Origin: Bacteroidia bacterium
Lineage (GTDB): Bacteria > Bacteroidota > Bacteroidia > 2-12-FULL-35-15
Length of the DNA: 64,000 nt
Assembly: GCA_030654175.1 (NCBI GenBank)
Contig: JAURXZ010000035.1
Span: forward strand, 248,001-312,000
Direction of reading: 5' to 3'
The notes under the pieces are model-generated. The model worked only from the letters and a program-made list of their open reading frames with translations, made no database searches and was not told the origin of the DNA. This document shows, in pieces, positions 1 to 64,000 of this stretch. Each line of letters opens with the position of its first letter. Position 1 is the first letter of the stretch. Both the position numbers and the translations under genes were made by a program.

Positions 1-418
1 AAAATTGAAATATCTGAGTCGATAAAAAAATTTATGTCATTTTCATCTGATTTAGAATGTGATTTAGTTGCTAAAATAGTTCTTGAAACTTTATCGATCG
101 TTTCGGCTGGCACTCCAAGTAATGAAAGGTTTTGAGCAGCTATAGAGACGCTTTTCACCTCGTTGTCTAAACGTGTAACGTCATAAATGAAATCATGATA
201 AAATAAACTGAATAATATTGAATCCCAATCTTCGATTAAATTTTCAACTAATTCTAATTCAGTTAACATCGAGTTCAAATGAGAAATATTGTGATAGTAT
301 CTGTCGGATGAGTTATCGAGTCAACAATTTCCTGCCATAATGCAGATACTATTAAATCATCCGAACAGTAGGAATTTGTCAGTTTGATGAAAATTTCTTT
401 CAATCTTGTCATATTCAT
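1..418 (-). pseudogene. HD-superfamily phosphohydrolase (COG4339-like), frameshifted and cut by the window edge
   Basis: Reading leftward from the ATG at 418 gives MNMTRLKEIF...ALWQEIVDS, then a stop. Shifting frame near 312-322 restores a reading that continues to the window start, with RYYHNISHL, LFSLFYHDFIYD and LATKSHSKSDEND in order. These are the conserved His and His-Asp metal motifs of the small HD proteins of COG4339 (family knowledge). The two halves join at the expected point, so one base appears lost or gained. The gene may be decaying or this may be a sequencing error. The C-terminal part lies outside the window. Substrate unknown. Confidence 0.6.
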
Positions 419-488
419 CAATTATAGCAAACACGCGGATAAGCGTGAATTTTTTCGTTGAGTTCAACTTAAAGTATCACCAAAAAAA

Positions 489-1253
489 TTATTTTACAGC
501 AGCATAAAGAGATTCAACCGCTTCCCAGTTCACTACATTCCACCAGGAGGCGATATATTCTGCTCTGCGGTTTTGATTTTTTAAATAATAGGCATGCTCC
601 CAAACATCCAATGCAAGAATGGGTGTTCCTTTTACTTCAACGCTATCTAAATTCATTAAAGGATTATCCTGATTGGCTGTAGATGTGATCACTAATTTAC
701 CTTTACTCACCACCAGCCAAGCCCAACCGGAGCCAAAACGTTTCATTGAAGCATCCGTAAATTGTGTTTTAAATTCATCAAAGGAGCCAAAAGTGGCATT
801 AATGGCGGCAGCTATTTTCCCTTTTGGTTGTCCGCCAGCATTGGGTTTCATTAATATCCAAAACAAAGAATGGTTATAATGGCCACCGGCATTGTTACGA
901 ACAGCAGCAGGTAGTTTTGCAACTTTATCAAAAATATTTTCAAAGGATTGAGGACTTCCTAACACATTGCCATCAACCGTTTCCAAGGCTTTGTTCAAAT
1001 TGGTCACATAAGCCTGGTGGTGTTTGCTATGGTGGATCTCCATCGTTAATTTATCAATATGAGGCTCTAAAGCATCATAATTATAAGGTAAAATAGGAAG
1101 GGTGAATTTCCCACCGTCCGGAGCCGGCTTTTCTTTTTCAATATGCTCAGAAGCAGCAAATACATTATTGACAATGGTTGTTGCTGCAAGAGTGCCCATT
1201 GCGATAGCAGCTGATTTTTTAAAAAAATTTCTACGTGAGTTATTGTTTTCCAT
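489..1253 (-). CDS. sodA: Exported superoxide dismutase, manganese-type signature
   Basis: Converts superoxide to peroxide and oxygen. The 254-residue protein has an N-terminal SRRNFFKK twin-arginine motif followed by a hydrophobic stretch ending near Ala34, so it is probably exported folded by Tat to the periplasm. The metal ligands are visible: the first His in [10 protein letters not shown], the second in NHSLFW, and Asp and His in [20 protein letters not shown] (Gly) and ANQDNPL (Gln) are the residues typical of Mn rather than Fe enzymes (family knowledge). Length without the signal is normal for the family. It stands alone, with the next gene on the same strand 110 bp upstream. Metal use is inferred. 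Confidence 0.93.
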
Positions 1254-1363
1254 ACTTCAACAAATTTTAACGAATTAAGAACCTTTGGAGATGCGCTATT
1301 GTATAATTGTCAATTAGTTAAATTATATGCCAATTGCATTGGAGCAAATTGAAAAATTGAAAA

Positions 1364-1867
1364 TTATCCAAAATTAATCAGCACTTGATTTTTTTCTACA
1401 GCCACACCTTTCTTCACATTTATTTTTTTGATAACTCCATCAGTTGGCGATTTGATAATATTTTCCATTTTCATGGCTTCTAATACAATGATGGGATCAC
1501 CTTTTTTAATAACATCACCTTCCGAAATGCACACATCAATAACCAAGCCAGGCATTGGAGCTTTTATTTCATTTATTTTATTGGCATTCAAATTATCAAA
1601 ACCCAGGGTTTTTAATAATTCATCAAATTTATTTTCTACCTTAAGTTGATAGTTGTTCCCATTCACATTTACCAAAAAACTTTTTTGGGTATAATCTACT
1701 TCAACCACCTCAACATTGTATGATTTAAGATCTTTAATTATATGGAAACTTCCCTGTTTCACTTCTATCATATCCAGAGCAAAAGGGTTTCCATTAATGG
1801 TTCCGTTTGTTGGACCTTCAAACACAATTTTGTGTTCCTTGTTGTTGTTTACCTTTACTTTTAGCAT
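1364..1867 (-). CDS. Biotin carboxyl carrier protein of an acyl-CoA carboxylase
   Basis: Carries biotin between the carboxylase and carboxyltransferase halves of an acyl-CoA (acetyl-, propionyl- or methylcrotonyl-) carboxylase. The C-terminal 70 residues form a biotinyl domain: PMPGLVIDV, then EAMKMEN with the biotinylated Lys, then a second half ending VLINFG. The N-terminal 95 residues are a less conserved beta-rich linker domain common in Bacteroidota homologues. No biotin carboxylase or carboxyltransferase gene is adjacent, so partner and substrate cannot be set from this window. A TAnnTTTG-like element lies directly before the ATG. Confidence 0.88.
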   Translation of the reverse strand: MLKVKVNNNKEHKIVFEGPTNGTINGNPFALDMIEVKQGSFHIIKDLKSYNVEVVEVDYTQKSFLVNVNGNNYQLKVENKFDELLKTLGFDNLNANKINEIKAPMPGLVIDVCISEGDVIKKGDPIIVLEAMKMENIIKSPTDGVIKKINVKKGVAVEKNQVLINFG

Positions 1868-1871
1868 ATCA

Positions 1872-1879
1872 CAAATGTA
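1872..1879 (-). promoter_or_regulatory. Possible -7 element of the biotin carrier gene
   Basis: TACATTTG on the minus strand matches the Bacteroidota -7 consensus TAnnTTTG and ends five bases before the ATG. Transcription would start at or next to the start codon, giving a leaderless message. There is no well-spaced TTG upstream, so this is weak. Confidence 0.3.
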
Positions 1880-2004
1880 ATTTTTTTAATACAAAAAACC
1901 ACTACGTTACAGGCTAAATTAAAAATCTAAAGAAATTCTTAAATTATCAACAAACGATATATTCCTTTCCATTTTAAGTAATTTTACATTTACAAAAAAG
2001 AATT

Positions 2005-3762
2005 ATGGAAAAACGGTGGAGCATAAAAGAAGGTGCTGATGAGGCGGTAGTAAAACAACTTACTTTAGAGCTGGGTATTGATAAGATACTGGCAAATATG
2101 CTTGCACAACGTGGCATTAGCAATTATGAGGATGCAAAAAAATTTTTCCGCCCTTCCTTGAGTGACCTGCACGATCCTTTTTTAATGAAGGATATGGATA
2201 AAGCCATCATCCGGTTGGAACAAGCCATTAAAAACAATGAGAAAATTTTAGTGTATGGCGATTATGATGTGGATGGAACCACAGCGGTTTCGTTGGTATA
2301 TTCCTTTTTAAAAAAGCTTCCTTTTATTACTCAACCAGGAAAGCTATTGAATAGTTCTCCGGAAAGCGATAATTTATTAGTTGACTATTATATCCCTGAT
2401 CGTTATGCGGAGGGTTATGGAATTTCCTTCCAGGGGATAGATTATGCGAAAGAAAATAATTTCACCCTGATCATTGCCCTTGATTGTGGTATCAAAGCCA
2501 ATGATAAAGTAGATTATGCAAATGAACGAAATATCGATTTTATCATTTGCGACCACCACCGTCCGGGTGAAACATTACCCAATGCTGTTGCGGTGTTGGA
2601 TCCCAAACGTAGTGACTGCTCCTACCCTTTTGATGAGCTTTGCGGATGCGGTGTTGGTTTCAAACTGATTCAGGCTTATGCACAAAAAAACAATATCCCT
2701 TTTGATGAACTTACCGAATATTTAGACCTGGCTGCCATTTCCATTGCATCTGACCTAGTGCCTATAACCGGTGAAAATCGTACACTGTGCTATTTTGGTT
2801 TGGAACAGATCAACAAAAAGCCGCGTAATGGTATAAAAGCAATTTTAGACCTGGCAAACATCAAAAAAAAGGTCACCATTAATGAACTGGTTTTTACCAT
2901 CGGCCCACGTATTAATGCAGCGGGAAGAATTCAGACAGGACGTAATGCTGTAGCCTTACTTGTGTCGGATAATGTTGATCATGCCAAAACATCAGGGATA
3001 AATATTAACTCCACCAATACCGAACGCAGAGCACTGGACTTAACTATTACCCAGCATGCCTTAAGTATGATCGATGACAATGCTGAACTGATCAGTCGTA
3101 AATCAACGGTATTGTTTCATTCCGACTGGCATAAGGGAGTGATCGGTATTGTAGCTTCCCGCTTGATAGAAAAATATTACCGCCCTACGATAGTGCTTAC
3201 CGAATCGAATGGAAAAGCCACCGGTTCGGCACGTTCAGTAAAAGATTTTGATGTGTATAATGCCATTGAAGCCTGCTCTGATCTGCTTGAACAATTCGGA
3301 GGGCATAAATATGCGGCAGGATTAACCTTAAAAATGGAAAATCTGGAAGCCTTTCAGCAGCGTTTTGAGGAAATAGTAAGTTCCACAATTCAGGAACACA
3401 TGCTTGTTCCGGAAATTGTAATTGAGGCAGAATTAGAATTGAATGAGATCACGCCTAAATTTTTCAGGATATTAAAACAATTCGAACCTTTTGGCCCTGA
3501 AAACATGTCGCCCGTATTTATAACTAAAAATTTAGTGGATAAAGGATATGTGCGTATTGTTGGGAGCAACCATTTAAAAATGGACATTCAGGCGGCTCAA
3601 CATCCTGCCGAAAGTATTTCATCCATCGCTTTTGGCCAAGCAGAGCATTTTGACGATATACTCCGAAAAAAAACCTTTAGCGCCTGTTATGCTATTGAAG
3701 AAAACGAGTACAATGGTAAAATTTCCCTTCAATTGAATGTGAAGGATATGAAAATGGAATGA
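2005..3762 (+). CDS. recJ: Single-stranded-DNA-specific 5'-3' exonuclease RecJ
   Basis: RecJ degrades single-stranded DNA 5' to 3' in recombinational and mismatch repair. The 585-residue protein has the DHH-family order: YGDYDVDGTTA (motif I, about residues 86-97), ALDCGIK, then DHHRPGE (about 189-195), followed by the DHHA1 half with GRINAAGR and GGHKYAAG and a C-terminal OB-like domain. All metal-binding Asp/His motifs are present and the length is typical. It is monocistronic: the upstream gene is divergent, and about 600 bp of repeats and a promoter separate it from the cold-shock gene. Confidence 0.95.
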   Translation: MEKRWSIKEGADEAVVKQLTLELGIDKILANMLAQRGISNYEDAKKFFRPSLSDLHDPFLMKDMDKAIIRLEQAIKNNEKILVYGDYDVDGTTAVSLVYSFLKKLPFITQPGKLLNSSPESDNLLVDYYIPDRYAEGYGISFQGIDYAKENNFTLIIALDCGIKANDKVDYANERNIDFIICDHHRPGETLPNAVAVLDPKRSDCSYPFDELCGCGVGFKLIQAYAQKNNIPFDELTEYLDLAAISIASDLVPITGENRTLCYFGLEQINKKPRNGIKAILDLANIKKKVTINELVFTIGPRINAAGRIQTGRNAVALLVSDNVDHAKTSGININSTNTERRALDLTITQHALSMIDDNAELISRKSTVLFHSDWHKGVIGIVASRLIEKYYRPTIVLTESNGKATGSARSVKDFDVYNAIEACSDLLEQFGGHKYAAGLTLKMENLEAFQQRFEEIVSSTIQEHMLVPEIVIEAELELNEITPKFFRILKQFEPFGPENMSPVFITKNLVDKGYVRIVGSNHLKMDIQAAQHPAESISSIAFGQAEHFDDILRKKTFSACYAIEENEYNGKISLQLNVKDMKME

Positions 3763-3846
3763 CTTTTTTCTTAATGCTGTTCGATTGTTTTGCTTTAGAC
3801 AGATCTTTCCTATCAACCCGCGTTCGATTAATAAAAAATAAGATCA

Positions 3847-4012
3847 GGGCTAAAGCCCAATAAGATAAGCACATTTCAACCACGGTCTGAAGACCGTGGT
3901 TACAAAAAAGCGTAAGCGACTCAGATAGAACCCATTACCATTTAGGGGTAATAATACCCATGTCTTTTAAGACATGGGTTACTAGATATCACATTATTTT
4001 AGGCTTTAGCCT
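3847..4012. repeat. Array of five short palindromes (REP-like)
   Basis: This intergenic stretch between recJ and the cold-shock gene holds five hairpins. They are GGGCTAAAGCCC (3847-3858), an 11-bp perfect stem AACCACGGTCT with a 2-base loop (3878-3901), ATTACC/GGTAAT (3934-3952), an 11-bp perfect stem ACCCATGTCTT with a 2-base loop (3956-3979), and AGGCTTTAGCCT (4001-4012). The outer two share the AGGCT/AAAGCC theme. The rest of 3763-4305 shows no coding potential. The arrangement resembles REP clusters mobilised by RAYT transposases, but none is encoded here. Confidence 0.75.
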
Positions 4013-4305
4013 TGAATATTAATCGAACTCAGGTTATTAATTTCGCGATCCTTCCACAAAAGACTTAATTGAAAAGGTTTAAAATAAATCACTCTTATTT
4101 TATTAAACGAACTCTCATTAATATTCAATTATGATGCAAAATCCAGGGATTTTATGTGAAAAAACAATGGCTTTAACGTTAATTTTCAGGTTTTATGATG
4201 AAAAGTAACAACAAATACCTTTTTGGTCAAAAGTGGCATTCGTGGGGATTATTACAGCCTTCATGGGTACGAAAACGGCATTAATGAACAAAAATTGTCG
4301 ATTAA

Positions 4306-4338
4306 TTTTGTTTTATCATGTATTAAGTTATACTTTTG
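4306..4338 (+). promoter_or_regulatory. Promoter of the cold-shock protein gene
   Basis: TTTTG (4306-4310) and TACTTTTG (4331-4338) are separated by 20 bases, close to the Bacteroidota primary-sigma pattern. Transcription would start near 4345, about 25 bases before the ATG at 4369. There is therefore no room for a long cspA-type thermosensing leader. Confidence 0.65.
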
Positions 4339-4368
4339 CCAATAGTATTAATTTTAATTTTTAATTTA

Positions 4369-4560
4369 ATGAAAACAGGAACAGTAAAATTTTTTAATTC
4401 AGCAAAAGGTTTTGGCTTTATTACAGTAGATGGTACCAATCAAGAACTATTTGTTCACGTAACAGGTTTAGTTGATCAAATTCGCGATGGTGACAAAGTT
4501 ACCTTTGAAATTCAGGAAGGTAAAAAAGGTTTAAACGCAGTAAATGTGAAAAAAGCTTAA
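4369..4560 (+). CDS. Cold-shock-domain nucleic-acid-binding protein
   Basis: A 63-residue single cold-shock domain that binds single-stranded RNA/DNA and acts as an RNA chaperone. It begins MKTGTVKFFN and carries both RNA-binding motifs, KGFGFI (RNP1) and LFVHVTG (RNP2). It ends after one OB fold, as usual for Csp proteins. A longer reading from 4336 adds eleven residues but overlaps the promoter, so the ATG at 4369 is preferred. A strong hairpin with a T-run follows 20 bases after the stop. Confidence 0.94.
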   Translation: MKTGTVKFFNSAKGFGFITVDGTNQELFVHVTGLVDQIRDGDKVTFEIQEGKKGLNAVNVKKA

Positions 4561-4580
4561 TTCGCTTTTTACCTTAAATA

Positions 4581-4620
4581 AAAAAGGCTCCCCGGATAAA
4601 ACCAGAGAGCCTTTTTTTTA
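4581..4620. terminator. Bidirectional intrinsic terminator
   Basis: Stem AAAGGCTC (4583-4590) pairs with GAGCCTTT (4607-4614). It is followed by a T-run on the plus strand and preceded by an A-run, so it serves both the cold-shock gene and the convergent minus-strand gene ending at 4633. Confidence 0.85.
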
Positions 4621-4632
4621 TTCAAAAATTGT

Positions 4633-5364
4633 CTATTTATCTTTTATCTCCTCACCTCTCACCCATTTTTCTTTGGTAACCTTACCGCTTTCGTCATACA
4701 CGCTCCACATACCATCTTTTTGATAATCAATGGTAGAAGCACTAAATCTCATAGGACCTTCGGCTTTTATTTTACCATTTTCATAATACTCTTTTTTGTT
4801 GTATTTCTTTTTCTTGGGGTCGGTACATTCAAATATCTCCTGTGGCTTACCGTCCTCAGCATACGACTTACGACTGATCAGGCTGGTCATATCTTTGGTG
4901 TTTTCCTCGGAATATTCAATTTGTCCGTTGGCATAATAATCCACCCATATTTGTGGATTGCCCTCGTAATAGGTGATTTCAGATTTCAGTTTCCCGGTCG
5001 GATAATACATCTGCATGTTACTACGTTTGAAATCCACTGTTTTAAATGATCTTTCAACATTACCATTTTCGTAAAAATTCTTGTAGATCTTAAGTTGTCC
5101 ATCCTCATAGTACCCTCTATGCAAAACTTTACCACTTTCATAGATGTCCTGCACCCATTCCTGGGCAGCATAGCCTTTTCTATCATTACGAACCGAATCA
5201 CCGCCTGTTTTTAAATTCAATTTCTCATACATTGTAATTCCATACACAGGATCAACCACTTTTGATGCCTTGTATTTGTTAGGTGGTGGAGGAGCTCCAA
5301 ACCCTTGCGAAAACGACAATTGAGCAAAAGTTATAAAAAAACAAAGGAGAACTATTTTTTTCAT
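4633..5364 (-). CDS. Secreted MORN-variant repeat protein (YwqK-like)
   Basis: A 243-residue protein with a signal peptide (MKKIVLLCFFITFAQLSFS, cleavage near QG). It is built mostly from repeats of the form YYxxGxLKxxxxFYENGNV, with at least six copies from residue 80 onward (EDGQLKIY, ENGNVERS, PTGKLKSE, ANGQIEYS, ENGKIKAE). These MORN-like hairpins are often annotated as YwqK antitoxin proteins, but no toxin partner is adjacent and in Bacteroidota they are usually exported. Function unknown; an envelope or extracellular role is likely from the signal. It converges on the cold-shock gene and shares its terminator. Confidence 0.75.
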   Translation of the reverse strand: MKKIVLLCFFITFAQLSFSQGFGAPPPPNKYKASKVVDPVYGITMYEKLNLKTGGDSVRNDRKGYAAQEWVQDIYESGKVLHRGYYEDGQLKIYKNFYENGNVERSFKTVDFKRSNMQMYYPTGKLKSEITYYEGNPQIWVDYYANGQIEYSEENTKDMTSLISRKSYAEDGKPQEIFECTDPKKKKYNKKEYYENGKIKAEGPMRFSASTIDYQKDGMWSVYDESGKVTKEKWVRGEEIKDK

Positions 5365-5396
5365 TTTAAAATTAGCGTTGAATCATGAATATTCTG

Positions 5397-5430
5397 TAAA
5401 GATAAAAAAAAGCTAATTAGAAAGCAACAA
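5397..5430 (-). promoter_or_regulatory. Promoter of the MORN-repeat protein gene
   Basis: On the minus strand TTG (5427-5425) is followed after 20 bases by TATCTTTA (5404-5397), one mismatch from TAnnTTTG. The start codon is about 33 bases downstream. Confidence 0.5.
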
Positions 5431-5479
5431 AAACCAAAATGTAAATGGCAGGGTTTCTCTCCGTAAAAATCCGGTTTAA

Positions 5480-6439
5480 TTATTCAACTAAAACTGAATT
5501 AGCGAACTCTTTAGCAACCAGATAACGTTCTGCATCCAAAGCTCCCATACAACCGCTTCCTGCTGCTGTAACTGCCTGACGATATACCTTATCCTGTGCA
5601 TCTCCTGTTGCAAATACGCCCGGGATATTGGTTTTACTTGTTCCGGGAACTGTTTGAATATAACCGGTTTCATCCATATCTAACCAGCCTTTAAAAATTT
5701 CTGTATTTGGTTGATGTCCGATAGCAACAAAGAAACCCGTAACATCTAACTTACGCTCCTCACCTTTGCTGTTCACAACCAGCGCGGCTTCAACACTTTT
5801 ATCACCTAGAATTTCTTTGGTTTCAGTATCAAAAAGCACTTCGATATTAGGTGTGTTCAGTACTCTGTATTGCATTGTTTTGGAAGCACGCATTTCACTT
5901 TTACGAACGATCATGTATACTTTTTTGCAAAGTTTTGCAAGGTAAGTAGCCTCTTCAGCAGCAGTATCACCCGCTCCAACAATAGCTACATCCTGTCCCT
6001 TAAAAAAGAATCCGTCACATACGGCACAAGCCGATACTCCAAAACCATTTAAGCGCTGTTCCGATTCCATACCCAACCATTTTGCAGATGCACCTGTGGC
6101 AATAATCACAGCATCGGCATGGATGGTGGTTTTTTCATCAATCACAACTTTATGTATGGGGCCGCAAAAATCTACAGAAGTAACCAACCCCCAACGGATA
6201 TCAGTGCCAAAACGTTCGGCCTGAGCCTTAAAATCTTCCATCATTTCCGGCCCTTGGGTACCTTTTGGATAGCCCGGGTAGTTTTCCACCTCAGTGGTTA
6301 TGGTTAATTGCCCGCCCGGTTGTAATCCCTGGTACATAACGGGTTTCATATCAGCTCTTGCAGCATAAATTGCCGCAGCGTATCCGGCAGGGCCACTACC
6401 TATGATGAGGCAGTGAACGTGTTCTATTTTTTCAGTCAT
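5480..6439 (-). CDS. trxB: Thioredoxin-disulfide reductase
   Basis: Reduces thioredoxin with NADPH through FAD. The 319-residue length matches low-molecular-weight TrxB. Visible motifs: FAD-binding GSGPAGYAAAIYAAR near the N-terminus, the redox pair in ACAVCDGFFF (about residues 137-146), NADPH-binding GAGDTAAEEA, and the second FAD motif GVFATGDAQD. A second ATG lies a few codons downstream, but the first gives the normal N-terminus. It is transcribed toward the MORN-repeat gene, which has its own promoter, so it is probably monocistronic. The hydroperoxide-related neighbours (SOD, TlpA) are not in the same unit. Confidence 0.95.
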   Translation of the reverse strand: MTEKIEHVHCLIIGSGPAGYAAAIYAARADMKPVMYQGLQPGGQLTITTEVENYPGYPKGTQGPEMMEDFKAQAERFGTDIRWGLVTSVDFCGPIHKVVIDEKTTIHADAVIIATGASAKWLGMESEQRLNGFGVSACAVCDGFFFKGQDVAIVGAGDTAAEEATYLAKLCKKVYMIVRKSEMRASKTMQYRVLNTPNIEVLFDTETKEILGDKSVEAALVVNSKGEERKLDVTGFFVAIGHQPNTEIFKGWLDMDETGYIQTVPGTSKTNIPGVFATGDAQDKVYRQAVTAAGSGCMGALDAERYLVAKEFANSVLVE

Positions 6440-6545
6440 AATTGTATTTTATTGTTACTGTTCTACAAAATCAATACCAAAATTTCAGGTGTTGATTTTC
6501 CTTTATTTATATTAAAATTTGATGCCCTTATAACTATTAATGATC

Positions 6546-6645
6546 AGGGCGTTCCTTTCTTAAAAAAGAAAGGGCGGGCTCTTGCTGCAATCTTCCACCG
6601 CTAATTAGCGGCAGGAAGGATTTACGCGGCAATCCCTAACGCGGC
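6546..6645. repeat. Dispersed palindromic repeat, copy 1
   Basis: About 100 bp beginning AGGGCGTTCC and ending CAATCCCTAACGCGGC, with an inner palindrome CCGCTAATTAGCGG and an outer pair (CTTTCTT/AAGAAAG). A second copy with the same ends but a different central stem is at 13410-13509. It sits in the roughly 300-bp gap between trxB and the DUF1761 gene, where nothing else is recognisable. Confidence 0.8.
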
Positions 6646-6741
6646 ATTATCAGAAAAGGCATGAATACTTTAGTAAATTCTTCACCAAAACATGAATCCA
6701 AGTGTCCCGGGCAAATTAATACTTCAGAAAAATCGATGCGT

Positions 6742-7242
6742 TTAGGAAAATGCACAAATTATGCCCCCCATCAAGGCTAAACAAACGATCCAATATCCGC
6801 AATTTACAGCGATGTATTTAAATCCTTTGCGTTCAAACATGGCATTGGTCCCCAAAATTGGCAATGCTATCATAAAACCTGCCAATGTGCCGTGTAAAGC
6901 ACCATGTTTAAAGGTACGAAAATTGGTTCCGTATTTTGCCATAAAATCCTGTATCATCAAACCTACCTCAGAAGTAGGATCAGTAATGCCCGGTTCATTT
7001 GCCAAAATTGAATACACACTGTATTGATGAATTACCATGAACTGAACTGAAAATGCAAGCAGAAAGCTCAAGAAAAAAGAAAGACTAAAAATCAAAGCCA
7101 TGTTAGCGCCTTTCATTTTATCTTCTGTGATACCAGCTGCATTCATCCATACGGTTCCTAATACTTTAGGATTATACCATATAAAACCCAATACCATTGG
7201 CACCAAAGCTGCCACAAGAATAATCATAAAATTTATGTGCAT
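6742..7242 (-). CDS. DUF1761 integral membrane protein
   Basis: A 166-residue protein with four hydrophobic segments: about residues 5-25 (IILVAALVPMVLGFIWY), 50-72, 118-135 and 145-165. The opening NPKVLGTVWM after the first segment, and the helix pair at the end, match the DUF1761 family of small four-helix membrane proteins. No catalytic residues or known function. It lies alone between a dispersed repeat and the TlpA-like gene, on the same strand but with 66 bp between. Confidence 0.8.
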   Translation of the reverse strand: MHINFMIILVAALVPMVLGFIWYNPKVLGTVWMNAAGITEDKMKGANMALIFSLSFFLSFLLAFSVQFMVIHQYSVYSILANEPGITDPTSEVGLMIQDFMAKYGTNFRTFKHGALHGTLAGFMIALPILGTNAMFERKGFKYIAVNCGYWIVCLALMGGIICAFS

Positions 7243-7308
7243 AGTTGTTGTTTTTAAAGTTTTTTCAAAGGTAGGTGAATAATTTGATTTGATTGAACCC
7301 TGCTTAAT

Positions 7309-8772
7309 TTATTCAATTAAATTCAAGATATCCTGCAAGGTGCTTTCATCATCCGGGCGTTTCGCATTTGGGTCTACCACATTCCCTTTTTTATCGATCA
7401 GCAGGTATCTCGGAATACTATTGATCTGGTAATACTTAGCCACAAAGGAACTCCAGCCACCAGGTGATAAGGCATGTACTCCGCCTAATTGCAAACTATT
7501 CACCGCTTTTTTCCAGATCTCTTCTGTATTATCAATTGAAATATAAAGAAATACAACTTCTTTTTTTTGTTTGTCGGTAAGTTGCTCGTGCAACTTTTTG
7601 CTAAATGGAAACTGCTGTTTACAAGGGCCGCACCAACTTGCCCAAAAATCTACATAGATAACTTTTCCTCTGAAATCGGCCAGGCTTATTTCCTTGCCAT
7701 CAAAACCCTGTAATTTAAAGTCGGCTGAGGCAATATCTAATTTCCCTTCTGCGTTTTTTGGTAATTTTGTTTTCATCCATTTCCCCAGCTTTTCTTTTAC
7801 AATTGCCGTGTACTCCCCTGTTTTATCCTCCTTCTCCATTTCGGTATAAATCCGTTTCACCGTTTCAGGATTTGTTTTTTCTCCCATTTCCAATAAATAT
7901 TTGGTAAGGTAAAACAGGAATGGCTCTCCTTTTAAATTATCCCGGGCAATCACATATTTTTTTTCTGTTGAGATCGTATAGTCCTTAAATTTATTAAAAC
8001 CATTCAATTCGGAAGCATAATAAGTAACAAAAGAACTCAGGAAATTCCGATACGATTCGCTGATCATTGCTTCTGCATCGCTTGCAGCCTTCTTATCCAA
8101 CACCTCCAGAATAACTGCCGGCAATGAATTCACTTTTAGAATTGCTGTACTTTTATTGGCATTTACAACGGGGTAAAAAAGTAAATAATTGAGGTAATTA
8201 TACTTGATCTGGTTTTCAATAAATTTTTTAAAATCCGCAGACAACAACTTTTTATCAGCATGATCGGTGTAAAACATTTTCTCTTTTTTCCGGTTATCAT
8301 AGATCAACATTTCAAACTCATCCAGATTAAGGGATCTCATTTTATCTTCGATCAGACTGGTAGTAAAATCATTTTTAAATTGCTCATTAAAGTTTTTATT
8401 AAATTGATTGTTTACTGCTCCTTTGCCGGAGAAAACTATACTTCCAGGCAAATCCCCGGCTGCAAATTTTATATTCAAGCTATCGTTGGGCTCAAGGTAA
8501 AGGTGCATAAGTTGGGACTGATAAGTGAACTCCACCAATCGATTTCTGTCTAATTGAAACTCTATATTAAATTGACCTTGTTTAAGAGGAATCTGGTAAT
8601 TGATTTGCTTTTGAGAAAGGTATGTTTTATCAATCGTTAAATTAACAGAGTCATTTTTCGCGTTTTCAATAGTTCCGGAAATGTATGTTTTTGCTTGTCC
8701 TAAAGCTTGCTTTGGGAGTAAACAAACCAGAATGAAATTCAGGGAAACTGAATAAAATATTATTTTTTTCAT
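7309..8772 (-). CDS. TlpA-like thioredoxin-fold protein with N-terminal DUF4369-like domain
   Basis: A secreted thiol-disulfide protein. Residues 1-25 form a signal peptide ending near LGQAK. Residues 30-130 are a beta-rich DUF4369-like domain (YISGTIENAKNDSVNL), residues 130-340 are helical and poorly conserved, and the last 140 residues are an AhpC/TSA-TlpA thioredoxin domain with FWASWCGPCKQQ holding the CxxC pair. The later cis-Pro is seen in SIPRYLLID. Such proteins are abundant in Bacteroidota and probably reduce periplasmic or surface disulfides, but no partner is known here. Length (487) is normal for this architecture. Confidence 0.85.
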   Translation of the reverse strand: MKKIIFYSVSLNFILVCLLPKQALGQAKTYISGTIENAKNDSVNLTIDKTYLSQKQINYQIPLKQGQFNIEFQLDRNRLVEFTYQSQLMHLYLEPNDSLNIKFAAGDLPGSIVFSGKGAVNNQFNKNFNEQFKNDFTTSLIEDKMRSLNLDEFEMLIYDNRKKEKMFYTDHADKKLLSADFKKFIENQIKYNYLNYLLFYPVVNANKSTAILKVNSLPAVILEVLDKKAASDAEAMISESYRNFLSSFVTYYASELNGFNKFKDYTISTEKKYVIARDNLKGEPFLFYLTKYLLEMGEKTNPETVKRIYTEMEKEDKTGEYTAIVKEKLGKWMKTKLPKNAEGKLDIASADFKLQGFDGKEISLADFRGKVIYVDFWASWCGPCKQQFPFSKKLHEQLTDKQKKEVVFLYISIDNTEEIWKKAVNSLQLGGVHALSPGGWSSFVAKYYQINSIPRYLLIDKKGNVVDPNAKRPDDESTLQDILNLIE

Positions 8773-8835
8773 TTTTTTGTTTAAGCTTTTTTAGAGTAAA
8801 ATAATTATAACAATTAAGTAGCATTTAATATTTTT

Positions 8836-8930
8836 ACAACACAGAGTACACAGTGAAAACAGAGTTGCACAGAGTTAAAAAAAACTATTTTGCTCTATGA
8901 AACTCTTAATATTCTGTGATCTCTATGTTG
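8836..8930. repeat. CACAGAG-type dispersed repeat fragment
   Basis: ACACAGAGTACACAGTG...TTGCACAGAGTT is followed by the roughly complementary CTCTATGAAACTCTTAATATTCTGTGATCTCTATG, forming a degenerate inverted repeat built from cagag/ctctg words. It fills the gap before the TlpA-like gene. From general experience this kind of low-complexity palindromic repeat is widespread in environmental genomes. Confidence 0.5.
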
Positions 8931-8986
8931 ATTTTTTTTTAATTCTCTTAAGCTGAGTGTTTTAATACAAAGGACTTAGCGGCCGT

Positions 8987-9922
8987 TTAAAACGGCAAAT
9001 CCGTTAAATCCACATTTCCACCCGAAAGAATAATGCCAACCTTTTTGTTCCTGAATTTTTCTTTTTCTTTTAATAAGGCTGCAAATGCAACGGCACTGGA
9101 TGGCTCCACAATTATTTTCATACGCTCCCAGATCAGTTTCATAGCTTCAATTATTTCATCTTCAGTAACTCTTATTATACTATCAACATGCTGCCTGATT
9201 ATTGGAAAATTAAGTTCTCCTAAATGTGTTCTCAGCCCGTCAGCAATGGTATTTATTGTCAGGTTGCGTTCTATTTTTCCGCTTTGTAACGACCGGTATG
9301 CATCATCAACTTCGTAGGGTTCGCCTCCAAATGTTTTACACTTTTCGCTAAAAAAATGTGCAGCCAGTGCGGTTCCTGAAATTAAACCACCGCCACCTAT
9401 TGGAGCAAAAACAGCATCCAGATCAGGATGTTCTTCCAGGAGTTCAATACATGCGGTTCCTTGTCCCAAAATCACATCTGAATTATCGAAAGGATGAATA
9501 AATATAGCTCCTTTGTTCTCTTCAATATTTTTAGCAGCCAATTCCCTTGCAGCAGGAGTTGGTTCACACTCTATAATTTCGCCTCCATATCCTTTTACAG
9601 CTTCTTTTTTTACTGAGGCAGCATTCGATGGCATTACAATATATGCTTTAATGCCCAGGTTCTGCGCTGCAAGAGCCAGGGCCTGTGCAAAGTTCCCGGA
9701 CGAATGTGTTACCACACCTTTTTCCTTTTCTTCTTCAGAAAGTTGCAAAATAGCATTGGCAGCGCCTCGCATTTTGAATGCGCCTATTTTTTGAAAATTT
9801 TCGCATTTAAAATAGATATCGGCACCCGATAATATATTTAATATCCGGGAAGTTAAAACAGGAGTTCGATGTATGTAAGGAGCAATTCGTTTATGACAGT
9901 TTAGCAGATCGGATTTTTGCAT
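8987..9922 (-). CDS. PLP-dependent threonine/serine dehydratase
   Basis: Deaminates L-threonine or L-serine to 2-oxobutyrate or pyruvate; some family members racemise serine. The 311-residue fold-type II protein shows the PLP lysine in QKIGAFKMRGA (about residues 43-53), SSGNFAQ (substrate/cofactor loop), the phosphate-binding GGGGLISG (about 176-183) and a C-terminal LSGGNVD. There is no C-terminal ACT regulatory domain, so it is the short, catabolic or serine-racemase-like type rather than IlvA. No biosynthetic neighbours. The exact reaction is not decidable from sequence. Confidence 0.85.
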   Translation of the reverse strand: MQKSDLLNCHKRIAPYIHRTPVLTSRILNILSGADIYFKCENFQKIGAFKMRGAANAILQLSEEEKEKGVVTHSSGNFAQALALAAQNLGIKAYIVMPSNAASVKKEAVKGYGGEIIECEPTPAARELAAKNIEENKGAIFIHPFDNSDVILGQGTACIELLEEHPDLDAVFAPIGGGGLISGTALAAHFFSEKCKTFGGEPYEVDDAYRSLQSGKIERNLTINTIADGLRTHLGELNFPIIRQHVDSIIRVTEDEIIEAMKLIWERMKIIVEPSSAVAFAALLKEKEKFRNKKVGIILSGGNVDLTDLPF

Positions 9923-10043
9923 ACTATTTAAATAAATTGATTGGTTAATTACATCAATTATGATGGTACCTTCTGTCTGCTTTGCAGATTGAGATCAAAC
10001 AGATAAGAAAATTTTTTAATGCAAAAATAAAAAGCGTGTCAAC

Positions 10044-10775
10044 CTATCCGTTCGAAAACAGCATGAACCTTGTTTTCTTTTTTTTGCATCTTGTTTTTGT
10101 AAAATATCCTACATCATAATCAAATCCGATCATCATCATAGCAGTTAATGGATTTGAGGACTTGTAAACCTCATATCTTTTGATTGAAGGAAAATCACTT
10201 TGCTGACCTGTTACGCTAATAATATCATTTAGAGAATAGGATATTCTACATCCCAATGTTACGCCAAAGTTTTCTGTACCCATGATATATCCTCCAAAGC
10301 CCATTACTGCTGAAACATAGGACTTAACAAGATTTTCGGAAATATCTATATTTTTTGTCTGGGTAAGATTATCGCTGCCCCTGGTTTTATTGATCATTGA
10401 AAATTGCGGACCTATTTCAAAATAACTGGAGTTCACTGATCTTCTGTACATCAATAAAAAATTAGTTGCATTGAAACCGATACTGCGCAAGTAATTCGTT
10501 TTATTGCTATCCAGGCTATAGGTAAAAGATTGGTCAAAAGCTGAGGAGGTTACATCTATTGTAACTGCATGCTCTTCATTAAAATTTATTCCGATCTTTC
10601 CACCATACATATATCCGTAAGATAGTTTCGGAGCAAAATTACGATCATTGTAAAAATTCTTATTTACCAGAAACCCCACTCCGTATGCACCTCTCGCTCC
10701 AACATCAAGCCAGCTCTGAGAATAAAGTGATTGTGAAAAGATAAATATACTGAAAGCAATTGTAATTTTTTTCAT
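10044..10775 (-). CDS. Predicted outer-membrane beta-barrel protein
   Basis: Not recognised as a named family. Signal peptide MKKITIAFSIFIFSQSLYS, then alternating aromatic/hydrophobic strands (YGYMYGGKIGINF, YFEIGPQFSMI, FGVTLGCRISYSL, AMMMIGFDYDVGYF) typical of small Bacteroidota barrels. The C-terminus is odd: after the last strand comes a basic tail KTRCKKKKTRFMLFSNG rather than a terminal aromatic residue. The last strand may therefore be the one before the tail. Monocistronic; function unknown. Confidence 0.6.
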   Translation of the reverse strand: MKKITIAFSIFIFSQSLYSQSWLDVGARGAYGVGFLVNKNFYNDRNFAPKLSYGYMYGGKIGINFNEEHAVTIDVTSSAFDQSFTYSLDSNKTNYLRSIGFNATNFLLMYRRSVNSSYFEIGPQFSMINKTRGSDNLTQTKNIDISENLVKSYVSAVMGFGGYIMGTENFGVTLGCRISYSLNDIISVTGQQSDFPSIKRYEVYKSSNPLTAMMMIGFDYDVGYFTKTRCKKKKTRFMLFSNG

Positions 10776-10963
10776 AGTAAACCTTATTAAACTTGATTTG
10801 ATATGGCTTGTAAATCCTGATTACATCCGTTCAAATTTAATATTATCTCTGAAATTAACGCATACTAATTTCAATATTTTTTTACTAAAAAAAATTCCTC
10901 TCCGGAGTATACCCTTGAGTTTGGGAAGGGGACGGGAAAGACTAATACTAAATTTGGCGATGG

Positions 10964-11917
10964 TTATTTACCCTCTGTTTCATTAAGAAAATCAGTAATT
11001 ACCTGAATATTTTGCACCGGATTATCCTGCATGGTCATGTGCCCGGCATTTTTAATAATTGAAAACTTAGCCCCAGGAACCAAGCTCTGGTAATACCGGA
11101 CAGTGGAAGGGCGTGCTTCATCAAATTCTCCTGTTATAAAAAGAGTTGGAATTTTGATCTCGCGTAACCGGTTAGTGACATCATAATCTTTTAATGGTCC
11201 GATCATGGTGAATTCGCTGGGGCCTCCCATGTATTCATATACATTTTGTCCGATCTGAGAAAAGGCGCTGTCAATATCAGCAGACCAGGGTAATTTTCTT
11301 GCAAGGAAATTTTCATAATAAATTTTTATTGCCGCTTGATATTCTGGTGAGGCAAAGGATTTGTTTTGTTCATTGATGAGAATATCTTTTTGAACGGAGT
11401 CGGGCAGCGTAGCGATTAATGTATCCGCATCTTTTAACCACAATGGAATACTAAGTGCCGGACTGCTAAGGATGATGGCCTTCATCCCTTCAGGAAATTT
11501 CAGATAGTAATCTGTTCCAAGCATCGTCCCCCACGATTGTCCGTAGAGATAATAATCTTTCAAACCAAGTGCTTGTTTCACCTGTTCAAGTTCATTAACA
11601 AAATGTTCCACTGTCATCATTGCCGTATCTGTGATCCTGTCGGACTTACCACATCCCAACTGATCGTAAAAAATCACTGGGCGGCTTTTACTTAATGCTT
11701 CCAATGGTTTGAGATAATAACTTGGAACACCAGGGCCGCCATGCAATAAAAGAATTGGTGTTTCAGGGCCCTCACCTATTATACGATACCAAACCTTGCC
11801 ACCGGCAACATTAATGAAGCCTTCTCCCGGGACTAATTTATTTGGCTGCTGACAATTAGTAAGCACCAAGATCAAAACTATACCGGTAAGTAATTTCAGC
11901 GTGTTTAGTATTTTCAT
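10964..11917 (-). CDS. Proline-iminopeptidase-family alpha/beta hydrolase, lipoprotein
   Basis: Probably releases N-terminal proline or other residues from peptides outside the cytoplasm. The N-terminus ends LVLTNCQQ, a lipobox, so the mature protein should be lipid-anchored at Cys22. Motifs of peptidase family S33 follow: oxyanion loop LLHGGPGVPS, nucleophile GQSWGT, then the Asp in TGEFDEARP and the His in NAGHMTM. Length 317 fits the family. Short flanking gaps contain only low-complexity DNA and a fragment of a CTCTCC/GGGAAGGGG dispersed sequence near 10900-10940. Substrate inferred from family. Confidence 0.85.
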   Translation of the reverse strand: MKILNTLKLLTGIVLILVLTNCQQPNKLVPGEGFINVAGGKVWYRIIGEGPETPILLLHGGPGVPSYYLKPLEALSKSRPVIFYDQLGCGKSDRITDTAMMTVEHFVNELEQVKQALGLKDYYLYGQSWGTMLGTDYYLKFPEGMKAIILSSPALSIPLWLKDADTLIATLPDSVQKDILINEQNKSFASPEYQAAIKIYYENFLARKLPWSADIDSAFSQIGQNVYEYMGGPSEFTMIGPLKDYDVTNRLREIKIPTLFITGEFDEARPSTVRYYQSLVPGAKFSIIKNAGHMTMQDNPVQNIQVITDFLNETEGK

Positions 11918-12009
11918 ATTTGTATATTTTTTCTGAGTTAAAAATTTTCTAATAAGTTTTATTTTTCATATTGAAATTATTTTCGGCTTATTCCCGTTCA
12001 TCCAGCCTC

Positions 12010-13332
12010 TCACCAGATCATCCGCATCGGGGTAATAGGTAGCTTTTTTATAAGCCCTTTGAATTCTTCAGGAGAACTGATCTGTGCTGTTGAATCAAAA
12101 TAACCGTAACCTGCATAATGTCTGTTTTCAATTAAAATGACGGATTGTTCACCCGGAGTTTTTCCTTTATCAATTATTACAAAGTTTGGTTTTGCAAAAA
12201 TATAGTTTTCTAAAATAGTTTTTGCTCTTTTATTATACATTTCAATTTCTTCCTGTTCTCCACAAATCCCATTGCACTTTTTTATCTGATGGTTAAAACA
12301 AATGGCCTCATCATCGGTTAACCCGCAGTAGCGCAGACACAATGTATGTTCATCCAGCCAGGACTCTAATTTTTCCCGTGCCGAAAAATAAGTAGTGAAT
12401 GACATCAATGCATTTTCCGATTCATTATAATCAACCAGCTTAAAATTGATAATTCCTTTTTCATCTGTAAACCAATCGATGCTGTGAGTGAAGCTGTCAG
12501 CCTTACGTTGCCTGTTATATTTTGGTTTGTGTTTTTTTATTTCTTCGGCTTCCAATAACAATGCAATTAATTCACTCCCTGTGGCAACAAAATCAACATT
12601 GTATAGATCGTTCAGCATTTTTCTGCCTTTCTGCTCTTTGGTATTAAAATGGCTCATTGCACGGTTATATGCATTTACACTTTTGCCGATGTAAATAATG
12701 TTTTGCTCCTGATCTAAAAAATAATACACACCACATTCTTCAGGAAGTTTATCAAGGATATATTTTTTTATTTTATCGATCCGCCTTACCATCAATTCAT
12801 CCACTCCTTTATTTTTGTATTGAGGATGATCACTTTTTACCTGCATCAGAATATCAAATAATTTAGCAGTAGCCACAGCATCCCCCTCTGCCCGGTGCCT
12901 GGCGGAATTGTCTATCCCTAATGATTCACATAGATTACCTAAACTGTATGATTTTTTTCCGGGAATTAATTTCCGACTTAAACGAACGGTGCATAATGTA
13001 TCACGTTTAAATTTTGCGCCAAAAGAGGCGAATTCTTCTTTTATAAAACCATAATCAAATCCAACATTATGGGCTACAAAGATCCTGTCTTTTGTCATCT
13101 CCCAAATTTTATTTGCTACCTGAGCAAAGGTGGGCGCACCTTCTACCATTTCATTGGTAATACCCGAAATTCGCACAAAGGTGGGACTTATATAACATTG
13201 AGGGTTTATTAATGTAGAAAATTTATCTACCACCGTTAAGCCATCATGAATTAAAATACATATTTCAATCACATGGCCTCTGCGGTATTCAAACTTTCCA
13301 CCGCAGGTTTCTATATCTATTATTGCAAACAT
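12010..13332 (-). CDS. DEDDh 3'-5' exonuclease fused to a UvrC-like GIY-YIG nuclease module
   Basis: Residues 1-170 are a DnaQ/PolC-like exonuclease: FAIIDIETCGG (first D/E pair), HNVGFDYGFI (second Asp) and HRAEGDAVAT (His and Asp). Residues 195-280 are a GIY-YIG domain: GVYYFLDQEQNIIYIGKS with the Arg in YNRAMSHF and Glu in LLEAEEI. Beyond it, four cysteines spaced CX8C, CX7C and CX3C (RYCG, AICF, KKCNGIC) match the UvrC cysteine cluster that binds Fe-S. This fusion is known in several phyla and probably acts in an alternative nucleotide-excision or UvrC/Cho-like incision. No RNase H-like UvrC C-terminus is present. Confidence 0.88.
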   Translation of the reverse strand: MFAIIDIETCGGKFEYRRGHVIEICILIHDGLTVVDKFSTLINPQCYISPTFVRISGITNEMVEGAPTFAQVANKIWEMTKDRIFVAHNVGFDYGFIKEEFASFGAKFKRDTLCTVRLSRKLIPGKKSYSLGNLCESLGIDNSARHRAEGDAVATAKLFDILMQVKSDHPQYKNKGVDELMVRRIDKIKKYILDKLPEECGVYYFLDQEQNIIYIGKSVNAYNRAMSHFNTKEQKGRKMLNDLYNVDFVATGSELIALLLEAEEIKKHKPKYNRQRKADSFTHSIDWFTDEKGIINFKLVDYNESENALMSFTTYFSAREKLESWLDEHTLCLRYCGLTDDEAICFNHQIKKCNGICGEQEEIEMYNKRAKTILENYIFAKPNFVIIDKGKTPGEQSVILIENRHYAGYGYFDSTAQISSPEEFKGLIKKLPITPMRMIW

Positions 13333-13409
13333 TATTTATCGTGTAGTTTCGGTTTTATTTTTTCTATTAAATATATTCCGAATTTTAATTTTATAGATTC
13401 TAATTTATT

Positions 13410-13509
13410 AGGGCGTTCCCCTTTCTTAAACAAGAAAGGGCGGGCTTTGCGTTGCAATCTTTCCGGTAAAAAAACCGTAAAGGATTTCCACTGCAATCCC
13501 TAACGCGGC
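13410..13509. repeat. Dispersed palindromic repeat, copy 2
   Basis: Same ends as the copy at 6546-6645 (AGGGCGTTCC ... CAATCCCTAACGCGGC), with CTTTCTT/AAGAAAG pairing. The central stem differs in sequence (TTTCCGGT/AACCGTAAA), so the hairpin is conserved more than its bases. Confidence 0.8.
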
Positions 13510-13563
13510 TTTATCAAACCGAAGAGTTCTTTGATAACATTTAAATTTGCCATCCCAACTCTG

Positions 13564-14322
13564 TTACTTCCCCATTTCTACTCTATATGACTGTAAAAAC
13601 CGAATTATATTGTCGATATTCAAATCTTGTTGTTTAAATTCTCCAATATTTAAGCTGCATACAAAACTCCATACTTCTAAAATGTTTTCTGCTTTAACCG
13701 TATAAGGCGCATACACCGCATTATCGGAATGAAACTCAAACGTATCATTTCCTTTTTTCTTTCCCGGATAAATTCGCTTATAAACTACCCCATCATCTTT
13801 TGTAAGCACAATATAGGTTTGTCCGTCTTTTATATCGTCTAACGATTCCAGATATTTTCCTATTACAATACTGCCATCTTTTAATGGTGGCATTGAATCA
13901 CCTTTGATCGGGAATGCCCTGTGTTTACCAATAATTTTAAAAGGTAAATTCATGATGGGCAGTTCCTCAATAAAGTTCGGATCGGCATATCCGCTCAAAT
14001 AACCTGCCATGGCTTTTATGGGTACCACTTCCACCAGGTCATTATTATCTTTATCTACTAATATGGGAAACAAAATCCTGTTTTGCCCAATTTTCATAAG
14101 CGCTTCGGGATCGGTTTTAGACAGGTCGGCACGCACCAAAGCATCAATTGCCACATGAAAATAATCGGCAATTGTTATTAACAGATCATAGGATGGTTCT
14201 GCTCTTCCTTCTTCATAAGACCCCAATCGGGAACGAGAAATATCTAACTTTTCAGATAATTGTTCCTGAGACAACTTTTTTAGTGCTCTCAGAACCCTAA
14301 TGTTTTTGGCTATTTTTGACAT
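13564..14322 (-). CDS. XRE-family repressor with self-cleaving S24 (LexA/CI-like) domain
   Basis: Likely damage-responsive repressor of the adjacent polymerase cassette and of itself. From the ATG at 14322 it has an N-terminal helix-turn-helix (LSQEQLSEKLDISRSRLGSYE, residues 18-37) and a C-terminal S24 peptidase. All cleavage residues are visible: the Ala-Gly bond in AMAGY (106-107), Ser143 in KGDSMPP and Lys182 in VYKRIY. A longer reading from 14400 is possible, but it would run through both palindromic operators that abut the ATG at 14322, so the shorter start is preferred. It is divergent from the rightward genes. Targets and inducer are inferred. Confidence 0.87.
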   Translation of the reverse strand: MSKIAKNIRVLRALKKLSQEQLSEKLDISRSRLGSYEEGRAEPSYDLLITIADYFHVAIDALVRADLSKTDPEALMKIGQNRILFPILVDKDNNDLVEVVPIKAMAGYLSGYADPNFIEELPIMNLPFKIIGKHRAFPIKGDSMPPLKDGSIVIGKYLESLDDIKDGQTYIVLTKDDGVVYKRIYPGKKKGNDTFEFHSDNAVYAPYTVKAENILEVWSFVCSLNIGEFKQQDLNIDNIIRFLQSYRVEMGK

Positions 14323-14323
14323 T

Positions 14324-14361
14324 GCTAAATATTTTAGCACGAAAGTACTAAATATATTAGT
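14324..14361. promoter_or_regulatory. Twin palindromic operators with a possible -7 box between them
   Basis: Two 15-bp inverted repeats of the form RCTAA-N5-TTAGY: GCTAAATATTTTAGC (14324-14338) and ACTAAATATATTAGT (14347-14361). Their centres are 23 bp apart, so they face the same side of the helix. On the minus strand TACTTTCG, near TAnnTTTG, lies between and partly overlaps them, so a bound dimer pair would block transcription of the repressor gene. Binding by the adjacent repressor is inferred. Confidence 0.7.
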
Positions 14362-14444
14362 AATTTTAACCCCAGAAAGGATATTTTTTTTATCCTTCAT
14401 TCCTGTCGGGATAATTAAACATCTTTTTTATAAAAAAAACGGAA

Positions 14445-14651
14445 ATGGAAATACAAAAACATTTAGACGAATTAACTTATGAAATAGTTGGGACAACTAT
14501 TGAAGTACAAAAAAAAACAGGCAGAGAATTACTAAAAAACGTTTATCGCCAATGTTTAAAAGAAGGATTATTACATAGAAAAATATTTTTTTTAGCAGAG
14601 ATCGGAATCCCGGTACTTTATAAAAAACAACTGGAAATAGACTTTATTTAG
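14445..14651 (+). pseudogene. Truncated GxxExxY-family protein
   Basis: 68 residues with the family's N-terminal half: LTYEIVGTTIEVQKKTGRELL, then KNVYRQCLKEG and an altered middle ending LYKKQLEIDFI before a stop. Full family members are about 125 residues and continue with a conserved LRADLLVE...IELKAV nuclease-like half, which is absent after the stop. It is therefore probably a degraded remnant, though a short functional protein cannot be excluded. It is the first rightward open frame after the operators. Confidence 0.55.
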
Positions 14652-14780
14652 ATTATTTTTTGAAATCTGTTACCAAAAGGTGAAGTAAACACTGTGTTTC
14701 GGAATTTATTCCGACAAGGGAGGAATGGTTAATAAATTATCCTCACAAAACATTATAAAAAAATTAAAATGAGGTATCAA

Positions 14781-14848
14781 TTATCAGGGGTATAAATTTC
14801 AATAAAACAAATCACGCCATGGTTACATAATTGGAATACCCCTGATAA
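14781..14848. repeat. Perfect 13-bp inverted repeat bounding a 68-bp element
   Basis: TTATCAGGGGTAT (14781-14793) and ATACCCCTGATAA (14836-14848) are exact reverse complements separated by 42 bp without coding potential. They could be terminal repeats of a very small non-autonomous element or an RNA stem. The surrounding 14652-15021 shows no gene. Confidence 0.6.
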
Positions 14849-14851
14849 GGT

Positions 14852-15108
14852 ACTTTATTAAAAATAATAATTTATCTACAAGGCAAGAAAAAAAACAAAT
14901 TCTCTTTTTTTTTAATCAGGTAATTACATTCCAAATATAATCAACAGACGACCTGCCCCAGGTTGGCTCTGAGTTAAATTCGAGATCATTTCTAATTCTT
15001 TTTTTTAAGGCTTACGCACGTTTCTCGACTCCGCTCGAAATGACAACGCACGGAATCAAGAAAAGGTTGTGTAACATCAATAAAAAAACACTTTATTAAA
15101 AACAATAA
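14852..15108. repeat. Direct repeat pair before dinB
   Basis: ACTTTATTAAAAATAATAA (14852-14870) recurs at 15090-15108 as ACTTTATTAAAAACAATAA, 18 of 19 bases identical. The second copy ends one base before the dinB ATG. The sequence between has no gene. It looks as if dinB's leader was duplicated or split by an insertion. Confidence 0.5.
15022..15051. repeat. Dispersed repeat flanking dinB, left copy
   Basis: TTCTCGACTCCGCTCGAA followed by ATGACAACGCAC. The reverse complement recurs at 16330-16359 with 28 of 30 bases identical, so dinB lies between two inverted copies. Confidence 0.75.
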
Positions 15109-15109
15109 A

Positions 15110-16261
15110 ATGGAACGCACCGTTGTACATATGGACTTAGATTCCTTTTTTGTTTCAGTAGAACGCTTATTAGATAGCAGTTTGAATGGCAAACCTGTTA
15201 TAATAGGCGGCACTTCCGACAGAGGGGTAGTTTCTTCGTGCAGTTATGAAGCCCGTCAATTCGGTGTGCACTCCGCAATGCCTTCCAGAATGGCAAAACA
15301 GTTATGTCCGCAGGCAATTTTTATACATGGTGATTACGATCAGTATTCCAAGTACTCAAGCATTGTTACACAAATCATTAATGAACATGCTCCTGTTGTG
15401 GAAAAAGCAAGTATCGATGAACATTATATCGATATAAGCGGAATGGAAAGGTTTATAAAACCAAGTATGATATGGGCACATGAGTTGCGCGAGCGAATAA
15501 TAAAAGAATCGGGCTTGCCAATATCATTTGGTTTATCTTCAAATAAAACAGTATCAAAAGTAGCCACTAATGAAGCGAAACCAAACGGAGAAAAGAATGT
15601 CGGTTTTGGTTTTGAAAAAAGTTTTCTTGCTCCGCTCTCTGTAAAAAAAATTCCGGGAGTTGGCGACAAAACCTATATGCTGCTCCGTAATATGGGAATC
15701 GAAAAAATACAGACCGTTCAGCAAATGCCCATGGAGATGATGATGCGTGTGTTTGGCGAGAACGGACAAATGATCTGGAAAAAAGCAAGTGGAATAGATA
15801 ATTCTCCGGTTGAGCCGTATTCGGAAAGAAAAAGCATTAGCAGCGAAACCACATTTGATAAAGATACTACCGACATACAAAAACTAAGACAGAACATTGT
15901 TACGATGATCTTCGAATTGGCTTACCAATTAAGGAAAGAAAAAAAAGTAACAGGTTGTGTAACACTAAAATTGCGCTATACCGATTTTCAAACACATACA
16001 TTTCAATGCCGAATCCCCTACACTTCAAACGACCATATTTTACTAACAAGAGTGATGGAGCTATTTGAAAAAAATTATTCCCGCAGAGTTCTCATTCGTT
16101 TAATTGGTGTAAAGTTTAGCCATTTAGCTTCAGGGTTTAATCAAATTCATTTGTTTGATGATTCGGAAGAAAAAATAAAACTCTACCAGGCATTGGACAG
16201 CATTCGGAATCGCTTTGGTGATGATGCAATTAAAAGAGGGATAAGTTTAAAAGGAGAATAA
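15110..16261 (+). CDS. dinB: Y-family DNA polymerase (Pol IV-like)
   Basis: Translesion polymerase that copies damaged templates at low fidelity. The 383-residue protein keeps the catalytic acidic residues: MDLDSFF (Asp9, with a Phe steric gate next to it) and SIDEHYID (Asp103, Glu104). The helix-hairpin-helix KKIPGVGDKT and a C-terminal little-finger domain follow. Near the end, QIHLF is a likely sliding-clamp binding motif. It is therefore an active polymerase, unlike ImuB, which lacks catalytic residues. It lies upstream of a second DnaE on the same strand with an S24 repressor nearby, a layout that parallels imuA-imuB-dnaE2 mutasome cassettes. Confidence 0.93.
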   Translation: MERTVVHMDLDSFFVSVERLLDSSLNGKPVIIGGTSDRGVVSSCSYEARQFGVHSAMPSRMAKQLCPQAIFIHGDYDQYSKYSSIVTQIINEHAPVVEKASIDEHYIDISGMERFIKPSMIWAHELRERIIKESGLPISFGLSSNKTVSKVATNEAKPNGEKNVGFGFEKSFLAPLSVKKIPGVGDKTYMLLRNMGIEKIQTVQQMPMEMMMRVFGENGQMIWKKASGIDNSPVEPYSERKSISSETTFDKDTTDIQKLRQNIVTMIFELAYQLRKEKKVTGCVTLKLRYTDFQTHTFQCRIPYTSNDHILLTRVMELFEKNYSRRVLIRLIGVKFSHLASGFNQIHLFDDSEEKIKLYQALDSIRNRFGDDAIKRGISLKGE

Positions 16262-16277
16262 CAATAACCCACACACA

Positions 16278-16359
16278 TTCTCGACTCCGCTCGAACTGCC
16301 ATGCGCGAGTCTGTAAAAGCTTCCAGTGTGTGCGTTGTCAGTTCGAGCGAAGTCGAGAA
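16278..16359. repeat. Large hairpin between dinB and dnaE
   Basis: Arms at 16278-16298 and 16339-16359 (TTCTCGACTCC... and its near-exact complement, 20 of 21 pairing) enclose a 40-base loop. The same 30-base unit in the right arm recurs at 15022-15051. The two flanking genes point the same way, so the hairpin would be in their transcript. Confidence 0.75.
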
Positions 16360-16397
16360 CTGTGCGAAAGCAATAAGCAAGTATATAAAGTCTAATA

Positions 16398-19331
16398 ATG
16401 TTACTAAATACCCATACCTATTACAGCCTACGCTATGGAACCTTATCCATTGAGGCAATTATTCAACAAGCAAAAGAGAACAACTATGATTCAATTGCAA
16501 TAACCGACATAAACAATGCTACCGGTGTATTTGAATTTGTAAAAGCATGTACTGAAAATGAAATAAAACCAATTGTAGGAATGGAATTCCGGAATGGTGA
16601 TGAAATCCAATTTATTGCTTTGGCTCAAAATAGTGAAGGCTTAAAGGAAATGAATGACCTAATTACCGATTGTAATTTAAATGATATATCTATTCCTTCG
16701 CAGTGGGATTTCAACCATTGCTTTGTACTATTTCCATTAGGAAAAACAAGTATTGAGCAATTAAAGGAGAACGAGTTTATTGGAATCCGTCCCAATCAGA
16801 TCAATAAAATTTTATTTGATTCTGTGGCTCAGAAAAGTAAATATGTGATCCTGAATTCTATTACTTATAAGGATGAAAAAGGATTTGAAGTGCATAAAAA
16901 ATTAAGAGCTGTAGATCATAATTTATTATTATCACAAATAGAATCACATCAAATTGCAGGTAATGATGAATATTTTATTCCTAAAAATAAATTACTTGGG
17001 TTATATGCACAGCATCCGCAATTAATTGAAAACACCAATTACATAATTAATAATTGTTCGTTCAGTTTTAATTTTAAAGAAATAAAAAATAAAAAAATAT
17101 TTACCATTTCTGCTTATGATGACAAGCTTTTACTTCGTAAACTGGCGTATGACGGGTTAAAGTACAGATATGGAATTAATAATAAAATAGCAAAACAACG
17201 TGTAGAAAAAGAATTAGAGATAATTGATGACCTTGGTTTCTCGGCTTACTTTTTAATTACCTGGGATATAATTCGTTATTCTATGTCCCGAGGATATTAT
17301 CATGTAGGACGCGGAAGTGGTGCGAATAGTATTGTAGCGTATTGTTTGCGAATAACTGATGTTTGTCCAATTGAATTGGATTTATTCTTTGAGCGTTTTT
17401 TAAATCCGAAACGGAAATCTCCGCCCGATTTTGATATTGACTTTTCATGGAAAGACCGTGATGATGTGTTGGATTATATATTCAAACGCTATGGGCATAA
17501 ACATACTGCATTATTAGGTGCAATGTCCACTTTTAAAGACCGTTCCATCATTCGTGAACTTGGGAAAATTTATGGTTTACCAAAAGAGGAAATCGACCGA
17601 CTCATTAAGCAACCCAACTCTCCATTAAACAACAATGAAATATGTAAAACTATTTTAAACTATTATACCGAAATTGAAGATTATCCAAACATGCGAACCA
17701 TACACTCCTGCGGTGTATTGATTTCGGAAGAACCTATGACTACATACACCGCGTTGGATCTACCACCAAAAGGATTGCCAACAGTTCAATTTGATATGTA
17801 TATAGCCGAAGATATTGGATTTGAAAAATTTGATATTTTAAGTCAGCGCGGGATAGGACACATAAAAGAAGCTGCCGAAATTATTTATCAAAACAGGGGA
17901 ATCAAAGTTGATGTATATGATATTGACACCTTCAAAAAAGACAAACAAGTTGCAAAGCAATTAAAGTCGGGTGATACCATTGGTTGCTTTTACATTGAAA
18001 GTCCTGCTATGCGTGGACTTCTAAAAAAACTTCATTGCGATAATTATTTAACGCTGGTAGCGGCAAGTTCAATCATCCGTCCGGGTGTTGCAAGCAGCGG
18101 AATGATGAAAGCGTATATAGAACGTTTTCATGACCCCAATGGTTTTGAGTATTTACATCCGATATTAAAAGAACAACTAAAAGAAACTTTTGGTGTAATG
18201 GTTTTCCAGGAAGATGTTTTGAAAGTAGGACATCATTTTGGTGGGCTTGACCTTGCGGATGCTGATGTGTTGCGAAGAATGATGAGTGGTAAATCTCGAA
18301 ACAAAAAACATCTATTGGAGATCGAAGATAAATTTTTCAACCATTGCAAAGCACAAAACTATCCCGAAACGGTATCAAAAGAAGTGTGGCGACAAATAGA
18401 ATCATTTGCCGGATATAGCTTTAGCAAAGCCCATTCGGCAAGTTATGCAGTAGAAAGCTATCAAAGTTTATACTTAAAATCTCATTATCCTTTGGAATTT
18501 ATGGTTGCGGTGATCAATAACTTTGGAGGTTTTTATACTACACGGGTATATGTGAATGAGGCTAAAATGGCGGGCGCAAACATCCATTTGCCTTGTGTAA
18601 ACAAAAGTAATTATACAACCATCATTTTCGGTGACAACATTTACCTGGGATTCATTCATCTCAAAAGTGTGGAAAGCAGCATTGCTCAACATATTGAAAT
18701 AGAACGAAAAAAAAATGATGATTATAAATCATTGGAAGATTTCACTAGACGCATACAGATTGGAATTGAGCAACTGATTATTTTAATTCGTATTGATGCC
18801 TTCAGATTTACAGGCCGGAACAAACGACAATTGTTATGGGAAGCGCACATGCTTATCAATAAAGATAAAGTAATTTCCAATTCAACTGAATTATTTGAAA
18901 TAGCTAAAAACGAATTTGAATTGCCGGTATTGGAGCATAATCAAATTGAAGACGCTTATGATGAAATAGAACTTTTGGGTTTTCCAATCACTATGACCTA
19001 TTTCGATTTACTAAAAACTGATTTCAGGGGCGAATGTATGGCAAGCGATCTAATAAATAATGTAGGCAAAAAAGTGCGGATGGTAGGCAGTTATGTTACA
19101 ACAAAGCCTGTTAGAACAAAGCGTGGTGAACTGATGGCATTTGGAACATTTCTGGATGTGGAAGGTAAGTTTTTTGACACCACACATTTCCCACCAAGTT
19201 TAAAACAATATCCATTCACAGGTTCTGGCGTTTACCTGATTTTGGGTAAAGTGGTGGAGGAATTTGGCTTTCCAAGTCTGGAAGTTGCTAAAATGGTGAG
19301 GTTGCCGATTAAGGGAGATTCAAGGGCATAG
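16398..19331 (+). CDS. dnaE: Short DnaE-type DNA polymerase III alpha subunit, probably error-prone
   Basis: A 977-residue C-family polymerase, shorter than the usual 1150-1200-residue replicative DnaE. Residues 1-200 are a PHP domain whose metal sites look degraded (NTHTYYS, and TDINN where TDHGN is usual), so proofreading is unlikely. The palm is intact: HVGRGSGANS, then PDFDIDF (two catalytic Asp near residues 343-347) and EKFDILSQRG (third Asp near 478). A C-terminal OB fold follows (VRMVGSYV...RGELMAFGTF). With dinB and the S24 repressor it forms a likely damage-inducible mutagenesis cassette, in the role of DnaE2. Role inferred from context. Confidence 0.88.
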   Translation: MLLNTHTYYSLRYGTLSIEAIIQQAKENNYDSIAITDINNATGVFEFVKACTENEIKPIVGMEFRNGDEIQFIALAQNSEGLKEMNDLITDCNLNDISIPSQWDFNHCFVLFPLGKTSIEQLKENEFIGIRPNQINKILFDSVAQKSKYVILNSITYKDEKGFEVHKKLRAVDHNLLLSQIESHQIAGNDEYFIPKNKLLGLYAQHPQLIENTNYIINNCSFSFNFKEIKNKKIFTISAYDDKLLLRKLAYDGLKYRYGINNKIAKQRVEKELEIIDDLGFSAYFLITWDIIRYSMSRGYYHVGRGSGANSIVAYCLRITDVCPIELDLFFERFLNPKRKSPPDFDIDFSWKDRDDVLDYIFKRYGHKHTALLGAMSTFKDRSIIRELGKIYGLPKEEIDRLIKQPNSPLNNNEICKTILNYYTEIEDYPNMRTIHSCGVLISEEPMTTYTALDLPPKGLPTVQFDMYIAEDIGFEKFDILSQRGIGHIKEAAEIIYQNRGIKVDVYDIDTFKKDKQVAKQLKSGDTIGCFYIESPAMRGLLKKLHCDNYLTLVAASSIIRPGVASSGMMKAYIERFHDPNGFEYLHPILKEQLKETFGVMVFQEDVLKVGHHFGGLDLADADVLRRMMSGKSRNKKHLLEIEDKFFNHCKAQNYPETVSKEVWRQIESFAGYSFSKAHSASYAVESYQSLYLKSHYPLEFMVAVINNFGGFYTTRVYVNEAKMAGANIHLPCVNKSNYTTIIFGDNIYLGFIHLKSVESSIAQHIEIERKKNDDYKSLEDFTRRIQIGIEQLIILIRIDAFRFTGRNKRQLLWEAHMLINKDKVISNSTELFEIAKNEFELPVLEHNQIEDAYDEIELLGFPITMTYFDLLKTDFRGECMASDLINNVGKKVRMVGSYVTTKPVRTKRGELMAFGTFLDVEGKFFDTTHFPPSLKQYPFTGSGVYLILGKVVEEFGFPSLEVAKMVRLPIKGDSRA

Positions 19332-19468
19332 AAAAAATTAAAATGAAAATGTTTTCAAAAAAGAGAAGCAACAACTGCCACTAAAAAAGTGAAGTATTAT
19401 AAAAAAAGTTTAATACAGAAGTACAAGAAAATTAACGGAAGAAAAAAATATTTTTTAGCTAAAAACCG

Positions 19469-19852
19469 CTAATTATCTAAGGCTCCATTGTTTACCCAAG
19501 TCTTTAATTTTTCCAGATCATCAGAAGATAATGCCGTTGGACCGGTCGAGTATGCTGGGGGCATCCCACCGCCCGAAGTCAATACCCTGCTTTGTATGGT
19601 TCCATTATCTACTTTTTCTTTAAGGCCGGCAAAAGCGGTAAAATCACCGGGAGCTCCTTGATTTGAAGCCGTTACATGACAGGCTTGATTGCCTTGTCCG
19701 TAGCAATAGGTCACCAAGATTGGTTTAATAGCCGTTTGATACGGTGCCGTTTTTACAGGTAGTGGTAAATCTCCTTTATCATAGGTACATGATTGTAAAT
19801 AACAAAATGTAACAAGGAGAACCAACCATATAGTAAGAATTGAATATTTCAT
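19469..19852 (-). CDS. Small cytochrome-c-like lipoprotein with an atypical heme motif
   Basis: 127 residues with a hydrophobic N-terminus ending LQSC, a plausible lipobox. The body resembles short cytochrome c domains: an opening IKPILVTYC, a distal GGGMPP (Met ligand candidate) and a closing LKTWVNNGALDN. However, the heme site reads CYGQGNQACH, so seven residues separate the cysteines instead of two. It may bind heme through a CX7CH site or may have lost heme. No cytochrome partners are nearby. Confidence 0.65.
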   Translation of the reverse strand: MKYSILTIWLVLLVTFCYLQSCTYDKGDLPLPVKTAPYQTAIKPILVTYCYGQGNQACHVTASNQGAPGDFTAFAGLKEKVDNGTIQSRVLTSGGGMPPAYSTGPTALSSDDLEKLKTWVNNGALDN

Positions 19853-20411
19853 ATTTATAAAATTTACTATTGAAATTTTAATTTTAAAAGACCAATCTTT
19901 TTAATTGCTTATTTAACAAACTTAATAAATTAAAACTAAAACTCAACAAGCATTTCAAAAATATCAAAATAAAATCACGGGAACCGGATAAACGATTTTT
20001 TTTATTTTCACATAAATCGAACAGCACTAAATTTGTTTTTTACTGTTTCTTTGTGAATTAGTGGATTCTCAATTGGGCAAAACCATTAAACCTAATAAAA
20101 TTAGTATCTTTGAAATAACGCGTGCACAATTGTGAAATTGATAGAGAAATGGATTGGGATTGACTATATGACACAAGGGTCAGGCTGCAGGCACTTGTTT
20201 GAAGACTTAGGGGTAGGATTATTCAGGAAAATCCTTAAATAATGGCATCGAGGGCTAAGGAGGGAGTTACAGAAGAGGTACTGTTATTGTTCTCAACAAT
20301 GTATAAATGCAACCTTTTGTAGGTTTTATGCAACCTGTATGTATGAAGAAGATTAAAAAAATGACCCTTTATTTTAAATTGTTTTATTAGTATGATTAAC
20401 AAAAATAAAAA
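19853..20411. other. AT-rich intergenic region without a recognisable gene
   Basis: Separates the divergent cytochrome-like gene and the first adhesin. A TATCTTTG at 20105-20112 matches the -7 consensus but lacks a well-spaced TTG. A 36-codon frame starting GTG at 20132 and ending at 20242 has no recognisable homology. GCAACCT occurs twice near 20310-20335. Nothing here can be named with confidence. Confidence 0.4.
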
Positions 20412-23400
20412 ATGAAAAAGATCGCACTTCTCTTTTCCTTTATTTTTGTTTGCTGTTACATCTCTGTAACGGCACAATGTGATAATGTAGCTTTAGGTAA
20501 GCCTGTAACAGCAAGTGGAGTTTATCCTCCTAACATCGCTGCGAATGCAGTTAATGGAAGTTGTGGTGACATGTGGAATTCAGGTAATTTTGCAACACAA
20601 TCTCTGGAAATTGATTTGCTTTCAACCTATACGGTAAACAATATCAATATTATGTTTTCCATGTCACCAAACGGCAATGTGAATCATGAAATATGGACCT
20701 CCCCGGATATGGTATCATGGACAATGGTGGATCCAATCACGGGATTTTATGTTACCGGACAATTAATAGAAAGGTGTTATAGCAGCGCACCTTTAGCAAA
20801 TGTAAGAGGAGTTAGGGTAACTTCCCTTGCTTCGCCTTCGTGGATTGCTATTATTGAAATGGGAATTTATACCTTATCTGCCCCAGCTACTCCAACTATT
20901 ACTGCAAACGGTCCTCTAACGCTTTGTCAGGGTGAATCGGTCACTCTTACTTCTAGCGCGGCAAATTCTTATTTATGGAGCACCGGTGAAACTACACAAA
21001 GTATTATTGTTAATTCTGCCGGGACATACACTGTAACTACCGATCAATCACCAGCCTGTACTCAAGGTACCACCGCTTGCACAACATGTGGAGTTGGGAC
21101 TGCATCAGAAACGATATCTGTAAATCCATTGCCAACAATTAGTGTTTCACCACCAGCACCTTCTACCTGTATCGGCTCTTCGTTGAATTTAATCGCCAGC
21201 GGAGCCAATACCTACGCATGGTCTCCGGCAACGGGACTAAGCGCGAGCACCGGGGATTCTGTTTCAGCTAGTCCTGCCTCCACATCAACTTATACGATCA
21301 CCGGAACCGATACTTTAGGATGCATAAACACAACCGTTGTTACGCTCACCGTGAATCCCAAGCCAGTAGTAGATGTCAGGGGGCCAATGAATCCGCTATG
21401 CGATTCTACTAAATTAAACTGGGCTTCGTGGGGTACTGTTAGTGCAACGTCAGGAGCCGGAACTATTTCTTCTGATTTAACCGTTTTGGTTACCAAACCA
21501 TCAGGCGGTTTGTCCACTACAGGCGGAATGTATAACGGAGGGGTTTTCCCTCCCCAGTATAATGTACCTGCTAATAATACTGCCATCAGAAATGATCTTG
21601 CCGGACTATTTACATTTTGTTTCAACAGGCCTGTTGTTAACCCGCAAATAGCACTATCAAGTATTGGAAATAGCGGGAACAGTGTTCAGATCAACACCTC
21701 CGTTCCTTATCAGGTTATCTGGCAAGGCTTAGGAATGAGTTATCCTAACAATACCACATTTGTTGGGACAGAGGGATTTACCATCATTCAATTTCCGGGA
21801 GTTCATACCTGTATTTCGTTTGATTATCTTCAAAGTGAAACATATTGTAATTTAGCATTCGGAACATTGGATACCAACTGCCAGTCCCTTGTATCACCAC
21901 CGCAGTGCGGAGGAGGGGCAGATACATTAACTGCAAGCGGAGCCGTTACCTATTCATGGTCGCCAATCACAGGATTAAATACCAGCACAGGAGCTGTAGT
22001 GATCGCTTCTCCATTGGTTACAACCACTTATTATGTTACCGGTTTTGATGCCAATAACTGTTCGGATACAGATAGTATCACAGTAACAGTTGTTGCCTTG
22101 CCTGTTATAACGCTAACAGGTGATACATTGATCTGTTTGGGAGACAGTACCACCTTAACTGCATCAGGTGGCGGAACTTATCTATGGACACCTGGTAATT
22201 CCACCGACTCAATTATCACTGTAAGTCCGGCTTCTACCACCGTATACACTGTTGTGGTGACCAACTCAAGTGGTTGTATAGATTCATCATCTATCAATAT
22301 AGTTGTAAATCCCTTGCCACAGGCACTTTTCACAATAGATTCTGTTTGTTTAAACACCCCGATGATCTATAATGAGGCAAGTACAGGGACTATTGTTAAC
22401 TGGAACTGGAAATATGGAGATGGTAATGTATCCACACAAGAAAATGAAGCCCATACCTATTCGCTTTGTGGAATTTATATGGTTAAGTTAGTTGTTACTA
22501 CCAATATGGGATGTAAAGATTCTATTTCAAAAATGGCGACAGTTAATTGTTTACCGGTTGCCAACTTTAGCTCTACAGATGTATGTCTAAGTCAAACAAT
22601 GAATTTTATTGACTTGTCCATTGTGCCGGATGATACTATTAATAGTTCAATGCCTGATGATTCGGTTACGGGCTGGTCCTGGAATTTTGGTGATGGAAGT
22701 GCATTGAGCAGTATTCAAAATCCTAGCCGTACTTATATCATTGCGGGACCGCATAATGTTTCATTGGTTGTAACCAGCCATAATGGATGTAAAGACACTG
22801 TAATAAAAAACGTGATGATACATCCTTTGCCTGATGCAAAATTCAATACCACAAATGTGTGTGATGGAACTATTGTTCCTTTTACAGACCAATCTACAAT
22901 AGCTGCACCAGATCTGATACAATCCTGGGAATGGAATTTTGGTGATGGCAGTCCTGTTTACAATAATCAAACTACTTCTCATCCTTATTCTTCGAAAGGT
23001 TCTTATACTACTAAATTAGTAGTGGTTTCCGATTTCGGATGCGCTGATTCAATAACCAAAACAGTAATTGTTCACCCTAACCCCACAGTAGATTTTACTT
23101 CAACTGATACTTCCGGATGTGCGCCTTTATGTGTTTCTTTTCTGAATCAATCTTCAATTTCACAACCAGGCACTAATGTGCAATGGGAATGGACTGTTGC
23201 TGACGGAAGTGCAGTAAGTTATTCACAAACTTTCGACCATTGTTTTACTAACCTTTCTGTTAGTTCAGCTGATTATTATTCTATTGTCTTAACGGTTACT
23301 TCTGACAGCGGTTGCTTTGCCACCATGACTAAAAATAATTACATCAGTGTATTTCCAAATCCTGTTGCTGATTTTTATACTCAACCAACCAAAACAAGTT

Positions 23401-23885
23401 TTTTAGACCCCATTGTAGAAATTACAGATGCCTCTGCCGGAGTTGATTTTTGGAATTGGGATTTTGGAGATCAGACGATTTCTTCCCTCTCAAATCCAGG
23501 GTCGCATACATACGCTGATACTGGCACGTACATAATTACCCTAATTACATCTAATCAATATGGCTGTTTCGACACCTTAAATAAAACCGTTGATATAGAA
23601 CCCGATTTTGTGTTTTATATTCCGAATGCTTTTTCACCTAATAATGATATTCACAATAAAACGTTTAGCGGAAAAGGACTTTATATAAAAGAGTATGAAA
23701 TGTCGATATTCGACCGCTGGGGAAATCTTATTTATAAAACGAATGATATTGATCTTCCCTGGGACGGAAAATTTAAAAACAGTACGGAGCTTGCCGAAGG
23801 AGATGTATATGTTTATTCTATCAAAATTATTGATATTAGAAAAGATGAACATCTTTTTAAAGGGATTGTCACATTGCTGAGGTAA
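20412..23885 (+). CDS. Giant secreted PKD adhesin with discoidin-like N-terminus and gliding-type C-terminal domain
   Basis: 1157 residues. Signal peptide (about 1-22, ending VTAQ). Residues 23-158 are an F5/8-type (discoidin-like) domain opening CDNVALGKPVTASG. Ig-like and cysteine-poor beta modules follow (LCQGESVTLTSSAANSYLWS). From about 670 on there are PKD repeats marked by WSWNFGDGS and WEWNFGDGSP. The last 90 residues (FYIPNAFSPNNDIHN ... YDRWGNLIY-like) are the gliding-motility-associated C-terminal domain, a type B type IX sorting signal. It should be secreted and displayed on the surface, perhaps binding glycans. Large blocks are shared with the next gene. Confidence 0.88.
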   Translation: MKKIALLFSFIFVCCYISVTAQCDNVALGKPVTASGVYPPNIAANAVNGSCGDMWNSGNFATQSLEIDLLSTYTVNNINIMFSMSPNGNVNHEIWTSPDMVSWTMVDPITGFYVTGQLIERCYSSAPLANVRGVRVTSLASPSWIAIIEMGIYTLSAPATPTITANGPLTLCQGESVTLTSSAANSYLWSTGETTQSIIVNSAGTYTVTTDQSPACTQGTTACTTCGVGTASETISVNPLPTISVSPPAPSTCIGSSLNLIASGANTYAWSPATGLSASTGDSVSASPASTSTYTITGTDTLGCINTTVVTLTVNPKPVVDVRGPMNPLCDSTKLNWASWGTVSATSGAGTISSDLTVLVTKPSGGLSTTGGMYNGGVFPPQYNVPANNTAIRNDLAGLFTFCFNRPVVNPQIALSSIGNSGNSVQINTSVPYQVIWQGLGMSYPNNTTFVGTEGFTIIQFPGVHTCISFDYLQSETYCNLAFGTLDTNCQSLVSPPQCGGGADTLTASGAVTYSWSPITGLNTSTGAVVIASPLVTTTYYVTGFDANNCSDTDSITVTVVALPVITLTGDTLICLGDSTTLTASGGGTYLWTPGNSTDSIITVSPASTTVYTVVVTNSSGCIDSSSINIVVNPLPQALFTIDSVCLNTPMIYNEASTGTIVNWNWKYGDGNVSTQENEAHTYSLCGIYMVKLVVTTNMGCKDSISKMATVNCLPVANFSSTDVCLSQTMNFIDLSIVPDDTINSSMPDDSVTGWSWNFGDGSALSSIQNPSRTYIIAGPHNVSLVVTSHNGCKDTVIKNVMIHPLPDAKFNTTNVCDGTIVPFTDQSTIAAPDLIQSWEWNFGDGSPVYNNQTTSHPYSSKGSYTTKLVVVSDFGCADSITKTVIVHPNPTVDFTSTDTSGCAPLCVSFLNQSSISQPGTNVQWEWTVADGSAVSYSQTFDHCFTNLSVSSADYYSIVLTVTSDSGCFATMTKNNYISVFPNPVADFYTQPTKTSFLDPIVEITDASAGVDFWNWDFGDQTISSLSNPGSHTYADTGTYIITLITSNQYGCFDTLNKTVDIEPDFVFYIPNAFSPNNDIHNKTFSGKGLYIKEYEMSIFDRWGNLIYKTNDIDLPWDGKFKNSTELAEGDVYVYSIKIIDIRKDEHLFKGIVTLLR
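21362..22100 (+). repeat. Block near-identical to 24902-25640
   Basis: The two adhesin genes align here without any gap at a constant offset of 3540 bp, with only scattered base changes. Identity falls sharply at both ends, where the two genes encode different modules. The block encodes a roughly 245-residue beta-rich domain starting VVDVRGPMNPLCD. Confidence 0.85.
22681..23885 (+). repeat. Block near-identical to 26896-28100
   Basis: The PKD tail and sorting domain of both adhesin genes align at a constant offset of 4215 bp. The 675-bp change of offset relative to the upstream block is the net result of one extra Ig-PKD-PKD module in the second gene. Confidence 0.85.
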
Positions 23886-24089
23886 ATATCTTTCCTTCTC
23901 CAAACGGAGAAGACAAGCTATAGGACAGATGATATGAGGTAGAAAAAACTGGAAGCATTTTTCCTTTTATTGTTTCAACGGCTTAAATGATAAACTTTTG
24001 TATAGTATATTCGTCTTTTATAAAAGTTATCTTTATAAATTGAAACAATATTTCAAAAACACTCGTTTGTTGAGCAAGTAATTTTTCTT

Positions 24090-27000
24090 ATGATCTTTTT
24101 GAGGACTTTTCTTTCTAAGTGGGTAATAATAAGTTGCTGCATCGTATTCAACTTCGGTTTAATAAATGCACAATGTAATTTGTTATGTAATACCGATTTT
24201 GAAGACAACCAGGTGACTCCCACCGGAAATTATACGATTGTTGATGCCGGTCTCATCCCTTGCTGGAATACTACAGCAACAGATAATAGTATTGAAGTGT
24301 GGGGCAGTGGTTTTAGTGGTGTCCCCTCCTATTCCGGAAATCAATTTTTAGAGTTAAATGCGTACATGGTTTCCACCATGTATCAGGATTTTACTACTGC
24401 ACCCGGTGTGTCATTATCAATTTCTTTTGCTCACAGAGGAAGAAGTGGAGTAGATGTATTAAGTGTTGATATTGGACCTGTTGGAGGGCCATATACCACA
24501 CTAGGTAATTTTTCTGATGGAAATACTGCCTGGGGGTATTATACCGTTAATTATATCATTCCGGGAGGGGTGGGGAATAATTTTTCATTGAGATTTAATT
24601 CGGTTTCTGCAGCAGGTGGGAATCCTGCTATTGGTAATTTCTTAGATGCTATTTCCGTTAATCTTCCATACAATACCGTATTAAATCCGGGCTTCACAAA
24701 TCCTGCTTGTGGCCTTGCAAATGGAACAGCAACAGTAAATCCAGCAAACGGAACAGCTCCTTATATTTACTCATGGAGTACCACTCCTTCCCAGACAACA
24801 CAAGCAATAACAGGACTTTCAGCAGGAACATACACTGTTACAGTTACTGATCTTAATGGATGTATCAATACTGATTCTGTTTCGCTTATAACTTCCCCGC
24901 TGCCAGTAGTAGATGTCAGGGGGCCTATGAATCCGCTTTGCGATTCTACTAAATTAAACTGGGCTTCATGGGGCACTGTTAATGGAACTTCAGGAGCCGG
25001 AACTATTTCTTCTGATTTAACCGTTTTGGTTACCAAACCATCAGGCGGATTGTCCACTACCGGTGGGATGTTTAATGGAGGCGTGTTTCCACCTCAGTAT
25101 AATGTACCTGCTAATAATACAGCTATCAGAAATGATCTTGCCGGATTATTTACTTTTTGTTTCAACAGGCCTGTTGTTAACCCGCAAATAGCATTATCAA
25201 GTATTGGAAATGGAGGGAATAGTGTTCAGATCAATACCTCCGTACCTTACCAGGTTATCTGGCAAGGCCTAGGAATGAGTTATCCTAACAATACCACATT
25301 TGTTGGGACAGAGGGATTTACCATCATTCAATTTCCTGGAGTTCATACATGCATTTCGTTTGATTATCTTCAAAGTGAAACGTATTGTAATTTAGCATTC
25401 GGAACATTGGATACCAACTGTCAGTCCCTCGTATCTCCGCCACAATGCGGGGGTGGAGCCGATACTTTAACTGCAAGCGGAGCTGTTACCTATTCATGGT
25501 CGCCAACCACAGGCTTAAATACAAGTACAGGTGCCGTAGTGATCGCATCTCCATTGGTTACAACAACTTATTATGTTACCGGTTTTGATGCCAATAACTG
25601 TTCGGATACAGATAGTATCACAGTAACAGTTGTTGCCTTGCCGACTATTATGTTAACAGGTGATACCATTATTTGTTTAGGCGATAGCACAACTTTAACC
25701 GCATCAGGTGGCGTGACTTATTTATGGACCCCTGGAAATTTCACAGATTCAATTATTAAAGTAAGCCCAACATCTGACATCACATACACTGTTGTTGTGA
25801 CCAATTCAAGCGGCTGCAGCGATTCATCATCGATCAAGATTATTGTAAAACCTTTGCCGCAGGCATTGTTTAATGTGAATCCTGTTTGCAAAAACAGTCC
25901 AACAATATTTAATGATGCAAGCCTTGGAGGGGCGGTAAGTTGGAAGTGGCAATACGGAGATGGCACTGTATCAGCACTTCAAAATTCAATTTACACGTAT
26001 GCTACTTGCGGTACGTTTAATGCTAAATTAGTTGTAACAACTGATGATGGTTGTAAAGATTCAACTACAAAAACTGCAAGAGTTTATTGTTTGCCGGTTG
26101 CGGATTTTAGCTTTGCGGATGAATGTTTAAATCAAACAATTAATTTTACTGACCTTTCAGCTGTTGCAGGAGATACTGTTTCGGTTTGGTCCTGGGATTT
26201 TGGAGATACAAGTCCTTTAAGCATAGTTCAAAATTCAGGACATGCATACAATGATTCGGGGCCTTTTGCGGTTTCTTTGATCGCAACAAGCAATAATGGA
26301 TGTAAAGATACTGTTGTAAAAAACGTGAATGTATATCCATTACCCATAATAACGCTAACGGGAGATACACTCATTTGTTTAGGCGATAGTACCACTTTAA
26401 CTGCACAGGGTGGAGCAACTTATTTATGGACACCTGGAAATTTCACCGACTCAATTATTAAGGTGAGTCCAGCAACCACCAGTGTATATTCTGTTATTGT
26501 AACTTCTTCAGATGGATGTATTGATTCATCATCAATAAATATGATAGTAAATCCTTTGCCACAGGCATTGTTTAATTTAACCCCTGTTTGCAAAAATGCA
26601 GCAATGATATTTAATGATGCGAGTGCAGGAAATATTTTAAACTGGAATTGGAATTATGGAGATGGCACTCTATCAACATTACAAAATTCAACTTACACCT
26701 ATGCTACTTGTGATACGTTCAGTGTTAAACTGGTTGTAACAACTATTGATGGGTGTTTAGATTCAATTACAAAAATGGCAAGAGTATATTGTTTACCGGT
26801 TGCTGACTATAGCTATACGGAGGTATGTTTAAATCAAGTCATGAATTTTACTGATCTGTCCGCAGTTTCAGGAGATACTGTTTCAGGTTGGTCATGGAAT
26901 TTTGGAGATGGAAGTGCATTGAGCAGTATTCAAAATGGAAGCCGTACTTATACCATTGCAGGACCACATAACGTTTCTTTGATCGCAACAAGTAATAATG

Positions 27001-28100
27001 GATGTAAAGACACTGTAATAAAAAGCGTGATGGTACATCCTTTGCCAGATGCAAAATTCACCACCACAAACGTATGTGATGGTACTGTTGTTCCTTTTAC
27101 AGACCAATCTACAATAGCTGCACCAGATCTGATACAATCCTGGGAATGGAATTTTGGTGATGGCAGTCCTGTTTACAATAATCAAACCACTTCACATCCC
27201 TATTCTACGAAAGGTTCTTATACCACTAAATTAGTTGTGGTGTCCGATTTTGGATGCGCTGATTCAATAACCAAAACAGTAATTGTTCACCCTAACCCCA
27301 CAGTAAATTTTACTGCAACTGATACTTCAGGATGTGCGCCTTTATGTATTTCTTTTCTGGATCAATCATCAATTGAACAACCAGGTACTAATGTTCAATG
27401 GGAATGGACTGTTGCTGACGGAAGTGCGGTAAGTTATTCACAAACTTTCGACCATTGTTTTACTAACCTTTCTGTTAGTTCAGCTGATTATTATTCTATT
27501 GTCTTAACGGTTACTTCTGACAGTGGTTGCTTTGCCACTATGACTAAAAATAATTATATCAGTGTGTTTCCTAATCCTGTTGCTGATTTTGCAACACAAC
27601 CCACCAAAACAAGTTTTTTAGACCCTCTTGTAGAAATTACAGATGCATCTGCCGGAGCTGATTTTTGGAATTGGGATTTTGGGGATCAGACCATTTCTTC
27701 TATCTCCAATCCCGGAGCCCACAAATACGCTGACACGGGCACTTATATAATTACCCTAATTACATATAATCAATATGGTTGTTCCGACTCTGTAAATAAA
27801 ACCGTTTATATAGAACCTGATTTTGTGTTTTATATTCCGAATGCTTTTTCACCTAATAATGATATCCACAATAAAACGTTTAGCGGTAAAGGACTTTATA
27901 TTAAAGAATATGAAATGACAATTTTTGACAGATGGGGAAATCTCATTTATAAAACGGTTGATATAAACCTTCCCTGGGATGGGAAATTTAAAAACAGCAC
28001 GGAACTTGCCGAAGGAGATGTGTATGTTTATTCTATCAGAATAATTGATATCAGAAAGGATGAGCATTTGTATAAAGGGATTGTTACATTACTGAGATAA
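24090..28100 (+). CDS. Giant secreted PKD adhesin, tandem paralogue
   Basis: 1336 residues. Signal peptide to about residue 28 (LINAQ). Residues 29-195 are a jelly-roll, carbohydrate-binding-like domain (NTDFEDNQV...SLSISFAHRGRSG) unlike the discoidin-type domain of its neighbour. A SprB-like module (GLANGTATVNPANGT) follows, then the same 245-residue block as the upstream gene. Two tandem Ig-PKD-PKD modules of about 234 residues come next, then the shared PKD tail and gliding-motility C-terminal sorting domain. Surface adhesion is inferred. The two genes are 204 bp apart and differ mainly in their ligand-binding N-termini. Confidence 0.88.
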   Translation: MIFLRTFLSKWVIISCCIVFNFGLINAQCNLLCNTDFEDNQVTPTGNYTIVDAGLIPCWNTTATDNSIEVWGSGFSGVPSYSGNQFLELNAYMVSTMYQDFTTAPGVSLSISFAHRGRSGVDVLSVDIGPVGGPYTTLGNFSDGNTAWGYYTVNYIIPGGVGNNFSLRFNSVSAAGGNPAIGNFLDAISVNLPYNTVLNPGFTNPACGLANGTATVNPANGTAPYIYSWSTTPSQTTQAITGLSAGTYTVTVTDLNGCINTDSVSLITSPLPVVDVRGPMNPLCDSTKLNWASWGTVNGTSGAGTISSDLTVLVTKPSGGLSTTGGMFNGGVFPPQYNVPANNTAIRNDLAGLFTFCFNRPVVNPQIALSSIGNGGNSVQINTSVPYQVIWQGLGMSYPNNTTFVGTEGFTIIQFPGVHTCISFDYLQSETYCNLAFGTLDTNCQSLVSPPQCGGGADTLTASGAVTYSWSPTTGLNTSTGAVVIASPLVTTTYYVTGFDANNCSDTDSITVTVVALPTIMLTGDTIICLGDSTTLTASGGVTYLWTPGNFTDSIIKVSPTSDITYTVVVTNSSGCSDSSSIKIIVKPLPQALFNVNPVCKNSPTIFNDASLGGAVSWKWQYGDGTVSALQNSIYTYATCGTFNAKLVVTTDDGCKDSTTKTARVYCLPVADFSFADECLNQTINFTDLSAVAGDTVSVWSWDFGDTSPLSIVQNSGHAYNDSGPFAVSLIATSNNGCKDTVVKNVNVYPLPIITLTGDTLICLGDSTTLTAQGGATYLWTPGNFTDSIIKVSPATTSVYSVIVTSSDGCIDSSSINMIVNPLPQALFNLTPVCKNAAMIFNDASAGNILNWNWNYGDGTLSTLQNSTYTYATCDTFSVKLVVTTIDGCLDSITKMARVYCLPVADYSYTEVCLNQVMNFTDLSAVSGDTVSGWSWNFGDGSALSSIQNGSRTYTIAGPHNVSLIATSNNGCKDTVIKSVMVHPLPDAKFTTTNVCDGTVVPFTDQSTIAAPDLIQSWEWNFGDGSPVYNNQTTSHPYSTKGSYTTKLVVVSDFGCADSITKTVIVHPNPTVNFTATDTSGCAPLCISFLDQSSIEQPGTNVQWEWTVADGSAVSYSQTFDHCFTNLSVSSADYYSIVLTVTSDSGCFATMTKNNYISVFPNPVADFATQPTKTSFLDPLVEITDASAGADFWNWDFGDQTISSISNPGAHKYADTGTYIITLITYNQYGCSDSVNKTVYIEPDFVFYIPNAFSPNNDIHNKTFSGKGLYIKEYEMTIFDRWGNLIYKTVDINLPWDGKFKNSTELAEGDVYVYSIRIIDIRKDEHLYKGIVTLLR

Positions 28101-28146
28101 AAAACATATTCTCATAATATCAAAAGTCAACCCACAAAATCTTTTG

Positions 28147-31100
28147 TTAAATACGAATCCCAATAACCAAAATATCGTCTACCTGTTCTGTAGTACTGCT
28201 CCATGCATCCATAACATCACTTAACAGTATTTCCTGTTCCTGCATTGATTTATTTTGAATCTCAAGTAATAGTTTTTTGAATTTTTTTGTTGTGAATTTT
28301 TTTCCTTTTTCACCACCAAACTGATCGGCATAACCATCTGTGAAAATATAAAATGTGTCACCTGGCTTCAATTGTACTTCATGAGTTTCAAAATGCTGGT
28401 CGTTTTCAGTGAACCCACCAATTGCATTTTTTGTTGCCTTAATTTCTTCTATTTCTAAACTGTCTTTTCGGATAAGCAGAAATGGCCTGTTCGCACCGGA
28501 ATACAAAATTTTGTTGGTTTGCAGATCCATAGAGCAAAAAGCAATATCCATTCCATCGCGGGTAGAACCATCATTTTGCGATTGGTGAAGTGTTGTTTTA
28601 ATTCCCTTATTTATCAACATTAAAATATCCCCAGGAATTTTACTTTGTTGCACGGCATCGTGCAGTTTTTCAGAACCGATCATACTCATAAATGCTCCGG
28701 GAACACCATGTCCGGTACAATCCGCAGCAGCGATAAACACCTCATTCTTTTTAATATCTACGCCAATAGAAGAGATGACAGGAGCCGGACTAAAAAAATA
28801 AAAATCACCACTAACAATGTCTTTTGGTTTATATAATACAAAGCTGTTAGGGAGGGCAGAATAAATTTCTTTCTTATCCGGTAATATCGCTTGCTGTATT
28901 CTTTTTGCATAATTGATACTATCCGTTATCTCATGGTTTTTTTGAACAATTTCAAAATTAGCTTCTGTCAATTCTTTTGTACGCATTGTAACTTGACCTT
29001 CCAGATTTTTCTTCTCTTTTGTTAGTTTACGCTCCCTCCATTTGATGTATCCCAAAACAACCATTATAACAATGAGAATACAGATAATGTAAAATATATT
29101 GGTACGCCAAAATGGAGGAGTAATAACAATTCGGATGGATGCACCTTCTTCATTCCATACCCCATTATTATTAGATGCTTTTACTCTGAAAATATATTCA
29201 CCCGGATCAAGGTTGGTGTAACTTGCATATTGCCTGTTTCCAATATGTATCCATTTATCATCAAAACCCTCCATCATATAAGCATATTGATTTTTAGAAG
29301 ACTGTGCATAGTCCAAAGCAACAAATTCAAAGGAGAAAAAACTTTGTTTATAGGAAAGTAGTAGTTCACGCTTTGTAGAGATAGGAGTATCAAGAGGGAA
29401 TTCTTTTTCAAAAATTTTAAAAGAAGTTAAATATACCGGAGGTTTATGAGTATTATCTTTTATACTATCCGGGTGAAAACTTAACAATCCAGCCATGCTT
29501 CCGAAATACATCATGCCATCCTTTGTTTTACATGCTGCCCCTGTAAATGAATTGCTTGGTAATCCATCATTTATTTCATAATTTTTAAAGATGGCGATGT
29601 CTTTTTTTACAATGTGTTTTTTTTGAATGTCTGCTATTGCCTTTGTCAAATACTCCTTTACAGTTAAGGCTAAAAAGTTGGAAGCATAAAACTTACACAG
29701 TCCTTGATTAGTCGATATCCAAAGGCTTCCATCATCATCAGGTAAAATTCCGGAAATGACATTGTTTGGAAGTCCATCTTTTTCAGTAAAATGATAGAAT
29801 TTATAACCCGAAGTAAATTTATTTTTTCCAGCTTGTAATATAAGTGCATTTAATCCTCCTCCATTAGTGCCTAACCATAATACACCATTAGGAGATTGAT
29901 ATATTGTATTTACTACGTCATTGTTAATACTATTAGGATCCTTTGGGTCATTTTTAAAACAATAAAATTTTCCGGTTGCTCTTTCAAATACATTCAAACC
30001 CTGGCTGCGTGTACTCACCCAAACATTGTTTTGTGAATCTTCAAATAAATTAAATGTATAATTTTCAGAAATGCTGGTTGGGTTTTCAGGATCATTTATA
30101 TAAGATTTTTTCTTCTTTTCCTTAAAATTGAAATTATCAAGACTGCTTGGAGTAGCTGCCCATAGTGTTTTTTTGGAATCTGCTAAAAGGTTAAATACAA
30201 AAGCAGGAAGACCAGCTGCACCATAAGAAGAAGCAGGAGGATACTCAAATTTGTGAGTTGAATAATCAAAACTCATAATACTGTTTGAGGGCATGCCCAG
30301 CCAAAGATGTTGTTCATCAATTTGTTGTATACTACCAATTGGAGGCATGGGGATTTTTTTCTCTCCAAAGGTTACTTTGCAAGTAAAAAAATTAAACTCT
30401 CCAGAAGTTTTGTCGAAATTTGTCAATCCTCCTTTTCCAGTTCCCATCCAGATATCTCCTTTAGGGTCTTCATAAATAGTATATACCAGGTTATGGTTTA
30501 AACTTTTTTCATTATTGGAATTATTTTTGAAAACAATAAAATTATTATTGCTGCTATCATAAATGTTTACGCCTCCTCCATTGGTGCCAATCCATATGAG
30601 GCCCTGATTATCTTCGTAAATTTTAGAAATGTAGTTATTACTTATGCTATTGGGGTTATTGGGGTCATTTTTAAAAACGGTAAATTTACCTGTGTTTTTA
30701 TCAAGGATATTAAGACCATTAAAGGTTCCTGTCCATAAAAACCCTTTAGAATTATCGTAAAGGCAGGTTACACTACTGCTACTAATACTGTTTTTATTTT
30801 TCAGATCAGGAAGGAATTGATTAATAACTGCTTTTTTTTCTTTATTTAAAACACTTAACCCTCCAGTATGATTTCCAACCCAAATTAATCCATTAGCGTC
30901 TTCCAAAATGTCATAAACCCAAACACTGATACCTTTTTTTTTAGATGAAATGTCGTTTATGTAATTCGTGAATTTTCCGGAATGTTTATCAAAGGATTTC
31001 ACCCCTCCCTTATTGCTACCCCAAACTGATAACCATAAAATACCCTCCTTATCTTCAAAACAATTTAAAATAAAATTACAATCTATGCTATTAGGATCGT

Positions 31101-31650
31101 TCGGGTCATTTTTATATACCAAAAAATTACCTGTTTTTTTATCGAATTTATTAAGCCCTCCTCCGTAAGTTGAAATCCACATATCCCCTTCTCTACCTTC
31201 AATAATACCGTTTACCAGATTATGGCTCAAACTGTTTGGATTTTTCGGCTCATTCTTATATACTTTAAATTTACCGTTTTTTTTATCCAGAATACTTAAT
31301 GATCCACTGGTTCCTATCCAAATAAAGCCTTCCTTGTCTTCAAGGATAGAGGTTATGTTGCCGGGGCCTATGGAATTAGTATCATTGGGGTTATGACGGT
31401 AAACAGTAAATTTATACCCATCATATTTATTTAATCCATCACCGGTTCCAAACCACATAAATCCCTCTTTATCCTGTAAAATGGCACTAACATTATTGTC
31501 AGATAACCCATCATCAACAGATAAATGTTTAAACTTTGTATTTTCGGAAAGGCCTTGTGCTTGGGCTTTACCCTGAGAAAACAAAAGAAATATTAAAACA
31601 AGATAAATAGAGACGGAAGGTTTGTTAATATGATAACTAAAAAGGTTCAT
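28147..31650 (-). CDS. Membrane sensor: two-component-type propeller, Y_Y_Y domain and PP2C (SpoIIE/SiaA-like) phosphatase
   Basis: 1167 residues. Signal peptide to about 30. Residues 35-760 contain about 14 Reg_prop repeats (ILQDKEGFMWFGT, SILEDKEGFIWIG and similar), enough for two beta-propellers outside the membrane. A Y_Y_Y domain (about 770-840), a transmembrane helix near 850-870 and a coiled coil follow. The final 250 residues are a PP2C phosphatase with its metal residues: VSGDFYF, ADCTGHGVPGAF, FTDGYADQ and VDDILVIG. It probably senses an external signal and dephosphorylates a SiaC-type partner. Same strand and 58 bp from its paralogue; likely one operon with siaB-siaC. Confidence 0.87.
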   Translation of the reverse strand: MNLFSYHINKPSVSIYLVLIFLLFSQGKAQAQGLSENTKFKHLSVDDGLSDNNVSAILQDKEGFMWFGTGDGLNKYDGYKFTVYRHNPNDTNSIGPGNITSILEDKEGFIWIGTSGSLSILDKKNGKFKVYKNEPKNPNSLSHNLVNGIIEGREGDMWISTYGGGLNKFDKKTGNFLVYKNDPNDPNSIDCNFILNCFEDKEGILWLSVWGSNKGGVKSFDKHSGKFTNYINDISSKKKGISVWVYDILEDANGLIWVGNHTGGLSVLNKEKKAVINQFLPDLKNKNSISSSSVTCLYDNSKGFLWTGTFNGLNILDKNTGKFTVFKNDPNNPNSISNNYISKIYEDNQGLIWIGTNGGGVNIYDSSNNNFIVFKNNSNNEKSLNHNLVYTIYEDPKGDIWMGTGKGGLTNFDKTSGEFNFFTCKVTFGEKKIPMPPIGSIQQIDEQHLWLGMPSNSIMSFDYSTHKFEYPPASSYGAAGLPAFVFNLLADSKKTLWAATPSSLDNFNFKEKKKKSYINDPENPTSISENYTFNLFEDSQNNVWVSTRSQGLNVFERATGKFYCFKNDPKDPNSINNDVVNTIYQSPNGVLWLGTNGGGLNALILQAGKNKFTSGYKFYHFTEKDGLPNNVISGILPDDDGSLWISTNQGLCKFYASNFLALTVKEYLTKAIADIQKKHIVKKDIAIFKNYEINDGLPSNSFTGAACKTKDGMMYFGSMAGLLSFHPDSIKDNTHKPPVYLTSFKIFEKEFPLDTPISTKRELLLSYKQSFFSFEFVALDYAQSSKNQYAYMMEGFDDKWIHIGNRQYASYTNLDPGEYIFRVKASNNNGVWNEEGASIRIVITPPFWRTNIFYIICILIVIMVVLGYIKWRERKLTKEKKNLEGQVTMRTKELTEANFEIVQKNHEITDSINYAKRIQQAILPDKKEIYSALPNSFVLYKPKDIVSGDFYFFSPAPVISSIGVDIKKNEVFIAAADCTGHGVPGAFMSMIGSEKLHDAVQQSKIPGDILMLINKGIKTTLHQSQNDGSTRDGMDIAFCSMDLQTNKILYSGANRPFLLIRKDSLEIEEIKATKNAIGGFTENDQHFETHEVQLKPGDTFYIFTDGYADQFGGEKGKKFTTKKFKKLLLEIQNKSMQEQEILLSDVMDAWSSTTEQVDDILVIGIRI

Positions 31651-31708
31651 TATTTATCTGTTAATTAAAAAATTTCAATTTCAATTGGTTACATCTTGTA
31701 TCTCAAAA

Positions 31709-34700
31709 CTATACACGAATACCTAAAATCAAAATGTCATCTGTTTGATTTTGATTTCCTTTCCATTTGATAATTGTTTCATCAAGTATTTTCTTTTGTT
31801 CCGCCATTTCAAGCTGACATACTGATTGAAGCAAATCGCGAAAAGGTTGATGGAACATCTTTTTATGTTCAGGTCCGCCAATCTGATCCACATATCCATC
31901 TGAAAACATATACAGCATATCACCTTTTAAAAGTTGGAAAGTCTGATTAGTAAAACCTGGTTGTCCTTCTTTTTTATAACTACCAATTGAGCGTTGATTT
32001 GCTTTTATCTGAAAATATTCCCCCGCTCTGAAAATGAGCAAAGGGTTATGCGCTCCGGCATATTCAAGGCTTCCATTTTTTTTATCAACAGAAATAAGTG
32101 CAACATCCATCCCGTATTTGGCTGATGTTTTTTTACTGTTTTGCTTTAGCGTATTTAATATCTTTTCGTTTAGTTCGTATAATATTTCTGAAGGATTAAA
32201 GTTATGATTCTCGTTAATAGTCTCATTCAAAAGATTATGTCCCATCAAAGAAACAAAAGCCCCCGACACCCCATGCCCGGTGCAGTCGGCAGCAGCAATC
32301 AGCACTCTGTCTTTTTCCTCATGTATCCAGTAGAAATCGCCACTTACAATATCCTTAGGCTTATATAATACAAAATGATTTTTGAAATGTTCACTTATTT
32401 CTTCTTCAGAAGGTAAAATAGCCTGCTGAATAATTGAAGCATATTCTATACTGTCGGTAATAGCGATGTTCTTTTTTTCAATTTCTAAATTTTGTTTTTT
32501 AATAACTTCGGTACGCTCGTTAACTTTTTGTTCAAGAATTATGTTTTCTTTCCGGAGCACCCTTTCTCTTAATTTGATGAAGAAAATAATGACCGAAAAA
32601 ATAATTATTCCAAAGAGAATATAAAACCATGTTGTACGCCAAAAGGGAGGCTTAATTGTAAAACTATACGTTATCGGTTCATAGTTCCATACGCCATCAT
32701 TGTTGCAGGAACGGACTTTAAAAGTATAATTACCCGATTCGAGATTAGGATAGGTAATTGAATTTTCCTTTACTACCGGAGACCAATCTTTGTCAAGGCC
32801 CTCAAGCATATAACGATATTTTACACGTTTGGGATTTGTTAAACTTGTTCCAACAAAGTCGAATGTCAAATGGTTTTGAGTCCATGGAAAAATATGATCA
32901 GCAGGGATCTCCGCATTCTCAAAAAACAACCGTGGATTTTTTATAGTAGTAACCGGCTCGATAAGATTATTTTTTTCAAGTTTGCTGTTGTATTTCACTA
33001 ATCCTATAATGGAACCAAACCAGAGATTACCATTTTTATCATGACAAACAGCGTTAGGATTTATTTCCACTCCAAGGAAGCCATCCTCTTTTTCATAATG
33101 TTTGAATGTTTCATCTCTCAGGTTGAACTTATCGATACCAAGGCCCGATCCTATCCAAAGATTATTCTTGCGGTCACAAACAAGCAGAAAAGGGGTGTTT
33201 GAGGCCAAGCCATCTTTTGTTGAATAATTTTTGAATAGATCTCCTCCTTTTTCTAATAGTGCTAAAGGATCGTATTTGTATATGCCAAGATCATGTGTTC
33301 CGAACCACAAATTGCCTTTTATATCTTCTGAGATGCAGATCGTGAATTTGCAGGGATAACCATCTTTTTGAGAGAATTTTTTAAAAAGTTTCCCATCAAA
33401 CCTGTTCTTTGAAGTGAACGGAATCTCACTGTCGTACATTGTAAGATCACCTGAAAGTGCACCAAACCACATTCTGTTTTTGCTGTCACGAAAAATTGTA
33501 TAGATCTGGTTGCTGCCTACACCATCATCAGTTGTATACCTTTCAAATGTTTCTGTAATTAAATCAAATTTCAGCAATCCTCCCTTATTGGTACCTATCC
33601 AGATATTCCCATCTTTATCTCCATTGATACAGTATATCTCATTTACAGGCAAACCATTTTCGGTTGTATACTTTTTGATCCCCCCCGTTAAAGGATTGAA
33701 TCTTGACAGGCCTTGTCCAAAATCAGTGAACCAGATATTGCCTTTTATATCTTTGTAAAGTGCGCTTGTGTTGAGTGCCTGCCCTTCCTTTCCAGTGTGA
33801 CGAATGAAACGATAATTATTGGTTCCTGCTGTCTTCCCGGCCAAACCCTCTGTTTGGCCTTCGCGATGTTTCTCTTTCCCCGGGGCGTCTGTTGAATTGG
33901 CTTCCGGTATGAATTGAATAAGTCCGCCTTCAGTACCGATCCAAAAATCGTTATTCGAACCTTCTATTATCGACCAGACCAAACTATTCAGCAAACCTTC
34001 GTTTTCACCATAAATTTCGAACTGTTCATCAAAGTATTGGTTCAAATTTAAAAACGTACCTATCCATATATTTTTCTCTCTATCCTGTATCATGGATAGA
34101 ATGCGGTTATTGCTAAGGCCATGTTGAGTTGATATCGTTTGAAAGGCGGTGTTTTTATAATTGTTCGCTTCAAGTTGAGGAAGATATTTTGAAACCCCTC
34201 CATCATACGTGCCAATGAAAATGGTTCCGTTTTCGGATTCAAAAACAAGTGTCACACGGTTACTGGAAAGACCATCCAGGGTATTGTATGCTTTCAAAAG
34301 GTTGTCGGATGCATTAATACGCACCACACCATAATCGGTGGTCCCAATCCATTTATTGCCTTTGCTGTCGCAGAATAATGAGGCAATGGATTGACTCGGA
34401 AAGTATGTATCCAAAGCAGAAAGTTTCGTTTTTGCAAGCGTGATTCCTTTCGCTGTGCCAATCCAAATTACACCATCTTTGTTTTCCATCAAAGAGGTAA
34501 CAGCATCACTTGTTAAACCATCTTTTGTTGTGAAATGGGTGAAAATTTTATTTTCATATTTCAGCAGGCCCTGTCCTTCAGTTCCGACCCAAACCCTGCC
34601 TTTCCTGTCGGAAAGGACGCAGGTAATCGTTTTTGAAATTTTTATATTTTGGGGGATTACCTCAAGGAATTTTTTTGTAGCAACATCATATCTTGTTATT

Positions 34701-35017
34701 CCGCCCGACCAATGTCCAAACCAGATATCCCCATTTTTATCGAGACAAGAAGAGGTTACTCTGTTCTCTGCCAATCCATCTTTTTTATTGAAGTTCTCAA
34801 AATTCAGTCCATTGTACTTACTAACACCATTCATCGTTCCTACCCAGATAATTCCATCTTTATCCTGAAGCATAGTGTAAATGCTGGATTGTGGCAAGCC
34901 TTCTTCAATACCAAACTTACCAAGGTTGAGCGTTTGTGCCGATACAGAATTAGTATTACAAATTACAGATAGTAAAATGTAAAAGAATAAAATCCAAAAC
35001 GCTTTTATTTTCTTCAT
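31709..35017 (-). CDS. Second propeller/Y_Y_Y/PP2C sensor phosphatase
   Basis: 1102 residues in the same order as the neighbour: signal peptide, roughly 14 Reg_prop repeats (MLQDKDGIIWVGT, LMENKDGVIWIGT, INGDKDGNIWIGT), Y_Y_Y domain about 725-790, transmembrane helix about 795-815, coiled coil and PP2C domain about 865-1102. Its metal residues are intact (VSGDFYWI, ADCTGHGVSGAF, FSDGYVDQ, TDDILILG). Between propeller repeats near residues 376-400 there is a charged, repeat-like insertion whose DNA holds a perfect GGCCAAAC palindrome. Protein identity to the neighbour is modest in the sensor and high in the phosphatase. Confidence 0.87.
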   Translation of the reverse strand: MKKIKAFWILFFYILLSVICNTNSVSAQTLNLGKFGIEEGLPQSSIYTMLQDKDGIIWVGTMNGVSKYNGLNFENFNKKDGLAENRVTSSCLDKNGDIWFGHWSGGITRYDVATKKFLEVIPQNIKISKTITCVLSDRKGRVWVGTEGQGLLKYENKIFTHFTTKDGLTSDAVTSLMENKDGVIWIGTAKGITLAKTKLSALDTYFPSQSIASLFCDSKGNKWIGTTDYGVVRINASDNLLKAYNTLDGLSSNRVTLVFESENGTIFIGTYDGGVSKYLPQLEANNYKNTAFQTISTQHGLSNNRILSMIQDREKNIWIGTFLNLNQYFDEQFEIYGENEGLLNSLVWSIIEGSNNDFWIGTEGGLIQFIPEANSTDAPGKEKHREGQTEGLAGKTAGTNNYRFIRHTGKEGQALNTSALYKDIKGNIWFTDFGQGLSRFNPLTGGIKKYTTENGLPVNEIYCINGDKDGNIWIGTNKGGLLKFDLITETFERYTTDDGVGSNQIYTIFRDSKNRMWFGALSGDLTMYDSEIPFTSKNRFDGKLFKKFSQKDGYPCKFTICISEDIKGNLWFGTHDLGIYKYDPLALLEKGGDLFKNYSTKDGLASNTPFLLVCDRKNNLWIGSGLGIDKFNLRDETFKHYEKEDGFLGVEINPNAVCHDKNGNLWFGSIIGLVKYNSKLEKNNLIEPVTTIKNPRLFFENAEIPADHIFPWTQNHLTFDFVGTSLTNPKRVKYRYMLEGLDKDWSPVVKENSITYPNLESGNYTFKVRSCNNDGVWNYEPITYSFTIKPPFWRTTWFYILFGIIIFSVIIFFIKLRERVLRKENIILEQKVNERTEVIKKQNLEIEKKNIAITDSIEYASIIQQAILPSEEEISEHFKNHFVLYKPKDIVSGDFYWIHEEKDRVLIAAADCTGHGVSGAFVSLMGHNLLNETINENHNFNPSEILYELNEKILNTLKQNSKKTSAKYGMDVALISVDKKNGSLEYAGAHNPLLIFRAGEYFQIKANQRSIGSYKKEGQPGFTNQTFQLLKGDMLYMFSDGYVDQIGGPEHKKMFHQPFRDLLQSVCQLEMAEQKKILDETIIKWKGNQNQTDDILILGIRV
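33839..33859. repeat. Perfect palindrome inside a coding insertion
   Basis: GGCCAAAC-CCTCT-GTTTGGCC lies in the DNA of a charged insertion (GKEKHREGQTEGLAGKTAG) in the propeller of the surrounding sensor gene. The insert is richer in G and C than its surroundings. Confidence 0.6.
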
Positions 35018-35064
35018 TATATTTTGTTTAGCAAAGCCAACATCAGGACTTTATCGGTGAAGGG

Positions 35065-36459
35065 TTATTTTTCATCAAACTCTTCAACAACATCCAGTAA
35101 GCTTGTCAATATATTGCCGGTCTCATATTTTTTGGCAAGGTTCTCTGTTTTTTTTCTTTCCATTTTGTTTTTATCTTCCAACAATCTGTTTTTTTGATTG
35201 TTTGTTGAAAATAAACTAATGCCATCAAAAGTAGCAGGATTAATATCCACAGAAGGTGTGTTGGCCCTTTGCTGTTTGTTATCTATTGCCAGTTGTTTCT
35301 TATTTGTCTCCAATTTAACATTGCCTGCTATTACTTGCTTTTTATTTTCCGAATCGATGTTGGTCACTTTTAAATTCGGAATTTTACCGGAGTTCTCTTT
35401 CATTTTTAATGCAGCCATTTCATTATTTTTTTTCTTAAGAATACTTTCTGCTGCAGTCAGATCTGATGTTTGAGATTTCAGATCTAAGCGCTCAGTCTGA
35501 GCTTCAGATTGTCGGGGCTTTTTATTGCCATTTGCCAATTTTTTTTTATCAAAAACAGTATCTCCTTTTTCATTCCCATTGATATTCACCTCCGCTTTTT
35601 CAGATTCTTTCAATGTGGAAACTTTAGCTAAATTTTCATTTACCAATTCCTGAGTTTTAGGATCGTCTGTTTTGGGGGCTTCTTTCATTTTGGAAACTTC
35701 AGTTGAATTTTCATTTACCAATTCCCCGGTTTTAGGATCATCCGTTTTTTGCTTTGCCTGTTCATTAGCTGTTATTTTTATCTCTTCAGCCATCTTATTT
35801 ATTTTATCGATTATTGCTAAAGGATTATTACCCGAATCTGCTTTTACTGAATCAGCATCCTTCTCAACAATACTTACATACTCCTTATCAAAATCAAAAA
35901 CACCGCGCTCAGGAGCCCATTTTATTTTTCCGAAATCGTGTTTCACAATTCCGGAAGTAGTAGGAAGAATTAAATTTATTTCAAGGTTAAAAACATAGGG
36001 AACATAGTTTAATTCATCTTTGGAAGTGTACGTATTTATCCTCAGTATACTGGGCGTGGCACCCTCTTTTTTGATATTAAGAATATATTCGGTTCCTAAT
36101 TCAATATTACTTTTTTCCATCTGAAATGAATACATTCCATTTTTGCGGGTTACAATTTTAGATATTTGTTTTTCATTTTTTAAAAGTTCAATAGAAACAC
36201 CTTCTACCGGTTTACCTTTCAATTTTACAGTACCCTGAAGAATAAATATGGAAGGGGATTCTTTAATTGTTTGGGAATAAGAAAAAAACGGGGTGATCAG
36301 GGAAATGCAAAGAAAAAAAAAGAGATACTTAAGTTTTGTGCCTACTAAAGGCTTTTCCCAATCCCATTGCATTTCCGGAACTCTCACTTTTGTGGAAGTG
36401 CCTTGTGCATAACCTCCTCCTTGTCGGGAAGGTAAGGAGGAGCTTTTTTTAGGATTCAT
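35065..36459 (-). CDS. Secreted protein with a carboxypeptidase-regulatory-like domain and a lysine-rich repeat tail
   Basis: 464 residues, not a named family. Residues 1-40 precede a hydrophobic signal (YLFFFLCISLITPFFSYS). Residues 70-160 are a CarboxypepD_reg-like beta sandwich (ILQGTVKLKGKPVEGVSIELL). The rest is polar and Lys/Glu/Asn-rich, with two copies of TDDPKTxELVNEN. Its ATG overlaps the stop of siaC (TAATG), so the two are translationally coupled, which supports this start. The first 28 residues read through a palindromic repeat. Alternatively an ATG at 36372 could be used. It may be an output of the adjacent Sia-type switch. Confidence 0.6.
   Translation of the reverse strand: MNPKKSSSLPSRQGGGYAQGTSTKVRVPEMQWDWEKPLVGTKLKYLFFFLCISLITPFFSYSQTIKESPSIFILQGTVKLKGKPVEGVSIELLKNEKQISKIVTRKNGMYSFQMEKSNIELGTEYILNIKKEGATPSILRINTYTSKDELNYVPYVFNLEINLILPTTSGIVKHDFGKIKWAPERGVFDFDKEYVSIVEKDADSVKADSGNNPLAIIDKINKMAEEIKITANEQAKQKTDDPKTGELVNENSTEVSKMKEAPKTDDPKTQELVNENLAKVSTLKESEKAEVNINGNEKGDTVFDKKKLANGNKKPRQSEAQTERLDLKSQTSDLTAAESILKKKNNEMAALKMKENSGKIPNLKVTNIDSENKKQVIAGNVKLETNKKQLAIDNKQQRANTPSVDINPATFDGISLFSTNNQKNRLLEDKNKMERKKTENLAKKYETGNILTSLLDVVEEFDEK
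36414..36442 (+). repeat. CTCCTCC hairpin with T-run inside an N-terminal coding region
   Basis: CTCCTCC (36414-36420) pairs with GGAGGAG (36436-36442) and is followed by CTTTTTTT on the plus strand. It looks like a dispersed repeat or terminator that became part of the first codons of the minus-strand gene ending at 35065. Confidence 0.5.
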
Positions 36460-36851
36460 TAATGTTGAATAAAATCAAATTTCAAATTAACCATATTTGA
36501 AAATTCTTTTCCTGTTTCAAGCATATCATCATCAAGTTTTGCATAATGCCATTCTATGCCAATCTTATTGCCCTCTGAAATAAAATCTTTTAGCGAAAAC
36601 ATTATATCAAGGATATATTTTGCGGAAATTGAGTTAAAATATTCAAATTTAAATACGAAAACAACAGGTGGATTATCAGCTATTCGTGTGGATTTTTTAG
36701 CGTAAAATCCAGTGATCCAATCAATAATAGGGGTGAAAAATTTAACTGTATTTTCAGGCCTGGATTTACCCCCAATAACAAACTGACCAGAATTAACATC
36801 AAATTTTACAGATGGAGAATCTTCCGTTCCCTCAATGATCAATGACTTCAT
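36459..36851 (-). CDS. siaC: SiaC-family phosphorylatable regulatory protein (DUF1987)
   Basis: 130 residues of the SiaC/DUF1987 family: an opening LIIEGTEDSPSVKFD, SRPENTVKFFTPIIDWI, and a core FNSISAKYILDIMFSL followed by KIGIEWHY. In Pseudomonas, SiaC is phosphorylated on a threonine by SiaB, dephosphorylated by SiaA, and activates the SiaD diguanylate cyclase (family knowledge). By hand alignment the acceptor here is Ser74 in YFNSIS. It follows siaB by 68 bp and overlaps the next gene by one base. No GGDEF protein is in the window, so its effector is probably different. Confidence 0.85.
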   Translation of the reverse strand: MKSLIIEGTEDSPSVKFDVNSGQFVIGGKSRPENTVKFFTPIIDWITGFYAKKSTRIADNPPVVFVFKFEYFNSISAKYILDIMFSLKDFISEGNKIGIEWHYAKLDDDMLETGKEFSNMVNLKFDFIQH

Positions 36852-36919
36852 TATTAAATTGTTGAATTATTTATTGTTTAAATTTGATATCGTACCAAAA
36901 AGTCCATTAGCATATTATA

Positions 36920-37486
36920 TTATGCTTCTACTTCACTTAGCACCGGTTTATTAATATTGATTTCTGTTTGCAAAAGATAAAATGAAGTAGATTCAGTAAG
37001 TGGTTTAAATTCGTATTGCATCAAATTACCGGATTTAATAGCGATATCAATTATTCCCAAGCCGGCATTGTTATCATCGGTACGTTTGGAGAGAATTTGT
37101 TCGCGGTACAGTTGTTTTAACTCTGCCTGATTATGTTTTAAAACTTTCTCCAATTTTTCTTTCAATGCGGGAATTTCATCATTCATTATATGATTTCCTG
37201 TTACGATGGTATATTTGTCATGAGATTTACTTAAAAGTAAAATCGCAATATTTTGTGTGTCATCTCCCTTAGAAGAATGTTTAGTAACATTTTCAATACT
37301 TTCAACTAATATACTGTACACTTTTCTATCAATTCCGGAAGTGGATTCTAATGCACTTAATTTGTTTTTTATATTTAACAATAGTAAAGTTGTTAAAAGA
37401 TGATCGAAATGTCCGGTAAATGCAATTAAGGTGTTTTTTTCGCTCATAATTTGATGAGCTTCAAAAGCGGTTGATATAGATCCCAT
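36920..37486 (-). CDS. siaB: SiaB-family protein kinase
   Basis: 188 residues of the SiaB/DUF6272 kinase family: an N-terminal half with FTGHFDHLL, a GHKL-type N-box ESIENVTKHS (about residues 62-71) and a C-terminal GLGIIDIAIKSG resembling the G-box region. It should phosphorylate the SiaC protein encoded next to it. The last eight residues (PVLSEVEA) coincide with a CCGGTGCTAAGTGAAG dispersed sequence and look repeat-derived. TATTTTTG at 37526-37533 on the minus strand could be its -7 box. First gene of the probable operon siaB-siaC-DUF-PP2C-PP2C. Confidence 0.85.
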   Translation of the reverse strand: MGSISTAFEAHQIMSEKNTLIAFTGHFDHLLTTLLLLNIKNKLSALESTSGIDRKVYSILVESIENVTKHSSKGDDTQNIAILLLSKSHDKYTIVTGNHIMNDEIPALKEKLEKVLKHNQAELKQLYREQILSKRTDDNNAGLGIIDIAIKSGNLMQYEFKPLTESTSFYLLQTEININKPVLSEVEA

Positions 37487-37584
37487 ATTGTTTTTTTTGT
37501 AAAGTTATAATTTCTATTGAAAATTCAAAAATATTTTGGCACTGAAATTTGATATATTTTCACTTAAATAATCAGCCTCCTTTA

Positions 37585-40500
37585 TTAATTATTAGCCACA
37601 ATCAGCCAATTACTCCCATCACTTAAAACCGTTAAATATTGATATTGCAATGCTAAAAGTTTTGTTGGAGCTCCGTCTATCGTTTCTGCGCCATTGGCAC
37701 TAACAGTAACAGTTGTAGCGGCATCAATGTTTTTTACAGTGTATTTTCTTCCGGCAATACCCACCGCAGTAGGTAAAGTAATTGTGGTAGTACCAGTTAC
37801 AGAAACTATATCATCGCTTGCTGTTAAAGTATAAGCCGAATTTTTTGCACTAAAAGCTGTAGTATAACCATTGGCAGTAAGTGTTCCTGAAGTTAAAACA
37901 TTGGTAACACTTGTATTACCAAGCTGAATAGTATTATCGGCCGTTATTTGAGCGTCATAACCTAATGCGGTTGAATTCGAAAAGGCGGTTCCGGAATTGA
38001 ACGCATTAAAACCCAAAGCAGTATTGTTTGCTCCTGAAATATTATTTTTAAGTGAATTCATTCCATTTGAAGTGTTTTGAAAGCCGTTAGTGTTATTTTT
38101 AAGGGCGTCTACCCCGTTTGCAGTATTGCCATAACCGATATCGTTGTTTTTAAGCGCACTTTCTCCGTAAGCGCTATTATTGTTTGCTGTGATATTACGA
38201 TAAAGTGCGCCATTTCCTGTAGCGGTATTGTACTTCCCTGAAATGTTGAAATATAGTGCCCCTGCTCCGGTAGCGGTATTTTGTTCTCCTGTAATATTAA
38301 AACTAAGAGCACCTACACCTGTGGCTGTATTGTAATTCCCTGTGGTATTATAATGAAGTGCTCCACCTCCAGTCGCTGTATTGTATTGGCCTGATGTATT
38401 TGCATAAAGTGCACTCAATCCAGTTGCAGTATTATAGATTCCAATAGTGTTGGAATAAAGGGCACTATCTCCAATAGCAGTATTATAAGACCCCAGCGTA
38501 TTTAGGTAAAGTGCTCTAAACCCATAAGCCGTATTATTGATTCCTGCGGTATTAGAATATAATGCCTGGTATCCACCGGCAACATTTTCTCTTCCGGAAG
38601 CATTGAATTTCAAAGTTTGGTATCCAATAGCCGTATTATAAATTCCGATATTAACTGCAGGTGTTGATGAACCTCTCAGTGCCTCAAATCCAACAGCCAC
38701 ATTATTGTTATCAAATGCTGTTGAAGTATTATTTGCATATTGCATGGCATTTACGCCTACAGCAGTAGCGTTAGAACCTGCAACGTTCGAATAAAGTGCC
38801 TGGAATCCATTTGCAGTATTGCTGCTTCCTATTGTATTGAGATACAATGAATAAGCTCCATTACCTGTATTTTTGATTCCTGTGGTATTCGAATAAAGAG
38901 CTTGTATTCCATCGGCAGTATTATAGTTTCCTGTGGTATTGAAACGAAGTGAATTCATACCCGTGGAAGTATTCTGAATTCCGGTAGTGTTTGCATAAAG
39001 CGCTTGTAAACCGGTTGCCGTATTATGGGTTCCGGTGGTGTTATCATGCAGAGCCTGCTCACCGGTGGCGGTATTATAGAAACCTGTAGTATTTAAAAAA
39101 AGTGAATTTGACCCGAAGGCGGAATTTTGATATCCGGTAGTATTGGAATAAAGAGCCTGTATACCATTGGCAGTATTGTAGGATCCGGTAGTGTTAAAAC
39201 GGAGCGAGTTTGCACCGAATGAGGTGTTCTGAACCCCTGTGGTATTATCAAAAAGGGCCGAAAATCCATTAGCGGTGTTGAAGTCTCCGGTAGTATTTGC
39301 ATAAAGTGCCGCGTATCCCATTGCAGTATTGCGGTTTGCCGTGGTATTTGATTTAAGTGCGCCCGAACCTGTTGCAGTATTCCAGTTCCCTGTGGTGTTT
39401 AAATAAAGTGAATATGCTCCTGTAGCGGTATTTTCGGTACCAATACTATTTGTATAAAGCGCCTGTATGCCAGTTGCAGTGTTATAGCTACCGGTGGTGT
39501 TGAAAAAAAGAGAATTCATGCCGGTAGCAGTATTTTGAATCCCGGTAGTATTAGTATAAAGGGCTTGCATTCCGTTTGCTGTATTATAATCCCCTGTGGT
39601 ATTTGCATCACCAGCTCTATAACCCCAAAAGGTGTTGAAAAGAAGATGATCAATTCTTCCCGCCTTTTGATTATTTACACGAATATTGAATGGAATATTA
39701 TCAGTTGTTCCGATAAAATTTGTACCATCAACTGTGCTGTCATTACCAACAAGCGACCAGGAGGTTTTAGTTGGAACACTTCCCCATACACCAGTTCCCA
39801 GCAAAACCTGGGAAACGGAACCAGCTGCAAGCGGAACTAAAGTCCCGTTCAAATCTGATTGTATCACTCGTGTTCCTATGCCTGCTAACCCGGATATTCT
39901 CGCATTCCCGGTTACTTCTAGCTTTTCTGCGGGAGATGTGTTGCCGATGCCAATATTGCCAGCATTATTACTGTAAATATCCGAACCGGAAGCAGTCCAA
40001 ACACTATTAAAGGTGGATCCTGTTAATGTTAACCCGGTTCCTGCATTGTAGGCCGAACTAGAGTCTGCTCTCCAGGCGGGTGCTCCAGAGGCATCTGTTT
40101 TCCAAACCATGTTACTTTGTCCGGCACCGGAGGTAACAATCCCATCACTCGAAGCGGTATTGCCAGCAATTGAAATAACAGGCGTTGTTGCACCTGTTGT
40201 TACTGAAATTGGTAAAACACCAGTAACGTTGGTTACAGTTCCATTATTGGGTGTGGTCCAGGTTGCTAAACCGGCAGCATCTGATGTTAGTACTTTACCA
40301 GATCCAGGCGTTCCTCCGGTAATTTTCACTTGCCCCGTTACTTCAAGTGTTGCACCTGGAGTACTTGTTCCAATACCCACATTGCCGCTAGAAAAATCTC
40401 CATAAATTAAAGGAGGATTTGAACTGTTATTTGCAATATAGAGCTTGTTTGAACCCGTTTCGTTATAACCTGCCTCATAACCAAGAAACACGTTGCCACT

Positions 40501-41862
40501 GCCAATAGAATCATGAAATCCTGCATTATATCCTAATGCAACATTATTATTTCCGGTGTTACCTGAATAAAGTGAATTGGTACCAATTGAGGTATTGTTG
40601 TTTCCTGTTGTGTTGTCAGAAAGTGCATATTTTCCTACCGCAGTATTTGAATCACCTATGGTATTATTATACATCGATTTTGCTCCAACAGATGTATTTG
40701 AGCTTCCAGTTACGTTATAGGTAAGTGATAAGTCTCCCAAAGCTGTATTATGAAAACCTGTTGTGTTGAAATCAAGGGAATAGGCGCCAATTGAAGAATT
40801 GCCATATCCCGTAGTATTAAAAGTACCTGCACGATAACCCCAAAAAGCGTTGGTTAACTGTTTTTCTATTCTCCCGGCTTTTTCATTATTCACCCGAATA
40901 TTAAATGATTTATCGTCTGTGGTTCCAATGAAGTTTGCTGTATCAACCGTTCCTGCATTGCCATTGAGAGACCAGGCGGTGCTTGTTGGTACACTTCCCC
41001 ATACTCCTGTACCAAGTAAAACCTTGTTAGCGCTATCAGCAGCAAGGGGGATTAATATTCCATTCGGATCTGCCTGCACTATTCGCGTACCTGTACCTAA
41101 CAAACCGGATATTTTGGCATTTCCCAATACGTCTAACTTTTCTGTTGGGGTATTTATTCCAATGCCTACATTACCAGTTGCAGTCACTCTTATTTTCTCT
41201 GTATTATTTGTTTTAACAACAAAATCTACAGAATCAGAAGTTCCGATGAAGTTTGTTCCTGCTATAGTACTATCATTGCCTGTTAACTTCCAATTTGTTT
41301 CAATTGCACCTGAATTTCCTGAATTTAAAGAATAAAGAGCTGTGTCGGATTTAGAAGCATAAAACGAATATGGGGTAGCCATAAACTGCTGAACACTCAT
41401 TAGTTTATAATTACCCTCATTTTTAATATCTATTTCTACCTTTAAAAATTGGTTGGCGGCTGACCATGGAATATCAATCATAAGTTGGTATTGTCCATTG
41501 TTGCTTACAGTACCATCACCAATGATCAATGAAAACAAACCATAATGATCAGTATTTGCAGAATGAACTTCCTGATAAAGAACTGTACCGACCGAACTTC
41601 CACTTAAAATTGAAAAACGTACAGCAATGGTTTTATTTTGGATGGACTGCCCGCTAAGGTCCATTCCAACAATTTCTTTTCCATTTTCATCAATAGCTAT
41701 AGCCTGATAATTTAATCCTCTTAATTGTGCTAATCCGCTCTGACTTATAAACAATAAAAAAAAGCCAAAAACCCAAATTGGCAAAAGAGATCGCTTCCGT
41801 AGTAATGGACCTTTCCACCAATTACCAAAAGGCTGTGACCGGCTTATTGATGAATGTTTCAT
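37585..41862 (-). CDS. Giant beta-roll repeat protein, predicted surface fibre/adhesin
   Basis: 1425 residues. A long signal region ends near residue 46 (QSGLAQ). Residues 47-170 are an N-terminal domain common in Bacteroidota fibre proteins (LRGLNYQAIAID...MATPYSFYA). About six then about thirty tandem 17-residue repeats follow, of the form YNTATGxxALYxNTTGx. They resemble YadA-type head repeats and would stack as a beta-roll. The two blocks are separated by coiled-coil-free linkers, and SFNIRVNNQKAGRI-type segments precede each. The last 90 residues end in ASDDIVSVTGTTTITLP, as in tail-fibre-like C-termini. No type IX sorting domain is seen, so how it is anchored is unclear. Confidence 0.75.
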   Translation of the reverse strand: MKHSSISRSQPFGNWWKGPLLRKRSLLPIWVFGFFLLFISQSGLAQLRGLNYQAIAIDENGKEIVGMDLSGQSIQNKTIAVRFSILSGSSVGTVLYQEVHSANTDHYGLFSLIIGDGTVSNNGQYQLMIDIPWSAANQFLKVEIDIKNEGNYKLMSVQQFMATPYSFYASKSDTALYSLNSGNSGAIETNWKLTGNDSTIAGTNFIGTSDSVDFVVKTNNTEKIRVTATGNVGIGINTPTEKLDVLGNAKISGLLGTGTRIVQADPNGILIPLAADSANKVLLGTGVWGSVPTSTAWSLNGNAGTVDTANFIGTTDDKSFNIRVNNEKAGRIEKQLTNAFWGYRAGTFNTTGYGNSSIGAYSLDFNTTGFHNTALGDLSLTYNVTGSSNTSVGAKSMYNNTIGDSNTAVGKYALSDNTTGNNNTSIGTNSLYSGNTGNNNVALGYNAGFHDSIGSGNVFLGYEAGYNETGSNKLYIANNSSNPPLIYGDFSSGNVGIGTSTPGATLEVTGQVKITGGTPGSGKVLTSDAAGLATWTTPNNGTVTNVTGVLPISVTTGATTPVISIAGNTASSDGIVTSGAGQSNMVWKTDASGAPAWRADSSSAYNAGTGLTLTGSTFNSVWTASGSDIYSNNAGNIGIGNTSPAEKLEVTGNARISGLAGIGTRVIQSDLNGTLVPLAAGSVSQVLLGTGVWGSVPTKTSWSLVGNDSTVDGTNFIGTTDNIPFNIRVNNQKAGRIDHLLFNTFWGYRAGDANTTGDYNTANGMQALYTNTTGIQNTATGMNSLFFNTTGSYNTATGIQALYTNSIGTENTATGAYSLYLNTTGNWNTATGSGALKSNTTANRNTAMGYAALYANTTGDFNTANGFSALFDNTTGVQNTSFGANSLRFNTTGSYNTANGIQALYSNTTGYQNSAFGSNSLFLNTTGFYNTATGEQALHDNTTGTHNTATGLQALYANTTGIQNTSTGMNSLRFNTTGNYNTADGIQALYSNTTGIKNTGNGAYSLYLNTIGSSNTANGFQALYSNVAGSNATAVGVNAMQYANNTSTAFDNNNVAVGFEALRGSSTPAVNIGIYNTAIGYQTLKFNASGRENVAGGYQALYSNTAGINNTAYGFRALYLNTLGSYNTAIGDSALYSNTIGIYNTATGLSALYANTSGQYNTATGGGALHYNTTGNYNTATGVGALSFNITGEQNTATGAGALYFNISGKYNTATGNGALYRNITANNNSAYGESALKNNDIGYGNTANGVDALKNNTNGFQNTSNGMNSLKNNISGANNTALGFNAFNSGTAFSNSTALGYDAQITADNTIQLGNTSVTNVLTSGTLTANGYTTAFSAKNSAYTLTASDDIVSVTGTTTITLPTAVGIAGRKYTVKNIDAATTVTVSANGAETIDGAPTKLLALQYQYLTVLSDGSNWLIVANN

Positions 41863-42142
41863 AGTACTAAAGTTTTTTGATAACTATATCTATAATTGAA
41901 ATTTTGCTATTTTATCTGTATTAGAAAGCTAAGACAAAATAAGCAAAGTTTTGGCACAAAATTCACATCAATACACTTTGTTAATAATCAAAAATCAGCA
42001 CGTACTGTTCATGGCATGATTTATTAAGAACATTTTGGCTAATGGAATTATATTGACCTTGTAGTCAGATATATATTATTGCAAATTAATTTGTTGAAAA
42101 GTAACCTTCAACGCCACTCATTTGTGGTTAAGAAACTGGTAT

Positions 42143-42790
42143 TTATTTAGAAGTAACGTAATTGTATTTTATGATCGCAACGGATATCCCTAAATTAATT
42201 GAAAACCCACGATTATAAGATTTTTGGTCGGATTTTTCCAAATTCTGTAATCCCAGAATGTATTTATATTCGGCATAAAAAGAGATAATATTTGACAAGG
42301 CCATTTTTAAACCTGGAGAAAAAAACAAGCCATAATCAGTAGTTTTTATTGATTTATTTTGCATAATATCATACGTATCAGGTCCAATTGTTTGATTCGC
42401 TTTTAGCATATAACCAAAATAAGGCGACACCGAAAAATAAGGTTTTAACCGCCATTTATTAAGCATATACCCTACCCCAAGACTGGCATCTGCATATTGA
42501 ATATTCCAATTTACATTTGTTTCATCAAAAATAATTGACGCTCCTGCTTTACGCATTCCTAAATTCGCGCGAATGAACAATCCGTTATAATGCTCATACT
42601 GATATCCTAAACTAAAGCAGCCCGAAATATTATTTGAAAATTTTTTTTCCTCAACACCCTGGGCATCTGTAAATTTAAATGTTGAGAACACTTGTCCTGC
42701 ATCAAATGTAGCGTTAGACTGGGCTTTTGCAAGGGATGCAAAAAAAAGCATTGTAAATAAAAGGGGGAATTTAAAGAAGTGAACCTTCAT
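42143..42790 (-). CDS. Outer-membrane beta-barrel protein (PorT-like)
   Basis: 215 residues with a signal peptide (LLFTMLFFASLAKAQ) and about eight amphipathic strands: GCFSLGYQYEHYNGLFIRANLGMR, YFSVSPYFGYML, YGLFFSPGLKMAL and a final GFSINLGISVAII. The family is the generic porin-like outer-membrane barrel found throughout Bacteroidota. It is 6 bp downstream of a type IX cargo gene on the same strand, so the two are probably co-transcribed. Function unknown. Confidence 0.7.
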   Translation of the reverse strand: MKVHFFKFPLLFTMLFFASLAKAQSNATFDAGQVFSTFKFTDAQGVEEKKFSNNISGCFSLGYQYEHYNGLFIRANLGMRKAGASIIFDETNVNWNIQYADASLGVGYMLNKWRLKPYFSVSPYFGYMLKANQTIGPDTYDIMQNKSIKTTDYGLFFSPGLKMALSNIISFYAEYKYILGLQNLEKSDQKSYNRGFSINLGISVAIIKYNYVTSK

Positions 42791-42796
42791 ATTTTT

Positions 42797-43327
42797 TTAT
42801 CTTGAGATAATTAACTTTGATGAATATAAACTGCTTTTAGAATCCGCCAGAGAAATCAAATATACACCAGATGACCAGTTGGAACAATCGATAGTATACG
42901 TTTTAAACTCATTTACTTTTTGGTTTAACAGTATTTTTCCGGTGATATCAACTATTTGAATAAGTATATTTTCTAATAGTATGGTTGATTCAATTGTAAC
43001 CTGGTTTGAAGTTGGATTTGGAAATATGGTTGCCTCAATACTTGATCTGATATTTTCAATTCTAAAAATGGGTTGAAGAAATCCTGGGGTAAACCTTGTA
43101 GTATTACTATAATACGGTGCGGTACCATAAGGCTGACCTATTGTTTGCTGCAATGTGGTTCCGTTTTCTGAAACATAATTACCTGTACTTGCAACGCATT
43201 GGCGCTTTAATGTTTGAGCATCTCCTGTTGAGAAAAAAACAAGCAGAAGAAACAAGCTTAAACAAACCCCTTTCATTTGCATTAGAGAGGGGATATTGCA
43301 TATTACACTTTTAGTTTTTGTACACAT
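42797..43327 (-). CDS. Small secreted protein with type A type IX sorting domain
   Basis: 176 residues. The signal peptide is at MKGVCLSLFLLLVFFSTGDAQ, so the true start is probably one of the ATGs at residues 16 or 18; residues 1-15 lack signal character. Residues 40-85 form a short module typical of Bacteroidota secreted proteins (STGNYVSENGTTLQQTIGQP...TPGFLQP). The last 80 residues are a type A T9SS C-terminal domain (IFPNPTSNQVTIES, VDITGKILLNQ, LIISR). Cargo of the gliding-associated secretion system; activity unknown. Confidence 0.8.
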   Translation of the reverse strand: MCTKTKSVICNIPSLMQMKGVCLSLFLLLVFFSTGDAQTLKRQCVASTGNYVSENGTTLQQTIGQPYGTAPYYSNTTRFTPGFLQPIFRIENIRSSIEATIFPNPTSNQVTIESTILLENILIQIVDITGKILLNQKVNEFKTYTIDCSNWSSGVYLISLADSKSSLYSSKLIISR

Positions 43328-43463
43328 TTTTTTTAAGATTTAACCCGATAATTAAATTCACCCTATTGACGCTTGACTGAGATTGATCTTAATCTGGCAT
43401 ACTTAATGATTTATACGTTTCAATGCTCATAGGGTTTCATTTCAATTTTCAAGACTCTAAAGA

Positions 43464-46400
43464 TCATATACGGATACCTAAGACTAAAATATCATCCGTT
43501 TGATCTAATTTCCCTTTCCAATCTGAAATTGTTGTATCAAGTATTTTCTTTTGTTCTGACATTTCAAGACCACAAATGGACTGAAGAATATCTCTAAAAG
43601 GTTGTGAAAACATTTTTTTGTTTTCGGGTCCTCCAATCTGGTCGGCAAAACCATCAGAAAACAAATATAACATATCACCTTTCCTGAGCAGGAAACTGTG
43701 ATTGGTGAAACCTTGCTTTTCATTTTTCTGATAGCTTCCAATTGAACGCTGGTCTCCTTTTATAGGGATATATTCATTACCTCGGAAAATAAATAAAGGG
43801 CTGTGGGCACCAGCAAATTGTAATTTTGACAGGAGTTGGGAGTTTGGAGTTTGGAGTTTGGAAGCGTTCTCCGTTCCATCAATTCCGAACTCCAAACTTA
43901 TAAGGGCAATGTCCATTCCATATTTCACGGATGTTTCTTTACTGTTTTGCTTAAGGGTATTCAAAATTTGGATGTTTAATTCATCCAGAATTTCCGAAGG
44001 AGTATGCTTTCCTTTCACTTTAATTATATCATTAAGGAAATTATTCCCCATTAGCGACATAAACGCTCCAGGTACTCCATGTCCCGTACAATCGGCAACA
44101 GCGATCAAAACGCGCTCTTTATCTTCGTAGATCCAATAAAAATCACCGCTAACAATATCCTTTGGTTTGTATAAAATAAAGGATTCCGGCAAGTGTTTTT
44201 GTATCTCTTCTATTGGCGGAAGCAAGGCTTCCTGAATACTTTTTGCATAGTTGATACTATCCGTAATTTTTTCGTTTTGCTGCCTGATACCATCTTCTGC
44301 TTTCTTACGTGCTGTTACATCAATATCTATGATCACCCATTTTTTAACATTGCCCAATTCATCCAGAATAGGTGTAAGGGAACTTTGCACCCATAGTTCT
44401 TTACCCGCTTTGGTAATGTTTAATGCTTGATACATTGATGATTTTTTATTTTCAATGCAATCATGAACTAAGGTCTTTATATCCGGGTTATGGCTGATCT
44501 TTTCTAATGTGTTCCCCCTTTGTTTTAGTTCTTCTAAACCATACCCCTGAAGACGGGTAAATCCTGAATTTACCCATTCTATTTCACCGGTTGCCCCAAA
44601 AATTAATACACCATTATCCGTTTCACTTGCCACAATGGATAATCTGGCCAACTCATCATTTTGTTTTTCAATTTCAAGCGTACGCGCTTTTACTTCATCC
44701 TCCATAGTTTCATAAAGCCGGGCATTTTCAAGTCCGTTAACTACATAAACAGCTAGATTTCTGAGAATATTCAATTGATATTCGGTATATGCATTTTGTT
44801 TAAAACTTTGAACGGTGATCACCCCTACCATCTTATTTCCCGTGGAAATGGGCAGGTAAATAATAGATTCGGATTGCTCTCCTGCCTTAGGCACAGGAAT
44901 TTCTCTTCCGGGGAAATAGTTATTGTATTCTTTATTAAGGTCATTAATAAATATTTCTTTTTGATTTTTAAAACACCAAACAGCTGGGCGGCTTTCATCG
45001 TTTAATTCATTTATATAGAATGGCAGTTTTTCTCCCTTTTCAATAAATCCTGAAAAATCAATTCGTTTTTCATCATCATTATAAATACCAATGCCAAATG
45101 CAGAAGCATCCATTAATCTGTTTACATTTTCATATACTTTATTGATGATCTCTTCAACTGATAAAACTGAAATGATCTCTCTTCCAATATCGCTTAGGAG
45201 TTTAGTATTCTGATAAGATCTTTCTACCTCTTCTTTCTGCTTTAAAACTTCATCCGTTCGCTTTATTACTTTTATTTCAAGGTTTTCATAAAGTTGAGCG
45301 TTTTCTATTGCAATGGCGGCATATATAGCCATACTTTGCAAAATATTCAAATGATATTCTGAAAAAGCATGTTTGCGTGCACTCTGCACAGTAATTACAC
45401 CGATCGATTTGCCCTTTGTTATAAGTGGAATATAAATTATAGATTCAGACGCAAGACCTGCTATTGGCGCAAGAAGATTAGGCAAGTATTTTTTATATTC
45501 TTTTGAATGTTCATTAATAAAAATGATCTTACTTTCATTGAAACATAAGCTAGGAAGTCGGTCATTCTTTTCAACCCCTATTGATTGAAAAGGTATTTTT
45601 TCACCATTTTCTATAGTCCCGATAAAATCCAATTTTTTTTCTTCTTCGTTGTATATACCAATAGTAAATACGGAAGCATCCATTAATTTATTTACATTTT
45701 CATATACTTTTTCAATTATTGTTTCAATTGAAAGGGATGAAGTGATCTCTTGTCCAATTTCACTTAATACATTAATATTATTACGTGAAACTTCAAGCTC
45801 TTCTTTTTGTTTAATAACCTCTTGCGTTCTGTATTTTACCTCCTCTTCCATATTTTGATACAGATGAGCATTTTCCAGAGCATTTACTACATAAACAGCC
45901 AAATTCCTAAGTATATCGAGGTGGTATTCGGTATATGCATTTCGCTTAAAACTCTGAACAGTGATAACACCGATCTGTTTACTCGGAGTTGAAAGTGGGA
46001 GATAGATCAGCGATTCTGAACTAACGCCTTCTTTAGGCAAAGGCTTTTTTTCACCAGGGAAGTAAAGGTTATAATCGTTTTGATAATTATTCGTAAATAA
46101 TTCCTTTTGCTTATTAAAGCACCAAACTGCCGGCCGCCTTTCATCAGTCAGTTCATCGTAATGGGTTGGTAATTTTTCACCTTTCTCAATTAACCCCGAA
46201 AAATGAAGACGTTTATTCTCTTTATCAAATAGTCCAATTCCGAATGCAGAAGCATCCATTAATTTATTTACATTTTCATATACTTTATTAATAATTTCTT
46301 CAACTGATAAAACGGACGATATCTCCCTGCCAATATTACTAAGCAGTTTTGTGTTTTCATATGATTTTTCTACCTCTTCCTTTTGTTTCAGAACTTCAAT

Positions 46401-49400
46401 GGTCCGCTCTTCAATTTTCTCCTCAAGATTTTCATACAACTGAGCATTTTCCAAGGCAATTGCAGTATAGTTGGCAAGGGTTCTCAACATTTTAAGATGA
46501 TGCTCAGTATAACTGTTTTTCTGATAGCTTTGAACAGTTATTACTCCAATTACGGTCTCCTTTAAGATCATCGGACAAAACAATAAAGAGTGAGTCATTT
46601 CACCATTTATTATTACGATATTATTAACGTATTTTTTATGTTCATTGAGATTGTCGTTAATAAATATTTCCTTCTTATTTTTAATACACCAAACGGATAA
46701 ATTATCGTTATTGTCCATTGTAAAGGAAAAAGGTGCCACCCTTTCACCTTTATCATATTCGTATTTAATATCTATCGTATTATTTTCAGGATGATAAATA
46801 CGGACACCAAATGTTTCAGCATCCATCAAACGGTTAATGTTTCCATGAAGTTTGCTGAAAATACTTTCAAAATCAAGGGTAGAAGTAAGTTCCTGTCCAA
46901 TTTCACTTAATACGCTTAAATTATTACGGGAGATCTCAAGTTCTTCTTTTTGTTTAATAACTTCCTGTGTTCTGTTTTTAACCTCTTCTTCCATGCCTTT
47001 ATACAAGTGGGCATTTTCCAGTGCATTCACTATATAAATAGCCAGGTTGCGGAGAATATCCAGCTGATATTCAGAGTAAGCATTTACTTTAAAACTTTGA
47101 ACGGTAATTACTCCTATCTGCTTATTCGAAATAGAAAGAGGGAGGTAAACGAGTGATTCGGGTAGATCGCCTTCTTTTGTAAATGGCAATGTTTTACCAG
47201 GGAAGAAGTTGGTGTAGTCCCTTCTGAAATCATTGGTAATAAATTCTTTTTGATTTTTGAAACACCAAACAGCAGGACGCTTTTCATCAATTAATTCATA
47301 ATAAAAGAAAGGCAGTTTTTCTCCCTTTTCAATAAAGCCTGACACGTCAAGCCGGTTTTCCGACTTATTATAAATTCCAATACCGAATGCCGAGGCATCC
47401 ATTAATTTATTAATACTTTGATAAACTTTATTTACTATTTCTTCAACTGATAAAACGGAACCGATCTCCCTTCCAATATTGCTAAGTAACTTTGTGTTTT
47501 CGTAAGCTTTTTCAACCTCTTCTTTTTGTTTCAATACCTCTTCTGTCCTCTCCTCAACTTTTCCTTCCAGGTTTTCATATAATTGAGCGTTTTCTATAGC
47601 AATGGCAATATAAACGGCCAATTTTTTAAGGATGTCCAGGTGATACAAGGTATATGAATCTTTACTGAAGCTTTCCACTGTGATCACTCCAATTACTTTA
47701 TTTTTAGAGAACAGAGGTAAATAAATGAGTGATTCCGGGCGTTCACCAACCACCGGAATTGGGATATATGGTATGTATTTTTTAAACTCTTTCCGTAAGT
47801 CATTAATAAAAATTTCCTGTCCATTGTTAAAACACAAAACCGGGAAACGAGTGTTATCATTTAGATCATAGGAACTATTATATTTTTTCCCTTTTTCTAT
47901 AAAACCAGGGAAATCGATCGTGTTTTTAGCTTTATTTGGAATCCCGATGCAAAAAACATCTGCCATCATTAATTTATTTACATTTTCATAAACTGTTTCA
48001 ATTATTTTTTCAACAGAAAGAGAAGACGTTATTTCTTGTTCGATCTGGTTTAAGATGGAAATATTTTTATAAGATTTTTCAACATCTTCCTTCTGTTTTG
48101 TAATGGTTCGGTATTCTCTGAGTATAAAAAATATGAGTATCAACACTAATCCAAATCCAATAATACAGGCATTTCTCTGGAATTGTTGCTTTTCGGTTTC
48201 GGCATGCTGTTTAGCTATTTCAGCATCTTTTGCTATCAGTTCTTTGTCCTTTTTTTCGCTTTCATACTTAGCGCTCATCTCAACTACCTCCTTGCTGGAT
48301 CGCCCCTTGAGAAGGGCATCTTTCATTCCGGTATAGAGTGTATGATATTCATAAGCCTTTTGATAATTATCTAATTTTGCATAAACGCTGGCAAAGTTCA
48401 GGTATAGATCTTTTAAATAATTTTTATCACTGAAAGACTTAGCACCCTCATAACATTTATCAAGGTATTCAATTGCTGTTTTATAATTACCCTGAGAGTA
48501 ATAAATATCGCCAATTGTGCCATACAGCGATGTTCTCATCTTTTTATTGTTGACCTCTGTTGAGAACTTTACACCTTCAAAGGCAAATTCAAGTGCCTCA
48601 CCAAATTTTTCCTGCCCGGCATAGATACACGCCAAATAGTTATCAGAACGAATGATGCCATTCTTATTGTTATTTTTCAGATGAATCACCCTTCCTCTAC
48701 TCAGGTAATCCATTGCTTCCGGGTGAGAACCCTTATAAACAAAGGTTTGAGATTTACCCAGATTATTTTTTTCGTATAAAACAATTCCGATCGAAACATA
48801 AACATCTGCAATGCCGTTTTCATCATTAATTTTCTCATACATTTTAAATGCCCTGAAAAAATACTTTAAAGCACCATCGTAATTGTTCTGATTTTGATAA
48901 AGTTGTCCTATCAAATAGATCAATCCGGCCTCTTGTTTTTTATCTTCAATATGCCTGCTCATAAGCTCGGGGGCTTCCGACCTTGCTGAGACCTCTTCAG
49001 ATAATTTTAAAGCCTCAATATAAAACTTCATCGCTTTATTAAAGTTATTCTGCTTCAAGTACAGATCGGCAATACTGGTTAAAGTAACAATGATCTCCTT
49101 TTTGTTATCTAATTCATGAAATATTTTTAAGGATTGTAAATAGTAATCTATTGCTTTTTCAGTATTGTTGCTTGATCTGTATGTAAGTCCCAGGTTTGTC
49201 AGAGACCTGGCCATTCCTTTTTTAAAGGATAAATTTTTAGATAATTTTAATGCTTCCTCCGCAAATTGAATTGAATTCTCAGCCGATTTTCTTCTCGATA
49301 CAAAACTCAATTCATTTAAAATATTTACTTTATTGGTGTCTTTTTTTGCGACTTTTAAAATGCTTTGCAAGGAGTCGATATTGCTGCTATGATCGTTGTT

Positions 49401-49631
49401 TGCAATAGTTTTATGGGAGGAAAATAAAAAAACAGAGGCAATTAAAATACAAGAGAGTAAATAAGGAAGAGCTTTAGTTCTGCCCTGTTCGTTTTTAAAA
49501 AAAAAGTGTTTTTTAAAATATACAATAGATTCCTGGGAATGTTTAGTACTCAGGGCTGTAAGGAAGTATATAGCTGTTATTAAGGTTTTCATCAATTTGT
49601 ATCGTATTTTCAAATATTTATTAAAATACAT
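43464..49631 (-). CDS. TPR - six GAF - PAS - PP2C signalling protein
   Basis: 2055 residues. A hydrophobic segment is near residues 55-72, followed by about eight tetratricopeptide repeats (95-430) and a membrane helix near 490-510. Six GAF domains follow at about 530, 710, 900, 1095, 1280 and 1470, each preceded by a helical KQKEEVEKSYxN linker. Then come a PAS domain (about 1650-1775; GEIEWVNSGFTRLQGY) and a PP2C phosphatase with VSGDFYWI, ADCTGHGVPGAF, FSDGFADQ and TDDILVLG. The GAFs alternate between two subtypes. It likely reads internal or envelope signals and acts on a SiaC-type partner. It lies alone, downstream of the polysaccharide region. Confidence 0.85.
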   Translation of the reverse strand: MYFNKYLKIRYKLMKTLITAIYFLTALSTKHSQESIVYFKKHFFFKNEQGRTKALPYLLSCILIASVFLFSSHKTIANNDHSSNIDSLQSILKVAKKDTNKVNILNELSFVSRRKSAENSIQFAEEALKLSKNLSFKKGMARSLTNLGLTYRSSNNTEKAIDYYLQSLKIFHELDNKKEIIVTLTSIADLYLKQNNFNKAMKFYIEALKLSEEVSARSEAPELMSRHIEDKKQEAGLIYLIGQLYQNQNNYDGALKYFFRAFKMYEKINDENGIADVYVSIGIVLYEKNNLGKSQTFVYKGSHPEAMDYLSRGRVIHLKNNNKNGIIRSDNYLACIYAGQEKFGEALEFAFEGVKFSTEVNNKKMRTSLYGTIGDIYYSQGNYKTAIEYLDKCYEGAKSFSDKNYLKDLYLNFASVYAKLDNYQKAYEYHTLYTGMKDALLKGRSSKEVVEMSAKYESEKKDKELIAKDAEIAKQHAETEKQQFQRNACIIGFGLVLILIFFILREYRTITKQKEDVEKSYKNISILNQIEQEITSSLSVEKIIETVYENVNKLMMADVFCIGIPNKAKNTIDFPGFIEKGKKYNSSYDLNDNTRFPVLCFNNGQEIFINDLRKEFKKYIPYIPIPVVGERPESLIYLPLFSKNKVIGVITVESFSKDSYTLYHLDILKKLAVYIAIAIENAQLYENLEGKVEERTEEVLKQKEEVEKAYENTKLLSNIGREIGSVLSVEEIVNKVYQSINKLMDASAFGIGIYNKSENRLDVSGFIEKGEKLPFFYYELIDEKRPAVWCFKNQKEFITNDFRRDYTNFFPGKTLPFTKEGDLPESLVYLPLSISNKQIGVITVQSFKVNAYSEYQLDILRNLAIYIVNALENAHLYKGMEEEVKNRTQEVIKQKEELEISRNNLSVLSEIGQELTSTLDFESIFSKLHGNINRLMDAETFGVRIYHPENNTIDIKYEYDKGERVAPFSFTMDNNDNLSVWCIKNKKEIFINDNLNEHKKYVNNIVIINGEMTHSLLFCPMILKETVIGVITVQSYQKNSYTEHHLKMLRTLANYTAIALENAQLYENLEEKIEERTIEVLKQKEEVEKSYENTKLLSNIGREISSVLSVEEIINKVYENVNKLMDASAFGIGLFDKENKRLHFSGLIEKGEKLPTHYDELTDERRPAVWCFNKQKELFTNNYQNDYNLYFPGEKKPLPKEGVSSESLIYLPLSTPSKQIGVITVQSFKRNAYTEYHLDILRNLAVYVVNALENAHLYQNMEEEVKYRTQEVIKQKEELEVSRNNINVLSEIGQEITSSLSIETIIEKVYENVNKLMDASVFTIGIYNEEEKKLDFIGTIENGEKIPFQSIGVEKNDRLPSLCFNESKIIFINEHSKEYKKYLPNLLAPIAGLASESIIYIPLITKGKSIGVITVQSARKHAFSEYHLNILQSMAIYAAIAIENAQLYENLEIKVIKRTDEVLKQKEEVERSYQNTKLLSDIGREIISVLSVEEIINKVYENVNRLMDASAFGIGIYNDDEKRIDFSGFIEKGEKLPFYINELNDESRPAVWCFKNQKEIFINDLNKEYNNYFPGREIPVPKAGEQSESIIYLPISTGNKMVGVITVQSFKQNAYTEYQLNILRNLAVYVVNGLENARLYETMEDEVKARTLEIEKQNDELARLSIVASETDNGVLIFGATGEIEWVNSGFTRLQGYGLEELKQRGNTLEKISHNPDIKTLVHDCIENKKSSMYQALNITKAGKELWVQSSLTPILDELGNVKKWVIIDIDVTARKKAEDGIRQQNEKITDSINYAKSIQEALLPPIEEIQKHLPESFILYKPKDIVSGDFYWIYEDKERVLIAVADCTGHGVPGAFMSLMGNNFLNDIIKVKGKHTPSEILDELNIQILNTLKQNSKETSVKYGMDIALISLEFGIDGTENASKLQTPNSQLLSKLQFAGAHSPLFIFRGNEYIPIKGDQRSIGSYQKNEKQGFTNHSFLLRKGDMLYLFSDGFADQIGGPENKKMFSQPFRDILQSICGLEMSEQKKILDTTISDWKGKLDQTDDILVLGIRI
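43839..43899. repeat. Repeat-derived in-frame insertion with a 7-bp tandem repeat
   Basis: Three copies of GGAGTTT (43839-43859), then an imperfect inverted repeat with arms 43847-43863 and 43883-43899 (15 of 17 pairing), lie inside the PP2C domain of the surrounding gene. The paralogues have a continuous ISVDKKNGSLEYAGAH at this point, so about 20 residues appear inserted here. Confidence 0.65.
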
Positions 49632-49868
49632 ACACTCCTGATGGCCAATGGGCTTGGTAATGAAACATTCCTTATCAATATTTTTATTCTTGATTTGAAC
49701 TGGTTTTTATTTAATGGGTCCATCGTACTGAAACAAATAAAAGAAATACGGTTTTGGCGTGTTTCCTTTTGAATATGCGAATATAGTAAATTCCCGGGAA
49801 ATAAAAAAGCAATGATTTAGGTTCTCTACCTTTTTTTGCAGGTCTGAAGGGAATGGGCCAGGTTTAGG

Positions 49869-50996
49869 CTAAGAATTTACGGTACGTTCAATACTTTCCC
49901 ACAATAAAGCAGAAGTTTTATCCCAACTAAAATCAAGTTTCCGCGCCCTTCCTTTCACAACCAATGCGTTGCGCAAATCCTGATCTTTATAAAGAGATAG
50001 CATTGCATCAGCGATAGAATCAATCGAAAAAGGATCAACAAGGAGTGCAGCACCCTTTGCTACTTCCGGCATGGATGTTACATTGCTTGTAATTACAGGT
50101 ATATCGCAATTCATGGCTTCCAGTATTGGAATACCAAAGCCTTCAAAATAAGGAACATAGGTCATTGCCAGGGCCGAACCCAATACATTCTTTAAATCTT
50201 CAGTCGACAAACGGCCTGTAAAAATGACATCCTCCCTGAATTTCATATTGATATAGGTTTGTTTTATATCGCTCGTCCAGTAATATTTTTCGCCTACAAT
50301 AACCATTTTTACATCATTTGATCGGGTGCTCTTAAATTTATCAAACGCTTCAAAAAGACGTGAAATGTTTTTACGTGGATGCAATGCACCCACAAACAAA
50401 AAGTAATCACAATTCCGGGAGAATTTCTGTTTGGTTTGTTGTTTAATTGCGTCACCAACAGGCCCGTAAAACTCATTGCAACCATTGTATACCACATCAA
50501 TGTTTGCTGGATCAATCCGGTAGTTTTTTACAATATCGTTTTTAGAATATTCCGAAACAGTAGCTATTCTGGTAGCTTTTTGAGCGAACTTTGGAAAAAA
50601 ATGTTTGTAGTATTTTCGGACTAAAAAAGGTACATCCTCGGGATAATGTTCAAAATTCAGATCGTGAATTACTGCTAATTGCTTCACTTTGGCATTGAGA
50701 GCTAAATAACCATCGGGAGAAACAAAAACATCGGCATTGTATTTATTTAAAAAATTAGCAACTGAAAATTCAAACCACCAATAGAATAAAAATGGATGGC
50801 GGGCCTGTGGTGAAAGAACAATTGGAGTAATATTATCTGAAAAAATAAAGTCCTCATCAAAATCGCGGTCAAATAAAAAAATAAAATGGTCGTCAGGATG
50901 GCTGGTGGTAATACGTTTAAGAGTTTCGTATGAAAACCAACCGATACCTTCCAGTTTATTTTTCAGGAGTAAGCGCGTATTTACAACTATTTCCAA
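49869..50996 (-). CDS. Family 4 glycosyltransferase
   Basis: Transfers a sugar in surface polysaccharide assembly. Two Rossmann domains: the N-terminal half has NKLEGIGWFSYE and a conserved HDLNFEHYP; the C-terminal half has FLFVGALHPRKNI, then VPYFEGFGIPILEAMNCDIPVI, the GT4 EX7E region (Glu in FEGFG and LEAM). The start given is TTG at 50996, giving LEIVVNTRLLL, which matches family N-termini. Upstream in-frame ATGs at 51083 and 51173 would add residues encoded by a dispersed repeat (51101-51116) that also overlaps the divergent gene's leader. No ATG exists at the family position. Confidence 0.85.
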   Translation of the reverse strand: MEIVVNTRLLLKNKLEGIGWFSYETLKRITTSHPDDHFIFLFDRDFDEDFIFSDNITPIVLSPQARHPFLFYWWFEFSVANFLNKYNADVFVSPDGYLALNAKVKQLAVIHDLNFEHYPEDVPFLVRKYYKHFFPKFAQKATRIATVSEYSKNDIVKNYRIDPANIDVVYNGCNEFYGPVGDAIKQQTKQKFSRNCDYFLFVGALHPRKNISRLFEAFDKFKSTRSNDVKMVIVGEKYYWTSDIKQTYINMKFREDVIFTGRLSTEDLKNVLGSALAMTYVPYFEGFGIPILEAMNCDIPVITSNVTSMPEVAKGAALLVDPFSIDSIADAMLSLYKDQDLRNALVVKGRARKLDFSWDKTSALLWESIERTVNS

Positions 50997-51100
50997 TGTT
51001 TTTATTTTTTTCGAAACGAAAATACAAAAAATAAGCGCTCTGTGATCCCTGAGTTTTTGAGCGGTGATCAGGTTCTTATTCATGAACTGTGGATGGCCGA

Positions 51101-51116
51101 CCCGATTACTATCGGG
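51101..51116. repeat. CCCGAT-TACT-ATCGGG palindrome
   Basis: A six-base stem with a four-base loop, flanked by G/C runs, in the divergent gap between the glycosyltransferase and the FkbM methyltransferase. It resembles a short dispersed repeat and spuriously extends both reading frames. Confidence 0.5.
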
Positions 51117-51226
51117 GGCCAATAGCCAATCGGTGCCACACTGCCGATCAAAAATATACTCGCTGTGGTGCATTACTGTTAGAAATTTACAAATATTTCA
51201 TAAAAAACAATACTTTTACAACCCGA

Positions 51227-51964
51227 ATGAAAAACGCAATTAAATTCATCCTTCATAAAATATTGGGTTTTAAAAACTATCTTTTTGTTTTTTCTTTGTT
51301 TAAGATCTATACGCTTAGGCGGGATAAAAATGAAAAGGATTTTTTTCAGTTTTTGAATTTAATACCTGAAAACACTTCTGTGCTTGATATTGGCGCTAAT
51401 ATTGGCATTATGACCGTGCATTTAGCCCGTTCTGTAAAAGGGGGTACCGTGTATAGCTTTGAACCAATGTCGCATAATATTACCACATTCAAGCGGATTG
51501 TAAATTATTTTAAATTAAACAATGTCCGTTTGTTTGAAGTAGCATTGGGAAATACAGAAGGTGAAGTGGAAATGGTAATGCCTGTAATTGGTTCGGTGCG
51601 GATGCAAGGCCTGAGCCATGTGCTGCATAGCAGTATCACTGAAAATAATGAAGGCGAACGTTGCAAAGTACCTTTAAAAATGTTGGATAATATAGAGGAG
51701 TTGATAAAGGCCCCGACACGCATAAGTGCAATAAAAATTGACGTAGAAAATTTTGAATATTTTGTATTGGAAGGTGGCAAAACTCTTTTAATTAAAAATA
51801 AACCCATTGTTTATGCCGAACTTTGGGAAAACGAAAACCGCGAAAAATGTTTTGAGCTGTTCCGTCAATTAAGCTACACGACTTTTATAGTGCAGGATAA
51901 TAAATTGGTAAAGTTTGATAACACTCAACCCAAAACCCAAAATTTCATCTTTCTCCCTTCATAA
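51227..51964 (+). CDS. FkbM-family SAM methyltransferase
   Basis: About 245 residues from the ATG at 51227 (MKNAIKFILHKILG). It methylates, probably, a hydroxyl of a polysaccharide sugar. The SAM-binding motif is VLDIGANIGIMTVHLA (about residues 48-63), followed by YSFEPMSHN, VALGNTEGEVEM, and the FkbM SAIKIDVENFEYFVLEGG. A longer reading from 51089 runs into a palindromic repeat and is unlikely. The next gene starts 18 bp later, so the two are coupled in the polysaccharide operon. Confidence 0.85.
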   Translation: MKNAIKFILHKILGFKNYLFVFSLFKIYTLRRDKNEKDFFQFLNLIPENTSVLDIGANIGIMTVHLARSVKGGTVYSFEPMSHNITTFKRIVNYFKLNNVRLFEVALGNTEGEVEMVMPVIGSVRMQGLSHVLHSSITENNEGERCKVPLKMLDNIEELIKAPTRISAIKIDVENFEYFVLEGGKTLLIKNKPIVYAELWENENREKCFELFRQLSYTTFIVQDNKLVKFDNTQPKTQNFIFLPS

Positions 51965-51982
51965 AATTCGTATTTTCGCCTG

Positions 51983-53428
51983 ATGCAAAAGAAATTTGTA
52001 GCCAATCTTGCCTTTTTACTTTTTATGAATTTATTCATAAAATCCATTTATATCTTAGGATTTGAAACGCAAGTACAAAACGAAGTTGGTGCTGCCAGTT
52101 ATGGTATTTATTTTGCTATTTTCAATTTTTCATTCTTACTAACCATCGTTCTTGATTTTGGTATTACTAATTTTAATAACAAAAACATAGCGCAGAATAA
52201 TCACTTACTTACCAAACATTTTTCGGGTTTATTTACATTAAAAATATTACTGGCCATTATTTATATAATAGTGGTAGTAGTGGCGGGCTTATTAATTGGA
52301 TACGACACCCGGTTAATGAAATTACTACTGGTGCAAGGATTTAACATGTTCCTGCTGTTTTTTATCAATTACCTCCGTTCTAATTTAGCCGGGTTGCATT
52401 TGTTTAAAACCGATGCTATTGTTTCTATATTAGACCGGTCAATATTGATCGTTTTATGTATTGTAATGCTTAAAACAGACATGCTGAAGGAGCCTGATGG
52501 GATCATGTATTTTGTTTATGCGCAAACAATTGGTTATTCAATAAGTGTAATAACTGCATTTTTAATTATTCTTAATAAAACACATACATTTAAATTAAAA
52601 TGGAATTGGGCATTCTCATTAATGATCCTGAAAAAAAGTTTGCCTTTTGCCATTCTTACTTTACTGATGTCGTTCTATAATCGTATTGACACTGTTATGA
52701 TTGAACGTATGTTACCCAAAGGCGTGGGAGATGTTCAATCAGGTATTTATGCGCAGGCGTTTCGTTTGCTGGATGCAACCAATATGATCGCTTTTTTAAC
52801 GGCTGGGATGCTATTACCTATATTCTCCAGAATGTTAAAACACAAGGAATCTGTGGAATCTTTAGTTAAACTGATAAGTACTTTATTACTTACACCTGCT
52901 ATTGTTATTGGTGTTGGCTGTGTTTTTTACAGTAAAGAGTTAATGGGCTTGCTTTACCAGGTACATGTTGAAGAATCTGCAAAAATTTTCAGTTTACTCA
53001 TGTTGAGTTTTATTGCTGTATCTACAACCTATATTTTCGGAACCCTTTTAACTGCCAATGGCAATATGAAGCAGCTTAATACAATGGCTGCTTTTGGCAT
53101 GATATTGAATATTACCCTGAATTTTTTACTAATAAGGCAGTTTGAAGCTTATGGGTCCGCCATTTCAAGTATGATCACTCAATATTTAACTGCAATTATC
53201 CAGGTGATAATTGCGCAACGTATCTTTAAATTTAAGATCAACTACAAATTGATCAATACGCTAATAATTTTCGCAATTGGCGTTGTAGCCATCAATTACG
53301 GTTCAAGAATGCTAAATTTAAACTGGATGATGAGTTTTGTTATAATGGTTGCAACCTCCGTTTTGTGGGCTTTTGTTTCCGGAACGATAAGTATTAAGGC
53401 TATTTTCCGCATCCTTAAATACGGGTAA
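51983..53428 (+). CDS. Wzx-like polysaccharide flippase
   Basis: 481 residues with about 12-14 transmembrane segments, including LAFLLFMNLFIKSIYILGF, TIVLDFGITNFNNK, IYIIVVVVAGLLIGY and FAIGVVAINY. It belongs to the MATE/MVF fold of polysaccharide exporters that move lipid-linked repeat units to the periplasm. The family motif FDRSILIVLCIVML-like region and FNRIDTVMIERMLP (central loop) are visible. It sits between the methyltransferase and the chain-length proteins, as expected for a Wzy-dependent locus. Substrate unknown. Confidence 0.85.
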   Translation: MQKKFVANLAFLLFMNLFIKSIYILGFETQVQNEVGAASYGIYFAIFNFSFLLTIVLDFGITNFNNKNIAQNNHLLTKHFSGLFTLKILLAIIYIIVVVVAGLLIGYDTRLMKLLLVQGFNMFLLFFINYLRSNLAGLHLFKTDAIVSILDRSILIVLCIVMLKTDMLKEPDGIMYFVYAQTIGYSISVITAFLIILNKTHTFKLKWNWAFSLMILKKSLPFAILTLLMSFYNRIDTVMIERMLPKGVGDVQSGIYAQAFRLLDATNMIAFLTAGMLLPIFSRMLKHKESVESLVKLISTLLLTPAIVIGVGCVFYSKELMGLLYQVHVEESAKIFSLLMLSFIAVSTTYIFGTLLTANGNMKQLNTMAAFGMILNITLNFLLIRQFEAYGSAISSMITQYLTAIIQVIIAQRIFKFKINYKLINTLIIFAIGVVAINYGSRMLNLNWMMSFVIMVATSVLWAFVSGTISIKAIFRILKYG

Positions 53429-53507
53429 TTAGTATTATTTCTGATTGGGCCGAATTACATAAATTGAGATTGGGTGCAATCAAAAATCCGAAATCCGCAA
53501 TTTTTCT

Positions 53508-53515
53508 TATTTTTG
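53508..53515 (+). promoter_or_regulatory. Possible -7 element before the first Wzz-like gene
   Basis: TATTTTTG matches TAnnTTTG about 30 bases before the ATG at 53546, but the nearest upstream TTG is too distant for a full promoter. Confidence 0.3.
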
Positions 53516-53545
53516 TCAACTTAACTAAATTTTAGATTTATTAAA

Positions 53546-54565
53546 ATGAACAAGAAAGAGCAATTGACAGAAGATTTCAACTCATTAAATATATTGCATT
53601 TTATTTACAAATGGCGCATATCGCTTATCGTTATTGGTATAGGCACTTTTGTAATTTCAAGTATTATATCCTTAACTATTCAGGAAAAATATAAATCGAC
53701 AGTAATCTTATTCCCTGCCACCACCAGTTCCATTTCAAAAGCCCTTTTAAGTGATAATAGTTTTAAACAGGATGACGTTCTTGCCTTTGGTGCAGAAGAA
53801 GAGGCAGAACAGATGCTTCAGATCCTGAACTCTGACGAAATAAGAACAAAAATATCGGAAAAATACAATCTGTTGAAACATTATGATATCGATACAGCCG
53901 ATAAATTCAAGCGTACAAAATTGTATGACGAATTTCAGAGTAACATTACTTTTAAGCGCACTGAATACATGTCGGTTAAAATTGAAGTGATGGACATTAA
54001 TCCGGATACAGCGGCTCTGATAGCTAATGACATTGCAGCGTTACATGACTCTACGAAAATTCGTATGCAAAGAGAAAGAGCTACACAGGCATTGATAATT
54101 GTAAAAAAAGAATATTTAGAAAAAGAGGCCGATGTGAATGCGATGACCGATTCTATTAAAGTAATTAATAGCTACGGCCTTTATGATTATGAATCTCAAT
54201 CGGAGGTTACAACCGGACAATATGCGATAGCAATTTCAAAGGGCGATCAGCGTGCAATCAAAGCACTGGAAGAAAAATTAAAGGTGATCGCAAATTACGG
54301 CAGCGTGTATGTATCATTGCGCGATAACCTGGAGTTTCAACGAAAACAATTAAACCTGCTTAAAACAAAATATGAAGGAACTAAAGTGGATGTGGAGCAA
54401 GTGTTACCTCAAAAATTTGTTGTTAGTAATGCGTATCCTGCCGAAAAAAAATCATATCCTGTACGTTGGATAATTGTTGTGGTTTCAACCATGGCTTCTT
54501 TGCTTATGGCTGTTATTGCTATATTATTGATTGAAAATCTTAAACAATTCAAATTTAAAAAATAG
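53546..54565 (+). CDS. Wzz-like chain-length/co-polymerase protein 1
   Basis: 339 residues: a transmembrane helix near 25-47 (SLIVIGIGTFVISSIISLTI), a large periplasmic part with a coiled coil (about 170-250) and a second transmembrane helix near 310-332 (WIIVVVSTMASLLMAVIAILL). The proline-rich YPAEKKSYPVRW before the last helix is typical of the Wzz/PCP family. It regulates polysaccharide length or acts as a scaffold for the polymerase. There is no cytoplasmic tyrosine-kinase domain. A paralogue follows 104 bp downstream. Confidence 0.82.
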   Translation: MNKKEQLTEDFNSLNILHFIYKWRISLIVIGIGTFVISSIISLTIQEKYKSTVILFPATTSSISKALLSDNSFKQDDVLAFGAEEEAEQMLQILNSDEIRTKISEKYNLLKHYDIDTADKFKRTKLYDEFQSNITFKRTEYMSVKIEVMDINPDTAALIANDIAALHDSTKIRMQRERATQALIIVKKEYLEKEADVNAMTDSIKVINSYGLYDYESQSEVTTGQYAIAISKGDQRAIKALEEKLKVIANYGSVYVSLRDNLEFQRKQLNLLKTKYEGTKVDVEQVLPQKFVVSNAYPAEKKSYPVRWIIVVVSTMASLLMAVIAILLIENLKQFKFKK

Positions 54566-54669
54566 AGATGATCGGTTTTTCGTTTTTCTTATTTTAGAAA
54601 ATTATGTTTTAACACGGGAAATGAATTGAAATAATATCAGTATTTATTTTGACTGCTAATATTAATATA

Positions 54670-55620
54670 ATGCAAGAAGATATGCAAAATAGTTCTTATT
54701 TTATTAAACTAATGATGAAATGGAAATTCCATTTTATGGTCATTACCATTTCCGCAATTGTTGTTTCTGCTGTTTTTTCATCGGAATTTTTTATTAAGCC
54801 CAGATACAAATCCTTTGCAATAATCTATCCTTCAAACATAATCCCTTACAGCTCCGAGACTCCTTCCGAACAGTTATTACAATTGTTGGAATCGTCAGAT
54901 ATCCGGAACGCAGTAGTTAACAAATTTAAATTAGCCGCACATTATGATATTGATACCACTTCAAAATCAGGGCTTTTTGACTTAATTGCGGCCTACCAGG
55001 CAAATGTAGAAGTAAGACGAACACAGTATAATTCAATTGAAATTAAAGTATTTGACACTGATGCACAAATAGCTTGTGATATGGTGACCGAAATTATCAA
55101 TGCCTTAAATTTGAAAGCGAGAAATCTTCAACGTGAAAAAACAAAAGAAGTGCTGGCGATAGTAAGTAATCAATTACTTGTGAAAAAAAAGCAGGTAGAT
55201 TCAGTAAATTCTATTCTTCAGGAATTGAGGGTAAAATATCAACTATTAGATTATGAGGTTCAGGTTAAAGAAGTTACTAAAAGTTATTTAAAAGCTCTAA
55301 GTGGTGGCGCGAGAAAGGAAAGTTTAAAAGATATCGATGCTTTGATGCGCAACCTTGAGGAAAAAGGAGGAGAATACTATCAAATGAAAGAAACATTTGA
55401 TATACTATTGGAAAGTTATAATACTTCTAAATTGGATTATGATAAGGTAATGAGCGATCTCAATAAAATTCTTACTTATTCTAATATAGTTAGCAAACCA
55501 TATCCGGCTGATAAAAAATCTTATCCGATCCGTTGGGTGATAGTTGCTGTTTCGGTGGTATCAACCAACTTGCTTTTGCTTCTCATATTAACGATAATGG
55601 CTAAAAAGAACAAATTGTAA
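54670..55620 (+). CDS. Wzz-like chain-length/co-polymerase protein 2
   Basis: 316 residues from the ATG at 54670 (MQEDMQNSSYF); a TTG seven codons earlier is also open. Same layout as its neighbour: first helix about 22-42 (FHFMVITISAIVVSAVFSS), a periplasmic part with a long coiled coil, and YPADKKSYPIRW before a final helix. The two paralogues share the ends but little else in the middle, suggesting that they form a mixed assembly or act on different polymers. The next gene starts 65 bp downstream on the same strand. Confidence 0.82.
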   Translation: MQEDMQNSSYFIKLMMKWKFHFMVITISAIVVSAVFSSEFFIKPRYKSFAIIYPSNIIPYSSETPSEQLLQLLESSDIRNAVVNKFKLAAHYDIDTTSKSGLFDLIAAYQANVEVRRTQYNSIEIKVFDTDAQIACDMVTEIINALNLKARNLQREKTKEVLAIVSNQLLVKKKQVDSVNSILQELRVKYQLLDYEVQVKEVTKSYLKALSGGARKESLKDIDALMRNLEEKGGEYYQMKETFDILLESYNTSKLDYDKVMSDLNKILTYSNIVSKPYPADKKSYPIRWVIVAVSVVSTNLLLLLILTIMAKKNKL

Positions 55621-55685
55621 AATTTTGTCCGGCTAGATTTTAATTTTCACAAAATCAACGGCTACAGAAATTAAAAAATAATAAA

Positions 55686-57128
55686 TTGTTAGAACACAAA
55701 AACATAAAGTGGGCGTATGCTTTAAGTATTTCATTTATTGTTATAAATGCGATATGTACGTATTTTGAATTTTATTATTTCAATTTACTTCCTGCTGTAC
55801 TGTTAATTATATTACTCGCCCTCTTTGCTTTAGATAAGCTTATTCTTGTGGTTGTATTTCTTACCCCGTTGGCAGTGAACCTCCAGCATATGGAAGGGGG
55901 CCTTGGGCTTAGCTTACCAACAGAGCCAATAATTTTTGGCATCATGATCATTTTTATTCTTAAGCAAATACAAAAAAACACGATAAACCTCCAGGTGATG
56001 AAACATCCCATCACCATTGCTATTATAATCAATTTGGTTTGGATCTTTATTACAAGCGTTACCAGCGAAATCCCTGTTGTGTCATTTAAATTTTTGATTT
56101 CACGGCTGTGGTTCGTGATTGCATTCTACTTTATAGCTACTCAATTGTTTAAGGATTATACAAATATTAAAAGATTTTATTGGTTGTATATTATTTCATT
56201 TACCCTCATTATTTTTTATACGCTTTATAATCACTATTTAATGGGATTTGCAGAAGAACCGGCTAACTATGTGATGTCGCCTTTTTATAATGATCATACC
56301 ATTTACGGGGCCATTCTTGCAATGTTTTTTCCTGCTTTGATATTTTTTATGATAAATAAAAAATATTCATCAAGCATTAAATTTACTGCATTCCTATTTC
56401 TCATCATTTTCACTATCGCTTTGGTTTTTTCGTATACCCGTGCTGCCTGGCTTAGCCTGGTTGTGGCCCTGGTGGGGTATCTTGTATTATTGCTAAGAAT
56501 TAAGTTCCGCAATTTATTAATTGCATTTTTAGCGCTTAGCGCCATATTAATTACCTATCAAACCGACATAGTAATGAAATTGGAAAAGAACAGGCAGGAT
56601 GCTTCACAGGATTTTGATAAACATATTGAATCCATTTCCAACATTTCTACCGATGCCTCTAACCTGGAACGATTGAACCGTTGGGGAGCGGCATTCCGCA
56701 TGTTTGAAGAACGACCTTTTTTTGGGTGGGGCCCGGGAACATATAGTTTTCAATACGCACCGTTTCAGCATTCCCAGGAAAAAACAATAATCAGTACCAA
56801 CATGGGCGACAGGGGAAATGCGCACAGCGAATACATTGGGCCATTATGCGAATCAGGTGTATTGGGTACACTCACATTCCTTGCCATAATAATTGCAACG
56901 CTCTTTACGGGCTTTAGATTATATTACACTATAAATGACTATGAAACAAAGAGATTGGTTTTAGTGATCTTACTTGGTTTTATAACTTACATTGTACACG
57001 GTGCATTAAATAATTTTTTAGATACTGATAAGGCTTCTGTGCCTTTCTGGGGCTTTATTGCAATGCTGGTGGCAATAGATGTATTTCACAAAAACAGAGA
57101 AACTGAGGCGGAAGTGAAGGCTGATTAA
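55686..57128 (+). CDS. O-antigen polymerase/ligase family (Wzy/WaaL) membrane protein
   Basis: 480 residues with about 11 transmembrane helices. The conserved Wzy_C motif region is between about residues 330 and 380: RPFFGWGPGTYSFQYAPF ... GNAHSEYIGPLCESGVLG, with the His that is typical of periplasmic loop motifs. It polymerises or ligates polysaccharide repeat units. The start is TTG at 55686; no in-frame ATG lies close to it. It completes the polysaccharide operon, followed by a divergent-strand phosphatase gene. Confidence 0.82.
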   Translation: MLEHKNIKWAYALSISFIVINAICTYFEFYYFNLLPAVLLIILLALFALDKLILVVVFLTPLAVNLQHMEGGLGLSLPTEPIIFGIMIIFILKQIQKNTINLQVMKHPITIAIIINLVWIFITSVTSEIPVVSFKFLISRLWFVIAFYFIATQLFKDYTNIKRFYWLYIISFTLIIFYTLYNHYLMGFAEEPANYVMSPFYNDHTIYGAILAMFFPALIFFMINKKYSSSIKFTAFLFLIIFTIALVFSYTRAAWLSLVVALVGYLVLLLRIKFRNLLIAFLALSAILITYQTDIVMKLEKNRQDASQDFDKHIESISNISTDASNLERLNRWGAAFRMFEERPFFGWGPGTYSFQYAPFQHSQEKTIISTNMGDRGNAHSEYIGPLCESGVLGTLTFLAIIIATLFTGFRLYYTINDYETKRLVLVILLGFITYIVHGALNNFLDTDKASVPFWGFIAMLVAIDVFHKNRETEAEVKAD

Positions 57129-57262
57129 GGATTAGCTGATTTAGGATTATCAATTTTCGTGATTCCTAAAAACACCCTTTTTTTGTGTTAGCCATTCGAA
57201 CACAGAATATTGTACTTGTACTATAATTCCATAACCAAACAATCCGAAATTCGTATTTCTTT

Positions 57263-58486
57263 TTAATGAATTCTTAAGCTAAATAAAGCAATGTCATCAA
57301 TATAGGGCTTACTTTGTTTGTAATCCGTACAGGTTTTCATTATTACACTATTCAAACTTTTCATATCAATATCAGGATTGTTTTTAATGATCTCCTTTAA
57401 GGAATCTATACCAAAATCTTCACCTTTATCATTTTCCAATTCAACGAGTCCATCGGTATAGCATACAATAGTAGTACCCTGAGTAATATTTATTATCCCT
57501 TCTTTGATTTTCCCTATTTCATCGAACATACCTAAACCTGTACAGCCTACTTTCAGAGCGCTAACAGACGTTTTTGTTGCAAGAAGCGGAGGATTGTGCG
57601 CGGCATTAATATATGTGAGCGTATGTGTTACCAAATTATATTTGGCAATAAATAGCGTGATAAATTTCTCTCCTTTTGCGCTGGCTAAAACTTTTGCATT
57701 CAGCTCCTGAACAAGTTCAGTTAACGATGTTGTATGATTAAATAAAACGCGAAGGTTGGCCTGAAAGTTCGACATTAATAAAGCCGCAGCAACGCCCTTC
57801 CCCGAAACATCGGCAACGCAAAACGCACATTCGTTTTCGTTCAGCCATATAAAATCATAATAGTCACCGCCAACCTCCTGGTGAGGTAAATAGAAGGCAG
57901 CAGTATCCAATTGAGCATCATTGGGCAAAGTGCTGGGGAATAGCATTGATTGCATTTGAGAAGCAAGCTCCAATTCTTTTTTCATTGCGGCCTGTTGGAT
58001 ACTTTCTTTGGCAAGTTTTTTATTTTCAATGGCAACAACAATGATACTTGCAAGAGTTTGAACAAAATTCAAATGCTTAATGGCAGGACTTACTTCTAAT
58101 TTGTCTTCCAGGTCACTGATCAGCACATACGCCAATGCTTTGGACTTATGGAATACCGGAATTAAAATTTCAAATGAGTTATTAAGATTTTTTTTAGAAA
58201 AGTTGATCGTACCTATTTCCTGTATGGGCAACAGATCACGCTCCACATTGATATTATCATATTCATCGCCAACACCATATTTTAAAATACAACTCCACCC
58301 ATTTTGACTGTCACTATAAAGCACTAATTTCCCGATTTTTAATTCAGTTTCAAGAACTTCTTTAAAAATTTCAAGTAATTTATCAGTAGAGAAATTATTG
58401 TTGATGGCTTTTGTAATTTGAAGCAACGAGTTAAGTTTTATATCCTTAATTCGTTTGGAAGTATTTTTATTTACTTGGGATGCCAT
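57263..58486 (-). CDS. GAF-PP2C phosphatase (RsbU-like)
   Basis: 407 residues: a GAF domain at about 25-165 (LLQITKAINNNFSTDKLLEIF ... QTLASIIVVAIENKKLA), a short helix, then a PP2C domain. Its metal residues are visible as VGGDYYDFI, ADVSGKGVAAAL, YTDGLVELEN and IDDIALFSL. The sequence is closer to RsbU-type phosphatases (ADVSGKG) than to the ADCTGHG group of the three large sensors in this window. It should dephosphorylate an anti-anti-sigma or SiaC-like partner. It stands alone beside the polysaccharide operon, so a link to exopolysaccharide control is possible. Confidence 0.88.
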   Translation of the reverse strand: MASQVNKNTSKRIKDIKLNSLLQITKAINNNFSTDKLLEIFKEVLETELKIGKLVLYSDSQNGWSCILKYGVGDEYDNINVERDLLPIQEIGTINFSKKNLNNSFEILIPVFHKSKALAYVLISDLEDKLEVSPAIKHLNFVQTLASIIVVAIENKKLAKESIQQAAMKKELELASQMQSMLFPSTLPNDAQLDTAAFYLPHQEVGGDYYDFIWLNENECAFCVADVSGKGVAAALLMSNFQANLRVLFNHTTSLTELVQELNAKVLASAKGEKFITLFIAKYNLVTHTLTYINAAHNPPLLATKTSVSALKVGCTGLGMFDEIGKIKEGIINITQGTTIVCYTDGLVELENDKGEDFGIDSLKEIIKNNPDIDMKSLNSVIMKTCTDYKQSKPYIDDIALFSLRIH

Positions 58487-58574
58487 TTTACAATTGTTGA
58501 TTTGTTGATTTAGAGATTTGTTGATTTACTAAAATGCTTTGCATTCTGCTATAATTCTCCAATTCTTCAATTCA

Positions 58575-59507
58575 CTAGTCCGCTAATTTTTTTATTAAAT
58601 CAGGTAACATTTTTAATGCAGCAACTTCTTTCATCTTGGTTCTTGCATCGCCAGCGGGGCTGCCGAAATAAGTTTTACCATCCGGAATGCTTTCACCTAA
58701 ACCTGATTGCGCTAAAAGTGTAGCACCTTTGCCGATTGTAACATCACTTCTCACTCCCGACTGCCCCCATAGTGTGGCACCATCTTCAATAGTAACTACT
58801 CCTGAAACTCCAACATGTGAGGCCATTAAGCACATTTTGCCAACCACGGTATCGTGCCCTATTTGTACATGGTTATCGATCTTAGTTCCTGCACCAATTA
58901 CGGTATCACCCGAAACACCTTTATCGATAGTACATAGTGCACCAATCTCTACATCATCTTCAATGATAACCCTTCCACAGGAAATCAGTTTATCGAATTT
59001 ATCACTGCGTTTTTTATAATAAAATGCATCCGCACCAATCACTGTATTAGAATGTATGATCACATTATTTCTAATATGGCAATTATCATAAATAACTACG
59101 TTTGGATGAATAACACAATTGTCGCCAATGGTCACATTATTTCCCAGATATACCCCAGGCATGATCACTGTATTGACGCCTAGTTTTGCCGTATCGCTAA
59201 CAGGTTTTAAAGAATAATTTACAGGACAAAAATGCAAAACCAATTTATTATAATCCCTGAATGGATCATCAGAAACAAGCAGCGCTTTGCCTTGCGGACA
59301 TTCAACTTTCTTATTGATAAGTATAGTTGTGGCTTTTGAGTTCAGAGCTTTATCATAATATTTAGGATGGTCAACGAAAACAATATCACCGGCTTCAACC
59401 TTATGTATTTCGTTCATGCCACTGATAATATGGTCAGGATTGCCTTCAAATTCACAATTAATGAGTGCAGCGATATCTTTTAACTTATGTAGAGATGGTA
59501 ATTTCAT
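58575..59507 (-). CDS. lpxD: UDP-3-O-acylglucosamine N-acyltransferase LpxD family
   Basis: 310 residues, slightly short for LpxD. The N-terminal 90 residues are the LpxD uridine-binding domain (FVDHPKYYDKALNSKATTIL). The rest is a left-handed beta-helix of hexapeptide repeats (VTIGDNCVIHPNVVIYDNC, ITIGADAFYYKK, VGVSGVVTIEDGATLWG). The active-site His is in HVQIGHDTV. It would add a second acyl chain in lipid A synthesis. Bacteroidota often carry a second lpxD homologue near efp, which is the arrangement here, so this could be that paralogue with a different acyl substrate. Confidence 0.85.
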   Translation of the reverse strand: MKLPSLHKLKDIAALINCEFEGNPDHIISGMNEIHKVEAGDIVFVDHPKYYDKALNSKATTILINKKVECPQGKALLVSDDPFRDYNKLVLHFCPVNYSLKPVSDTAKLGVNTVIMPGVYLGNNVTIGDNCVIHPNVVIYDNCHIRNNVIIHSNTVIGADAFYYKKRSDKFDKLISCGRVIIEDDVEIGALCTIDKGVSGDTVIGAGTKIDNHVQIGHDTVVGKMCLMASHVGVSGVVTIEDGATLWGQSGVRSDVTIGKGATLLAQSGLGESIPDGKTYFGSPAGDARTKMKEVAALKMLPDLIKKLAD

Positions 59508-59533
59508 GCCTTGATACGATTTGTTCTATGTTT

Positions 59534-59565
59534 CAAATATAAGAATTTAAAAAATGCCCTGTCAA
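59534..59565 (-). promoter_or_regulatory. Promoter of lpxD
   Basis: On the minus strand TTG (59565-59563) is followed after 21 bases by TATATTTG (59541-59534). It is about 27 bases before the lpxD ATG. The TTG lies in the loop of the efp terminator hairpin. Confidence 0.6.
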
Positions 59566-59583
59566 TAATTTTGGCAGGGCATT
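59547..59583 (-). terminator. Intrinsic terminator of efp
   Basis: AATGCCCTG pairs with CAGGGCATT (59583-59575 and 59561-59553), with a T-run (TTTTTT) following on the minus strand. It ends the efp transcript before lpxD. Confidence 0.75.
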
Positions 59584-59638
59584 CAGAATTTTCCATGGTA
59601 CACTTTCGAATTAGTACAATGCAAAATTATAAATTATT

Positions 59639-60199
59639 TTACTTCACTCTTTCTGAATATTCCGAAGTGCGTGTATCAACTTTTATTTTTTCACCTTCAT
59701 TAATAAATAAAGGAACTCTAACAACAGCGCCTGTTTCTAATGTAGCAGCTTTTAACGTATTGGTAGCGGTATTTCCTTTTTCACCCGGCTCGGTATAAGT
59801 AATAACTAACTCAACAAAAACAGGAGCTTCAGCTAATATCGGATCTTCACCTTCAAAGGATATTTTTACTTCCATTCCTTCTTTTAAAAATTTCAAACCT
59901 TCACCGAATAAAAAAGAAGGCACATAAACCTGTTCGTAGGTTTCATTATTCATGCACACAATAAAATCGCCTTCCGGAAAAATATATTGCATTTGTTTGT
60001 AATCAACGCGAACCACTTCTACAGCTTCCCCAACACGAAAACGATTCTCAACAATTTTACCAGTTTTCAAGTTACGCATACGTGCCTGGTAAAATGCCCG
60101 TAAGTTTCCCGGAGTACGGTGTATATATTCTTCTATTTTGCATAGCTCTCCGCCAAAACGGATCACTGAACCTACATTTAAATCACCTGAATTTGCCAT
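59639..60199 (-). CDS. efp: Translation elongation factor P
   Basis: 186 residues in three beta domains, which relieve ribosome stalling at poly-proline. The first domain ends in the tRNA-contact loop HRTPGNLRAFY, where the tip residue equivalent to the modified E. coli Lys34 is Asn32. The middle domain shows FLKEGMEVKISFEGE, and the last ends PLFINEGEKIKVDTRT, as in all EF-P. No EpmA/B or EarP modification gene is in the window. The Asn may be used unmodified, as the lineage variants known to me do. It has its own promoter and terminator. Confidence 0.93.
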   Translation of the reverse strand: MANSGDLNVGSVIRFGGELCKIEEYIHRTPGNLRAFYQARMRNLKTGKIVENRFRVGEAVEVVRVDYKQMQYIFPEGDFIVCMNNETYEQVYVPSFLFGEGLKFLKEGMEVKISFEGEDPILAEAPVFVELVITYTEPGEKGNTATNTLKAATLETGAVVRVPLFINEGEKIKVDTRTSEYSERVK

Positions 60200-60248
60200 T
60201 TCTTTATAAATTAAGAATTATTATTTTTTCGCCAGTTAAAAGCGATTA

Positions 60249-60279
60249 CAAAGATAAGATTAAAGGGCTGATAAGCAAA
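60249..60279 (-). promoter_or_regulatory. Promoter of efp
   Basis: On the minus strand TTTG (60279-60276), 19 bases, then TATCTTTG (60256-60249), a full match to the Bacteroidota consensus. Predicted start of transcription is about 45 bases before the efp ATG at 60199. Confidence 0.75.
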
Positions 60280-60344
60280 TGATCATGATAAATGATAAAA
60301 GGCTATCCGAAAAAAAACAAATTTCACAACAAAAGAACCGAAAA

Positions 60345-60382
60345 CACTCAGATATACTTAGTTTATCTGAATATTCTGAGTG
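60345..60382 (-). terminator. Likely terminator of the Lys/Thr-rich protein gene
   Basis: CACTCAGA and TCTGAGTG (60345-60352, 60375-60382) pair, with a further inner pairing, followed by TTTTCGG on the minus strand about 60 bases after the stop at 60443. Confidence 0.45.
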
Positions 60383-60442
60383 GACTTACTGTTTTTGTGT
60401 TGAATTTAATCTCTCGGTAAAAGTATTTAGCTTTTGCAAACC

Positions 60443-61093
60443 TTAAAACGAGGGACATTTTGCATTGCTATGCTTGCGGACCTTTGTTGTTTTTCTTGAC
60501 ATGCGCTCCAGTTTCTTTTTGATCTTACTGCTTTCAGTTTTATCCTTCTCCTGCTTTTCGGTTTTCTGTGCAGTCGTTTTTTGATCACCTGGATCATTTT
60601 CTTCAACTTTTTGCACTTCTGAAGAAGAAGGTGTAATGTCCTTTTTAACAGCGTTCTGTGTCCTTAATTCGTCATTTGAACTTGTTTTATTATCTTCCGA
60701 TGCTATATTCGGAGTATCATCTTTTGAAGAGGCAATAGCAGGCCTCTTCTCCGTTTTGGTCTGTACGACAGTAACTTCTTCGGTATTTCTTTTTTCCTGC
60801 GTTTGTATTACATTTATTTTTTGATCTGAACTTTCTGTTTTTTGCTGAACAGAATTTGATTGTATCTTTGAATCCCGATAGTTATTGGGATTAGAAACTG
60901 TTTGTTGGTTTACCCTTGCTTTATTCGACCGTAAAGATTTAAAATAAGCAGCTTTATCTGCTTTCTTATCTTTTTTATTCCAGGTAGGGCAATCTGTTGT
61001 TGATGGTTTAACAGGAGTATTTGTTTTGTTTTTCTCTTCCTGAGCAAAACAAATAGCGGGAAATAGGAATAAAATGAAAATAAGGGTCTTCAT
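60443..61093 (-). CDS. Secreted Lys/Thr/Glu-rich low-complexity protein
   Basis: 216 residues, not a recognised family. Signal peptide MKTLIFILFLFPAICFAQ; the remainder is charged and disordered-looking, rich in Lys, Thr, Gln and Ser, ending in a basic KLERMSRKTTKVRKHSNAKCPSF. The sequence DCPTWNKKDKK near residue 35 and the CPSF end hold the only cysteines after the signal. It may be a periplasmic or envelope-associated protein. Similar composition is seen in the lysine-rich tail of the protein at 35065-36459, but no alignment is apparent. Confidence 0.6.
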   Translation of the reverse strand: MKTLIFILFLFPAICFAQEEKNKTNTPVKPSTTDCPTWNKKDKKADKAAYFKSLRSNKARVNQQTVSNPNNYRDSKIQSNSVQQKTESSDQKINVIQTQEKRNTEEVTVVQTKTEKRPAIASSKDDTPNIASEDNKTSSNDELRTQNAVKKDITPSSSEVQKVEENDPGDQKTTAQKTEKQEKDKTESSKIKKKLERMSRKTTKVRKHSNAKCPSF

Positions 61094-61286
61094 AATATCG
61101 TTTTAAAACGTGATAACGCAAGAAATGTACCAATTAGTATTGGAATAATCAAACAATTGACAATTTTACAATTCTTACCGGCAATTTAATCCGATTTGTT
61201 GGTTATAAATAAACAGGAATTACGAATTTATGAAATGGTATTTTGAAAATCATCACATAAAACTGCTTACCGACTAAATTATTATC

Positions 61287-62201
61287 ATGCAATTAAACAT
61301 AAAAAAAACAGCCGCACTTACAGGTCATAATGGTTCTGTATACACTATAGATAAGGGCCTGTCAGAACAAACTTTTTTTACAGGAAGTGGTGATAAATTT
61401 ATAGCCTTATGGAATTTACAAACCCTGGAGGCAGAAAAATTTGCGGCCTCTTTTCCGGCAGCTATTTATTCTATATGTCATATCCCTGAGAAAAATTTAT
61501 TGTTAGCAGGGACCTCAGCCGGCAGCATACATATACTTGATCTGAAAAGAAAAGAAGAAATTAAAATTCTTCAACACCATACTGAACCTATTTTTGATAT
61601 CAAATACTCATTAAAAACTAACTGCATTTACACAGCGGGAGGGGATGGCAATTTCGGCATTTGTTCCTTAGATACATTATCATTGATCAAAATTAAAAAA
61701 CTCTGCACCGAAAAGGTACGCAGTATTGATTTTAATTATGTTGATCTTGAAATAGCTGTTGCTTCAGGCGATTGTAACATTCGTATTTTTGATCTGAATA
61801 CCTTAGAAGAGAAAAAAACGTTTATTGCTCATACACTTTCTGCAAATATTACAAAGTATTCACCTGACGGAAGCCTGCTATTAACGGGTGGAAGGGATGC
61901 ACATTTAAAAATATGGGATGCAACAAGTTATGAGTTGATAAGATCTATTCCGGCCCACAACTTTGCGATCTATGATATAGCTTTTAATCCTGACGCTTCA
62001 TTATTCGCCACTGCCAGCAGAGATAAAACTATAAAAATATGGGATGCGAAAACCTTCGAATTATTAGTACGCATCAACAAAGAAAATTTTGATGGACATA
62101 TAAATTCAGTAAATAAATTGCTTTGGAGTACTTTTAATAATTATTTGATTTCTGCAGGCGATGATAGGGTGGTGATGGTTTGGGAGGTGAGTAAGGGGTG
62201 A
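61287..62201 (+). CDS. WD40-repeat protein
   Basis: 304 residues forming about seven WD40 repeats, one beta-propeller: LTGHNGSVYTIDKG, FTGSGDKFIALWNLQT, AGTSAGSIHILDL, TAGGDGNFGICSL, ASGDCNIRIFDL, TGGRDAHLKIWDA, ATASRDKTIKIWDA and ISAGDDRVVMVWEV. There is no signal peptide, so it is probably cytoplasmic. WD40 propellers are protein-interaction platforms; a partner cannot be identified. It converges with the phospholipase-like gene, with only 4 bp between the two stops. Confidence 0.9.
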   Translation: MQLNIKKTAALTGHNGSVYTIDKGLSEQTFFTGSGDKFIALWNLQTLEAEKFAASFPAAIYSICHIPEKNLLLAGTSAGSIHILDLKRKEEIKILQHHTEPIFDIKYSLKTNCIYTAGGDGNFGICSLDTLSLIKIKKLCTEKVRSIDFNYVDLEIAVASGDCNIRIFDLNTLEEKKTFIAHTLSANITKYSPDGSLLLTGGRDAHLKIWDATSYELIRSIPAHNFAIYDIAFNPDASLFATASRDKTIKIWDAKTFELLVRINKENFDGHINSVNKLLWSTFNNYLISAGDDRVVMVWEVSKG

Positions 62202-62205
62202 AATC

Positions 62206-63192
62206 TTAATCATCATGCCCTTTTCCTCCTCCGGCCTTTCCGGTAGTCCAGAGTTCTTGTTCCGCTTTTTGGGCACGTTTTAATGAATCGGAAATATTTT
62301 TATCGCCAAAGCGGGTAAGATCAGGTTTCCCTGCATTTACCCAGGCGGTGTACCATAAACTACCTATGGTAATAATAGCTTCCCGCATTCTGCGTTCCAC
62401 CATTCCGTTCAGCATTTTATCATAATCACTCGTATATTCCAAGGAATACACTTTCATTAAAGTAGCACCACGGTTTTCGAAACTATATTTTTTATCAGCC
62501 GGGTATTTAGCATTTAATTCAGCTTCAAATCTTAGAACCGAATCAACGGCCGCATTGCTTGCTTTCACTGCTGCCCATGCTCTGTCAAGAGGCTTCTCAA
62601 TATATTTTGCCCGCCCTGTCCAGTAATCATAACCTTCGGATTTTAGTTCAGGAATACGTGATTCCCAAAAACCATGTATGCCTTTTTGGTTGGTCAGCTG
62701 CCCGTTATAGTTTTCGGTAGTGTGAAGTGGTACGTGGGCATCAGCCACGTAATGTCCTAAATCTGCTGAATAATGCAATATCAGATCAAGGTTCTCATCT
62801 TTAAAAGCTTCCTGCAGTCGGAATACCATCCGTTCTATATGCCAAGGCACAATTCCATAGGCCTTTAATGTATCTTCAGTAAATTTCTTTACAGCAACTT
62901 TCCAGAATTTCGGTACCGAATCAAAAGGGTGCGCCCCATAATGGTCGATATCAATATAATGCCGGGGAGCTTCATCAACACTTACATTTCTTCGCTTGTC
63001 AGGATCTACGGCATGTTGCGAAATATATTCGATATGCTTTTTATAAAATCCTATCATTTGCTCCGGCAATGTAAAAACGGCCATCCTGTTAATTTTCTGA
63101 TGTGCAAAAAAGCCCCATGAATAGGCAGGTTCATTGATCGGGATCAAAAAAATAACGATTGAAAATATGAAAATAAAAAGAAGCTTACGCAT
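62206..63192 (-). CDS. Zinc-dependent phospholipase C / S1-P1 nuclease-fold protein
   Basis: 328 residues with an N-terminal signal (KLLFIFIFSIVIFLIPINEPAYS). The zinc-site signature begins with the mature N-terminal Trp-Gly-His segment (WGFFAHQKIN), followed by RHYIDIDHYG and DLGHYVADAHVPLHTTENYNG. These match the family of Bacteroidota exported zinc-dependent phospholipase C-like proteins related to S1/P1 nucleases. It probably hydrolyses lipids or nucleic acids outside the cell. The Lys/Gly-rich end GGGKGHDD is unremarkable. Exact substrate unknown. Confidence 0.82.
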   Translation of the reverse strand: MRKLLFIFIFSIVIFLIPINEPAYSWGFFAHQKINRMAVFTLPEQMIGFYKKHIEYISQHAVDPDKRRNVSVDEAPRHYIDIDHYGAHPFDSVPKFWKVAVKKFTEDTLKAYGIVPWHIERMVFRLQEAFKDENLDLILHYSADLGHYVADAHVPLHTTENYNGQLTNQKGIHGFWESRIPELKSEGYDYWTGRAKYIEKPLDRAWAAVKASNAAVDSVLRFEAELNAKYPADKKYSFENRGATLMKVYSLEYTSDYDKMLNGMVERRMREAIITIGSLWYTAWVNAGKPDLTRFGDKNISDSLKRAQKAEQELWTTGKAGGGKGHDD

Positions 63193-63269
63193 TGATTATT
63201 TTTTGAATTGTTTGATTAATGAATGTAGTATCGCACTAATCAAATTTACTAAATTAAATTCAACTATTT

Positions 63270-63971
63270 TTATTGAGAAAGTTTTACCAGGTATTTACCT
63301 TCTAAAACCGGAATTACTGTTGTTTGATCAAGTGTAAAACAATACTTAATATCTTTTTTTAATCCCATTGCAGCCAGGCGCTCCGTATGAGAGGAGTTAC
63401 GTAAATATTTGTATGGATTATCCTGAGCCGACTTATATAAAAAGCTTGCAGCTAATGCACCATCACCCGATTTAAAAAGAGTATTTTCCTTTAAAAGTAT
63501 ATTGGCAATGGCACCGGCAAACAGTGTATCTTCAAGATTAAGCCGGTTTTTCCAGCCGGAACAAAGGAGAAGCACACTCCGGTTCTGTAATTTTAACCAA
63601 TCACATAAGGCGGTAATATTGGTAAATGCACCTATCACAACTTGGTATGCATGCTTTGAAGCTTCAATAGCCTGTGTTCCATTGGTAGTTGAAATAACAA
63701 TTGTCTGGCCTTTAATTTTTTCGGTAGTATATGAAAAAGGGGAGTTGCCAAAATCAAATCCTTCCAAAGCAATTCCGTTACGTTCGGCTCCCACTAAATA
63801 ACCTTGTTTTTTATATTCTGTAGCTTCTTCAACAGTTGCAACCGGAATTATTTTATCAACTCCATGGTGGAAAGCAGTACACATTGCTGATGTTGCACGT
63901 AAAATGTCAATCACCACCACAATGGTATCGTTTCTATGGTAAATAGGATACAAATAGGGAGATAAACACAC
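63270..63971 (-). CDS. comB: 2-phosphosulfolactate phosphatase family (ComB)
   Basis: At least 233 residues. It converts phosphosulfolactate to sulfolactate in coenzyme-M-type pathways; in bacteria its substrate is often uncertain. Motifs: VVVIDILRATSAM (Asp-containing), VGAERNGIALEGFDFGNSP, ISTTNGTQAI and LLCSGWKNRLNLEDTLFAGAI. The coding frame remains open beyond the GTG at 63971 to the window edge at 63998, reading RVGGALTVDVCLSPYLY; family members open with VDVxLSP, so the true start is probably further upstream. The gene is therefore listed as possibly partial. Confidence 0.85.
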   Translation of the reverse strand: MCLSPYLYPIYHRNDTIVVVIDILRATSAMCTAFHHGVDKIIPVATVEEATEYKKQGYLVGAERNGIALEGFDFGNSPFSYTTEKIKGQTIVISTTNGTQAIEASKHAYQVVIGAFTNITALCDWLKLQNRSVLLLCSGWKNRLNLEDTLFAGAIANILLKENTLFKSGDGALAASFLYKSAQDNPYKYLRNSSHTERLAAMGLKKDIKYCFTLDQTTVIPVLEGKYLVKLSQ

Positions 63972-64000
63972 ATCAACAGTAAGAGCCCCTCCTACCCTCC

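Follow-up and report, generated by a model that had tools for sequence, protein, structure and literature searches.

A permuted array of GAF domains in a likely membrane phosphatase of Bacteroidia

How does a single gene come to carry six GAF domains in front of one phosphatase domain, and by what kind of change could such an array have been built? The question is raised by a gene lying in a stretch of 64,000 nucleotides of a Bacteroidia bacterium (the window, hereafter). An initial annotation, made from the letters of this stretch, had read the array as three alternating dyads produced by repeated duplication of a two-domain unit. We think that the protein is probably, though far from certainly, a membrane phosphatase with periplasmic TPRs, six GAF cassettes of four types with helices of fixed phase between them, and PAS and PP2C domains directed toward a SiaC-family protein.

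Domain layout and four types of GAF

The gene is one uninterrupted reading frame whose domains, from a Pfam profile search and from reading of the sequence, follow each other in the order TPRs, transmembrane helix, six GAFs, PAS and SpoIIE/PP2C (Table 1). The search matched the GAF profile PF13185 six times (E 6e-86) and gave 56.7 bits to PF07228 (SpoIIE/PP2C), for a cut-off of 25; Pfam thus agrees with the earlier description of six GAFs in one PP2C protein, with TPR and PAS upstream of the phosphatase.

Table 1. Features of the phosphatase gene and of the SiaB-like and SiaC-family genes in the window
Feature	Positions	Strand	Basis
Six-GAF SpoIIE/PP2C phosphatase gene, 2055 aa	43464..49631	-	ORF and Pfam
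Likely signal peptide, residues 54-77	49401..49472	-	hydrophobic segment read from sequence
TPR repeats, residues ~110-430	48342..49304	-	Pfam
Transmembrane helix, residues 489-505	48117..48167	-	read from sequence
GAF 1 core, type A	47601..48053	-	sequence comparison
GAF 2 core, type B	47025..47486	-	sequence comparison
GAF 3 core, type C (type also in other families)	46458..46910	-	sequence comparison and tree
GAF 4 core, type B	45882..46343	-	sequence comparison
GAF 5 core, type D	45312..45767	-	sequence comparison
GAF 6 core, type B	44736..45197	-	sequence comparison
PAS domain, residues 1673-1773	44313..44615	-	Pfam
SpoIIE/PP2C phosphatase domain, residues 1838-2054	43470..44120	-	Pfam; nearest PDB sequence 6k4e
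SiaB-like kinase gene, PF19788/DUF6272, 188 aa	36920..37486	-	profile match
SiaC-family phosphoprotein gene, PF09345, 130 aa	36459..36851	-	profile match; Ser at the place of SiaC Thr68, by eye

Orthologs were sought in the 36 genomes of the genus, with about 11 candidates scored per genome, so that the counts are lower bounds; searches at the level of the family and of the order returned the same 36 genomes. There are at least eight genes of this kind in the genus, that of the window and those of G025, G018, G011, G006, G010, G008 and G021. The whole GAF array is present in the first six, the genes of G008 and G021 being cut by contig ends. Four further records, L051 to L054, apparently duplicate G018, G011, G008 and G021.

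Hydrophobic segments comparable to the likely signal peptide precede the TPRs in G018, G011, G006 and G010 (the gene of G025 is cut at its start). The predicted signal peptide, taken together with the membrane helix, suggests that the TPR part is periplasmic and that the GAFs, the PAS domain and the phosphatase are cytoplasmic.

The even-numbered GAFs had been described as one subtype with a period of 1143-1146 bp, and this description holds: GAFs 2, 4 and 6 are 72-73% identical to each other with their linker (69-71% for the cores alone), and their cores start at 47486, 46343 and 45197, that is with spacings of 1143 and 1146 bp. The odd-numbered GAFs, described as a second subtype, are not one, their cores being 42% (GAFs 1 and 3), 54% (1 and 5) and 42% (3 and 5) identical, with GAFs 1 and 5 equally close to GAF 6 (56 and 55%; 41% for GAF 3). 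As for the matching linkers attributed to them, those before GAFs 3 and 5 do match (84% identity), and what precedes GAF 1 is unlike both (24%); the likeness of the former two is probably what made the odd GAFs appear as a single subtype. Comparison of the cores therefore distinguishes four types, A (GAF 1), B (GAFs 2, 4 and 6), C (GAF 3) and D (GAF 5), and 17 alignment columns show conservation inside each type together with differences from one type to another, C being marked off by 11 of these. Tandem Repeats Finder, whose longest period is 500, showed no GAF-sized period. Recent homogenisation of the B copies was considered and rejected, as their DNA identity inside the window gene (72-74%) falls within the range found between them and the B copies of other genomes (64-77%, with one pair at 87%).

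The phosphatase domain and its likely substrate

The PP2C part has a single match in the PDB at E 0.001, namely 6k4e, a "putative serine phosphatase" (E 1.7e-35), which we take to be SiaA. The NCBIfam model for SiaA (NF038263) is matched by the PP2C part only, with 179 bits of the 700 needed, hence under its cut-off. Metal-binding aspartate motifs typify SpoIIE/PP2C domains (PF07228), and in an alignment of eight orthologs, including the window protein, GDFYW and SDG are present in all eight, ADCTGHG in seven (G010 has ADCTVHG) and TDD near the end in seven (G011 has unknown residues there).

The SiaB-like and SiaC genes lie some 6-7 kb downstream of the phosphatase gene, on the same strand and with three other ORFs between. 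In G018 and G011, too, SiaB and SiaC genes lie close to the ortholog, immediately behind it in G011; they were not found beside the orthologs of G006, G010 and G025 when looking up to the contig end. In an alignment made by eye, Ser or Thr occupies the place of Thr68 in all ten SiaC proteins compared (seven of the nine of the window's genome and those of G018, G011 and G219). The window's genome has nine SiaC matches and nine SiaB-type matches, the latter in six ORFs, and 14 control genomes have none of either. Its SiaC genes tend to be close to SpoIIE domains, with four of the nine within 0.5 kb, five within 2 kb and six within 5 kb (p 1e-5 to 8e-5; for 2 kb, binomial p 2e-5 with an upper-bound coverage of 0.046). 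The SiaC of the window itself is outside the five, since the SpoIIE domain closest to it is 4.2 kb away and is part of another phosphatase. As the genome has 48 SpoIIE ORFs for nine SiaC, any pairing of phosphatases and SiaC would be many-to-few.

In Pseudomonas aeruginosa, for which a crystal structure of SiaA-PP2C is described, phosphorylation of SiaC at Thr68 is reported to be set by SiaA together with SiaB (PMC7647112). We infer from the resemblances just listed that the window protein is a SiaA-like phosphatase acting on SiaC, and that its PP2C domain would strip phosphate from a SiaC-family protein, in opposition to the SiaB-like kinase. The hypothesis of another substrate, a STAS anti-anti-sigma protein of the RsbU/RsbZ kind, seems to us unlikely. 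It can invoke RsbZ, a tandem-GAF PPM phosphatase that acts in the general stress response (PMC12143880), as well as three PF01740 STAS matches in the window's genome (one with an internal stop; the two PF13466 matches are at two of these places) and a single HATPase_c_2 match above the cut-off, which falls in a short ORF of 157 aa; however, the 64-kb window contains SiaB and SiaC and no STAS match was found within it, and the nearest PDB chain is 6k4e.

Order of the GAFs in orthologs and origin of the types

The six complete arrays differ in the number and order of their GAFs. The order is A-B-C-B-D-B in the window gene and in G025, A-B-D-B-C-B in G018, A-B-C-B in G011 and G006, and A-C-B in G010, in which the linker from A to C is shorter by 11 residues, as one would expect had a B been lost by deletion. 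G006 and G010 come out as sisters both in the tree of the phosphatase part and in that of the TPR part (100/100 in each), most other branches being weak. The neighbouring gene at 42143-42790 stays beside the phosphatase gene in G018, G010 and G006.

As judged from the identities of the cores, C and D have exchanged places between the window gene and G018: GAF 3 of the former is 79% identical to GAF 5 of the latter, and GAF 5 of the former 75% identical to GAF 3 of the latter, against 38 and 40% for the pairs that occupy the same position at slots 3 and 5. In a tree of 53 rows, groupings by position are rejected (p-AU 4e-39 and 1.7e-9). Grouping of the dyads by position, on which the duplication model had been staked beforehand, fails here, since the types of slots 3 and 5 are swapped between the two genes. 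Copying of one A-B dyad is no explanation for the four orders found among the orthologs; on the sequence evidence, a cassette array with a recurrent B does explain them. Recombination would add, remove and reorder such cassettes, its likely substrates being the repeated B copies. At the between-genome identities of B reported above, recent exchange is not seen, so that recombination is something we infer.

The histories of the B copies bear on what moved with what. Among six groupings of B copies that were tried, three are rejected as clades (slot 2, p-AU 0.014; slot 4, 0.008; the Bs that follow C, 0.0015) and three are not (the Bs that follow D, 0.448; those before the PAS domain in six-GAF genes, 0.111; all those before the PAS domain, 0.141). 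With the post-D copies compatible with one clade, D and the B that follows it may have moved together.

One could argue that the GAFs serve mainly as a passive rod holding membrane and phosphatase at a given distance, sensing being minor and number and order being left to drift freely. The variation in GAF number (3, 4 or 6) would fit, as would the fact that, between the window gene and G025, same-slot B cores are mostly less conserved (60, 66 and 77%) than those of A, C and D (76, 79 and 72%). Yet the A, C and D cores are 72-79% identical among the window gene, G018 and G025 despite the moved C and D slots in G018, which suggests that their pockets have been kept, and the 17 columns mentioned above are fixed within every type while differing between types. 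We thus regard a passive rod as improbable, and prefer an array of sensors in which the GAFs would bind different ligands.

Still less probable, in our opinion, is tandem duplication of one A-B dyad, with A, C and D arising by later divergence of the A copies. In its favour, the B copies are alike, the linkers that precede GAFs 3 and 5 share the high identity noted earlier, the post-D Bs possibly form one clade, and the narrower 53-row tree does not reject a single clade of the odd GAFs (p-AU 0.333) or one of C and D (0.35). The result changes with a class-wide tree of 93 GAF cores that includes other families of the class (three groups of near-duplicate rows being left out), in which the C of the window gene groups at 100/92 with the C-type GAFs found in other families, and in which a single clade of the odd GAFs of this gene family is rejected (p-AU 2e-6), as is a clade of A and C alone (3e-4). 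In addition, G018 and G006 have paralogs that contain both A and C but no B. Simple duplication of an A-B dyad is, on this larger tree, largely refuted; what stands of the earlier proposal of repeated two-domain duplication is the two-domain rhythm and the recurrence of B.

A search of 395 genomes of the class, with two candidates scored per genome, matched 33 of them at 1e-70, and nine of these belong to a second family, f41. Six-GAF arrays are present in all eight f41 genomes examined for the array, the ninth (G075) having two such GAFs. TPR and PP2C matches were obtained in all five genomes probed for the other parts, in none of which the PAS probe was matched, and a PP2C match was seen in the remaining three six-GAF genomes. 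So six-GAF PP2C proteins of different make-up are present in two families, and six GAFs before a PP2C domain, presented at first as unusual, are not unique to the window gene; in the papers searched, the phrase "six GAF domains" was not found, and no array of this kind was seen among the titles and first lines of abstracts that were listed. The orders deduced from the tree for f41 are P-C-Q-R-Q-R (four genomes), P-C-Q-R-P'-R (two) and P-C-Q-C-S-R (two, nearly identical), in type letters that are our own and of which P' and S rest on weak branches; Q-R is here an apparent dyad duplication. Finally, an assembly error as the source of the swapped order in G018 is most improbable, for although G018 is apparently the same record as the metagenome-assembled L051 and the B copies are alike, the longest exact repeat inside the gene is 30 bp in G018 (38 bp in the window gene), which makes repeat-driven misassembly unlikely, the gene sits in one 170 kb contig, and f41 likewise has six-GAF arrays with differing slots in eight genomes.

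Junction lengths, helix phase and comparison with known systems

If cassettes have been gained, lost and permuted in this way, what lies between them deserves attention. We defined a junction as the stretch from the conserved strand end of one GAF to the core start of the next, and counted once the proteins that share their last 200 residues. The length is 64 in 72 of the 96 GAF-to-GAF junctions, 57 in 16 and 53 in four, with 85, 39, 60 and 67 found once each; the cores of 132 distinct GAFs take ten lengths, from 123 to 134. Relative to 64, all 96 junctions are 0 or +3 modulo 7 (89 and 7, respectively), the class +3 having been noticed after the data were seen, though -4 is a class known from PadC. 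These junctions are related and not independent, some seven to nine length changes underlying the non-standard ones by eye, and one of the -7 junctions (L145) follows a doubtful GAF match. In f41 the short junction, where present, is always directly before R, which suggests that a linker moves together with the GAF behind it.

The quantised lengths point to a fixed coiled-coil phase of the junctions, which would permit GAFs to be swapped: any GAF could feed a common helical spine provided that the phase of the helix is kept, and several cytoplasmic ligands and one periplasmic input might then be summed into one state of SiaC phosphorylation. Coiled-coil linkers have been proposed as a reason why bacterial sensor domains are exchangeable (PMC12143880). 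We would tentatively go one step further, and see in this gene a naturally recombining multi-input receptor, in which GAFs are inserted, lost and permuted as long as the junctions keep one of two phases, B serving as the handle for exchange; this is a possibility that we find attractive without giving it the better odds. The parts of the protein are of known kinds, and what is new is the permuted array with fixed helix phase. As one genus offers, in one gene, the same sensors in swapped order with two helix phases, the linker idea can be tested on natural variants, instead of engineered ones, to learn how sensor parts are swapped without breaking the switch.

Several known systems resemble the window protein in part. 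SiaA of the P. aeruginosa SiaABC system has the same kind of PP2C domain, and relatives of its partners SiaB and SiaC are encoded near the window gene, but the window protein has six GAFs, TPRs and a PAS domain in front and stays under the SiaA cut-off. RsbZ of Clostridioides difficile is likewise a PPM phosphatase preceded by tandem GAFs, and a coiled-coil linker is predicted in it (PMC12143880); the window protein differs from it in its membrane helix, in its six GAFs belonging to four types and in its likely partner.

For the GAFs themselves, a predicted model of the D-B dyad (13 rows; pLDDT 77.9, pTM 0.61) ranks the tandem GAFs of PDE5A (3lfv) and of a cyanobacterial adenylyl cyclase (1ykd) as the top two in Foldseek, at TM-scores that are low across the dyad (query TM 0.36 and 0.34), and these are cyclic-nucleotide enzymes with two GAFs. 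The PDB sequence nearest to the whole array is 5w10 (E 2.5e-07), which is titled as a GAF complexed with cAMP, a resemblance that does not show cAMP binding in the window protein. The closest parallel for the junctions is found in the PadC phytochrome cyclases, in which differences in linker length are mostly multiples of seven (54%) or -4 (38%); their linker joins PHY to GGDEF, whereas that of the window protein joins GAF to GAF (PMC9587094).

Phosphatases and candidate partners

In the window's own genome the phosphatases are many and their candidate partners few: the 52 SpoIIE matches found across the whole genome, which correspond to 48 ORFs after split ORFs were merged by hand, stand against nine SiaC matches, nine SiaB-type matches (spread over six ORFs) and three STAS matches. 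Three open frames of that genome, 376-395 aa long and each with a pair of SiaB-type matches, appear to encode double-SiaB proteins (Table). In genome G219, a SiaC-like match starts about 25 bp beyond the end of a three-GAF PP2C gene.

Features discussed in the text (window positions unless a contig or locus is named)
Feature	Position	Strand	Remark
SiaB-type (PF19788) pair	C35:714-1676		adjoins SiaC match
SiaB-type (PF19788) pair	C16:105993-106940		adjoins SiaC match
SiaB-type (PF19788) pair	C34:523329-524276		adjoins SiaC match
Three-GAF PP2C gene	L138 (G219, family f16) 4673-7561		
Reg_prop propellers, Y_Y_Y, SpoIIE output	28147-31650	-	
Reg_prop propellers, Y_Y_Y, SpoIIE output	31709-35017	-	
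1425-aa protein rich in repeated NTATG-type motifs	37585-41862	-	
GGAGTTT tandem, 4.4 copies	43832-43862		variable loop of PP2C coding part

Other proteins of the window

The NTATG-motif protein had no Pfam match at E 0.1, and similar sequence lies close to the orthologs of the six-GAF gene in four genomes of the same genus (G018, G025, G010 and G006). The two Reg_prop proteins of the window adjoin each other.

A tandem repeat in the PP2C coding part

Two or more tandem GGAGTTT units were not found in 17 other loci tested, orthologs included, and three exact tandem copies occur only once in the genome. The unit of 7 bp is no multiple of three, and gain or loss of copies would put the PP2C coding part out of frame.
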